A stretch of DNA of 38,684 nucleotides, from positions 1 to 38,684 of IMG/VR virus record IMGVR_UViG_3300021963_000296; one strand, given 5' to 3'. The position numbers and the translations under genes were made by a program. Below, in pieces: positions 1 to 38,684 of the stretch (its first letter is position 1; each line of letters starts with the position of its first letter). The notes below the pieces were generated by a model. That model made no database searches. It saw nothing but the letters and a program-made list of their open reading frames with translations, and had not been told where the DNA came from. The stretch is from a virus.

Positions 1-1
1 C

Positions 2-1849
2 ATCGTAACCCCTGCCACACAACAAGCCGTAGAGACTCGCCATGCTGAGATCATGGAAGCTATCTTTGGTCAGGGTGAATTCTTTGACATTCAAGATGAC
101 ATTCGGGATGTGAACAACAACCCCATCGATGTGGGCATCATCAAAGCCCAGTTGATGGAGGATTTCAAGCGGGACAAGATTCGTAAATCCATTGACCAGA
201 TCGAGTTAATGGCAGAAATCTACGGTACAGGCATTGGCGAGATTGTGGTTAAGACTGAAAAGCAGTTTGTACCCTCTACCCAACCGATTCCTGGGCAAAT
301 GGGTCAAGCAGCCATTGGCGTAGTGGAAAAAGACAGGGTTTCGGTCAAGATTTCACCTGTGAACCCCAAAAACTTCCTTTTTGACCCCAATGGAACCTCA
401 GTTGACGACTGCATGGGGGTCGCAATTGAGAAATACATCTCTATCCACAAGATTGTTGAAGGCATTGAGCGTGGAATCTACCGCAAAGTAGACATTGGCA
501 CTGCTGGTGAAGATACTGACCTGGAGCCAACCCAAGAAGTGAGCCAGTATCAGGACGAAAAGGTGCTTTTGCTGACCTACTATGGTCTGGTTCCCCGTGA
601 ATACTTGGAGAATCTCAGAGAAAGCAAAGAGATTGTTGAGTTGTTCCCTGAGAACTCTACTGCTGAAGAGTACACAGACATGGTTGAGGCCATTGTCGTG
701 ATTGCCAATGATGGGCAGTTGCTCAAAGCAGAGGCAAATCCTTACATGATGAAGGATCGCCCTGTTCTGACCTACCAAGATGACACGATTCCTAATCGTC
801 TTTTGGGTCGTGGAACAGTGGAAAAAGCCTTCAATATGCAAAAGGCTATTGATGCTCAGATTCGCTCCCATTTGGATTCGTTGGCGCTGACTACCAGCCC
901 CATGATTGCAATGGATGCAACCCGTCTGCCCCGTGGTGCTAAGTTTGAAGTCAAGCCTGGGAAGGCCATTCTCACCAATGGCGCCCCTTCAGAGATTCTG
1001 TATCCCTTCAAGTTTGGTCAGACTGATGGCAACAACCTAGCCACTGCCAAGGATTTCGAGCGTATGCTCCTGCAATCCACTGGAACTTTGGATTCTCAGG
1101 GAATGGTCAGTGCTGGCGCTAGAGACATGGGCCAAGGCGGTATGTCGATGGCAGTTGCCACCATCATCAAGAAGTACAAGCGTACTCTGGTGAACTTCCA
1201 AGAAGACTTCCTGATCCCCTTCATTCAGAAGGCAGCTTTCAGGTATATGCAGTTTGACCCAGAGCGTTACCCTTCAGTGGACATGACCTTCATTCCTACT
1301 GCCACTCTGGGCATCATTGCCCGTGAGCATGAGCAACAGATGTTCATTGGCTTGCTCCAGACCCTTGGCCCCAACACTCCTGTGTTGCCACTGATTCTGA
1401 AGGGTGTTTTGGCTAATTCTTCTTTGACCAACCGCTATGAACTGATGGAGCAGTTGGACAAGATGAGCCAGCCAAATCCGCAAGCAGAGCAAATGGCTCA
1501 GATGCAACAGCAGTTGGCTATGCAAGCTGCACAGGCTCAGATTGCTGTGAATGCAACACAAGCTGAACAGAATCGTGCAGAAGCTGAGAAGCTGAAGATA
1601 GAAACTCAGTTAATGCCACAAGAAATGCAAGCCAAGAGCATGGCGGCAATGACCAAGAATCTGCCAAACCAAGACGATGCTGGTTCAAAAGAGTTTGATA
1701 AGCGGGTTAAGATTGCTGAATTGATGCTGAAAGAAGCTGACATTAAGAACAAATCCAAGATTGTTGAGTTGCAAATGGCTGACAAGAAGGGCAAAATGTC
1801 GAGCGTTGAAGATGAGTTTCTCAATCGTCTTTCAAGGGAATTGACCTAA
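2..1849 (+). CDS. Portal protein of phage B, 5' end missing at the window edge
   Basis: The portal is the dodecameric ring at one capsid vertex through which DNA is packaged and ejected. The frame is open from base 2, so the true start lies outside the window; the first internal ATG (position 53) is not a credible start. The long alpha/beta body is followed by a Gln/Ala/Met-rich C-terminal helix (from about base 1470), typical of podovirus portals. It has the same general architecture as the portal at 20502-22520 but little visible sequence similarity, so it comes from a different phage lineage. The stop codon abuts the next gene's ATG at 1850, indicating translational coupling with the fibre gene. 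Portal assignment is by overall resemblance, since portals lack a catalytic motif. Confidence 0.75.
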   Translation: MVTPATQQAVETRHAEIMEAIFGQGEFFDIQDDIRDVNNNPIDVGIIKAQLMEDFKRDKIRKSIDQIELMAEIYGTGIGEIVVKTEKQFVPSTQPIPGQMGQAAIGVVEKDRVSVKISPVNPKNFLFDPNGTSVDDCMGVAIEKYISIHKIVEGIERGIYRKVDIGTAGEDTDLEPTQEVSQYQDEKVLLLTYYGLVPREYLENLRESKEIVELFPENSTAEEYTDMVEAIVVIANDGQLLKAEANPYMMKDRPVLTYQDDTIPNRLLGRGTVEKAFNMQKAIDAQIRSHLDSLALTTSPMIAMDATRLPRGAKFEVKPGKAILTNGAPSEILYPFKFGQTDGNNLATAKDFERMLLQSTGTLDSQGMVSAGARDMGQGGMSMAVATIIKKYKRTLVNFQEDFLIPFIQKAAFRYMQFDPERYPSVDMTFIPTATLGIIAREHEQQMFIGLLQTLGPNTPVLPLILKGVLANSSLTNRYELMEQLDKMSQPNPQAEQMAQMQQQLAMQAAQAQIAVNATQAEQNRAEAEKLKIETQLMPQEMQAKSMAAMTKNLPNQDDAGSKEFDKRVKIAELMLKEADIKNKSKIVELQMADKKGKMSSVEDEFLNRLSRELT

Positions 1850-3223
1850 ATGGACATTGCCGATCTTGAGCGTAAGCTAGGAATTGATGGTATTTCTGCT
1901 GAACAGCAGATGGAAATCATTTCCGCTTTGCAACAGTCTGCCGCTGAGAAGATTGCTAAGGCCAAGAGCGAGTCTATTGGCAAGGGCGCTGAACTTGTCA
2001 TCCAAGGCTTGAAGAAGATCAAGTCAGACATGGAGCAAAAGTTTGCTCAGTTGAATGGCGAGATTCAGAGCAAAGTTGCCTCTATTCAAGATGGTCAGGA
2101 TGGCAAAGATGGCAAAGATGGACGGGATGGCAGACAAGGGCCAGCAGGGTCAACAGGCGCAACAGGGCGAGATGGTGTTCCTGGGCGTGATGGAGTTGAT
2201 GGCGCTAACGGCACTGGTGTTGCCTCTGCTCGCATTGATTTTGATGGTAGTCTTATCATCACTCTTGATGATGGTCGTGAGATTAATGCTGGTGAGGTTG
2301 TTCCTTTTGATGTTGCTGAACGCATCAAAGTTATTACCAATGGTGGCGGTACTTCTCAGTCTGTACTTGATACTCTAACAAGCCTTCAGTCCCAAATTAC
2401 AGCTATGGCTGGATTTGTGAACTATGAAGGCACTTGGAACGCATCAACCAACACGCCCACCCTTGTTTCTAGCGTAGGAACAAAGGGAGACTACTATGTT
2501 GTCTCTGTAACAGGCTCAACCAATCTCAATGGCATTACAACTTGGACTCAAGGTGATTGGGCCATCTTCAATGGAACTGCTTGGGAAAAAGTAGATAACA
2601 CTGACCTTGTAACTTCAGTTGCAGGGCGTACTGGTGCTATTACTCTCACCACTGCTGATATTGGCGGTTTAGGGACAATTGCTACTCAAGCGGCAAGCAG
2701 TGTCTCTATCACTGGTGGATCAATCACAGGTATCACAGATTTAGCAGTTGCTGATGGTGGTACAGGTGCTTCTACTGCTGGTGATGCCAGAACCAATCTA
2801 GGTCTGGTCATAGGAACAGATGTTCTGTCTCCAAGTGGCTCGGCTGCAAACCTGACCTCATTCCCCACCTTCAATCAAAACACCACTGGCACAGCATCTA
2901 ATGTGACGGGTACTGTTGCTGTTTTAAATGGTGGTACAGGTGCAACTACTACCTCTGGAGCCAGGACGAATCTTGGTTTGGTGATTGGGACTGATGTTCT
3001 TGCTCCCACGGGGTCAGCGGCATCTTTGACCTCATTTCCAACATTCAACCAGAATACAACTGGAACTGCGGCATCTACACCTAAACTCTTGACTACAAAC
3101 TTCACAATTGAAGAAAGTGGTGGAAAGTTGATATTCAAGTATGGAGCAACGACAATTGCATCAATGTCTTCAACTGGATTGATTACTTCTTCTGCAAACA
3201 TTGTCTCCAATGGAACACCTTAA
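1850..3223 (+). CDS. Collagen-like tail fibre protein
   Basis: A 457-residue fibre protein. Residues 1-80 are helical and charged, probably a coiled coil or virion anchor. Residues 82-123 are about 14 Gly-X-Y triplets rich in GKD, GRD and GPA, a collagen-like trimeric stalk. Around residues 185-235 lies a Trp/Gly-rich segment (YEGTWNAS, GDWAIFNGTAWEKV) typical of phage fibre knob or carbohydrate-binding modules. The C-terminal part carries two 58-residue tandem repeats and a short beta-rich end. It follows the phage B portal with no gap and precedes the S74 fibre gene by 9 bases, with AAGGAAAA ahead of that next ATG. It probably forms part of the host-recognition apparatus. Receptor specificity cannot be read from the sequence. 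Confidence 0.8.
   Translation: MDIADLERKLGIDGISAEQQMEIISALQQSAAEKIAKAKSESIGKGAELVIQGLKKIKSDMEQKFAQLNGEIQSKVASIQDGQDGKDGKDGRDGRQGPAGSTGATGRDGVPGRDGVDGANGTGVASARIDFDGSLIITLDDGREINAGEVVPFDVAERIKVITNGGGTSQSVLDTLTSLQSQITAMAGFVNYEGTWNASTNTPTLVSSVGTKGDYYVVSVTGSTNLNGITTWTQGDWAIFNGTAWEKVDNTDLVTSVAGRTGAITLTTADIGGLGTIATQAASSVSITGGSITGITDLAVADGGTGASTAGDARTNLGLVIGTDVLSPSGSAANLTSFPTFNQNTTGTASNVTGTVAVLNGGTGATTTSGARTNLGLVIGTDVLAPTGSAASLTSFPTFNQNTTGTAASTPKLLTTNFTIEESGGKLIFKYGATTIASMSSTGLITSSANIVSNGTP
2756..3076 (+). repeat. Two tandem 58-residue repeats within the fibre gene
   Basis: Unit 1 starts at 2756 and unit 2 at 2930 (period 174 bp); unit 2 breaks off near 3076. The proteins share motifs such as RTNLGLVIGTDVL and LTSFPTFNQNTTGTA almost residue for residue, while third codon positions differ throughout. 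This suggests an old duplication kept under protein-level selection. Confidence 0.85.
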
Positions 3224-3232
3224 AGGAAAATT

Positions 3233-4759
3233 ATGGCAACCTCAACACTAGGTTCTGGAACACTTGTTCTTGCTGGAACCACATCAGGAACTACGACACT
3301 GCAAGCAACTGCGGTGGCTGGTACTACCACTTTGACGCTTCCTGCGGCTACTGACACTTTGGTTGGTAAAGCAACGACTGATACGCTAACCAATAAGACG
3401 CTGACAGGTGCGGCAATGAATGGTACTTTGGGGGTAACTACTCCAAGTACAGTAGCGGCAACATCTATTTCTGCATCTACAACTTTGGGTGTTACTGGCG
3501 TATCTACCCTAACTGGTGGTGCAGTAATTGAAGGCCTCACAGTAGGCCGTGGCGCAGGTGCTGTATCCACCAACACTGCGGTGGGTGCTAGTACTTTGGC
3601 GGCTGTGACAAGCGGCGGTTCTCTTGTTGCTGTCGGTTCTAACGCTGGTAAAGCCTTGACGACTGGTTCTGATAGCGTTGCTGTTGGCGCTAATGCTTTG
3701 CAGTTTGCCACGACTGGGACTGCTAACGTAGGCGTTGGTCAGGCCTCTTTGTATCAAACAACCACAGGCAACTACAACTCCGCACTTGGTACTGGCGCAC
3801 TTCAGAACAACACCACAGCATCTAACAACACTGCTGTTGGCTATCAGGCTGGATATAGTGGAACAACTGGCGGGGCAACTGCTGGTCAAAATGTGTTTAT
3901 TGGTTATCAAGCTGGATACAACACAAACCATAGTCGCCACACAATTGTTGGTTGGGGCGCAGGTAATGGTGTAACAACTGGCGATCGTATTACTGCTTTT
4001 GGACACACGGCTGGAAGTCTCTGCACAGGAAGTTTTAACACATTTATTGGCGGCTCGGCTGGTCGAGACCAAACATCTGGAACAGGCAACAGCTATCTTG
4101 GAGAATCTGCTGGTTACTTGATGACCACTGGTAGCGCAAATACCATCCTTGGCGGCTACTCAGGCAACCAAGGTGGCCTAGACATTCGCACATCAAGCAA
4201 CTACATCGTGCTGTCTGATGGGGATGGGAATCCACGGGGATATTTTGGTGGCCCGGGTAGCATTGGTAACGGTTGTTTTATAAAAACAGGCGATTCCTCC
4301 ACCTCACGCATTCTTCCCGCCACAGATAATGTTGGTTATATTGGTGAAAATTCTTATCGCTGGCAAGCAATTTACGCTGTTAACGGAACAATTCAAACTT
4401 CCGATGGTCGTGAAAAGAACACAATTGCGGACAGCAATCTTGGATTGGATTTTGTTGCTTCGTTACGCCCAGTTTCATACAAATGGAATGTTGGTGAAAA
4501 TGTGGTTACTTATGATGAAGAAAACAACCCAATTGTTACGTCCCGTGCAGGTGTCCGTTCGCACTATGGTTTTATTGCTCAAGAAGTTAAGGCAGTAATT
4601 CCTGAAGGCGTTGACTTTGGTGGTTTTGTGCAAGAACCTAATGACGGAAGGATGTCTTTACGCTACCACGAATTTATCGGGCCTCTTGTCAAAGCAATCC
4701 AAGAACTCAAAGCAGAGGTTGACAGCCTCAAAGCCCAAATCAACGGAGCATCAGCATGA
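3233..4759 (+). CDS. Tail fibre with YadA-like head repeats and S74 intramolecular chaperone (copy 1)
   Basis: A 508-residue trimeric fibre. Residues 1-95 are Thr/Ala-rich with heptad-like TLTNKTLTG motifs. Residues about 100-330 contain repeated NTAVG, AVGxxAG and FIGxxAG motifs, resembling the beta-roll of YadA-type adhesins. The C-terminus (about 388-508) is a Peptidase S74 / endosialidase chaperone domain: TSDGREKNT with the expected autocleavage serine at S390, then LRPVSYKW, HYGFIAQEV and a final coiled coil. In this family the chaperone drives trimerisation and then cuts itself off. The gene looks mosaic: its N-terminal part follows the phage B portal and collagen fibre, while everything after the 754-bp repeat leads into the phage A lysis region. 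ATG 3233 is preceded by AAGGAAAA. Confidence 0.9.
   Translation: MATSTLGSGTLVLAGTTSGTTTLQATAVAGTTTLTLPAATDTLVGKATTDTLTNKTLTGAAMNGTLGVTTPSTVAATSISASTTLGVTGVSTLTGGAVIEGLTVGRGAGAVSTNTAVGASTLAAVTSGGSLVAVGSNAGKALTTGSDSVAVGANALQFATTGTANVGVGQASLYQTTTGNYNSALGTGALQNNTTASNNTAVGYQAGYSGTTGGATAGQNVFIGYQAGYNTNHSRHTIVGWGAGNGVTTGDRITAFGHTAGSLCTGSFNTFIGGSAGRDQTSGTGNSYLGESAGYLMTTGSANTILGGYSGNQGGLDIRTSSNYIVLSDGDGNPRGYFGGPGSIGNGCFIKTGDSSTSRILPATDNVGYIGENSYRWQAIYAVNGTIQTSDGREKNTIADSNLGLDFVASLRPVSYKWNVGENVVTYDEENNPIVTSRAGVRSHYGFIAQEVKAVIPEGVDFGGFVQEPNDGRMSLRYHEFIGPLVKAIQELKAEVDSLKAQINGASA
3534..4287 (+). repeat. Long direct repeat, copy 1 (fibre beta-roll region)
   Basis: This 754-bp segment matches 35578-36331 at a constant offset of 32,044 bp. 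By eye there are three mismatches (3541 A/C, 4180 A/C, 4193 T/G). Bases 3542-4179 are identical over 638 bp. Upstream the genes are unrelated in sequence. Downstream, to about 4755, they encode very similar proteins with many synonymous differences. The sharp identity block inside diverged genes points to recent recombination or an assembly bridge. Confidence 0.95.
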
Positions 4760-4968
4760 ACGACTTAACACCCGAAGAACAAATCGCCCAGCACTACAGT
4801 GCCGCAATGGACTCAGTTAACCTCATCAATGCTGGCAAGCCCGAAGACATGGAAGATGCTGATTGGGCAGACTGCCTGTCACGCAACAAAGAGCATTTGA
4901 AGATCATGCTGGCAAAAGACTTTTGGACAACTGAGAATCTTGAACCACTACGGGCTGCATCCACATGA
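4756..4968 (+). CDS. Conserved small protein downstream of the fibre (phage A copy)
   Basis: A 70-residue acidic protein of unknown function, with EEQIAQHYSAAMDSV near the N-terminus and a NKEHLKIMLAKD segment. It overlaps the fibre stop by four bases (ATGA). A close homologue lies in the phage B flank (37364-37582), also just downstream of an S74 fibre gene; the two share stretches of identical nucleotides around NKEHLKIMLAKD. The constant association with the fibre suggests a fibre-linked role, such as assembly or a small virion component, but that is inference. No membrane segment or metal site is visible. Confidence 0.8.
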   Translation: MNDLTPEEQIAQHYSAAMDSVNLINAGKPEDMEDADWADCLSRNKEHLKIMLAKDFWTTENLEPLRAAST

Positions 4969-5111
4969 TTAAACTAGACTTGTCATTAGAAGAAGTAAAC
5001 AACATTCTTCATGTATTGGGCGAACTTCCCACCCGCATGAATGCCTATCCTCTATTGATGAAAATCAAAGAGCAAGCGGAGGCTCAGTTACCGAAAGAGC
5101 AAAGTGAGTGA
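4965..5111 (+). CDS. Small hypothetical protein, 48 aa
   Basis: Begins MIKLDLSLEEVNNILHVLGE and overlaps the preceding stop by ATGA. The sequence is predicted helical throughout, with a hydrophobic face (VNNILHVLGELP and NAYPLLMKIKEQAEAQL). Short phage proteins of this type, a single helical hairpin, are common beside lysis genes, but no function is assigned. Support is from the tight coupling on both sides: it overlaps the next gene's GTG by eight bases. Confidence 0.65.
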   Translation: MIKLDLSLEEVNNILHVLGELPTRMNAYPLLMKIKEQAEAQLPKEQSE

Positions 5112-5301
5112 AGATGTTGACAAGCGATTAGCAGTGCATGAGGCGATTTGCGCTGAACGCTACATCAAGATAGTCGATCAACTATCTGATGGGTCTAAGC
5201 GCATGAGCAAGATTGAATACTTGCTTTACGCTGTGATTCTAGCTGTGTTGCTTGGCCCCGGCGTAGCGGCTGATTTCGTGAAGAAACTATTGGGGCTTTG
5301 A
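5104..5301 (+). CDS. Small membrane protein, candidate holin-like
   Basis: A 65-residue protein starting at GTG 5104, which overlaps the upstream gene by eight bases. Residues 1-37 are soluble and charged (VDKRLAVHEAICAERYIKI). Residues about 39-60 form one hydrophobic segment (YLLYAVILAVLLGPGVAADF), followed by a short lysine-containing tail. One transmembrane helix with a short basic C-terminus, upstream of spanins and endolysin, fits a small holin or lysis regulator. The motif is not diagnostic and several neighbours are also membrane proteins, so the holin label is only a possibility. Confidence 0.65.
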   Translation: MSEDVDKRLAVHEAICAERYIKIVDQLSDGSKRMSKIEYLLYAVILAVLLGPGVAADFVKKLLGL

Positions 5302-5326
5302 CATTGACCCTCTCACTCTTTTGGCG

Positions 5327-6004
5327 ATGGCAAACGGATGCGTTGCAGCTATCCGAAAGGGATGTGAACTCTACAAAGATGTTAAGGGCACAATATCTGC
5401 GGCACAAAAGACTGCCAAAGAGGTTACAGCCATTGCAGAGGAAGTCGGTGGGTTCTTTGGTTTCTTCAAGAAGAAGAAAAAACCTACTGATAAACCCGTT
5501 GCTGCACCAAAACCAAAGAAAGCCGAACCCGAAGTTTGGGACGAAGGCAAAGTCATTGCTGATTTGGCGGCTAATCTCGGACAGTTCTTCAAGATTCAAC
5601 AACAGTTGGCAGACCACATCCGAGAAGAAGAAGAAAAATCTAAAAATGTTTATGACCCAAATCAAAACATCATGGAATCTGCTCTCAACCGAGAATTGGC
5701 AAAAACTCAGTTTGAGAAGCTATCCAAGGAAATCAGAGAGATCATGGTGTATCAGTCCCCCAAAGAGTTAGGGAACTTGTACACCCGTGTAAATCAGATG
5801 AGGGTGCAGATCATTGAAGAACAAGAGCAAGCGCGGTTAGCACAAGAGAAAAGGATTCGTGAAGCAGAATGGAAGCGGCGAAAGATGATTTCGGCAATTC
5901 AAGACAAAGCGATCTACGGGGTGGCTTGTCTAGTATTTCTGCTGTATCTCGTTTTGTTTTTCACTTTACTCGTTATGGACAGAAAAGTCAGATGGGGTTT
6001 CTAG
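5327..6004 (+). CDS. Lysine-rich, coiled-coil membrane protein
   Basis: A 225-residue protein with a helical N-terminus, a striking basic linker at residues 48-66 (FFKKKKKPTDKP followed by Pro/Lys-rich sequence), a long charged helical region (70-190, with IIEEQEQARLAQEKRIREAEWKRR), and one transmembrane helix at 196-216. ATG 5327 is used; an in-frame TTG at 5321 is the alternative and neither has a strong ribosome site. The coiled coil preceding a C-terminal membrane anchor suggests a cytoplasmic protein tethered to the inner membrane. Its place between fibre and spanin genes suggests lysis or virion-exit function, but it is not a recognised family. Confidence 0.75.
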   Translation: MANGCVAAIRKGCELYKDVKGTISAAQKTAKEVTAIAEEVGGFFGFFKKKKKPTDKPVAAPKPKKAEPEVWDEGKVIADLAANLGQFFKIQQQLADHIREEEEKSKNVYDPNQNIMESALNRELAKTQFEKLSKEIREIMVYQSPKELGNLYTRVNQMRVQIIEEQEQARLAQEKRIREAEWKRRKMISAIQDKAIYGVACLVFLLYLVLFFTLLVMDRKVRWGF

Positions 6005-6186
6005 TCGCTCTAATTGCAATGGTGATTGTGTTCGCCTTGATGCTTCCTTTGATTGGGAGCATTTATTACGACACGCTCGCCACACAGAAAGAAAGCAAGA
6101 TGCAGATCGAGAGGATGGAGCGACTCCGACAGCAGTTAGAGCAAGACCGTAAAGATTTGGACAGAATGAAAAATGAGTCAAAATAA
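5992..6186 (+). CDS. Small single-pass membrane protein with C-terminal coiled coil
   Basis: A 64-residue protein starting MGFLVALIAMVIVFALMLPL, one N-terminal membrane segment, then a charged helix rich in Glu, Arg, Lys and Gln (IERMERLRQQLEQDRKDLDR). It overlaps the end of the previous gene by 13 bases. The topology (N-terminal anchor, periplasmic or cytoplasmic coiled coil) resembles a miniature inner-membrane spanin, yet a convincing Rz/Rz1 pair already exists at 7534-8025. It could also be a holin partner. Function unassigned. Confidence 0.7.
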   Translation: MGFLVALIAMVIVFALMLPLIGSIYYDTLATQKESKMQIERMERLRQQLEQDRKDLDRMKNESK

Positions 6187-6256
6187 ATTCTTGTGGTGCG
6201 TAATTGTCATATCCATTGCGGTGGTTCTTCTTATGAGTGGGTGCGAAGTTGTTTAA
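6173..6256 (+). CDS. Tiny putative lipoprotein, 27 aa
   Basis: Reads MSQNKFLWCVIVISIAVVLL then MSGCEVV and stop. A hydrophobic signal segment ends in a lipobox-like MSGC, leaving a three-residue mature tail after the cysteine. It overlaps the preceding gene by 14 bases. The following 70 bp hold a hairpin and then the HNH gene, so this may be the remaining front end of a longer lipoprotein cut off by the insertion. Equally it may be complete. Confidence 0.5.
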   Translation: MSQNKFLWCVIVISIAVVLLMSGCEVV

Positions 6257-6267
6257 GTTAAAATGCA

Positions 6268-6299
6268 AAATGCCAAACGGCGGGAACCGAATGGCATTT
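6268..6299 (+). promoter_or_regulatory. Hairpin between lipoprotein and HNH genes
   Basis: Arms AAATGCCA (6268-6275) and TGGCATTT (6292-6299) are perfectly complementary. Inside them lies a symmetric AA/AA bulge and a second CGG/CCG stem with loop CGGGAA. It sits 15 bases before the AAGGAG of the HNH gene. Weak terminator, mRNA processing site or translation control are all possible. Confidence 0.5.
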
Positions 6300-6326
6300 C
6301 TAACCAACACGATGAAGGAGCATCAA

Positions 6327-6830
6327 ATGGCTGAGAAAATTTTATCACGAGATAGATTGTGCGAACTGCTAGAAGTTGACACAGAAAATGGCATTTTCAC
6401 TTGGCGGCACACAATGGGTGGTCGGGCCAAGAAAGGTCAGCAAGCTGGCGCGTTAGGTGCTAATGGTTATGTCTCCATAGGCATTGACCAAAAAGATTTT
6501 TTGGCACATCGTTTAATGTGGCTTTATGTATATGGCGCAATCCCTTTGCTTCAAATAGACCACATTGACAGAAACAGAACCAACAATAAACCTATTAATT
6601 TACGCCTTGCCACACAAAAGCAAAATAGCGAAAACATCTATCGTGTAAAAACAAACACATCCGGTTATCGCGGTGTTCGGTGTGAAAGCAGACTTTCCTC
6701 AAAACCGTGGTCAGCAACAATTACGCATAACTATAAACAAAAACATCTTGGTTATTATGCAACTGTTGAAGAAGCGGTAGTAGCAAGAAAAGCTGCCGAA
6801 GATTTATATTTCACACACCATATGCCATGA
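6327..6830 (+). CDS. HNH endonuclease with AP2 DNA-binding domain
   Basis: A 167-residue free-standing homing-endonuclease-like protein. The HNH core is visible as AHRLMW (H61) and IDHIDRNRTNNKPINLR (77-93), followed by an AP2-type domain from TSGYRGVR (111-118) to about residue 165 with the typical HLGYYATVEEAVVARKAAE helix. Such proteins make a single-strand or double-strand cut at a specific site and can spread their own gene. The start is ATG 6327, preceded by AAGGAG six bases upstream, rather than the GTG at 6237. Its codon choice is AT-richer than the neighbours. It is inserted in a run of small lysis-region genes, and its stop overlaps the next lipoprotein gene. A second, distinct HNH-AP2 gene is at 36865. 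Confidence 0.9.
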   Translation: MAEKILSRDRLCELLEVDTENGIFTWRHTMGGRAKKGQQAGALGANGYVSIGIDQKDFLAHRLMWLYVYGAIPLLQIDHIDRNRTNNKPINLRLATQKQNSENIYRVKTNTSGYRGVRCESRLSSKPWSATITHNYKQKHLGYYATVEEAVVARKAAEDLYFTHHMP

Positions 6831-7066
6831 TTAAAAAACTAAGTTTTACATTGTTGGCAATAAGTGCATTAACGGCTTGCTTTGAAGACAGGTACCGCTA
6901 TGTTTGTCAGAACCCCGACAAGTTCGATCTACCGGAATGTCAAAAGCCCCGCTGTCTGTTTACCCAAACTTGCCCCGAGTATCTAGTCGCACCCATCTTG
7001 ACAAACAAGATTGAACCGCCAAAAGCTGAAGAAAAGAAAGCAGAGGTTCCAAATGCAACCAATTGA
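6827..7066 (+). CDS. Putative lipoprotein, Cys-rich
   Basis: A 79-residue protein with signal peptide MIKKLSFTLLAISALTAC; the lipobox is LTAC (C18). The mature part has five further cysteines (VCQN, LPECQKPRC, FTQTCPEY) and a Lys/Glu/Pro-rich tail. It should be lipid-anchored in the outer membrane with intra-chain disulphides. It starts by ATGA overlap with the HNH stop and precedes another membrane protein. It could be an exclusion or lysis-related lipoprotein; no family is recognised. A separate o-spanin is better supported at 7733. Confidence 0.75.
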   Translation: MIKKLSFTLLAISALTACFEDRYRYVCQNPDKFDLPECQKPRCLFTQTCPEYLVAPILTNKIEPPKAEEKKAEVPNATN

Positions 7067-7541
7067 GAGCAATTACTCAATGAACGACAAAATCCAATTG
7101 GTCGAGACTTATGTTTGGGCTAGTGTCGTTTTGATTGTGACCATCATTCTTGCGGGTATCGTAATTGCAATGCTCTATTCAGTGACATTCATCACTCAAC
7201 CAATCAAAAGCCTTGCGCCGATTGACCAAGCCTATTTGAAGATGATGAATGACATAGTATTACTTATTGTTGGCGGCATAGGTGGAGTGATGAGCAGAAA
7301 AGGTGTTCAAGCGATTGCAGACAGAGTGTCTACACCTACACCTCCCCCAACAGTTTCAACGCCTTCTAGCCCACCTATAACGCCTCCTACTCCATCAAAT
7401 GCTTTGCCGGTGTGGGTCAATCCTCCTTTGGATGAAAGCTGGACTCCCCCACCTCCCCCCACTACCCCGCCCCAACATCTAGAGGCTGATTCTGTGCGTG
7501 AAGAAATCGCTGCTGCTCGGCATGAGGTGAAGAATGGTTAA
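7053..7541 (+). CDS. Two-TM membrane protein with Pro-rich tail, holin candidate
   Basis: A 162-residue protein from ATG 7053 (AGAGG lies seven bases upstream; ATG 7080 is the alternative). Hydrophobic segments lie near residues 20-45 (VWASVVLIVTIILAGIVIAM) and 68-84 (DIVLLIVGGIGGVMSRKG). The C-terminal half is dominated by Pro/Thr/Ser runs and ends in a charged helix. Two membrane segments directly upstream of the spanin and endolysin genes make this the best positioned holin candidate in phage A. The proline-rich cytoplasmic or periplasmic tail is unusual for a holin. It overlaps the i-spanin gene by eight bases. Confidence 0.75.
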   Translation: MQPIESNYSMNDKIQLVETYVWASVVLIVTIILAGIVIAMLYSVTFITQPIKSLAPIDQAYLKMMNDIVLLIVGGIGGVMSRKGVQAIADRVSTPTPPPTVSTPSSPPITPPTPSNALPVWVNPPLDESWTPPPPPTTPPQHLEADSVREEIAAARHEVKNG

Positions 7542-8025
7542 TCCCTACTTCATCATTGGGGCAATGATTGCTGTGGGCGGTGCTTACGGCTACGGGCATC
7601 ATGTTGGATGGGGCGACCGTGACGCTGAGATGCAAGTCGAGATCGCCAAAAAGAATGATGAAGCAAGAGAAAAAGAAACCCAACTTGCCCAACAATTGAA
7701 CGAACAATCAACCAAACTTTCGGAGGCCAATAATGTCATCAATCAAAAGCAGTCTAGTCTTGATCGCGCTATTCGTGATGGTCGGTTGCGCCTCCCGTCC
7801 ACAAGTTGCGTACAAGCCCCCACAAATGCCCCCACTCCCACCGGAGATAGCCCAAAAGAGAGAAGTGAACCTAACCGACCGGTTTATGAAACTTCTGACT
7901 CCGAACGAGCAACACTCGCAGCAATCGCCGAAATCATCGCCCAAGGCGACAGAAACACCGCGCAATTGAATGCGTGTATCGACTCGTACAACAAAGTGAT
8001 GGGGGTGATGAATGCTAACCGCTGA
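7534..8025 (+). CDS. Rz: i-spanin (Rz-like)
   Basis: A 163-residue inner-membrane spanin. It has an N-terminal anchor (YFIIGAMIAVGGAYGYGHHVG) followed by a long periplasmic coiled coil (VEIAKKNDEAREKETQLAQQ and onward) and a globular end with two cysteines (C92 and C148). With the outer-membrane partner encoded inside it, it fuses the inner and outer membranes in the last step of lysis of Gram-negative cells. Residues DGRLRLPSTSC are characteristic of the Rz family. It overlaps both the putative holin gene and the endolysin gene, forming a compact lysis cassette. Confidence 0.88.
   Translation: MVNPYFIIGAMIAVGGAYGYGHHVGWGDRDAEMQVEIAKKNDEAREKETQLAQQLNEQSTKLSEANNVINQKQSSLDRAIRDGRLRLPSTSCVQAPTNAPTPTGDSPKERSEPNRPVYETSDSERATLAAIAEIIAQGDRNTAQLNACIDSYNKVMGVMNANR
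7733..7969 (+). CDS. Rz1: o-spanin (Rz1-like), embedded out of frame in the i-spanin gene
   Basis: A 78-residue lipoprotein read in another frame entirely within the i-spanin gene. The signal peptide MSSIKSSLVLIALFVMVGC ends in lipobox MVGC (C19). It is followed by a proline-rich stretch (KPPQMPPLPPEIAQ) typical of Rz1. The protein would sit in the outer membrane and bind the i-spanin coiled coil across the periplasm. The nested Rz/Rz1 arrangement is well known from lambda-like phages and strongly supports both calls. The upstream AAACTTTCGGAGG (7718-7730) supplies a ribosome site. Confidence 0.88.
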   Translation: MSSIKSSLVLIALFVMVGCASRPQVAYKPPQMPPLPPEIAQKREVNLTDRFMKLLTPNEQHSQQSPKSSPKATETPRN

Positions 8026-8605
8026 CCAACTAAAGAAACTCCACATTGGGGCCGAGTGGGTTGATGCACTCAATGAGACCTTTGGTAGATTCAATATCTC
8101 CACCAAGCGCCAACAAGCTGCCTTTATCGGTCAGTGCGGACACGAATGCGGACACTTCAAGACATTGGAAGAAAACCTCAATTACCGCGCTGAAACGCTC
8201 ATGAAGCTGTGGCCTAAGAGGTTTCCCACTTTGGACTTTGCCAATCAGTATTCTCGTAATCCTAAAAAAATTGCCAACAGCGTGTATAGCGGTCGTATGG
8301 GAAACCGTGATGAGGCTAGCGGAGACGGGTATCGGTTTCGCGGTAGAGGTTGCATTCAGTTGACCGGACACGCTAACTACTTCCATGCCGGACAAGCGTT
8401 AGGAGTAGATTTCGTGATGGAACCCGATCTAGTCGCCACACCAAAATACGCAGCTTTAACAGCGGGTTGGTTTTGGTCTACGCACGACTGCAACCGTCTC
8501 GCGGAAGAGGCCAATTGGACGGGTCTCACAAAGAAGATCAACGGCGGGACTATCGGGCTTGACGATAGGATTAACCACACGAATCAAGCCTTATCTGTCT
8601 TGTAA
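8012..8605 (+). CDS. Endolysin, glycoside hydrolase family 19
   Basis: A 197-residue chitinase-fold muralytic enzyme expected to cut the beta-1,4 glycan strands of peptidoglycan. GH19 signatures are clear: FIGQCGHECGHF with the general acid E45, then EENLNYRAE (second acidic position E53/E54), and the substrate-groove motif FRGRGCIQLTG at 109-119 followed by GHANY. There is no signal sequence, so export needs a holin. It overlaps the i-spanin end by 14 bases and closes the rightward lysis cassette. Its 3' end overlaps the stop of the convergent zinc-ribbon gene by 22 bases, with no clear terminator between them. Confidence 0.93.
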   Translation: MLTADQLKKLHIGAEWVDALNETFGRFNISTKRQQAAFIGQCGHECGHFKTLEENLNYRAETLMKLWPKRFPTLDFANQYSRNPKKIANSVYSGRMGNRDEASGDGYRFRGRGCIQLTGHANYFHAGQALGVDFVMEPDLVATPKYAALTAGWFWSTHDCNRLAEEANWTGLTKKINGGTIGLDDRINHTNQALSVL

Positions 8606-8772
8606 CGCTTGACCATTCTGAGGACATTTTCATGTGAGATAAAGCGATGCCCGTTGTAGCACTCCCTTCGTCTGACAAGCATATTCTCCTCAGTTTTTGT
8701 GTGTTGAACAAACGAGATTGCTTTGCACTCGGGACACTTCATGCCGGAATTATTCGTACTCTTAGGATTCAT
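8584..8772 (-). CDS. NrdR-like zinc-ribbon protein
   Basis: From ATG 8772 this is 62 residues; it contains MKCPECKAISFVQHTK and RRRECYNGHRF, a CxxC...CxxxH zinc ribbon very like the N-terminal domain of NrdR, but without the ATP-cone. Small stand-alone ribbons of this type occur in many phages and may bind DNA or RNA polymerase (Ogr-like), but a role here is not shown. Starts at TTG 8781 or ATG 8742 are also possible and none has a strong ribosome site. It is the last gene of the leftward early operon and partly overlaps the small membrane peptide upstream. Confidence 0.7.
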   Translation of the reverse strand: MNPKSTNNSGMKCPECKAISFVQHTKTEENMLVRRRECYNGHRFISHENVLRMVKRYKTDKA

Positions 8773-8866
8773 TGAGGGCAAGCCAAACCATAAAACAGAT
8801 GACAGAAATGGCTAGTGCGATTCCTAAGAACCCCAAAGCAAAGATGATTAGGACAGTCTCGATCAC
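8762..8866 (-). CDS. 34-residue membrane peptide
   Basis: Begins at GTG 8866, four bases into the previous stop (GTGA), with AGGGGGG upstream as ribosome site. It reads as one long hydrophobic helix (TVLIIFALGFLGIALAISVI...) ending in LNES. The coupling, strong Shine-Dalgarno sequence and pure transmembrane composition support a real gene despite its length. It would be an inner-membrane peptide of the early operon; function unknown. Confidence 0.6.
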   Translation of the reverse strand: MIETVLIIFALGFLGIALAISVICFMVWLALNES

Positions 8867-9015
8867 ATAACCCCCCTCATCTCCCATCCGACTAAAAAAT
8901 AATTCCATCTGCCTTGCATGGCGGGGTTGGTGTACTTGTCGCCAGTCATGGCTAGATCGGCATCTGTGTAGCCCTTAGATGACATAAGTGCGTGGAATAC
9001 TTGTCTTGCTTTCAT
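8863..9015 (-). CDS. Small hypothetical protein, 50 aa
   Basis: The ATG at 9015 overlaps the upstream stop (ATGA) and is preferred to longer in-frame starts, which would overlap the upstream gene by 70 bases. It begins MKARQVFHALMSSKGYTDAD and ends with aromatic-rich WNYFLVGWEMRGVM. No family is recognised. Its place in the leftward operon, behind Erf and exonuclease genes, suggests an early accessory protein. Confidence 0.65.
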   Translation of the reverse strand: MKARQVFHALMSSKGYTDADLAMTGDKYTNPAMQGRWNYFLVGWEMRGVM

Positions 9016-9230
9016 TTCTTCATGTTCCTTACATAAGCTGTAAACGACTGAATCGTGTCTTTGCCAAACGCTAGAGTGCATTTCTCAATGTGTTGGGCGA
9101 CTTCTTCAATCACAACATTCCGCGCATTGTTTTCAGCGTATCGGATTATTTGGTGTTTGCGCGACCCTTGAAGACCCCAATCGCCTTGTCTGCGACTGAG
9201 TTCTTCAAACGCTTCATCTTCCGGACTCAA
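9012..9230 (-). CDS. Small hypothetical early protein, 72 aa
   Basis: Uses a TTG start at 9230 overlapping the previous stop (TTGA); no in-frame ATG is nearby. The protein is helical and charged (MSPEDEAFEELSRRQGDWGL; NNARNVVIEEVAQHIEKC). No known domain is visible. It is packed between two four-base overlaps in the recombination operon. Confidence 0.65.
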   Translation of the reverse strand: MSPEDEAFEELSRRQGDWGLQGSRKHQIIRYAENNARNVVIEEVAQHIEKCTLAFGKDTIQSFTAYVRNMKK

Positions 9231-9463
9231 AACCCAATGTCCTCATCGTTATCGGCGGGTAAGCCTTTATATTCTTTTGGTTTAGGGTCGTTCATGTATG
9301 CCCAACCGTCCCACCCCGCATAGATGGGCATTACATCAAGTTTCAGCATGGGGCCGTTCTTTGTATCGAGGACAGACCCAATACGGATGTATCGTTTCTT
9401 TTCTTCACCCTTTGCGTTGGTGTAAGAACCCGCAACTACGGTAACTTCTTTAAGCAGTGCCAT
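9227..9463 (-). CDS. Conserved early protein adjacent to YqaJ exonuclease
   Basis: A 78-residue protein with a beta-rich pattern (LLKEVTVVAGSYTNAKGEEK, KRYIRIGSVLDTKNGPMLKL) and an aromatic segment GWDGWAYMNDPKP. Short proteins of this look often sit beside phage exonuclease/annealase pairs and may be OB-fold-like nucleic-acid-binding partners; that is inference from context and pattern only. ATG 9463 overlaps the exonuclease end by 14 bases, so production is probably coupled to the recombinase. Confidence 0.7.
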   Translation of the reverse strand: MALLKEVTVVAGSYTNAKGEEKKRYIRIGSVLDTKNGPMLKLDVMPIYAGWDGWAYMNDPKPKEYKGLPADNDEDIGF

Positions 9464-10067
9464 TTTTTTCTTTCATTAAAAGTTCAAGTTTTTCGTCAAG
9501 GTCGGAGAGAAACTTCACCACTTCGGTATCCATTTCGCTGATTAGTTTCTCATCTCGCTCGACTCTTTTGGTGAACATTTCCAACCCCTTAAGTCGCGGG
9601 TCAAAGGAAACGAAATCACACCATTCTTTACCCGTACATCTAAGCTGAAACTGAATTTGCTTGATGTACTTTGCGGGAACCTTTTTGTTTAGCAGTGTGT
9701 CGATGTGGGTGGAAGTGTTGGGACATTTGATCTCAATGATTCCATTGCCCACAATCCCATCGGGAGAGGCTCCGGCTTTCTCAATGTCCGGATGAGCAAT
9801 GAACCCCACTTGATCGACCAACACTGAGTTGACCATCTCGTAGTGCGCTCGGGCCATTGGCTCGGTCTCTGTCCCCCAAGCCATAGCACTGTTGGTAAAA
9901 GATTCAGCCACTTCACCCGTTAAACGCTCACAAATCAGTTGGGCCATGTAATCGTCCCGTGACGCACCATAACCACCCGTTTTGAGCTTTGCCATCACAT
10001 CGGAGACGCGAGAGGCCGTCACTTTGCCAAGTCTGATTTTTAGCCATGCTTCGCTACCTTGTTCCAT
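9450..10067 (-). CDS. YqaJ-family phage exonuclease
   Basis: A 205-residue lambda-exonuclease-type nuclease that resects double-stranded DNA ends for annealing recombination. It begins QGSEAWLKIRLGKVTAS, the YqaJ N-terminal signature. The PD-(D/E)XK site is GASPDG (D103) followed by IIEIKCPN (E112, K114), and a conserved AKYIKQIQFQL helix follows. ATG 10067 shares one base with the Erf stop (TGATG); the GTG three bases earlier is also possible. With Erf next door it forms a complete two-component recombination system like Red, useful for replication restart, repair and exchange with other phages, which may bear on the cointegrate structure. Confidence 0.93.
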   Translation of the reverse strand: MEQGSEAWLKIRLGKVTASRVSDVMAKLKTGGYGASRDDYMAQLICERLTGEVAESFTNSAMAWGTETEPMARAHYEMVNSVLVDQVGFIAHPDIEKAGASPDGIVGNGIIEIKCPNTSTHIDTLLNKKVPAKYIKQIQFQLRCTGKEWCDFVSFDPRLKGLEMFTKRVERDEKLISEMDTEVVKFLSDLDEKLELLMKEKNGTA

Positions 10068-10663
10068 CACAGACTCGCTTTCTTCAAGTCTTTGGCAACA
10101 ATAATTGCATTCTTTGCGGCGGCATCATGTCCGGCTACCTTAATGGCCTCAAAGTAAGCAGACTTCAATTCTTCCTCTGTGGTGGCGGCATCAATGGAAG
10201 CGATTAGAGGGGCAATAAGGACGGTCTTTGGCGCGACTGAATGGGTATGGGCATCGGCATCGTTGTCGGACTCTGTGGGGATGCTAAAGGCTTGAAAGGC
10301 TGCATACTTGTATGCCGCTGACATAGCCTTGTTGGTGGCTTTATCTCCGCTATCCATTGCTTCGCCAAAGGTCTTGACGGTGTGCTTTGACCCGTCATCC
10401 GCTGAGACAAAATCAAACTCAACCTCAACAGTCACATAGAACAATGCGCCACCCGACTTGCTTGCTCGCTCAACACACTCACGGGTAAGAACACGGGGCA
10501 GAATACAAAGGCTGTGCTTTGCCAATAGTGGAGCAATAGCGTTATACACATCGTCAATGCCCCTAAAGTTATATCCGCTGCCTTGCATATTCCTACGGTC
10601 TTTTGTGATGCCGACAGATGACAATTCAGCTTGAACAGCGTTGATGGCTTTGTAAACTTTCAT
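10067..10663 (-). CDS. erf: Erf-family single-strand annealing protein
   Basis: A 198-residue ERF superfamily recombinase that binds single-stranded DNA and anneals complementary strands. Recognisable parts are NMQGSGYNFRGIDDVYNAI (25-43) and the diagnostic GEAMDSGDKATNKAMSAAYK (100-119). The C-terminal third is more variable. ATG overlaps the previous stop by ATGA and GGAT lies upstream. It pairs with the exonuclease immediately downstream. Such systems anneal even imperfect homologies, so phage A carries its own machinery for making mosaics. Confidence 0.93.
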   Translation of the reverse strand: MKVYKAINAVQAELSSVGITKDRRNMQGSGYNFRGIDDVYNAIAPLLAKHSLCILPRVLTRECVERASKSGGALFYVTVEVEFDFVSADDGSKHTVKTFGEAMDSGDKATNKAMSAAYKYAAFQAFSIPTESDNDADAHTHSVAPKTVLIAPLIASIDAATTEEELKSAYFEAIKVAGHDAAAKNAIIVAKDLKKASL

Positions 10664-10863
10664 TTTGAATCCTTTGAAATGAGTTCGGTTTGGAGGGTTT
10701 TGATTTCGTCTCGGGCATTGTCGATATGGTTGACCAACACGCGAATATGGCCTTCCAACATCTGAATGCGGTAAAGCAGTCGTTCGACTTGATCGGCATC
10801 ATGTTCGCGGTAGAGGGTCTCTGAGGTTTGTTTGACAGAGTTGATGATGTAATCAGCGTCCAT
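10660..10863 (-). CDS. Small coiled-coil early protein
   Basis: From ATG 10863 this encodes 67 residues (MDADYIINSVKQTSETLYRE...), preferred to TTG 10875 because TTTGGAGA precedes the ATG. Heptad-like leucines and charged residues (VERLLYRIQMLEGHIRVLV) predict a coiled coil. The start overlaps the upstream stop by one base (TAATG) and the end overlaps Erf by ATGA. Function unknown; a dimeric accessory factor for recombination is possible. Confidence 0.7.
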   Translation of the reverse strand: MDADYIINSVKQTSETLYREHDADQVERLLYRIQMLEGHIRVLVNHIDNARDEIKTLQTELISKDSK

Positions 10864-11042
10864 TAGGGTCTCCAAATAAAACAGTCAAGGGCAAGCACGA
10901 TAAGGGCTATGAGGCTCACCACACGCACTATCTTGTCGGCAATGGTCAATTGGGCTACATGAATCTCAATGCAAGCCCCGTTCTCCAAACTGTTGGGGAA
11001 TGCTTCGGTGAATGTGCGGGGGAATTTGGTTCTGTTAAGCAT
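10863..11042 (-). CDS. Small membrane protein of the early operon, 59 aa
   Basis: Starts at ATG 11042 with GAGG six bases upstream. The first 35 residues are soluble (MLNRTKFPRTFTEAFPNSLE), followed by one membrane helix (RVVSLIALIVLALDCFIW). An early-expressed inner-membrane peptide could affect host physiology or superinfection, but nothing in the sequence shows this. It overlaps the first gene of the operon by eight bases. Confidence 0.65.
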   Translation of the reverse strand: MLNRTKFPRTFTEAFPNSLENGACIEIHVAQLTIADKIVRVVSLIALIVLALDCFIWRP

Positions 11043-11292
11043 GGAAGTCCTCAATCATGGCAATGTGGTGTTTCTTGATCTGCGAGTAGATCAATGCTTG
11101 ATCGGCGGCGGTGAGTTCGTATGTCACTTCAGTACCTGCAGGTTCATCTTCAAATGCCTCAACGGTGTAAGCGAACCAATCGTAGACTTCGGAGAGGCCA
11201 ACAGAATCATCGGCTTCAAAGTAGTCGAACTCGACCATGAGATACCCGTAGTCGATGCTGTGGACTTCGGTGGTGTAGGTTAGATTTTTCAT
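11035..11292 (-). CDS. First gene of the leftward early operon, acidic hypothetical protein
   Basis: An 85-residue acidic protein from ATG 11292, preceded by AGGAAG; the longer frame to 11358 lacks a ribosome site. Aromatic and acidic stretches (SIDYGYLMVEFDYFEADDSV, EAFEDEPAGTEVTYELTAAD) and low basic content give it a DNA-mimic-like charge, though it may simply be a small acidic enzyme partner. It lies directly beside the divergent control region, so it is probably among the earliest products made. Confidence 0.7.
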   Translation of the reverse strand: MKNLTYTTEVHSIDYGYLMVEFDYFEADDSVGLSEVYDWFAYTVEAFEDEPAGTEVTYELTAADQALIYSQIKKHHIAMIEDFHA

Positions 11293-11413
11293 GTGCTTCC
11301 TAAAAGACCCTATGCGTTGTGCTGGGGAATGACTGCATCTTAAACCTACATCTAGCAATTATCATTAGGACTTTCCCTAATGTGTGAAAATACAACATCT
11401 AGCACAATGAATC
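11293..11413. promoter_or_regulatory. Divergent early control region with inverted and direct repeats
   Basis: This is the only gap between the leftward and rightward early operons. It holds an inverted repeat CATTAGG-(6)-CCTAATG (11363-11369 and 11376-11382) and two direct copies of ACATCTAGCA (11348-11357 and 11395-11404) flanking it 47 bp apart. The symmetrical layout looks like operator sites between two promoters. No convincing -35/-10 pair stands out, so promoter positions are not assigned. Confidence 0.6.
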
Positions 11414-11602
11414 ATGTTTCCACATTGCTTTCCCTCTGAGACGCACTATCGTGAATGGGTCAATTACGCCAAAATCGTAGCTGAACCCGTCCACATCTGT
11501 GAGGACTGCACAAAGAATTTTCAGAGGGAAATGCTCTTAGAGAAACGGTGCAAACCCTCACCGAAATGGCTCATTGGTAAAAAACCCGAAGGAACATCAT
11601 GA
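11414..11602 (+). CDS. Small Cys-containing early protein
   Basis: A 62-residue protein, first of the rightward early operon. It contains HICEDCTKNFQREMLLEKRC, a CxxC plus a later cysteine, which may bind zinc. It ends KKPEGTS and its TGA overlaps the next ATG. Its position at the control region suggests a regulatory role, but no DNA-binding fold is evident. The start has no clear Shine-Dalgarno sequence; the message may begin close to the ATG. Confidence 0.65.
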   Translation: MFPHCFPSETHYREWVNYAKIVAEPVHICEDCTKNFQREMLLEKRCKPSPKWLIGKKPEGTS

Positions 11603-11745
11603 AAGCACTCGTAGGAATTTGGTTTGCTCTGTCTGTCAGCTTGGCATGGGCATCTTGCACCACTCACACAATCATGTCGGGTGGACGCATCGTTACCTGC
11701 ACGACTTGTTGTTACGGTAGCAATTGCACAACAAATTGTTTTTGA
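11599..11745 (+). CDS. Short Cys-rich secreted peptide or lipoprotein
   Basis: A 48-residue protein with signal peptide MKALVGIWFALSVSLAWASC; the WASC end resembles a lipobox, otherwise signal peptidase I cleavage is possible. The mature part is dense in Cys and Thr (VTCTTCCYGSNCTTNC), with seven cysteines counting the lipobox one. It should be exported and disulphide bonded. Such peptides may act on the cell surface. GAAGGAAC provides the ribosome site, and it starts by ATGA overlap. Confidence 0.65.
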   Translation: MKALVGIWFALSVSLAWASCTTHTIMSGGRIVTCTTCCYGSNCTTNCF

Positions 11746-11769
11746 TGTAAGATTGTTGAAACACGGATA

Positions 11770-11791
11770 GGTGGAGAGTAGCTACTCCACC
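11770..11791 (+). promoter_or_regulatory. Inverted repeat upstream of the DUF1376 gene
   Basis: GGTGGAG (11770-11776) pairs with CTCCACC (11785-11791). Overlapping it, GAGTAGCTACTC (11776-11787) is a perfect 12-bp palindrome. No T-run follows, so an operator or RNA control element is more likely than a terminator. The rest of the 105-bp gap (11746-11850) shows only the ribosome site GGAG. Confidence 0.45.
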
Positions 11792-11850
11792 GAAAAGCGA
11801 ACTCCCCGCCTGCCGTAGTTTCTTTTCTGGGAGATTTGCGGAGTTGCTTC

Positions 11851-12627
11851 ATGCACTACTACAAGAGAAATCTTGGCGATTACGCCAAAAAAACGGGTCG
11901 TTTGACTATGCTTCAACACGGTGCGTACACGCTTCTAATTGATGCGTGTTATGACCGTGAGGTTTTTCCAACGCTTGAACAGGCAATGGATTGGACTTGG
12001 GCATCAACAGAGGCCGAAATTGATGCTGTCAAATTCGTTCTAAGTCGGTTCTTCAAGTTGTCATCTGATGGTCAATATGTGCAAGATCGCATTCTTGAAG
12101 AACTCTTGCAGTATCACAAAAACGCAGACACAAACAAACGAATCGCTATTGATAGGGAAACAAAGCGTAAAGAAAAAAGCACGAACCGTGTACAAATCGT
12201 AGACGAACCGCCACCTAACCAAGAACCACTAACCAATAACCATAAACCAAAGAGAGAAAGCGCAACTGTCGTTGCTTGCCCACTCGATGTTTCTGAACAA
12301 GTTTGGAACGATTGGGTATCACTGCGGAAAAGCAAAAAAGCACCGATCACAAAAACCGTTCTTGAAGGCGCAAGGAAAGAGGCTTTCAAACTTGATTGGC
12401 CTTTGGAAAAGTTCTTAGCTGAATGGTGTACTCGCGGAAGTCAAGGGTTAAAAGCCGAGTGGGTGGCTCCAAAGCCGACATTTGCGGACATTGCCAAAGT
12501 CACAGTTCCGAGCAAGACCGAGCGAGACCCCGCACTTGTCAAGCTGGATGAAGATAAGGCACGAACTGGCCCACCTCCGGCTGAGATACGGGCCAAAATC
12601 ATGGAAGCACTGAGGGCCAAAGCATGA
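11851..12627 (+). CDS. DUF1376-family replication-associated protein
   Basis: A 258-residue protein. Residues 1-95 match the DUF1376 (YdaU-like) winged-helix pattern: HYYKRNLGDYAKKTGRLTML, GAYTLLIDACYDREVFPT, and a segment ending FKLSSDGQYVQDRI. A charged linker (100-145, Lys/Glu/Pro-rich) leads to a C-terminal domain with WNDWVSLRKSKKAPITKTVLE, often seen in phage replication initiators. Such proteins sit where lambda O-type proteins do and probably bind the origin and recruit the host helicase loader. ATG 11851 follows GCGGAG; TTG 11836 is rejected. No separate helicase or polymerase gene is present. Confidence 0.85.
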   Translation: MHYYKRNLGDYAKKTGRLTMLQHGAYTLLIDACYDREVFPTLEQAMDWTWASTEAEIDAVKFVLSRFFKLSSDGQYVQDRILEELLQYHKNADTNKRIAIDRETKRKEKSTNRVQIVDEPPPNQEPLTNNHKPKRESATVVACPLDVSEQVWNDWVSLRKSKKAPITKTVLEGARKEAFKLDWPLEKFLAEWCTRGSQGLKAEWVAPKPTFADIAKVTVPSKTERDPALVKLDEDKARTGPPPAEIRAKIMEALRAKA

Positions 12628-12869
12628 CCAAAGAACAAGCACACGCACTGCTGAACTTCGTTAAATTGGGATTTGCAATCCCCGCATGGCGAATCAACAA
12701 AGCACTGACCATCACGGGGGATTTGAATGCTCAGAGAACTAGCAGACCACTACGCGACATTGGCGATGACGAAGGGCTGGACAGAGTACACGCGCCATCG
12801 GGTGAAGGAACTACGCGATTCGAACGATATGTGGAAAGAATTACCCCGCATGGTGAAGGAGCGCATTGA
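12624..12869 (+). CDS. Small hypothetical protein, first of three overlapping frames
   Basis: Starts by ATGA overlap with the DUF1376 gene. The first 34 residues (MTKEQAHALLNFVKLGFAIP...) look like a genuine small helical phage protein; the remainder overlaps the next frame for 143 bases and is low in protein-like character. Either the full 81 residues are made or the frame simply tails into the next gene. No family recognised. Confidence 0.5.
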   Translation: MTKEQAHALLNFVKLGFAIPAWRINKALTITGDLNAQRTSRPLRDIGDDEGLDRVHAPSGEGTTRFERYVERITPHGEGAH

Positions 12870-12939
12870 TGGACATAAACACGCCGAGAGGACGCGAATC
12901 GCTGAAAGCGGAACATCGAGCGATGGAGATATTCGCTAA
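12727..12939 (+). CDS. Small helical hypothetical protein
   Basis: A 70-residue protein from ATG 12727 with GGGGGA upstream. It is amphipathic and helical (MLRELADHYATLAMTKGWTE, HRVKELRDSNDMWKELPRMV), more protein-like than the overlapping upstream frame. It overlaps the nuclease-like gene that follows by 71 bases in a different frame. Probably a real early protein of unknown role. Confidence 0.6.
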   Translation: MLRELADHYATLAMTKGWTEYTRHRVKELRDSNDMWKELPRMVKERIDGHKHAERTRIAESGTSSDGDIR

Positions 12940-13339
12940 ACACTTTCCCGATTACGAGTATTGCGAAACACCAAAAGACAAACCCGCAGACATTGACGCA
13001 TTGCTGATAAAACAAAATCAAGTCATGCGGGTGGTCGAAACCAAATGCAGAGACATGACCATTGAAGAATTTATCGGACGATTTAATTATCAGTGGTTGG
13101 TGACATTTGACAAACTCGAAAAGGGTCGCAAAATATCTCACGCAATGCAAGTACCGTTTATCGGATTCTTATATTTAATGCAGTCCGATTTACTTCTTGT
13201 CCAACAAATATCAAACGAACACAGCTATGTTCCGGAGATAACCATAATGCTGACCGAAACACAGAAAACAATTAATGGCGGTCGAATAACTCGATCTAAC
13301 GCTTATATCGACATGAGCAACGCGACACAATTAAAATGA
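12869..13339 (+). CDS. Putative PD-(D/E)XK nuclease-fold protein
   Basis: A 156-residue protein from ATG 12869 (AAGGAG seven bases upstream). The central part has the spacing of a restriction-endonuclease fold: PADIDALLIK (D41/D43) followed by MRVVETKCRD, giving an E57-x-K59 site after a beta strand. Upstream helices include LKAEHRAMEIFAKHFPDYEY. It lies between replication and Holliday-junction genes, which fits a DNA-processing nuclease. Base composition is AT-richer in the second half. The fold is inferred from a motif only. Confidence 0.65.
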   Translation: MDINTPRGRESLKAEHRAMEIFAKHFPDYEYCETPKDKPADIDALLIKQNQVMRVVETKCRDMTIEEFIGRFNYQWLVTFDKLEKGRKISHAMQVPFIGFLYLMQSDLLLVQQISNEHSYVPEITIMLTETQKTINGGRITRSNAYIDMSNATQLK

Positions 13340-13752
13340 TTCAAATCCATTTCACTGTCCCACAAGTCGCCGGAAAGGGTAGACCCCGCTTTGCGCGACA
13401 AGGAACCTTTGTCAAAACTTACACGGATTCCAAGACTTTGGGGTACGAGAAGTCCATCCAAACCTATGCCAAGCAAGCGATGGGGTCTACAAGCCCTTTA
13501 AACGGGGCTGTAGCGGCTTATTTACACATCCGAATACCAATACCGCCATCGTACTCAAAAACGCGCCAAAACGCTTGTATTGAAGGAATCGAACGCCCAA
13601 CCAAAAAGCCCGACATTGACAACATCGTCAAAGCGGTACTAGATGGCATGAATGGCATCGTGTATCTTGATGACAAACAAGTAGTGGATTTAAATTTAAC
13701 AAAGGTTTATTCCGCAACAGAGGGAATAGATATTATGGTGAGAGAAATATGA
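13336..13752 (+). CDS. rusA: RusA-family Holliday junction resolvase
   Basis: A 138-residue endonuclease that cuts four-way DNA junctions as a dimer, clearing recombination and replication intermediates before packaging. It starts IHFTVPQVAGKGRPRFA, the RusA opening strand. The active site is KPDIDNIVKAVLDGMNG (91-107) plus LDDKQV (111-116). All expected acidic residues and the following lysine are present, so it should be active. ATGA overlap with the previous gene. Together with Erf, exonuclease and NinB it completes a full recombination toolkit. Confidence 0.92.
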   Translation: MIQIHFTVPQVAGKGRPRFARQGTFVKTYTDSKTLGYEKSIQTYAKQAMGSTSPLNGAVAAYLHIRIPIPPSYSKTRQNACIEGIERPTKKPDIDNIVKAVLDGMNGIVYLDDKQVVDLNLTKVYSATEGIDIMVREI

Positions 13753-13789
13753 TTAAACATATTGGAAACGCAACATTGGAGAAAAAATA

Positions 13790-13981
13790 ATGGAACAAAG
13801 CTGGATAGAAAAATTTAAATGGTGGCTGTGTGAAAAGATTGGTCACCCATTGCCTCGTCACGGATGGATTTTTGACGGGCAATATCACCGTGATTGCCGT
13901 TGGTGCGGTCGTATTGTGAGCGAGCCATGTAATGAAACAAACAATAATAAAGCGAGTGTGAAAAATGAGACACGATATTGA
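13790..13981 (+). CDS. Small His/Cys-containing protein
   Basis: A 63-residue protein with WWLCEKIGHPLPRHGWIF and YHRDCRWCGRIV, arranged as a possible zinc site (CxxC with nearby histidines). GGAGAAAAAATA precedes the ATG. A 13-codon frame at 13749-13790 (MIKHIGNATLEKK) precedes it and is probably only a leader or chance. No function assigned. Confidence 0.65.
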   Translation: MEQSWIEKFKWWLCEKIGHPLPRHGWIFDGQYHRDCRWCGRIVSEPCNETNNNKASVKNETRY

Positions 13982-14180
13982 TTGGACAAAGGTTCATTGC
14001 AAAGTTGGGCAACGAGTGCCCGTTTATCCATTTAAGAAAGAACCATTTATTGGCGAAGTTAAGCGCATAAAAATGAACCGATTTGGTCGGGTCAGTTATG
14101 TAATTGATGACAAGGAAGTCATGGCAGAGGAATTGTTGCCAGCTAAAAATCAAACAAAACTAAAAATGAGGGCTTTATGA
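13965..14180 (+). CDS. Small basic hypothetical protein, 71 aa
   Basis: Overlaps the previous gene by 17 bases. Beta-rich and basic (KVGQRVPVYPFKKEPFIGEV, KRIKMNRFGRVSYVIDDKEV), suggestive of a small SH3-like barrel that could bind nucleic acid. That fold call is by impression only. Its stop overlaps the NinB start by ATGA. Confidence 0.6.
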   Translation: MRHDIDWTKVHCKVGQRVPVYPFKKEPFIGEVKRIKMNRFGRVSYVIDDKEVMAEELLPAKNQTKLKMRAL

Positions 14181-14581
14181 ATTTCACTTTATATAACCCC
14201 CAACAAGGACACGCAGTATTAAAAGACTTGTGGCCTCAGATCAAAGCCACATTGATGGCGGGACAGAAATTAAGGATTGAGGTAAAACAATCTCGGCGCA
14301 GTGCTGAACAGAACGATATGTTTCACGGGATTATTCACAAGATACATATTGCGATGAAGGGCGTGGGTTCTAAATGGACTGCGGACGATTGGAAACGATT
14401 ATTAATCGACCAATGGGCGCATGAGACAAATCGCAAGATTGGGAAGGTAGCTCCTTCACTTGATGGCGAACGGGTAGTTCAATTGGGGTTGCAGTCGCAT
14501 AAATTCACTATTGAGGAAGGAAGCGAGTTCATTGAATGGTTGTTGGCATGGGCCGCACAAAAGGAAATTGATGTAAACTAA
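14177..14581 (+). CDS. ninB: NinB / Orf-type recombination mediator
   Basis: A 134-residue homologue of lambda NinB (Orf), which binds single-stranded DNA and SSB and can replace RecFOR in loading recombinases. Family features include LRIEVKQSRRSAEQNDMFH (residues 32-50, with the typical EQN), the helix WKRLLIDQWAHETN, and a C-terminal amphipathic FIEWLLAWAAQKEI. It is part of the nin-like late early genes here, between RusA and the YbcO-type nuclease. Confidence 0.88.
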   Translation: MNFTLYNPQQGHAVLKDLWPQIKATLMAGQKLRIEVKQSRRSAEQNDMFHGIIHKIHIAMKGVGSKWTADDWKRLLIDQWAHETNRKIGKVAPSLDGERVVQLGLQSHKFTIEEGSEFIEWLLAWAAQKEIDVN

Positions 14582-14675
14582 TTTTGTTGGTGTAAACGGT
14601 TTGGCTCCGTGGTGCTTTGATTCAGTTGCTACCAACCCTGCCGCATGGGAGACACCAACACCCCAAAGGACACAC

Positions 14676-15011
14676 ATGGGCTTGATGTTTCCTAAGTACA
14701 CCTACTATCGGAGCAAGACCCACCTCAAGAATGTGGCATCCTTACTCTGTCAGCACTGCGGACGGGATGGGTCAGTTCAAGCGGCACACTCTAATTGGTC
14801 GGAGCATGGTAAGGGCAGAGGGATAAAGGCAAGCGATATTTACACAGCGGCACTCTGTCAAGACTGCCATCAAGAACTAGATCAAGGAAATCACCTCTCC
14901 AAAGAGGAAAGAAAACGAATGTGGGTAGAGGCTCACAAAAAGACGGTTTTCACGATGACGATGCTTGACTTGTGGCCTAGAGACATAGGAATTCCGTTAG
15001 AATATGATTAA
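14676..15011 (+). CDS. YbcO-type (DUF1364) HNH-like nuclease
   Basis: A 111-residue protein. TYYRSKTHLKNVASLLCQHC, VQAAHSNWSEHGKG and CQDCHQELDQG match the DUF1364/YbcO family, a zinc-containing HNH-type recombination nuclease. Cys25, Cys28, Cys61, Cys64 and His65 probably hold zinc, and His38 is the catalytic-type histidine. ATG 14676 has AAAGGA upstream; the open frame extends back to 14577 with credible residues (GLAPWCFDSVATNPAAWETP), so a TTG start at 14601 is possible. It ends the rightward early operon, just ahead of a strong terminator. Confidence 0.8.
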   Translation: MGLMFPKYTYYRSKTHLKNVASLLCQHCGRDGSVQAAHSNWSEHGKGRGIKASDIYTAALCQDCHQELDQGNHLSKEERKRMWVEAHKKTVFTMTMLDLWPRDIGIPLEYD

Positions 15012-15049
15012 CCGATGCTGGTGGCTCCTCCCACAAGTGAACAGTCTGA

Positions 15050-15075
15050 GGCCGGGGCTTCGGCCCCTCTTTTTT
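15050..15075 (+). terminator. Rho-independent terminator of the rightward early operon
   Basis: Stem GGGGC (15054-15058), TTCG tetraloop, GCCCC (15063-15067), followed by TC and a run of six T (15070-15075). The very stable loop and the T-run make a strong terminator between early and late genes. Confidence 0.92.
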
Positions 15076-15086
15076 AAAGGGTTTAT

Positions 15087-15545
15087 ATGACCGGACTTCT
15101 AGCCCCCGCTGCTGAAATCAGCATCGAGATCAAACAAAGCAAAGCAATAGATGATGAAGGCGATTCATGCCCCGTTGCCACACAAGATGTTGAAGTTAAC
15201 CTCAAGTGTCGCCAAAAGGCCATCGATAAGGCAATGTATGGCCCGATGAACCCCAACGAACCAAACAACGACTATTGGCGCAAGCTGGCAGAGGGTTGGC
15301 GTTTGTCTGCCTCTCAAGCAAAGAAATCAACTTGCGGTAACTGCGCGGCATTCATTCAGACCTCTAAGATGCTGGACTGCATCGATAAGGGTATGGGTGA
15401 AGATGCAGACGCATGGGATGTGATCGATGCCGGTGATTTGGGTTACTGTGAGGTTTGGGACTTCAAATGTGCATCAAAGCGCACTTGCTCGGCATGGATT
15501 GTTGGTGGCCCCATTACTGATGAAATGGAAGGTGAAGAATCATGA
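15087..15545 (+). CDS. Cys-cluster protein at the head of the late operon
   Basis: A 152-residue acidic protein. The C-terminal half has CGNCAAF, MLDCIDKG, GYCEVWDFKC and RTCSAW, six to seven cysteines spaced like a small iron-sulphur or zinc cluster domain (HiPIP-like). MNPNEPNNDYWRKLAEGW precedes it. Similar proteins are frequent in aquatic phages and some appear associated with virions, but no function is proven. It is the first gene after the early terminator, so a late promoter probably lies in or upstream of 15012-15086, though no clear promoter is visible. Confidence 0.7.
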   Translation: MTGLLAPAAEISIEIKQSKAIDDEGDSCPVATQDVEVNLKCRQKAIDKAMYGPMNPNEPNNDYWRKLAEGWRLSASQAKKSTCGNCAAFIQTSKMLDCIDKGMGEDADAWDVIDAGDLGYCEVWDFKCASKRTCSAWIVGGPITDEMEGEES

Positions 15546-15733
15546 TGAAAGTCTCGGAAGCAATGCAAAAGAAGGTTGGCAAAGTCATGGGCGAGTACAA
15601 GCGCGGTGACTTGCACAGCGGTAAAGGCGGCAAAGTCGTGAAGAACCGAGATCAAGCCATTGCAATCGCAATGAATTCTGCCAATCTTCCGATGCGGGGT
15701 AAGCGCACAGCAACCAACAAGGCCAAAAAATGA
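15542..15733 (+). CDS. DUF6496-like small basic protein
   Basis: A 63-residue Lys/Gly-rich protein: VGKVMGEYKRGDLHSGKGGK and NRDQAIAIAMNSA match the DUF6496 pattern (a basic linker, then a QAIAIA helix). Such proteins are common near phage structural genes and are probably DNA or capsid associated. ATGATG start (first or second ATG) overlaps the upstream stop. Confidence 0.75.
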   Translation: MMKVSEAMQKKVGKVMGEYKRGDLHSGKGGKVVKNRDQAIAIAMNSANLPMRGKRTATNKAKK

Positions 15734-15885
15734 AGGGCTTGTACGCCAACATCAATGCCAAACAAGACCGCATCAAGGCTCAAAAGGCTGCGGGTGTAAA
15801 GCCCGAGCGAATGAGGAAAGTCGGTAGTAAGGGTGCGCCCACTGCGGCTGCATTCAAGGCATCTGCTAAAACAGCAAAAAAATAA
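15730..15885 (+). CDS. Short lysine/alanine-rich protein, 51 aa
   Basis: Starts MKGLYANINAKQDRIKAQKA and ends in Lys/Ala-rich TAKK. Very basic, likely to bind DNA or line the virion interior. It overlaps the upstream stop by ATGA, and its TAA shares its last base with the next ATG. This is a typical companion of DUF6496 genes in phages. Confidence 0.7.
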   Translation: MKGLYANINAKQDRIKAQKAAGVKPERMRKVGSKGAPTAAAFKASAKTAKK

Positions 15886-16235
15886 TGTATAGCCTTTTAG
15901 ACTTAATGGGTGGGGACAACATTGGATTGGCTCCATACGGTCTACGAAATAGTGGAGAAGGCGTAAAAGGTAAGGGCTATTTTGGTTTACTTCCGGTAAA
16001 GGGTGAAGGTGTTGCTTCTGAAATATCAATGCAAGATGATATAGGTGAATTTCCTTTACTTGTTCCAACTTTGACAAAAAAAGAAATTGATTATCTTTTG
16101 TCGGGAAATGACCCAACAAATGAAATAATTGAAAAGGCAATAGATTGGGCAAACCAAAGAAGGGGGCAAGGACTTAGCCCATTTTCTAATCCATCTGAAT
16201 TGAGAATTCCAAAAGGTTTTCTAGATTATGATTAA
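15885..16235 (+). CDS. Conserved virion-associated protein, 116 aa
   Basis: A Gly-rich start (GEGVKGKGYFGLLPVKGEGV) is followed by the conserved core EISMQDDIGEFPLLVPTLTK and AIDWANQRRGQGLSPFSNPS. This core recurs in phage polyvalent and structural clusters, often as a domain of larger proteins. Here it stands alone upstream of the polyvalent gene. It overlaps the next gene by eight bases. The function is not known. Confidence 0.7.
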   Translation: MYSLLDLMGGDNIGLAPYGLRNSGEGVKGKGYFGLLPVKGEGVASEISMQDDIGEFPLLVPTLTKKEIDYLLSGNDPTNEIIEKAIDWANQRRGQGLSPFSNPSELRIPKGFLDYD

Positions 16236-16503
16236 ACGCGGCAAAGAATCTTTCGCGGGGTACAACGCCCCAAAGAAGACCCCTTCCCACCCGACAAAGA
16301 GTCATGCGGTGCTGGCAAAGAGTGGTTCAGATGTGAAATTAATTCGTTTTGGACAGCAAGGGGTAAAAGGTTCTCCAAAGCGAGAAGGTGAATCAGAGGC
16401 CGACAAAAACCGCAGAGAAGCATTCAAGGCCCGTCATGCGGACAATATAGCCAAAGGCAAGATGAGCGCGGCTTATTGGTCAAATCTAGAAAAATGGAAA
16501 TGA
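16228..16503 (+). CDS. Conserved basic phage protein, 91 aa
   Basis: Contains SHAVLAKSGSDVKLIRFGQQ and a KARHADNIAKGKMSAAYWSN tail, a pattern found in many phages and some large viruses near capsid genes. Strongly basic with a short beta core. Probably a structural or DNA-condensing component delivered with the genome; not proven. It ends one base before the polyvalent gene. Confidence 0.72.
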   Translation: MIKRGKESFAGYNAPKKTPSHPTKSHAVLAKSGSDVKLIRFGQQGVKGSPKREGESEADKNRREAFKARHADNIAKGKMSAAYWSNLEKWK

Positions 16504-16504
16504 T

Positions 16505-18874
16505 ATGGACGAAGGCGCAGCATTTGGGTTCTTCCCACAATTAAGACCCCGCAGACGCTTACAAGACCCAATAGCGTCCGCAGATGTTCCCGTTCAAGGG
16601 TTTAGAGGTAGTCTCTCGGGACTGTTGGGACTATTGCCCGATGTAGCCAACTTCATGGGCCGCAGCCCTATGCCAACCGAGACATTTGGTGAGTTTGATT
16701 ATGGGCCTACTCAGCAACTTCCTTACGGTTCGGAATACTATTTAAAAGAATTACCGTTAGCACCCACTTCTGCTGTAGGCCAATTGGTTGGACAAGCTGC
16801 ATCGTTTGCACCATTGAATCCGGCTCCATTGGTTAGGGGTGTAACAAGGGGGGTGCAGAAACTCGGCACGATGGTCGGTGAGGGAATGGCAGAACGGGTA
16901 GCTACTGGTAGACCAATGCTGCCGAGTTTGCTGGCAGAACCCCAATCGGCTATGTTTGCTGTGGAACCCAATGTACCCCGCATGAACTTGCTGGACACGC
17001 CACCGGAGACAATGACAAGCCTATTGGAAGTCAAGCCTCAAGCGGCGGTAAGCGACTTAGGGTTTTATTCTGCTGCCGAACAAGCCGCGCTGAATCTCCA
17101 AAGAAATAAGGGTTCGGGCCAAGCATTCTTGAACGATTTGCTAAAGGCAGAAAATGTTAAGAAGGACGAACTGCAATGGATGGGTGTGGATGACTATTTG
17201 AAAGAAAAGCCCAATGTCACAAAGCAAGAGGTTCAAGACTTCATCGCAAACAATCGGGTTGATGTGCAAGAGGTTAGATTGGGTGAAATGCCTTTTGAAG
17301 ACCCTATAGGGATTGCCAAGCGAAAAGAAATTTTTGATAAATACGAACCGGAAATACAATCTTTGTACAAAGACTTAGATAATGTAACGCTTGCAAAAAG
17401 AACTGCAATGAAAATAGCAAACAATAAATATGATGATATGCTTTTGCAGTTAAATAAAGAAGGCTATATGCCAACTGCTCAAGATTATGAAGCATTCAAT
17501 CTAGCTGAAAAAGAATTGACGCAAGCTAAAAGAATGCAAAATGATGATATTGACATAAGAAATAGACTCGGGTATGTGCAAAATATAAGGGATGCTGAAG
17601 CTAATGCAGCGTATGTAATTCCGGAGGCTGTACCTACCAAATATCAAAGATACCAACTCCCCGGTGGTGAGAACTACCGCGAGATATTGATGACATTGCC
17701 ATCTTCTAAAACATCAATGGAAGAATTCTTAAATGTTGCCGGAAAAAAATATGGCGGTAATACACCAAGAAATCAATGGTCGCCAGAAGATAACGCAATG
17801 TATGAAAAATTATTACAAGAAGAACGAACACCAACTCAAGCCGAATATCGTTCATCACATTTCAGTGAACCAAACATTCTTGCTCACATCCGAGTAAATG
17901 ACCGTGTAGACGCTGATGGCAAGAAAATGCTATTGATTGAGGAGATTCAATCAGATTGGCATCAAGCTGGACGGGAAAAGGGGTACAAAGGACAATTTAA
18001 AGATTTACCTAATGACTATAAGGTTGAGTCAAAAACCGACAAAGATGGATACACTTATTATGAAGTGTTAGACCCCCAAGGAAATGTTTTTGCTAAGGAT
18101 TACAGCAAAGGTAGCGTTACAAATCAAGCCATCAACAGATTAAATGAAACAGTCGGCGGCGTACCCGATGCCCCATTCAAAGACACATGGTATCAACTAG
18201 CCCTAAAGCGGGTACTCAAACACGCTGCCGACAATGGATATGAACGGGTAGGGTTGACTACTGGCAAGCAGCAAGCAGATAGGTTTAATCTTGCTGAGAG
18301 TTTCGATGCCATGAATTACAAGAAAAATAAAGACGGAACTTATGCGCTAGGCGTGAAGCCAAAAGGTGAAGGCATATTCCAAAATGACTTTGGTGGTACT
18401 AACCTATCTAACATCCCTGAAAAAGAGTTGCCGAGCATTGTTGGTAAAGAATTAGCACAAAAAATTATCTCTGGCGAAGGCCGACAGGCTGGAAATACTA
18501 ATCGTTATATTCTTGAAGGCATTGACTTACAAGTTGGTGGCGAAGGGATGAAAAAGTATTATGACGAGATTTACCCTAAATTCTTAGACAAGTACGGCAA
18601 GAAGTGGAACGCAAGGGTAGGCGAAACACAGATTAAAGTGGGCGAAGATGTTGTAGATCAAGGAATGATGGCCCCCGGAATTGGTTTAATTGGTGAAACA
18701 ACCGTAAAAGCCGCACCAAGAGAAACCATCCGCTACATCGACATAACCCCCGAAATGAAGGGCGCTGTAAGCAAAGGCCAACCACTATTTGCTGCTACTC
18801 CGGCTCTCCCATTAGGGGCACAAGGACTGCTCGGCGAACCCGAAAAGAAGAAAGAACTCAGTCTGTTAGACTAA
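16505..18874 (+). CDS. Large polyvalent protein, probably ejected with the DNA
   Basis: A 789-residue multidomain protein. The N-terminus is Pro/Leu/Gly-rich with a hydrophobic patch (LSGLLGLLPDVANFMG). The middle (240-370) is charged and helical. Residues about 460-600 match polyvalent-associated domains: IRVNDRVDADGKKMLLIEEI, QSDWHQAGREKGY and WYQLALKRVLKHAADNGYER VGLTTGKQQADR. Near 743 lies RYIDITPEMKGAVSKGQPLF, another frequent polyvalent motif. Such proteins enter the cell with the genome and carry effector or anti-defence domains. Position just before the terminase is unusual. The domain's enzymatic activity is not identifiable from sequence alone. Confidence 0.75.
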   Translation: MDEGAAFGFFPQLRPRRRLQDPIASADVPVQGFRGSLSGLLGLLPDVANFMGRSPMPTETFGEFDYGPTQQLPYGSEYYLKELPLAPTSAVGQLVGQAASFAPLNPAPLVRGVTRGVQKLGTMVGEGMAERVATGRPMLPSLLAEPQSAMFAVEPNVPRMNLLDTPPETMTSLLEVKPQAAVSDLGFYSAAEQAALNLQRNKGSGQAFLNDLLKAENVKKDELQWMGVDDYLKEKPNVTKQEVQDFIANNRVDVQEVRLGEMPFEDPIGIAKRKEIFDKYEPEIQSLYKDLDNVTLAKRTAMKIANNKYDDMLLQLNKEGYMPTAQDYEAFNLAEKELTQAKRMQNDDIDIRNRLGYVQNIRDAEANAAYVIPEAVPTKYQRYQLPGGENYREILMTLPSSKTSMEEFLNVAGKKYGGNTPRNQWSPEDNAMYEKLLQEERTPTQAEYRSSHFSEPNILAHIRVNDRVDADGKKMLLIEEIQSDWHQAGREKGYKGQFKDLPNDYKVESKTDKDGYTYYEVLDPQGNVFAKDYSKGSVTNQAINRLNETVGGVPDAPFKDTWYQLALKRVLKHAADNGYERVGLTTGKQQADRFNLAESFDAMNYKKNKDGTYALGVKPKGEGIFQNDFGGTNLSNIPEKELPSIVGKELAQKIISGEGRQAGNTNRYILEGIDLQVGGEGMKKYYDEIYPKFLDKYGKKWNARVGETQIKVGEDVVDQGMMAPGIGLIGETTVKAAPRETIRYIDITPEMKGAVSKGQPLFAATPALPLGAQGLLGEPEKKKELSLLD

Positions 18875-18905
18875 GCACTCACCAACAAGCCATAAGGAAT
18901 TGGTA

Positions 18906-18962
18906 ATGCAAAAGAAGACAATACTAACTATAGTAGCCAAAGATAGCAAGGGTGCTATATGA
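18906..18962 (+). CDS. Tiny leader ORF upstream of TerS, 18 aa
   Basis: Reads MQKKTILTIVAKDSKGAI with AAGGAA upstream; its TGA overlaps the TerS ATG (ATGA). The good ribosome site and coupling suggest translated leader function, perhaps to open the TerS start. It may also be chance. The bases 18875-18905 hold nothing else. Confidence 0.35.
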   Translation: MQKKTILTIVAKDSKGAI

Positions 18963-19261
18963 GTGGCGTAAGACACGGCGGCAGGGGCATAGGAACGCCG
19001 AATAAGGCCACATCTGAGGCAAGACAAGCCATAGCTACCTTTGTGGATGGAAACGCATGGCGGCTCTCTATTTGGCTTGACAAGGTAGCAGAGGGTGACC
19101 CCGAGCATGACATAAAGCCAAACCCCGCAAAGGCATTTGAACTATTCCAATCAGTAGTGGAGTATCACATTCCAAAGCTGGCAAGGACAGAACACGCCGG
19201 AGACTCAGAAAATCCCATTGAAATGAAAGTCACATGGGCGCAACCGAACAATCCATCGTAA
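18959..19261 (+). CDS. terS: Terminase small subunit
   Basis: A 100-residue protein starting GVRHGGRGIGTPNKATSEAR, the recurrent opening of phage small terminases, followed by a helical body (FELFQSVVEYHIPKLARTEH). TerS rings bind the packaging site and regulate TerL. It is shorter than classical P22-like TerS (about 160 residues), as is frequent in small podoviruses. It overlaps TerL by 28 bases. Confidence 0.82.
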   Translation: MSGVRHGGRGIGTPNKATSEARQAIATFVDGNAWRLSIWLDKVAEGDPEHDIKPNPAKAFELFQSVVEYHIPKLARTEHAGDSENPIEMKVTWAQPNNPS

Positions 19262-20502
19262 TCCCGTATAGCCCGAGAAAAGAGCAATTGCAGATTCATA
19301 CTCTGCTAGACGCTAAACGGTTCGGAGTGGTGGTGGCCCATCGTAGGATGGGAAAGACGGTCAGTGCAATCAACCATCTGATTAAAGATGCGGTGAGCAA
19401 CCAAAAGGAAGCCCCGAGATACGCTTACATCGCTCCAACCTACGGGCAAGCAAAGCGGGTGGCATGGGACTACCTCACGAAGTACGCAAGACCGTTAGGC
19501 GGTACAGAGAACATTTCTGAGTTACGGGTGGACTTTTGGAACCGTAGGATTCAGTTATACGGCTCAGATAACCCCGATTCACTACGCGGTCAGTACTTTG
19601 ATGGGGTGATTCTTGATGAGATTGGCGACCAAAACCCAAAGATATGGACAGACATAATTCGACCGTCATTGGCTGATCGTCTCGGGTGGTGTTGCTTTAT
19701 CGGAACGCCAAAGGGCCACAATCACTTCAAAGACCTCAGAGATCGGGCAGAAACTGAGGACGGGTGGGGACTATTGGAGTTCAAAGCCTCCCAAACAGAG
19801 GTCTTGACCATTACCGAACTTAAAGCGGCTCGGGTGGAAATGGGGGAAGATAAGTACCTTCAAGAGTTTGAATGCTCGTTTACCGCAGCGGTGGAGGGGT
19901 CGTACTACGGTCAACTGCTCAATGATTTGGACGAAAAGAACCACATTCAAGAGATTCCCCGCGATGACCTTTGTAAGACAGTGTGTGCATGGGACTTAGG
20001 AATGGGTGACTCAACGGTGATTTGGGTGGCTCAAGTGGTCGGCTCAGAAATCCGATTGATGGACTTTTACGAGAATAACGGGGTGGGTCTTGACAGCTAT
20101 GTAAATTGGTTGAGGCATAATGGGTGGGACAAAGCCGAGCAAATCCTACCTCACGATGTACAAGTGCGGGAACTCGGGACGGGGAAAAGCCGACTAGAGG
20201 TTTTAACCGATGCTGGATTGAACATTCGGGTTGCCCCACGCATGGGGGTCGATGATGGCATCCAAGCGGTACGAAGGCTTCTCCCACGATGCTGGTTCAA
20301 TGTGCCAAAGGTCAAGCAAGGACTAGACGCACTCAGAAACTACCGAAGGGATTACGATGAAAAGCGGAAAATCTTTTACGACCGACCACTTCATGATTGG
20401 AGTAGCCATAGTGCTGATGCTTTCCGCTATCTTGCAATCGGTCTAAACGAAACAACCGGCTGGTCAAAGATGCCCACTCAAAATGTGAAATGGATTGTGT
20501 GA
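19234..20502 (+). CDS. terL: Terminase large subunit
   Basis: A 422-residue packaging motor. The ATPase domain has Walker A AHRRMGKT (35-42) with the adenine-binding Q18/Q20 area upstream, Walker B VILDE (125-129), and the coupling motif IGTPKG (156-161). The nuclease domain is CAWDLGMGDST (D254), LPHDV (D308) and SHSADAFRY (D395), all three metal-binding acids present. This is a complete, active-looking TerL that should cut concatemers and pump DNA through the portal at 20502. Family features are compatible with headful packaging, which would give circularly permuted genomes. It ends with a TGATG overlap into the portal. Confidence 0.95.
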   Translation: MGATEQSIVIPYSPRKEQLQIHTLLDAKRFGVVVAHRRMGKTVSAINHLIKDAVSNQKEAPRYAYIAPTYGQAKRVAWDYLTKYARPLGGTENISELRVDFWNRRIQLYGSDNPDSLRGQYFDGVILDEIGDQNPKIWTDIIRPSLADRLGWCCFIGTPKGHNHFKDLRDRAETEDGWGLLEFKASQTEVLTITELKAARVEMGEDKYLQEFECSFTAAVEGSYYGQLLNDLDEKNHIQEIPRDDLCKTVCAWDLGMGDSTVIWVAQVVGSEIRLMDFYENNGVGLDSYVNWLRHNGWDKAEQILPHDVQVRELGTGKSRLEVLTDAGLNIRVAPRMGVDDGIQAVRRLLPRCWFNVPKVKQGLDALRNYRRDYDEKRKIFYDRPLHDWSSHSADAFRYLAIGLNETTGWSKMPTQNVKWIV

Positions 20503-22520
20503 TGGACGAAAACAAACTCAAATCAATCATCGATGCTGAGATTTCCAACAGTCTCGGCTATTTGGAGACTGAGACCACTGAACAGCGCAGAGAAGCACTG
20601 CAAAGCTACCTCCGGCAACCATACGGCAATGAGGTGGAAGGCAAGTCTCAGATTGTCACGGGTGAGGTGGCAGAGGCCGTGGACGGTTCTCTCCCGTCAT
20701 TGGTGCGAATCTTCTCGGCAAGCGATGAGGTGGTGAGGTTTGAACCCCGTGGGCCTAATGATGAGGCCGGAGCAAAGCAAGCCACTGAGTATGTCAATTG
20801 GGTATTCAATCGTGACAACGAAGGCGTGATTATTCTTCACGATTGGTTTAAGGATGCGCTTCTCCAAAAGGTCGGAGTGGTCAAAGCCTATTGGGAAGAC
20901 AAAGAAGATGTCATCAAAGAAAAGTACCGTGATCTAACTGATGACGAACTCGCCATGCTGATGAGCGATGGCACGATGGAGATCGTTGAGCAAGACTCGC
21001 AAGAATTCGATCAGATGACCCCAATGGGGCCGATGAAGGTCAAGATTCATGCTGTGACGGTCTCTAAGAAGCAAAAGACGGGTCGTGTGGTGGTGGAGAA
21101 TGTCCCACCCGAAGAATTCCTAATCTCTAAGAAGGCCCGAAGGATTGAGGGTGCGCCTTTCGTTGCCCACCGTAAGCTGATGACTCGTAGCGACTTGATC
21201 GCTATGGGCTTTGATGCTGACATTGTGGACGGGATTCCCGCAAGTGATTCACTGACATACACGCCGGAACGACTCGTAAGGTTCTCCAATGGTGAGCAAC
21301 CGGATGATTCCACAAGCATGGATGACTCTATGCAGAGTGTGGAAGTGTTTGAGTGCTACCTACGGGCAGACATGGACGGTGACGGGATAGCTGAACTGCG
21401 CCAAGTGTTCTATGCTGGAAACGAAATTCTGTCAGATGAGGAGTGCGACTATGTGCCATTCCACTCGATTTGCCCGATTCCAATCCCACACAAGTTTTTC
21501 GGTCAATCATTGGCAGACCGCACGACAGACATTCAGCTTCAAAAGACCACTATCACCCGTCAGATTTTGGATAACCTCTATCTGACAAACAACGCTCGGG
21601 TTACTGCGGTTGACGGTCAAGTGAACTTAGATGATTTGCTGACTGCCACTGCTGGCGGTGTGGTGCGGATTAAGTCTCAAGGCGCTGTGCAACCGTTACA
21701 AGTGCAACCCGTTGCGGGACAAGCCTTCCCGATGCTTCAGTATCTTGACTCTGTGGCTCAAAAGCGCACCGGAGTATCAGACGCATCACAAGGGCTAGAC
21801 CCCGCTATTTTGCAGAATGTGACTGCTGCTGCTGTGGCATCTATGCAAGCTGCTGGCGCGGGTAAGGTCGAACTGATAGCGCGAATCTTTGCGGAGACGG
21901 GTGTTAAATCGCTTTTCAAAGGGATTCTGCATCTGCTTTGCAAGTATCAAGACAAACCCCGTATCGTGCGGATGCGCGGCTCGTATGTGGCATTTGACCC
22001 GCGTGAGTGGTCGAATCAGTACGATGTGGACATAAATGTTGGTCTCGGTGCTGGCAACCGTCAAGAACAGATGGCGATGCTGCAAATGGTCTTGCAGAAA
22101 CAAGAGCAAGTGTTGGGACAAATGGGGCCAGCAAACCCGTTGGTGAGCATTGGTCAGTATCGCAACACTCTCGGTCGGATGGTGGAAGCTGCCGGATTCA
22201 AGGACAGTGCAGAGTTCTACAAAGCCATTCCTCCGGAGGTCGATCAGCAATTGAGTAACCCGCAACCGCAACAACCGCAAATGTCGCCCGAAGCACAAGC
22301 GGCAATGGCAAAGGTTCAAGCCGACATTCAGAGTATGCAAATGAAGGCAGAGGCAGATATTCAATTGGCCCGTGAAAAGGCGATGGCAGATATGCAGCTA
22401 CAGCGGGACAAGTTCCAAGCTGAAATGATGTTTAGAAAGCAAGAGTTTGAAGCAGAGGCCCAATTGAAGGCAATGAAGGTCGGTGCGGGGATTACCTCAA
22501 ACATTGAGATTCCGGGGTAA
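20502..22520 (+). CDS. Portal protein, P22-like (phage A)
   Basis: A 672-residue portal. The body begins with KLKSIIDAEISNSLGYLETE; YGNEVEGKSQIVTGEVAEAV and SLVRIFSASDEVVRFEPRGP match podovirus portals of the P22 type. DRTTDIQLQKTTITRQILDN and RTGVSDASQGLDP are the wing and crown elements. The C-terminal 120 residues form a Gln/Ala/Met-rich coiled coil, as in P22 barrels. Start at ATG 20502 (TGATG with the TerL stop); ATG 20490 is possible. It is the only portal inside the 32-kb unit. The other portal, at the left window edge, belongs to the flanking phage. Confidence 0.92.
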   Translation: MDENKLKSIIDAEISNSLGYLETETTEQRREALQSYLRQPYGNEVEGKSQIVTGEVAEAVDGSLPSLVRIFSASDEVVRFEPRGPNDEAGAKQATEYVNWVFNRDNEGVIILHDWFKDALLQKVGVVKAYWEDKEDVIKEKYRDLTDDELAMLMSDGTMEIVEQDSQEFDQMTPMGPMKVKIHAVTVSKKQKTGRVVVENVPPEEFLISKKARRIEGAPFVAHRKLMTRSDLIAMGFDADIVDGIPASDSLTYTPERLVRFSNGEQPDDSTSMDDSMQSVEVFECYLRADMDGDGIAELRQVFYAGNEILSDEECDYVPFHSICPIPIPHKFFGQSLADRTTDIQLQKTTITRQILDNLYLTNNARVTAVDGQVNLDDLLTATAGGVVRIKSQGAVQPLQVQPVAGQAFPMLQYLDSVAQKRTGVSDASQGLDPAILQNVTAAAVASMQAAGAGKVELIARIFAETGVKSLFKGILHLLCKYQDKPRIVRMRGSYVAFDPREWSNQYDVDINVGLGAGNRQEQMAMLQMVLQKQEQVLGQMGPANPLVSIGQYRNTLGRMVEAAGFKDSAEFYKAIPPEVDQQLSNPQPQQPQMSPEAQAAMAKVQADIQSMQMKAEADIQLAREKAMADMQLQRDKFQAEMMFRKQEFEAEAQLKAMKVGAGITSNIEIPG

Positions 22521-22522
22521 GT

Positions 22523-23788
22523 ATGTTTGAAGCAATTACCCAACAGCTTAAAAATGTTCAAGCTGCACAAGAACGGGGCGAGGCAGACCCGTGGAGTTTT
22601 TACACGCGACCCGTTGCAAGTTCGGGAGGACTCGGATTTTTTAATCAGCTTGCAAGTTTAGACCCTAGCACCGCGATTAGTCGTGAACTAACAAACTTAG
22701 CCCAACCCGTTGAAAAGACAATAAGCCAAAATCTAGCCCAATTAGACAAAGATTTAAGCCTATCTGAGAATGCCCCATTATTGGCGGCAATCGCAGTAAG
22801 TGTGGCAATGCCGGGGGTCGGCTCTGCTATTGGTCAGCAAATGATGGCGGCAGGACTGCTACCCGCTACCACATCGGCGGCGGTGGCCTCTGCAATTGGT
22901 ACGGGTGTGGCTAACGCTGCCCTACAAGTTGCACAAGGCAAGTCACCGGAGGATGCTCTAAAGGGTGCTGTGGTTGGCGGGGTGGCGGGTTTTGCAGGTG
23001 GGCAAGTGGGCGACTATTTGGTGGGCGACCCCGGCGCGGTGAAGAACTTTGTCTCTAGCACTGCGGCTAATATGGTTTCGGGTAAAGACCCCGAGACAGC
23101 GGCAAAGACTGCACTTATTCAAACGGGCATTCAAGGCACTGCGGACACAATATCAAAAGCACAAGCCGAAAAGTACATCGAGACCCTTCCCATTCCCGAT
23201 TATTTAGATGCTGGCTCTGCCCCAACAAGTCAAGACACGATGGCGGCATATCCGGAGACCAATCCGGTAAACATTCAAGGCCCACCGGAGGCCATTGATA
23301 CGACACTGCTTGATCTAGCCAAAGCACCGCCATCGACACAGACATACACCTATGAGGATGGAAGCACCCTTACGGTTGATGAAGGCGGCGGTGTAGTTGG
23401 TTATACAGATGCAACCAAAACCCCATATCAAGGCCCAATCTCTACACCGTCAAGCCCACTCACTAAATCGCAGATTGAGGGCATGATTAAACTCGGCTTA
23501 ACTGTTGCTGGTGCAAGTCAAGCAAGCAAGGCGGTGCAAGACGCAATATCTAGCGGTGGTGGAACCCAAACAAGCGGTTTTCAATTCACACCGTCAGATA
23601 TATCAAGTTGGGGTCAACCGGAATACACGCAAACCTTTCAAGGCCCAATCGACATAAATTCACTGTTTGCCACTGACAATCTATTAGGTGGCACTCAATG
23701 GGCAGGGCTGCAAGGCAACCAATTTGCCAATATCCCGCAAGTGTCAATGTCTGACTTCATATCGAGTATCCAAAATGGAAAAGTTTGA
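22523..23788 (+). CDS. Gly/Ala-rich virion protein between portal and scaffold
   Basis: A 421-residue protein. Residues 80-190 are hydrophobic, Gly/Ala-rich (LLAAIAVSVAMPGVGSAIGQ, AVVGGVAGFAGGQVGDYL), able to insert in membranes. The rest is Pro/Thr/Ser-rich, with a Gly-rich stretch and an aromatic C-terminus. This look is typical of internal virion or ejection proteins, and of proteins that line the portal. No family recognised. It lies two bases after the portal stop and overlaps the next gene by 14 bases. Confidence 0.65.
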   Translation: MFEAITQQLKNVQAAQERGEADPWSFYTRPVASSGGLGFFNQLASLDPSTAISRELTNLAQPVEKTISQNLAQLDKDLSLSENAPLLAAIAVSVAMPGVGSAIGQQMMAAGLLPATTSAAVASAIGTGVANAALQVAQGKSPEDALKGAVVGGVAGFAGGQVGDYLVGDPGAVKNFVSSTAANMVSGKDPETAAKTALIQTGIQGTADTISKAQAEKYIETLPIPDYLDAGSAPTSQDTMAAYPETNPVNIQGPPEAIDTTLLDLAKAPPSTQTYTYEDGSTLTVDEGGGVVGYTDATKTPYQGPISTPSSPLTKSQIEGMIKLGLTVAGASQASKAVQDAISSGGGTQTSGFQFTPSDISSWGQPEYTQTFQGPIDINSLFATDNLLGGTQWAGLQGNQFANIPQVSMSDFISSIQNGKV

Positions 23789-24005
23789 ACGCGCACAAAA
23801 TCTACTTTCAGATGATTTCTTTTTGGAAGAAATGGAAGAATTAAAGCAATCTGAATTGCTGAATATAGTTAACTCTGCGCCCGATGATATTGAAGCGCGA
23901 GAACTTGCATATTTAAAAATTCATGCTTTACAATCAATTAAAGGCCACTTCGAATCAATCGCTGCCACGGGCAAAATTGTTTCAAAGCGGTGGAGAATTT
24001 TGTAA
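23775..24005 (+). CDS. Small helical head-assembly-linked protein, 76 aa
   Basis: Starts at ATG 23775 inside the end of the previous gene. An acidic helix (DDFFLEEMEELKQSELLNIV) is followed by a second helix with ELAYLKIHALQSIKGHFESI. It resembles small proteins found just upstream of scaffold genes in many podoviruses. Role unknown, probably in head assembly. Two hairpins follow its stop. Confidence 0.65.
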   Translation: MEKFERAQNLLSDDFFLEEMEELKQSELLNIVNSAPDDIEARELAYLKIHALQSIKGHFESIAATGKIVSKRWRIL

Positions 24006-24037
24006 TCGTTGATTACACCGTGGCACTCGGTAAGTGC
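24001..24037 (+). promoter_or_regulatory. Two tandem short hairpins upstream of the scaffold gene
   Basis: TGTAATC-GTT-GATTACA (24001-24017) and GCACT-CGGTA-AGTGC (24023-24037) lie one after the other in the 50-bp gap before the scaffold ATG. Neither has a T-run, so mRNA processing or control of scaffold and capsid translation fits better than termination. Confidence 0.5.
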
Positions 24038-24055
24038 TGACAACTTGGGTAAGAA

Positions 24056-24994
24056 ATGAGTGATAACACGACTCCGCAAGGAAGTGAATCGCTGAATGTG
24101 GAACAAGCTGCATCCGCATTTTTTGGATTAATGGATTCTGAACCGAACGCCGAAGGCCAAGTCGAACAGAATGCAGCTTCAGAAAATGATGATGGCGTTG
24201 ATTCCGAGTTGGTGGATTCTGAAGAAGTTGAGAAAGAGCAAACTAGCACTTTTCGCGTCAAAGCGGCGGGAGAAGAACGCGAAGTTACTTTAGATCAACT
24301 TATTGAGGGCTATCAACTTGGGGCCGACTACACAAAGAAGACCCAAACGCTTAGTGAACAACGCCGCGCTGTGGAAGCAGAACGGTCGAAAATTGACGAA
24401 GCAAACAAGTTAAGAGATCAGTATGCTCAACGCTTGCAGATGATGGAACAATTCCTAAGTCAGCAAACGAAGGGCGAGAACTTGGATGCTCTAAAGGAAA
24501 GTGACCCCATCGGGTATGCGGTTAAGGTAGCAGAACAGCAGCAACGCAAGGAACAACTTGCGGTTTTGAAGGCAGAACAGCAACGCATTGCCCAACAGCA
24601 ACAAGCGGAACATTCTGAAAAACTCCAAAGCCACATTGCTCAAGAAAGCCAAAAACTTTCTTCTTCTATACCGGGATACGCAGACCCAAAGGCTGGCGAC
24701 CAAATCCGCAAGGATATTCGGGACTACGCCAAGTCGATAGGGTGGACTGACCAAGAGTTAGCCAATGTCTATGATTCTCGGGCTGTTTTGAGTTTGTATC
24801 ACGGTATGAAGTATTCCTCTTTGCAAAAGGGCAAGCCGGAGTTATCCAAAAAGGTAACCGAAGCACCCCGAATGATTAAGAGTGGAGTTTCCCAACCGAG
24901 AGACAATCAAGAACAGCACAAAAAAGCAGTAGCGCAGTTGCGGAAAACCGGAAAAATCCGAGACGCTGCAAGTGCGTTTGAACGGTTCGTTTAA
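24056..24994 (+). CDS. Scaffolding protein (phage A)
   Basis: A 312-residue acidic, helical protein. The N-terminus is acidic (VDSELVDSEEVEKEQTST); next comes FRVKAAGEEREVTLDQLIEG with LGADYTKKTQTLSEQRRAVE, the known scaffold signature. A Gln-rich coiled coil covers 110-200, and the C-terminus is basic. Scaffolds co-assemble with capsid protein, then exit. Directly precedes the major capsid gene, as expected. The phage B scaffold at 38084 shares the plan but not the sequence. Confidence 0.85.
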   Translation: MSDNTTPQGSESLNVEQAASAFFGLMDSEPNAEGQVEQNAASENDDGVDSELVDSEEVEKEQTSTFRVKAAGEEREVTLDQLIEGYQLGADYTKKTQTLSEQRRAVEAERSKIDEANKLRDQYAQRLQMMEQFLSQQTKGENLDALKESDPIGYAVKVAEQQQRKEQLAVLKAEQQRIAQQQQAEHSEKLQSHIAQESQKLSSSIPGYADPKAGDQIRKDIRDYAKSIGWTDQELANVYDSRAVLSLYHGMKYSSLQKGKPELSKKVTEAPRMIKSGVSQPRDNQEQHKKAVAQLRKTGKIRDAASAFERFV

Positions 24995-25009
24995 CTCAAG
25001 GATTCAATC

Positions 25010-25960
25010 ATGGCAACTTATCAAACCTACACCTCTATCGGTCAACGCGAAGACTTGTCCGATGTGATCTACTCGATCTCCCCCACCGACACGCCTTTCA
25101 TGTCGTCCATCGGTAAGGGCAAAGCAACCGCTACCAATCACGAGTGGCAAACCGATGCTCTTGCATCTGCCACTCTGAGCAACTTTGCAGTTGAAGGCGA
25201 TACCGCTTCTGACGCTACTTTGGGTGTGACCACTCGTGCTGGCAACAAAACTCAGATCAGCCAAAAGACCGTGAAAATCTCCGGCACTTTGGAAGCTGTG
25301 GACAAAGCTGGTCGTAAGTCTGAGAAGGCTTACCAACTGGCTAAAGCCTCTGCTGAGATCAAGCGCGACATGGAAACCACCCTCTTGTCAAACCAAATCA
25401 GCACGAACGGTTCTTCTAGCTCTGCTCGTAAGTTGGGCGGCTTGCAAGCATGGTTGGCAACCAATGGCGACTTTGGCACGAACGGCGTTGCTGGCGCAAG
25501 CGGCACTACTGCTCGTACCAACGGCACGAACCGCACCTTTGACGAAACCATTTTGAAAACCGTGGTTAAAGAGGTGTATACCGCTGGCGGCAATCCCAAA
25601 GTGTTGATGGTGAACCCTGCTCACAAGCAATTGGTTTCCACCTTCGCGGGTATCGCTGCACAGCGTTTCATGGCCCCGAGCGATGCACCCACCACCATCA
25701 TCGGTGCTGCTGATGTGTATCTGAGCGACTTCGGCACGATCTCTGTCGTTCCCAATCGCTTCATGTCCTCTACCAACAATTGCGATGAAACCGCTTTTGT
25801 GTTGGATACCGACATGGCTGCTGTGGCTTATCTGCGCCCCTTCCAAACCAACGAGTTGGCTAAGACGGGTGATGCGGAAGTTACTCAATTGCTGGTGGAA
25901 TACACCTTGCAAGTGAACAACGAAGCTGCACACGGCATCATTGCTGACTTGACTCCCTAA
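25010..25960 (+). CDS. Major capsid protein, SU10 family
   Basis: A 316-residue HK97-fold capsid protein of the SU10 (DUF5309) family: MATYQTYTSIGQREDLSDVI, ISPTDTPFMSSIGKG, NHEWQTDAL and the long helix DKAGRKSEKAYQLAKASAEI. The C-terminal part has VYLSDFGTISVVPNRFM and LVEYTLQVNNEAAHGIIADL, all family hallmarks. Codons favour CGT, GGC and AAC more than neighbours, as expected for a very highly made protein. It is followed within ten bases by a strong terminator. SU10 capsids are usually found with an adaptor of the same type, present at 26303. Confidence 0.93.
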   Translation: MATYQTYTSIGQREDLSDVIYSISPTDTPFMSSIGKGKATATNHEWQTDALASATLSNFAVEGDTASDATLGVTTRAGNKTQISQKTVKISGTLEAVDKAGRKSEKAYQLAKASAEIKRDMETTLLSNQISTNGSSSSARKLGGLQAWLATNGDFGTNGVAGASGTTARTNGTNRTFDETILKTVVKEVYTAGGNPKVLMVNPAHKQLVSTFAGIAAQRFMAPSDAPTTIIGAADVYLSDFGTISVVPNRFMSSTNNCDETAFVLDTDMAAVAYLRPFQTNELAKTGDAEVTQLLVEYTLQVNNEAAHGIIADLTP

Positions 25961-25969
25961 GAGTGAATG

Positions 25970-25998
25970 CCCCCATGTTTAACCGCATGGGGGTTTTT
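25970..25998 (+). terminator. Terminator after the major capsid gene
   Basis: CCCCCATG (25970-25977) pairs with CATGGGGG (25986-25993) around an 8-base loop, followed by TTTTT (25994-25998). The next gene's ATG is only three bases on, and GGGGG of the 3' arm lies where its ribosome site should be. Confidence 0.93.
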
Positions 25999-26000
25999 CT

Positions 26001-26306
26001 ATGACACAGTTTCGTCAATCTGTTGCCCACGCCGATGGCGAAGGCGGCATCATCGTTGAGACACGCCAAGACATAACGGCAAACATCGAGCAAAATCTAA
26101 AGGAATTCAATTCCTATGATGAACGAGCAAGATGGTCGGATGATATGTTTGGCAATAAGGTTGCTTCAATCCCTTTGACAGTGATTGACGATCTAAACGC
26201 AAAAGGCATCATGAGAGGCTTTGCGGTAGTGGATGAAAAGAAATTCAAAGAATTCCTAAACAGTCCGGACAATCGTTTTTTCAGAACTAGACCGGGGCGA
26301 GTATGA
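26001..26306 (+). CDS. Small conserved virion assembly protein, 101 aa
   Basis: Starts FRQSVAHADGEGGIIVETRQ and includes YDERARWSDDMFGNKVASIP and VVDEKKFKEFLNSPDNRFFR. Proteins with this pattern commonly sit between capsid and adaptor in SU10-type podoviruses, probably a head completion or connector factor. It begins right behind the capsid terminator, so its translation depends on read-through; its only ribosome-site candidate is GGGGG in the terminator stem. Confidence 0.75.
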   Translation: MTQFRQSVAHADGEGGIIVETRQDITANIEQNLKEFNSYDERARWSDDMFGNKVASIPLTVIDDLNAKGIMRGFAVVDEKKFKEFLNSPDNRFFRTRPGRV

Positions 26307-26923
26307 GCATTGCGACATTCTCTGAACTCAGTACAGCGGTTGCCAATTATTTGGCCCGTAGTGACTTGACCGATCAGATTCCCGACTTCATTCGGTTTGC
26401 AGAACTGAGACTTCGCAGAGAACTCCGCATTCGGCAAATGCTCAAATCTGTGACCACCACTACGACAAGTGGGGATGGAACGGTAGAGATACCGTCAGAC
26501 TTTCTTGAGGCTAGAGACTTCTATGTAACGGGGAACCCTCCGCAACCATTGACATATCTGTCTCCATCGGTGTTTATCAGAAACACAGATTCTCATGTTC
26601 GCGGTAAACCGTTGAATTACACAATTTTGGCGACTGAGTTTCAGTTAGCCCCAATGCCGGACAACACATATACGGTTCAACTGCTGTATTACTCTGCTCC
26701 GACATTCCTATCAAGCACAAACTCAAGTAATGCGTTTATGGCTAACTCTCCCGATGCTTTGCTTTATGCGGCATTGCTGGAAGCAGAACCATACATCATG
26801 AACGATGCACGAATTCAGACATGGGCTACCATGTATCAAAGGGCAATCGACACATTGGTTAGATCGGATGAATCTGCTCAATACTCGGGTGTTCCACTCG
26901 CAATGACTTTATCAAAGAGGTAA
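26303..26923 (+). CDS. Head-tail adaptor protein, SU10-type
   Basis: A 206-residue adaptor that docks the portal to the tail. Characteristic start MSIATFSELSTAVANYLARS, followed by IPDFIRFAELRLRRELRIRQ and DGTVEIPSDFLEARDFYV, and the C-terminal helix SPDALLYAALLEAEPYI. The ATGA overlap with the previous gene and place after the capsid fit. The family normally accompanies SU10 capsids. Confidence 0.88.
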   Translation: MSIATFSELSTAVANYLARSDLTDQIPDFIRFAELRLRRELRIRQMLKSVTTTTTSGDGTVEIPSDFLEARDFYVTGNPPQPLTYLSPSVFIRNTDSHVRGKPLNYTILATEFQLAPMPDNTYTVQLLYYSAPTFLSSTNSSNAFMANSPDALLYAALLEAEPYIMNDARIQTWATMYQRAIDTLVRSDESAQYSGVPLAMTLSKR

Positions 26924-26926
26924 AAA

Positions 26927-27313
26927 ATGGCTGCAATGTCTAACTATCTTGAGAATGCTCTAATCAATGAAGTTCTCCGCGCAACTGGCTACACAGCACC
27001 TTCAACTGTCTATGTTGCACTGTTTACGAGTGACCCTACAGATGCTGGTAGTGGTACTGAGTGCAGTGGTACATCTTACGCTCGTCAGTCTGCTACTTTT
27101 GCTGCTCCCTCTAATGGTGCTTCTAGCACTAGTGCAGATATTAATTTCCCGCAAGCTGGAGGTTCATGGGGAACCATCACCCACTTCGGTATTTTTGACG
27201 CTCTCACTACTGGCAATCTGTTGGTACATGGTGCTTTGACCACCTCTAAAACAATCGACACGGGCGATGTATTCAAAATCGCTAGTGGCTCTCTGACTGT
27301 CACCTTTGCGTAA
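26927..27313 (+). CDS. Phage tail fibre-like structural protein (Gp80-type)
   Basis: A 128-residue protein, MAAMSNYLENALINEVLRAT, followed by STVYVALFTSDPTDAGSGTE and a beta sandwich with GGSWGTITHFGIFDALTTGN. These motifs are the hallmark of a small structural protein family found in cyanophages and other aquatic phages. Probably a decoration or tail fibre base. It ends one base into the next ATG (TAATGG). Confidence 0.82.
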   Translation: MAAMSNYLENALINEVLRATGYTAPSTVYVALFTSDPTDAGSGTECSGTSYARQSATFAAPSNGASSTSADINFPQAGGSWGTITHFGIFDALTTGNLLVHGALTTSKTIDTGDVFKIASGSLTVTFA

Positions 27314-28203
27314 TGGCAGATGTTTGTGGCCCATTCACGCTTGAACAGCTAGACCTATTCGGGAGCATCGATAGTCTAGCCTTCTCGCTTGATTCAACCG
27401 TTTGGACTGATGCAAATGTCTGCATCATTGAAGCGGCGGCATCCGCATCGGGTGCAGGGTCAGTCAGCGCAAGCCCCGTAGCGGTATTGGCGGGGGCATC
27501 ATCTGTCAGTGGTAATGCACAAACGCAGATTACTTACATTCGCGTAAGGAACTCAAGCGCATCTGTCAGCGGTGATGCTTCATCTTCTTCCGGCTCACAA
27601 GTTACCTATGTTTCGAGTGCTTCGATTACGGGGCTTGGAACGGTCTTGGGTGACGGGATAAGGGTTAGGTTAGGCTCGGGGTCGATAAGTGGCATAGCGA
27701 CCGTTTTAGCGGCTGGAACCGGCATCTACTCAAGCGGCGCATCGGTCTCCGGCTCTGCTTCGATCATTGGTGACGGTTATCGGGTACGAGAGGGCGCGGC
27801 TAGTCTGTCCGGTGCGGCTACGGTATCGGCGACTCCTATCAGAATCAGAACCTCAAGCGGTGACATAAACGGTACTGCTACGGTCTCTGCTCTCGGTGGG
27901 TTGGTATCGAGTGCTGCGGGTATTCTGAACGGAATAGTGACTGTTTCGGCTGTGCCAACAGCGACATTTCAAGCGCAGATGTCAATCAGTGGGACGGTAA
28001 CGATTTCTTGCATTGGCATCCGATTGGGTGACAATTGGTCAAATGTCGCGGCTGACTCAAACACATGGACAGATGTGAGTGTTGGTGGGAACACATGGAC
28101 AACCGTAACCGCTGACGCGAATACATGGACAGATGTGGGAACATCGGGAAATACATGGACAGACACCGCAACGAATTCAAATGAATGGTTAAGGAATGGA
28201 TGA
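27313..28203 (+). CDS. Repetitive beta-solenoid-like virion protein with Trp repeats
   Basis: A 296-residue protein. N-terminal TLEQLDLFGSIDSLAFSLDS (8-27) resembles a segment in the next gene. Residues 35-238 are about nine repeats of about 20 residues built on S(V/I/L)SGxATV patterns rich in Ser, Gly, Val and Ala, likely a beta-solenoid shaft. Residues 242-292 hold six Trp spaced exactly ten residues apart in WTDVxxxxNT units. Such architecture suits a thin tail fibre or a fibre-to-tail connector. No enzyme motif. It overlaps the stop of the previous gene and has one base in common with the next start. Confidence 0.75.
   Translation: MADVCGPFTLEQLDLFGSIDSLAFSLDSTVWTDANVCIIEAAASASGAGSVSASPVAVLAGASSVSGNAQTQITYIRVRNSSASVSGDASSSSGSQVTYVSSASITGLGTVLGDGIRVRLGSGSISGIATVLAAGTGIYSSGASVSGSASIIGDGYRVREGAASLSGAATVSATPIRIRTSSGDINGTATVSALGGLVSSAAGILNGIVTVSAVPTATFQAQMSISGTVTISCIGIRLGDNWSNVAADSNTWTDVSVGGNTWTTVTADANTWTDVGTSGNTWTDTATNSNEWLRNG
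28036..28188 (+). repeat. Five 30-bp Trp repeats
   Basis: TGG codons recur at 28036, 28066, 28096, 28126, 28156 and 28186, exactly 30 bases apart. Each unit encodes WTDVxxxxNT-like decapeptides. Nucleotides between units differ moderately (ACATGGACAGATGT is the best conserved), so the array is under protein selection rather than newly duplicated. Confidence 0.9.
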
Positions 28204-29852
28204 TGCCTACTCAAAGAATCGCATTAGGTGAATGGTTACCCGATCAACCGGGGTTGACGGGGGCATTGACTGTGGCAAAGAACTGTTTTCCGGTGACTGC
28301 GGGATACGGTGCATTTCCGGCAGAGGCTAACTTCTCTGCGGCGGCTGCGGAGGATTTGACTTCAATCATTTCTGCCAAAGACCAAAGCGGCACAACAAAA
28401 CTGTTTGCTGCGGGACTGAAAAAAATCTACGCTGTGGACTCTGTGGGGGCATTGACGGGTGTGTTTAGCTACACGGGCACTTATGCCCAAAGCGGCACGA
28501 CCACTCTAACGGTGACTTCTATTGCTCACAAGTTAAAAACGGGTGACTCGGTTTACTTAGACTTCACAAGCGGGTCAGCGGCAGATGGTCAATTCACCGT
28601 GACTAAGCTCACTGTGGACACATTCACTGTAATAACCACCTCCGCGACAACTTCGGGCAATGTGACCATATCGTCAACTTCAACGGGATACAACACAAGC
28701 TCAACCAATCGGTTTAGATTCACTTTGTTCGGCAATCAGATCATCGGGACAAACTTTGCAGAGAGGCTGCAAGTCTATTCAGCGGATGGCAGTTCGTCAT
28801 TCAAGAACTTGTCAGACAGTGCGCCTATCGCTAAGTTCATCACTGTGGTGAGGGATTTTGTGGTTTGTGCCCATTTGGATGAGAGTGGCACGACTCGCCC
28901 ATATCGGGTGCGGTGGTCAGCAATCAATGACGAGACCAATTGGGTTGAGAATGTAAACACTCAATCGGACTATCAAGACATTCCCGATGGTGGACACATC
29001 ACGGGCATTCGCGGTGGTGAGTTTGGGATTATTCTCTTAGAGAAATCAATCTCCCGCATGAGTTACGCCGGTACACCATTCATCTTCCAATTTGACAATA
29101 TCTCTCGCGGCAAGGGATGTATCGCTGCGGGTTCTGTTTGTCAGTATCAAGGGCTAACCTTCTTCTTGTCTGATGACGGGTTCTATGTCTGTGATGGGCA
29201 GAAAGTAACCCCTATCGGTGCAGAGAAGATTGATCGGTTCTTCTTCAATGACGCTAATTTGGACTTAACCACAATGTCAGCGGCGGCAGACCCAATCCGC
29301 AAACTGATTATGTGGAATTACCTCTCGACAGACGGGACAAGAAAGCTGATTGTGTACAACTTCACAATTGGCAAATGGTCTTTGATGGAGACTACAGCGG
29401 ATTACATTTCAGACGCATCGACTGCCTCTGTGACGCTTGAACAGTTGGATTCTGTGAATGCGTCTATTGATGCTTTGGCGGTGAGTATGGACTCGGCTCT
29501 GTACGCCGGAGGAAAGTATTTTCTCGGTGGGACAGACGGGACACGGGTTATCACCTTCACCGGAGCAAACAAATCAGCGGTTCTTGAAACGGGCGACATT
29601 GATGCCGGACGCTCGATAGTGATGTTGGCTCGACCTTTGGTTGATAACGGCTCTGCGAGTGTTTCTGTGGCCTCTCGGACGCTTCTAACGCAGAGTCTGT
29701 CGTTTGGGTCGGCATCTGCGGCTGACACTGATAACCGTGTGTCTTTGAGAAGTTCCGGCAAGTACCATCGTTTGCGGATGCAACCAACTGGCGACAATTG
29801 GAAAACCGCGATGGGTTTGGATGTTGATGTTGTTCAGCAAGGCATCCGGTAA
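28203..29852 (+). CDS. P22 gp10-like tail stabilisation protein
   Basis: A 549-residue protein from ATG 28203 (AAGGAA eight bases upstream; ATG 28185 and 28200 are alternatives). RIALGEWLPDQPGLTGALTV and NCFPVTAGYGAFPAEANF are signatures of the phage stabilisation family, hub proteins that close the tail channel and bind the fibres. FVVCAHLDESGTTRPYRVRW and YLSTDGTRKLIVYNFTIGKW are beta-propeller-like blades. Around residue 411 it has TLEQLDSVNASIDALAVSMD, matching the N-terminus of the previous protein. Overlaps the next gene's ATG by one base. Confidence 0.85.
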   Translation: MPTQRIALGEWLPDQPGLTGALTVAKNCFPVTAGYGAFPAEANFSAAAAEDLTSIISAKDQSGTTKLFAAGLKKIYAVDSVGALTGVFSYTGTYAQSGTTTLTVTSIAHKLKTGDSVYLDFTSGSAADGQFTVTKLTVDTFTVITTSATTSGNVTISSTSTGYNTSSTNRFRFTLFGNQIIGTNFAERLQVYSADGSSSFKNLSDSAPIAKFITVVRDFVVCAHLDESGTTRPYRVRWSAINDETNWVENVNTQSDYQDIPDGGHITGIRGGEFGIILLEKSISRMSYAGTPFIFQFDNISRGKGCIAAGSVCQYQGLTFFLSDDGFYVCDGQKVTPIGAEKIDRFFFNDANLDLTTMSAAADPIRKLIMWNYLSTDGTRKLIVYNFTIGKWSLMETTADYISDASTASVTLEQLDSVNASIDALAVSMDSALYAGGKYFLGGTDGTRVITFTGANKSAVLETGDIDAGRSIVMLARPLVDNGSASVSVASRTLLTQSLSFGSASAADTDNRVSLRSSGKYHRLRMQPTGDNWKTAMGLDVDVVQQGIR

Positions 29853-30643
29853 TGTTTAGGATTCTCCCGTTCTTTGGTGGTGACCCGCGCACAGTCGCGG
29901 AAATCGTCAATGGAATCATGAACGGCAAGACCAACAATGTCGGGGTTATCACGCTTGCGACCGGTGGGGCGACTACTACGACTATCACTGATAGACGCAT
30001 TGGGGCAGACAGTATTCTTTTATTGACTCCACTCACAGCGGCAGCTAATTCGGATGCTGTGCCTTATGGTGCTTTTCAAGACAATACAGATCAGACCATT
30101 GCAAGCACGACAACCGCTTATCAAATGACCTTTGACACGACTGATTACACCAACGGAGTGACTGTCGTAACGAGTGGCGGTAAGGCATCACGCTTGACTG
30201 TGGCGAATGCGGGGATGTATAACCTGCAATGGTCGGGACAATTCAACAACACTGATACTCAACTTCATGACGCAACGGTTTGGCTTAGAAAGAATGGAAC
30301 CGACATAGTAGGTTCTGCGGGTGAGATTTCTATTCCAAACTCGCATGGCGGTGTGGATGGGCATACGCTTGTCGGGTGGAATTACTTTGTGGATATGGCG
30401 GCAAACGACTATCTTGAACTCATGTGGTCGGCAACAAATACGGCAGTATCTTTGCAGCATTCGCCTACTAAAACCTCTCCAACAAGACCTTCAACAGCAT
30501 CGTTGATTGCTACATTAAGTTATGTAAACACATCATCATCGTTCAATGTGTATGTGAGTGCAAGGGGCAAGGGAACCGCAACGCTGACACATTTTGCAAA
30601 CTCAACTGCTGACAAAACATTTGGTTATGTAATTGTTGGCTGA
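29852..30643 (+). CDS. Virion protein with jelly-roll (C1q/TNF-like) domain
   Basis: A 263-residue protein. The N-terminal part (RILPFFGGDPRTVAEIVNGI, then ITDRRIGADSILLLTPLTAA) is a virion-anchor element common in phages. The C-terminal 170 residues have a regular beta pattern typical of a trimeric jelly roll: AGMYNLQWSGQFNNTDTQLH, DATVWLRKNGTDIVGSAGEI, VDMAANDYLELMWSA. It may be a short spike or a carbohydrate-binding head. Sequence gives no receptor. Confidence 0.75.
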   Translation: MFRILPFFGGDPRTVAEIVNGIMNGKTNNVGVITLATGGATTTTITDRRIGADSILLLTPLTAAANSDAVPYGAFQDNTDQTIASTTTAYQMTFDTTDYTNGVTVVTSGGKASRLTVANAGMYNLQWSGQFNNTDTQLHDATVWLRKNGTDIVGSAGEISIPNSHGGVDGHTLVGWNYFVDMAANDYLELMWSATNTAVSLQHSPTKTSPTRPSTASLIATLSYVNTSSSFNVYVSARGKGTATLTHFANSTADKTFGYVIVG

Positions 30644-30647
30644 TACA

Positions 30648-30695
30648 ATGACTCTAGTGGATGACCCCGCCGGAGTCCTTTTAATGAAAGGATAA
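30648..30695 (+). CDS. Possible 15-residue leader ORF
   Basis: Reads MTLVDDPAGVLLMKG and ends three bases before the next ATG, overlapping its ribosome site AAAGGA. It may couple translation of the ejection protein gene. It could equally be chance. The rest of this 55-bp gap shows only a weak GACTC/GAGTC inverted repeat. Confidence 0.3.
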   Translation: MTLVDDPAGVLLMKG

Positions 30696-30698
30696 GTC

Positions 30699-31628
30699 AT
30701 GGCAACGCAAATGCAGACCTCTACGACCACCACGGCAGTAGACCCCACTATTCAACCGTATCTGACTTATGGGCTGTCTGAGGCACGAAAGCAATACGAA
30801 GGTGGTGGCCCTCAGTTCTACCCCGGTCAAGGGTATGTAGGCCCATCCACTGCCACACAAACTGCCCTTCAAGCCCTACAAGCAAGGGCAATGGCGGGTA
30901 ACCCTCTGTTAGGTCAAGCACAAGGCAATGTGAGTGGGATGCTCGCGGGTGACTATCTCGGCGGTAACCCATTCTTTCAAGGCGCATTCCAACCCGCTGC
31001 GGCTGCGGCACAAACTGCCTTTCAAAAGTCTATTGGTGACATTTCCTCCGCTGCCTCAAAAGCCGGACGATATGGCTCCGGTGCGATGGGTGACCTTCAA
31101 AGTCAAGCGGCTGGAACCTTTGCACAGAAACTTGCGGACACTGCGGGTAAGCTGTCATACGAGAATTACGCTCAAGAACGCCAAAACCAAATGCGAGCAC
31201 TCGGCATGGCTCCGGGCCTTGCAGAGGCCGACTATGGCGACATAAACAAATTGTTGGGTGCTGGTCAACTGGGGGAGGGTTATCAAACCTCTGCTTTGCA
31301 AGCTGATATGGCGCGGTACAACTTTGAGCAAAACGCACCACAAAAGAATCTGACGAACTATCTGAATATGGTTTATGGGTTCCCTGCCGGTCGGACGCAG
31401 ACGCAAACCACACCGTACTACACGAACCCCACCGCTACGGCATTGGGAACGGGTTTGCTCGGACTGAATCTGTACAACGCCGGAAATCAAGCAACCGGAG
31501 GCGGATTAACCAATTTCTTCAAGAGTGGGTGGAACACATTGACAAGTGGCTTTGGTGGCGGCTCTCCTGTTAACACGGGCCTATATGATGACTACTCAAG
31601 ACGCAATGATGTTGATACCAACTTCTAA
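30699..31628 (+). CDS. Putative DNA-ejection (internal virion) protein, 309 aa
   Basis: Ala/Gly/Gln-rich, TIQPYLTYGLSEARKQYEGG at the start, then FFQGAFQPAAAAAQTAFQKS and SKAGRYGSGAMGDLQSQAAG, with C-terminal Gly/Asn-rich FGGGSPVNTGLYDDYSRR. The motif SGAMGDLQ and the following helical region resemble the first of three ejection proteins in SU10-like and P22-like podoviruses. These are stored in the head and injected to form a conduit across the cell envelope. It is followed by two larger proteins of the same general look. Confidence 0.72.
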   Translation: MATQMQTSTTTTAVDPTIQPYLTYGLSEARKQYEGGGPQFYPGQGYVGPSTATQTALQALQARAMAGNPLLGQAQGNVSGMLAGDYLGGNPFFQGAFQPAAAAAQTAFQKSIGDISSAASKAGRYGSGAMGDLQSQAAGTFAQKLADTAGKLSYENYAQERQNQMRALGMAPGLAEADYGDINKLLGAGQLGEGYQTSALQADMARYNFEQNAPQKNLTNYLNMVYGFPAGRTQTQTTPYYTNPTATALGTGLLGLNLYNAGNQATGGGLTNFFKSGWNTLTSGFGGGSPVNTGLYDDYSRRNDVDTNF

Positions 31629-31636
31629 GGATAATC

Positions 31637-33187
31637 ATGGCACTACTTGATATTTTTGGTACGACTCCTTCCTACTACGGTGGGCTATTGGGTGAGGACG
31701 AGTTAAATCGCGTCCGGCAACAAGCCCAACAGCAAGCACTACAAAACACCGCATTGGCTCTATTGCAAGCTGGCGCACCAAGCAGAACGCCGGGGAACGA
31801 AGCACTTGCCATCGCTCAAGGTCTAGCGGGTGGTCAGCAAGCCTACAGACAGACAATGCAAGAAGGCTTGAAAGACAAGATGCAAGAGATGCAGATTCAA
31901 GATTACATGAGAAAGCAGAAAGAGGCAGAGAACGAAAAGGCTCGGATGCAACTTGCTCAACAAATGTTGCCTTACGCAATGCAAGAACAAGTAGTAAATC
32001 AAGGCACTTATGGGCGCGGCTTGCCCGTTGGTGACGCTGTGGCTGAACAACTTGCACAAGAGAATGCAATGTTTGGCCCCGCAGGAATGCGGAGTTTGGA
32101 AGAATCTGCAAACTATCCCGTACAAGACACAAGAATGGCACAAACGGCAATGCCAGCAGAAACGGCATTTGTTCCCAATCAAGCTATCTTAGGACGCTTG
32201 CAACAAATTCTGCCTTTCAAAGATTTTGAAAATGTCATGCAAGGCATTGAGCGCAGACAAAAACTGACTCAGCCGGATTACATAACCTCCGGACAAACAA
32301 TTTTGCAAAAGACTGCATCTGGCTTAAAGCCCGTATTTAAAGGTCAAGATTTCAAAATTGTAGACAACGCAATCTATGCTGTAGACGAAAACGCACCCAA
32401 TGGGTTGCGGCTGGCAGTTGATAGGTCGGGTAGATTTACGGGGGACTTTGCCAATTTGTCTAAAATTATGTATGGCACAGATAGTCCACAAAACTTAACG
32501 CCGGAACAATCAAGCAAACTTTTAGCAGAGGCAAAGGTTTATAAGAAATCCGGTGCTGGTGGTGACATTATTAACTATCCTCCCGGTGCTGTGCCTGTTG
32601 GCAAAGAAGGTCAAAACAAACTTGATGCGTTGGCTTTGACAACGGGTGACCGTTTGGCCCAACTTGACAGAATTGAATCATCGTTTAATCCGGCTTATCT
32701 TGAAACACGATTCAAGGGAACTCAAGCATTACGCGCAATAGGTGAGAAGTCGGGCTTGTCTAAACTAACCCCTGCTCAACAACAAGAATTGACCTCATAC
32801 ACTCAATTCCAACAAGATGCAGTCCGGACATTGAATGCGTACATCAATGAGCTTACTGGTGCGGCTATGGGTGCAGGTGAAGAAGCTGACCGTCTTAAAT
32901 CGGGCGTTCCAAACCCCGGAACGGGGTTGTTTGATGGTGATAGTCCAACGCAGTTCAATGCAAAGCTAAAGAACACTTTGCGCGACTTGCGGACAGTAGA
33001 GGCGAGAATTCAATACATCAAAGCCAATGGCCTCAAGTTGGTGGATGTACCGCTGAACAAGATGCCGGACATTATGCGGAAACGCGAAACAGAATTGATT
33101 AAATCTCTCGCACTTGATGTATCAAAGCCTGAAGATAAAGCAATTCTCAAAAATCGATTGGCCTCTGAATTCGGATTGATGAGGTAA
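31637..33187 (+). CDS. Putative DNA-ejection protein, 516 aa
   Basis: Begins LLDIFGTTPSYYGGLLGEDE, then Gln/Ala-rich helices (QQAQQQALQNTALALLQAGA) and a coiled coil (MQEMQIQDYMRKQKEAENEK). The C-terminal half has a helical region with LTSYTQFQQDAVRTLNAYIN and GAAMGAGEEADRLKSGVPN, a motif widespread in phage internal proteins near ejection genes. No enzymatic motif. Second in a three-gene block together with 30699 and 33192. Confidence 0.75.
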   Translation: MALLDIFGTTPSYYGGLLGEDELNRVRQQAQQQALQNTALALLQAGAPSRTPGNEALAIAQGLAGGQQAYRQTMQEGLKDKMQEMQIQDYMRKQKEAENEKARMQLAQQMLPYAMQEQVVNQGTYGRGLPVGDAVAEQLAQENAMFGPAGMRSLEESANYPVQDTRMAQTAMPAETAFVPNQAILGRLQQILPFKDFENVMQGIERRQKLTQPDYITSGQTILQKTASGLKPVFKGQDFKIVDNAIYAVDENAPNGLRLAVDRSGRFTGDFANLSKIMYGTDSPQNLTPEQSSKLLAEAKVYKKSGAGGDIINYPPGAVPVGKEGQNKLDALALTTGDRLAQLDRIESSFNPAYLETRFKGTQALRAIGEKSGLSKLTPAQQQELTSYTQFQQDAVRTLNAYINELTGAAMGAGEEADRLKSGVPNPGTGLFDGDSPTQFNAKLKNTLRDLRTVEARIQYIKANGLKLVDVPLNKMPDIMRKRETELIKSLALDVSKPEDKAILKNRLASEFGLMR

Positions 33188-33191
33188 CACC

Positions 33192-35231
33192 ATGTCTGTA
33201 GTAGATGAATTGCTGAGTGGGACTTCAACGGAAGAACGAAAGATGTTCCCCGTTAGTTCGAGTGTGGTCGATGAAATCTTGTCGCCATCAACAACGCCGA
33301 GACGAATGGTGCGGGATGAAACAATCGTCCCACAAAGAACCTCTGCGGGTGCTGCTGACATATTCACAGCATTAAAGGCCGGAGTACCAACCGACAAACA
33401 AGCAGCAATCAAGCTATTTGCAGAGGCTCGGGGAATACCGGAAAGCCGATATCGTGTGGTTGGCAATGAGATTGTTTACCAAGCGGATGATGGTAAGTTC
33501 TATTCCGAAGTTCCCGGCATGATGACCAAGCCAATGACTTCAATGGCGTACAACTTGCCCGATGTATTGGAAGCTGTACCGGACATAGCTGCGGGGATTA
33601 TGACTACCCCTATGCTCATGGCTGGCCCTGCTGGTGCTGCGGCAAGCATGGGAATCACGGGGGCGGCTGCTGCGGGTGCAAATGCAATTCGTCAAAACAT
33701 TGCGGGACTGCTTGCAGATCAAGAGGTATCCGGTGGCGACATTGCTAAACAAGGCGCAGTGTCCGGCTTATTCCAAGCTGCACCGTTGGGCTTGCGTATG
33801 TTCTTAGGGCGTAATGTTGCAAAAGACATTGCAAAGGTAAACGCACCCGAAGTAGCGGACTTGGTGCAAAAAGCAAAGGACTTAGGCATTGACCTAACTC
33901 CGGCTGAATTAACCAATCTGCCTTCTCTCAAATCACAGCAAAAGGTGTTGGGGAACATCGTAGAGAGTGCGGACACACTCGGAGACTTTTATCTAAACAG
34001 ATACAAAGAGCAAGTTCAACCCGCTGTAAATAAGTTCTTGGAAAGCATTAGCAGAGTTGATGACCCAATGACTGCGGGATTTCGCGGGCAAAAGGCATTG
34101 AAAGATCGTGTCGTTCAATTGGAGAAGGCAAGGGAAGAAGGCAGCGAGCCTTTGTATCGTGCTGCATTTGAAAGATCAGTACCCGTAGATGCTCGACCCG
34201 TTATTGCCCAAATTGACTCGATGATGAACATTGCAAAGGGTGATGAACTCAAAGCATTGCAACGCATCAAGAATAACCTATACCGTGAGAAGGCCACTTA
34301 CAACGCACAAGGCGATGAGGTGATGGTTAAGGTGGTTGAAGATCGTCTACCTGCATTGCAACGCGCAAAGTTTGACATTGACAAGATGTTCAAAGAAGAA
34401 TCATTTTCGTCAATGGATAATTTAATTCAATCTGAAATAACTAATGTTCAAAAAAACTTAATTAAACAGATGAGCAAAGACAATCCGATGTATGGTGTGG
34501 CAGACGCTCGATTTGCTGAATTGTCTAAGCCTTTGAATGAGTTTGCTGAACGGCGACCGGGCCTATCGTTAACCGCGATCACAAAAGACAATCTAAACGA
34601 TTTGGCAAACAGACTATTTGCAAATGCTTCACATCAAACCATTCGCTATACCCGTCAACAGATTCAAGCGGTAAGCCCCGAAGCATGGAACGATGTAAGT
34701 CGGGCGTACTTGGAACAGCAATGGGAAAAGGCAATGAAACCCCGCATTGGGGCCAAAGAACCCCGTATAGATGCGGGTGCTGATTGGAAGATGCTGATAA
34801 TGGGTGATAGCAAGTCACAAAAGGCATTGCTAGAGGCATTGGGGGCGCAACAGTTCCAAGCATTGAACAACCTTACGCAAGTGTTAGAGGCTGCAAGTCG
34901 GGTGAAGAAACTCGGCTCGGATACTGCTTTTAATCAACGAGCAATGAAAGAGATGGAAGATAATGCGCCGGGTGCATTGGCTGCATTTGCTCGGGTTACT
35001 GGTAGTGCTGCGACACCTTTGGACTACGGTAAGTTTTTCAAAAATTGGGCAAATGAAAGGGCATTCTCAAAAAATGCTGAACAGTTGGCTCAAATCATCA
35101 CAAGCAAAGACGGTATGAATAGACTTAGGGAGTTAAAACGAATGTCACCAACTACACCAAAATTCGCAGCCGGTCTAACGCAATTGGCGTTGGATTATGG
35201 AATGATTGGTAGCACACTTAGCGAGGACTAA
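33192..35231 (+). CDS. Putative DNA-ejection protein, P22 gp16-like, 679 aa
   Basis: Starts SVVDELLSGTSTEERKMFPV with repeats of SVVDE at the N-terminus. An Ala/Gly-rich hydrophobic patch (AAGIMTTPMLMAGPAGAAAS, residues 131-150) could insert in the membrane. The remainder is long and helical (DIDKMFKEESFSSMDNLIQS and RYTRQQIQAVSPEAWNDVSR). Size, helicity and membrane patch fit the largest ejection protein, like P22 gp16. No muramidase motif is seen. It ends three bases before the fibre gene's ATG at 35235, showing tight coupling. Confidence 0.75.
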   Translation: MSVVDELLSGTSTEERKMFPVSSSVVDEILSPSTTPRRMVRDETIVPQRTSAGAADIFTALKAGVPTDKQAAIKLFAEARGIPESRYRVVGNEIVYQADDGKFYSEVPGMMTKPMTSMAYNLPDVLEAVPDIAAGIMTTPMLMAGPAGAAASMGITGAAAAGANAIRQNIAGLLADQEVSGGDIAKQGAVSGLFQAAPLGLRMFLGRNVAKDIAKVNAPEVADLVQKAKDLGIDLTPAELTNLPSLKSQQKVLGNIVESADTLGDFYLNRYKEQVQPAVNKFLESISRVDDPMTAGFRGQKALKDRVVQLEKAREEGSEPLYRAAFERSVPVDARPVIAQIDSMMNIAKGDELKALQRIKNNLYREKATYNAQGDEVMVKVVEDRLPALQRAKFDIDKMFKEESFSSMDNLIQSEITNVQKNLIKQMSKDNPMYGVADARFAELSKPLNEFAERRPGLSLTAITKDNLNDLANRLFANASHQTIRYTRQQIQAVSPEAWNDVSRAYLEQQWEKAMKPRIGAKEPRIDAGADWKMLIMGDSKSQKALLEALGAQQFQALNNLTQVLEAASRVKKLGSDTAFNQRAMKEMEDNAPGALAAFARVTGSAATPLDYGKFFKNWANERAFSKNAEQLAQIITSKDGMNRLRELKRMSPTTPKFAAGLTQLALDYGMIGSTLSED

Positions 35232-35234
35232 ATC

Positions 35235-36797
35235 ATGCCAAAAGTAAAAATCAGCGAGTACAGCGCAACCGCTAACTCAAACACAGATGTAGCATCAATC
35301 AACATTGATGAGGGATGCGCTCCGAGTGGCATCAATAACGCCATTCGTGCGGTGATGGGCCATCTGAAAGACTTTCAACAAGGAACCAATGGAGACCCGT
35401 TTAACGGCCCCGTGAATGGTACTTTGGGGGCTACGACTGCCAATACAGCGGTAGTGACCACATTAAACAGCACAGACGCAACAGACGCATCTAGCACCAC
35501 TGCTGCTGCAATGAAAACAGCGGGCGGTTTGGGTGTTGCTAAAAAATTGTTTGTTGGTTTAGATTCAAACATTTATGGCCTCACCGTAGGCCGTGGCGCA
35601 GGTGCTGTATCCACCAACACTGCGGTGGGTGCTAGTACTTTGGCGGCTGTGACAAGCGGCGGTTCTCTTGTTGCTGTCGGTTCTAACGCTGGTAAAGCCT
35701 TGACGACTGGTTCTGATAGCGTTGCTGTTGGCGCTAATGCTTTGCAGTTTGCCACGACTGGGACTGCTAACGTAGGCGTTGGTCAGGCCTCTTTGTATCA
35801 AACAACCACAGGCAACTACAACTCCGCACTTGGTACTGGCGCACTTCAGAACAACACCACAGCATCTAACAACACTGCTGTTGGCTATCAGGCTGGATAT
35901 AGTGGAACAACTGGCGGGGCAACTGCTGGTCAAAATGTGTTTATTGGTTATCAAGCTGGATACAACACAAACCATAGTCGCCACACAATTGTTGGTTGGG
36001 GCGCAGGTAATGGTGTAACAACTGGCGATCGTATTACTGCTTTTGGACACACGGCTGGAAGTCTCTGCACAGGAAGTTTTAACACATTTATTGGCGGCTC
36101 GGCTGGTCGAGACCAAACATCTGGAACAGGCAACAGCTATCTTGGAGAATCTGCTGGTTACTTGATGACCACTGGTAGCGCAAATACCATCCTTGGCGGC
36201 TACTCAGGCAACCAAGGTGGCCTCGACATTCGCACAGCAAGCAACTACATCGTGCTGTCTGATGGGGATGGGAATCCACGGGGATATTTTGGTGGCCCGG
36301 GTAGCATTGGTAACGGTTGTTTTATAAAAACTGGAACTTCTTCTACGTCACGCATCCTTCCCGCCACAGACAATGTTGGTTATGTTGGTGAAAACAGTTA
36401 TCGCTGGCAAGCCATTTATGCCGTCAACGGAACCATTCAAACATCGGATGGTCGTGAGAAAAACACAATTGCGGATAGCAATCTTGGGTTGTCATTTATT
36501 CAATCACTCCGCCCCGTTTCTTATAAATGGAATGTTGGTGAAAACGTAGTTACTTATGACGAAGAAAAGAACCCAATTGTTACACCCCGTGCAGGTGTCC
36601 GTTCACACTATGGTTTTATTGCTCAAGAAGTTAAGGCAGTAATTCCTGAGGGGGTTGACTTTGGTGGTTTTGTGCAAGAACCTGATGACGGCATGATGTC
36701 TTTACGCTACCACGAATTTATCGGGCCTCTTGTTAAAGCCATCCAAGAACTCAAAGCAGAGGTTGACAGCCTCAAAGCCCAAATCAACGGAGCATGA
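35235..36797 (+). CDS. Tail fibre with YadA-like repeats and S74 chaperone (copy 2)
   Basis: A 520-residue fibre. The N-terminus (KVKISEYSATANSNTDVASI, then GCAPSGINNAIRAVMGHLKD) is a common podovirus virion-binding motif and belongs with the phage A late genes. From residue 115 it shares the near-identical beta-roll with the first fibre. The S74 chaperone follows (TSDGREKNT, autocleavage S404; HYGFIAQEV) with a C-terminus similar to, but diverged from, copy 1. Downstream genes belong to the flanking phage. If the window is a cointegrate, the genuine phage A gene runs from 35235 through the repeat to the end of copy 1 (4759). Confidence 0.9.
   Translation: MPKVKISEYSATANSNTDVASINIDEGCAPSGINNAIRAVMGHLKDFQQGTNGDPFNGPVNGTLGATTANTAVVTTLNSTDATDASSTTAAAMKTAGGLGVAKKLFVGLDSNIYGLTVGRGAGAVSTNTAVGASTLAAVTSGGSLVAVGSNAGKALTTGSDSVAVGANALQFATTGTANVGVGQASLYQTTTGNYNSALGTGALQNNTTASNNTAVGYQAGYSGTTGGATAGQNVFIGYQAGYNTNHSRHTIVGWGAGNGVTTGDRITAFGHTAGSLCTGSFNTFIGGSAGRDQTSGTGNSYLGESAGYLMTTGSANTILGGYSGNQGGLDIRTASNYIVLSDGDGNPRGYFGGPGSIGNGCFIKTGTSSTSRILPATDNVGYVGENSYRWQAIYAVNGTIQTSDGREKNTIADSNLGLSFIQSLRPVSYKWNVGENVVTYDEEKNPIVTPRAGVRSHYGFIAQEVKAVIPEGVDFGGFVQEPDDGMMSLRYHEFIGPLVKAIQELKAEVDSLKAQINGA
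35578..36331 (+). repeat. Long direct repeat, copy 2
   Basis: Counterpart of 3534-4287. The differences are C at 35585, C at 36224 and G at 36237; the last changes Ser to Ala. It marks the right edge of the 32,044-bp phage A unit. Confidence 0.95.
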
Positions 36798-36856
36798 ACA
36801 TGAATGAAATCACCGCAGAACAAATCGCCCAGCACCTCAGTGCCGCTAATCTTTAA
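36794..36856 (+). pseudogene. Truncated remnant of the small fibre-linked gene
   Basis: Reads MNMNEITAEQIAQHLSAANL and stops. It matches the first 17 or so residues of 4756-4968, including the nucleotide stretch GAACAAATCGCCCAGCAC. It sits at the same place relative to the fibre stop. The HNH gene follows eight bases later, and a full-length homologue follows that. This looks like the broken front of the gene, left where the HNH cassette entered. Confidence 0.7.
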
Positions 36857-36864
36857 GGACTAAC

Positions 36865-37377
36865 ATGACTGAAACATTAACACCAGAACTCACGCAAGAG
36901 TTAGTGCGGTCATTGTTTGACTACAGGGATGGCTCGTTGTTCTGGAAAGTTTCAACTACAAATTCAGTTTGTGTCGGTCAAAAAGCTGGTACTTCCGTAA
37001 ATGATTCTGGATACCATATTGTTGGTATTGGTGGAAAAACTTACAGATTACATAGAATAATTTTTTTGTATCATCATGGGTATTCACCTAAAAATGTAGA
37101 CCACATAAATGGAGATAGGGCAAACAATAGCATTGAAAATTTAAGGCCAGCAGATGATTTCCAAAATAGCAGAAATTCTAAAATTAGTAAAAGAAACAAA
37201 TCTAACGTAAAAGGCGTTTGTTGGGCTAATCATGTAAATAAATGGATGGTTCAAGTAAGACAAGGAAACTCAAAAAAATATCTTGGTTTATATGATGATA
37301 TTGAATTGGCTGAATTAGTCGCTATTGAAGCAAGAAACAAATTTCACAAGGAATATGCAAATCATGGAACATATTGA
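36865..37377 (+). CDS. HNH endonuclease with AP2 domain (phage B)
   Basis: A 170-residue homing-endonuclease-like protein. The HNH core is YRLHRIIF (H63) and VDHINGDRANNSIENLR (78-94), with an AP2 DNA-binding domain at about 113-165 (SNVKGVCWANHVNKWMVQV, KYLGLYDDIELAE). Strongly AT-rich codons, unlike its neighbours, point to recent arrival. ATG 36865 follows AAGGAC. It interrupts a small conserved gene. Related in fold, but not close in sequence, to the HNH-AP2 at 6327, so the two came separately. Confidence 0.9.
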   Translation: MTETLTPELTQELVRSLFDYRDGSLFWKVSTTNSVCVGQKAGTSVNDSGYHIVGIGGKTYRLHRIIFLYHHGYSPKNVDHINGDRANNSIENLRPADDFQNSRNSKISKRNKSNVKGVCWANHVNKWMVQVRQGNSKKYLGLYDDIELAELVAIEARNKFHKEYANHGTY

Positions 37378-37582
37378 GCAACCAACAGCAGAACAAATAG
37401 CAAAACATTATTCCGCTTGTTTGGATAGTGTGCATTTAATCCAAAATGGCAAGCCCGAACTGATGGAAGATGCTGAGTGGGCAGATTGCCTGACCCGCAA
37501 CAAAGAGCATTTGAAGATCATGCTGGCAAAAGATTACTGGACAAATGAAGATTTGAAACCACTACAGGCGGCATCTGAATGA
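37364..37582 (+). CDS. Conserved small protein, phage B homologue of 4756-4968
   Basis: A 72-residue protein with EQIAKHYSACLDSV and NKEHLKIMLAKDYW, clearly homologous to the phage A protein. Its start lies inside the end of the HNH gene (14-base overlap, AAGGAA upstream). The N-terminus has been rebuilt (MEHIEQPTAEQ) relative to the remnant at 36794. Thus the gene remains intact although its original start was displaced by the HNH cassette. Confidence 0.8.
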   Translation: MEHIEQPTAEQIAKHYSACLDSVHLIQNGKPELMEDAEWADCLTRNKEHLKIMLAKDYWTNEDLKPLQAASE

Positions 37583-37818
37583 ATCAAGAACTCCAGAAAT
37601 ACTATGAAGACCGCTTCTCAATGATGGGAAGTGATGGGTGGAAAGACTTGGTGGAAGATATTGACACCATGATTGCATCCTTGAATAATATATCTGTGAT
37701 TTCTGATGAACAAAGCCTACAATTCAAAAAAGGTGAACTTTCTATACTTACTTGGCTGAAAACCTTGCGACAGGTCAGCGAGAGAGCATACGAGGAATTG
37801 AATGAAAAGAATGTTTGA
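37579..37818 (+). CDS. Conserved small phage protein, 79 aa
   Basis: MNQELQKYYEDRFSMMGSDG then WKDLVEDIDTMIASLNNISV is a frequent short protein in freshwater podoviruses, located upstream of the scaffold. Helical and acidic. It overlaps the previous stop by ATGA and the next gene by 17 bases. Function unknown, presumably head assembly. Confidence 0.75.
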   Translation: MNQELQKYYEDRFSMMGSDGWKDLVEDIDTMIASLNNISVISDEQSLQFKKGELSILTWLKTLRQVSERAYEELNEKNV

Positions 37819-38029
37819 ATTTGCCTGTGCAAACGGGCATAAAACCGAAAGACTCTGTGTTTATGAGACTCAGAGTTTTAGGTGTGAATGCGGTGAAACA
37901 GCCAACCGCATTCTTAGTGCGCCAGCTTTTAGGTTGGAAGGGTGGTCTGGTTCTTTCCCATCAGCGCATGGGAAGTTCGAGAAAAGCCATCTTGACAAGC
38001 TAAAATCTGAACGCAAAGCCAACTCTTAA
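37802..38029 (+). CDS. Zinc-ribbon protein, FmdB-like
   Basis: A 75-residue protein with FACANGHKTERL and FRCECGETANRILSAPAF, a C-x4-H/C-x-C zinc ribbon resembling the FmdB regulatory domain. In phages it often precedes the scaffold gene. Whether it regulates late genes or is a structural factor is unknown. ATG 37802 or 37811. Confidence 0.75.
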   Translation: MKRMFEFACANGHKTERLCVYETQSFRCECGETANRILSAPAFRLEGWSGSFPSAHGKFEKSHLDKLKSERKANS

Positions 38030-38083
38030 ACAGAAATGTCGAGTTGATTCTCCTACAACCGAAACGGCAGGAAAAGGGAAAAT

Positions 38084-38684
38084 ATGTTGATTGACCAAGA
38101 ACCTGAGATGAAAAGTGAGTTAGAAGCTGAAGAATCCAAGCTATCTAACACCATTGCGCCAGCAACGCCTGGACTTCCTGATAAATACAGGGACAAAAGT
38201 CTTGAGGATATTGTTCGGATGCACCAAGAGGCTGAAAAGCTAATTGGCAAGCAAGCGCAAGAAGTGGGAGAGGTAAGGAAACTCGCTGATGAACTCATTA
38301 AGCAGAACCTCAGTTCAAAGCAACAAACTATTAAAGAGGAAGAACCTGAAGTAGATTTCTTTGAAAATCCACAGAAGGCAGTTCAGAAGACTATTGATAA
38401 TCATCCTGATGTTCTTGCCGCCCGTCAAGCGGGTGTTGAGTTCAAGAGGATGCAGATTCAGCAGAAGTTAGTGCAAGAGCATCCTGACTACACTCAGATT
38501 GCTCAAGATCAGGACTTTGTGAATTGGGTGAAATCCTCGCCTATTCGCCTTGGTCTGTATGCAAAAGCAGATGGTGAGTTTGATTTCGATAGTGCCAATG
38601 AGTTGCTGTCTACTTACAAGCAGTTGCGTGGTGTCAAGTCAAAGCAGACTGAGCAAGCGGGTGAAACCGCCAGGAAGCAGAACA
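38084..38684 (+). CDS. Scaffolding protein of phage B, 3' end missing
   Basis: An acidic, Glu/Lys-rich helical protein with VDFFENPQKAVQKTIDNHPD and LVQEHPDYTQIAQDQDFVNW, motifs found in podovirus scaffolds. It is open to the right edge (200 codons). GGAAAAGGGAAAA precedes the ATG. The 54-bp gap before it (38030-38083) shows no clear element. A phage B capsid gene would be expected just beyond the window. Confidence 0.78.
   Translation, partial: MLIDQEPEMKSELEAEESKLSNTIAPATPGLPDKYRDKSLEDIVRMHQEAEKLIGKQAQEVGEVRKLADELIKQNLSSKQQTIKEEEPEVDFFENPQKAVQKTIDNHPDVLAARQAGVEFKRMQIQQKLVQEHPDYTQIAQDQDFVNWVKSSPIRLGLYAKADGEFDFDSANELLSTYKQLRGVKSKQTEQAGETARKQN

Follow-up and report, generated by a model that had tools for sequence, protein, structure and literature searches.

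Tail-fibre tips determine which host a phage infects, and the question raised by this locus is why a single viral record should hold the same stretch of fibre gene twice. The window, i.e. the whole stretch of DNA that was analysed (38,684 bp, IMG/VR record IMGVR_UViG_3300021963_000296), carries two copies of a shared fibre block 32,044 bp apart, copy 1 at 3542–4287 and copy 2 at 35586–36331; both copies lie on the plus strand, as do the fibre ORFs, the A and B parts, the phage A portal, the small-ORF copies, the HNH gene at 36865–37377 and the endolysin gene described below. A preliminary description, which did not mention that both copies are in a single record, had read the shared block as the recent exchange of a receptor-facing β-roll between two different phages with a shared host.

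The fibre block and its protein

Self-alignment of the window places both copies in one long repeat (3527–4805 against 35571–36846). The 638-bp nucleotide identity that had been reported is exact (3542–4179 = 35586–36223); it is followed by mismatches at 4180 and 4193 and then by 94 identical bases ending at 4287, giving 744/746 identity across 3542–4287. From 4288 onwards the copies diverge by ~12%, mostly at synonymous positions (35 synonymous against 10 non-synonymous codon changes in 4288–4752), and 5′ of the block the likeness is limited to 15 bp (12/15 identical) and a 36-nt shaft motif (83%), the remainder being unrelated; the description of both flanks was accurate. Homology of the copies extends beyond the fibre gene into a small ORF of 70 aa (4756–4968) that overlaps the fibre stop and has no match among Pfam or PHROGs families. 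On the sequence, a chance origin of the 638-bp match is excluded.

Each copy lies in a fibre ORF (3233–4759 and 35235–36797) that ends in an S74 chaperone domain (Peptidase_S74 intramolecular chaperone), an assignment that is secure (48.8 and 47.3 bits, curated cut-off 22). The fibre weakly matches the T5 L-shaped fibre (PDB: 4uw8) and contains repeats of the NTAVG type that are YadA-head-like by sequence. A predicted structure of low overall confidence has paired short strands at residues 114–307 (pLDDT ~70). The repeats and the strand pairs in this mid-confidence region would fit a β-roll as described, but a search of PDB structures with the fibre model gave no significant match. Full-length relatives of the fibre reach only 56–57% identity in a protein scan, and an exact 31-mer scan of the IMG/VR contigs searched found the tip core in no other viral contig. 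An S74-type fibre C-terminus also occurs in very large viral contigs (L308–L310, ~258 kb), where it has 43% identity to the one in the window.

Two phages in one record

The record is almost certainly an assembly chimera of two phages, denoted A and B. It holds two portal genes, one at 2–1849 (cut by the record end) and one at 20490–22520; both match the SU10 portal family, with only 21.7% amino acid identity between them. Superimposing the two repeat copies closes 3542–35585 to a circle of 32,044 bp (phage A), which contains terminase, portal (20490–22520, SU10 type), scaffold, SU10-type capsid, the fibre start and lysis genes. The outer ends of the record then form one contiguous phage B stretch with, in order, a portal (portal′), a collagen-like protein, a fibre (fibre′), an HNH gene and a scaffold-like protein (scaffold′). 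Family matches and relatives of B assign the left part (1–3541: truncated portal′, collagen-like protein at 1850–3223 and fibre′ N-terminus), and the right part (36332–38684: fibre′ C-terminus, HNH gene, small ORF and a truncated scaffold-like protein from 38084) adjoins portal′ DNA in B relatives. In relatives of A, 35224–35440 runs on to 4987–9440, and the exact breakpoint may lie anywhere in the shared block. The ORF at 3233–4759, with a B-type N-terminus, the shared block and a C-terminus adjoining A DNA, is probably a B/A hybrid made by the assembly, and that at 35235–36797, with an A-type N-terminus and a C-terminus adjoining B DNA, is probably the reciprocal hybrid. Two internal repeats were also seen, a 142-bp direct repeat (74%, 2754–3069) inside the phage B collagen-like protein gene and a 30-bp tandem motif in three copies (62–77%, 28031–28137) in a probable phage A structural gene (27313–28203).

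Independent contigs show each set of flanks to be continuous within its own lineage, which, together with the portals, bears out the claim that two different phages are present. In type A contigs the fibre start (35224–35440) continues to window 4987–9440, and type B contigs have the order portal′–collagen–fibre–scaffold′ with no A DNA. Among all fetched loci, joins across the fibre are A-to-A at 35 loci (22 distinct contigs, counted by contig name) and B-to-B at 81 loci (some from the same contig); mixed joins are confined to the records IMGVR_UViG_3300011337_000066 (G004) and IMGVR_UViG_3300020044_000279, plus a weak one in the distant B-type contig L456. End overlaps identify circular records of A [33,370 bp (123 nt, exact) and 32,320 bp (127 nt, one mismatch)] and of B [35,787 bp (99 nt, exact)]. 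A close relative of B carries a terminase and a capsid gene of its own and is arranged as TerL–portal′–collagen–fibre–scaffold′–MCP. When an A core segment (19234–25960) was compared with 40 B records, only a single one matched (70% over ~440 bp). By portal, the isolate nearest to A is Methylophilales phage Venkman EXVC282S (51%); B distantly resembles HMO-2011-type phages (~24%). In record 3300020044_000279 (L432/L356), positions 1–8204 have an inverted A lysis region directly before an A fibre, and the fibre is followed by B scaffold′ DNA. This is either a fold-back assembly artefact or a rearrangement, and the record was weighed as weak support only.

The join in the window lies at a repeat long enough for collapse (638 bp exact), which changes how the identity is to be read. 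The 638/638 figure is not an independent measurement, because an assembler that traverses a collapsed repeat a second time outputs identical letters. The assembler word was probably longer than 94 bp, since the copies stay separate across the 94-bp identical run. To be joined at either end of the block, A and B must nevertheless have sequence in common there; judged from the behaviour of the assembly, the block ends are probably truly shared and the middle of the block is less certainly so.

Probable exchange of fibre tips at conserved joints

A second record of like design, G004 (37,020 bp), also has A inside B: B portal′ and the collagen fibre come first, followed by A, the A fibre and B scaffold′. 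This chimera is joined at a different tip from that of the window (exact run 701 bp). An ordinary B contig, IMGVR_UViG_3300009068_000945 (L413), has a fibre that matches the A fibre of G004 at 97.1% over 1,050 bp; that A fibre comes from another metagenome than L413 and from a chimeric record. Of this match, 455 bp (11 mismatches) precede the run that is exact between the two G004 copies. Near-identical fibre DNA thus occurs in phages whose core genes, as judged by the portals, are unrelated. Non-chimeric A and B contigs have modules in common at 96% over 160 bp, 91% over 272 bp and 85% over 487 bp, as well as a 3′ flank at up to 93.9% over 342 bp, and for 10 of the 28 A tips that have any match the best match is a B tip. 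For the majority of non-chimeric A/B pairs, sharing is limited to modules that are short or 75–90% identical, and the data therefore contain few very recent swaps. Taken together, these comparisons support a real swapping of host-recognition fibre tips between the A and B lineages. The preliminary claim of recent exchange holds to the extent that tips move between these lineages, as G004 and L413 indicate, but the 638/638 figure cannot simply be accepted as it stands in a record that is spliced at the block itself.

When non-chimeric A and B fibres are projected on the window, cross-lineage likeness falls at ~3540–3610 (GLTVGRGAG...), 3782–3870, 4142–4250 (NYIVLSDGDGNPR) and 4700–4970, with almost no A/B match between these joints. 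The first joint coincides with the start of the 638-bp block, and near-identity stops just beyond the third. The last comprises the fibre C-terminus, in which QELKAEVDSLKAQINGA is nearly invariant across the A and B lineages, and the small ORF at 4756–4968, a conserved 3′ joint common to both. Beside copy 2, in the B half, this ORF is interrupted: a truncated start (36800–36856, read from the sequence) is followed by a homing-type endonuclease gene (36865–37377) with an HNH_3 domain (53.2 bits, cut-off 24.8) and an AP2 match (25.0 bits, under the cut-off of 33.3), and an intact copy of the ORF (37364–37582), recognized as a self-repeat of the window, lies 3′ of it. Two A contigs (L331 and L179) have a different homing-type nuclease gene, with a NUMOD3 motif, in the same small ORF. 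Only a minority of contigs, from A as well as from B, carry relatives of the HNH and NUMOD3 nucleases in the fibre interval. The window has a second HNH_3 endonuclease gene at 6237–6830, within the phage A lysis region.

We consider it probable (roughly 0.83) that the record is a chimera of A and B from one sample, joined at an identical or nearly identical fibre stretch, and that this stretch reflects the swapping of tips by homologous recombination at conserved joints. A and B would have been present together, both carrying the stretch, and the assembler would have passed from B into it, gone once round circular A, crossed the stretch a second time and come out in B. The two lineages would share one pool of fibre tips, exchanged between co-infecting phages at short conserved joints, namely the shaft and GLTVGRGAG motif at the 5′ side, NYIVLSDGDGNPR in the middle and the fibre C-terminus with the small ORF at the 3′ side. 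The homing-type nuclease genes at the 3′ joint, if active, might raise the rate of swapping by break-and-copy conversion. A wider proposal is put forward tentatively and at rather less than even odds: that A and B, although unrelated, keep one pool of swappable tips with standard joints and homing-type nuclease genes, and that swaps are so frequent that co-resident members match and assemblies show recurrent A-in-B chimeras.

That one phage alone carries the block, the assembler having jumped from B to the A tip at short conserved joints with no recent swap in this pair, is unlikely. Cross-lineage joints do sit exactly at the block start (3540–3610) and near its end (4142–4250), collapsed repeats come out identical, and bubble removal could mask differences in mid-block. 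However, the joints measure only ~70–110 bp and the copies stay apart across 94 identical bases, which suggests that longer shared words were needed; high-identity sharing between A and B is moreover seen elsewhere, in G004 and L413. A natural cointegrate, in which A recombined into B at the fibre to give one real molecule with two portals, would explain why the A-in-B design recurs in two records from different samples (the window and G004), but we judge it very unlikely: it would measure ~32 + 36 kb with two capsid and portal sets and is complete in no record, A and B occur alone in the 22 A contigs, the 81 B loci and the circular single-lineage genomes, and the tip used for the join differs between the two chimeras. 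One phage whose two paralogous fibre genes stay similar through gene conversion, for which the presence of both copies on one contig might speak, is rejected in view of the two unrelated portals and two scaffold genes, the relatives, in which one such fibre is flanked by A genes alone or by B genes alone, and the circular single-lineage genomes.

Common host and relation to known systems

The GH19 endolysin of phage A (8012–8605) is 85.8% identical in amino acid sequence to that of a B genome (82% at the nucleotide level over 1.2 kb), where it is located elsewhere. Because this gene is shared as well, a common host of A and B is supported, though without proof. Six metagenomes, judged from the names of the contigs, contain both lineages (3300027608, 3300046000, 3300042868, 3300007734, 3300031857 and 3300007735); the samples seem to be freshwater. 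The shared host of the preliminary description is therefore plausible from the shared tips, the endolysin and the shared metagenomes. A scan of bacterial and archaeal genomes found no relatives of the A portal. tRNA and Rfam searches within the window gave no match. Two distant B-type contigs (L456 and L463) have, unlike closer B genomes, A-like lysis DNA (cf. window 7605–8199) between portal′ and scaffold′; the lysis module, too, may move next to the fibre, to judge by gene order.

Given a pair of lineages whose swap joints are mapped and whose co-resident members carry matching tips, exchange rates and shared hosts would become measurable in uncultured phages. The record also serves as a warning that viral records with two portals can be chimeras with the join in a fibre gene, and it suggests mining such chimeras for recently shared receptor-binding modules.

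Sharing of fibres between unrelated phage lineages has a counterpart in the Alteromonas phages A5, V22 and P24, which have a tail fibre and a neighbouring gene in common (PMC10579305). In that case the phages are isolates with a known host and a tested fibre function, and the transfer was judged old; A and B are uncultured, with DNA identity of up to 97% between lineages and exchange of the tip within the fibre gene. A survey of protein families resembles the present case in that fibres and endolysins are mosaic classes, with high-identity fragments in otherwise different proteins, whereas here the joints are mapped at the DNA level for one pair of lineages. Nuclease genes are known at the borders of genetic exchange between phages (PMC10448857), and the likeness extends to HNH and other homing-type nuclease genes edging the exchanged region and to the pairing of HNH and AP2 domains. 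The islands described there exceed 10 kb, whereas the fibre tip of A and B is ~1 kb and its putative nuclease genes occur in a minority of contigs. Repeats and mosaic modules are likewise known to yield fragmented or chimeric phage contigs (PMC10563150 and references therein); in the A/B case the entire circular genome of one phage is looped into the other, and this is seen in two samples with a different fibre tip each time. That unrelated phages can share fibres is thus already known; what is less usual is that A-in-B chimeras recur, and that they do so at different shared tips.
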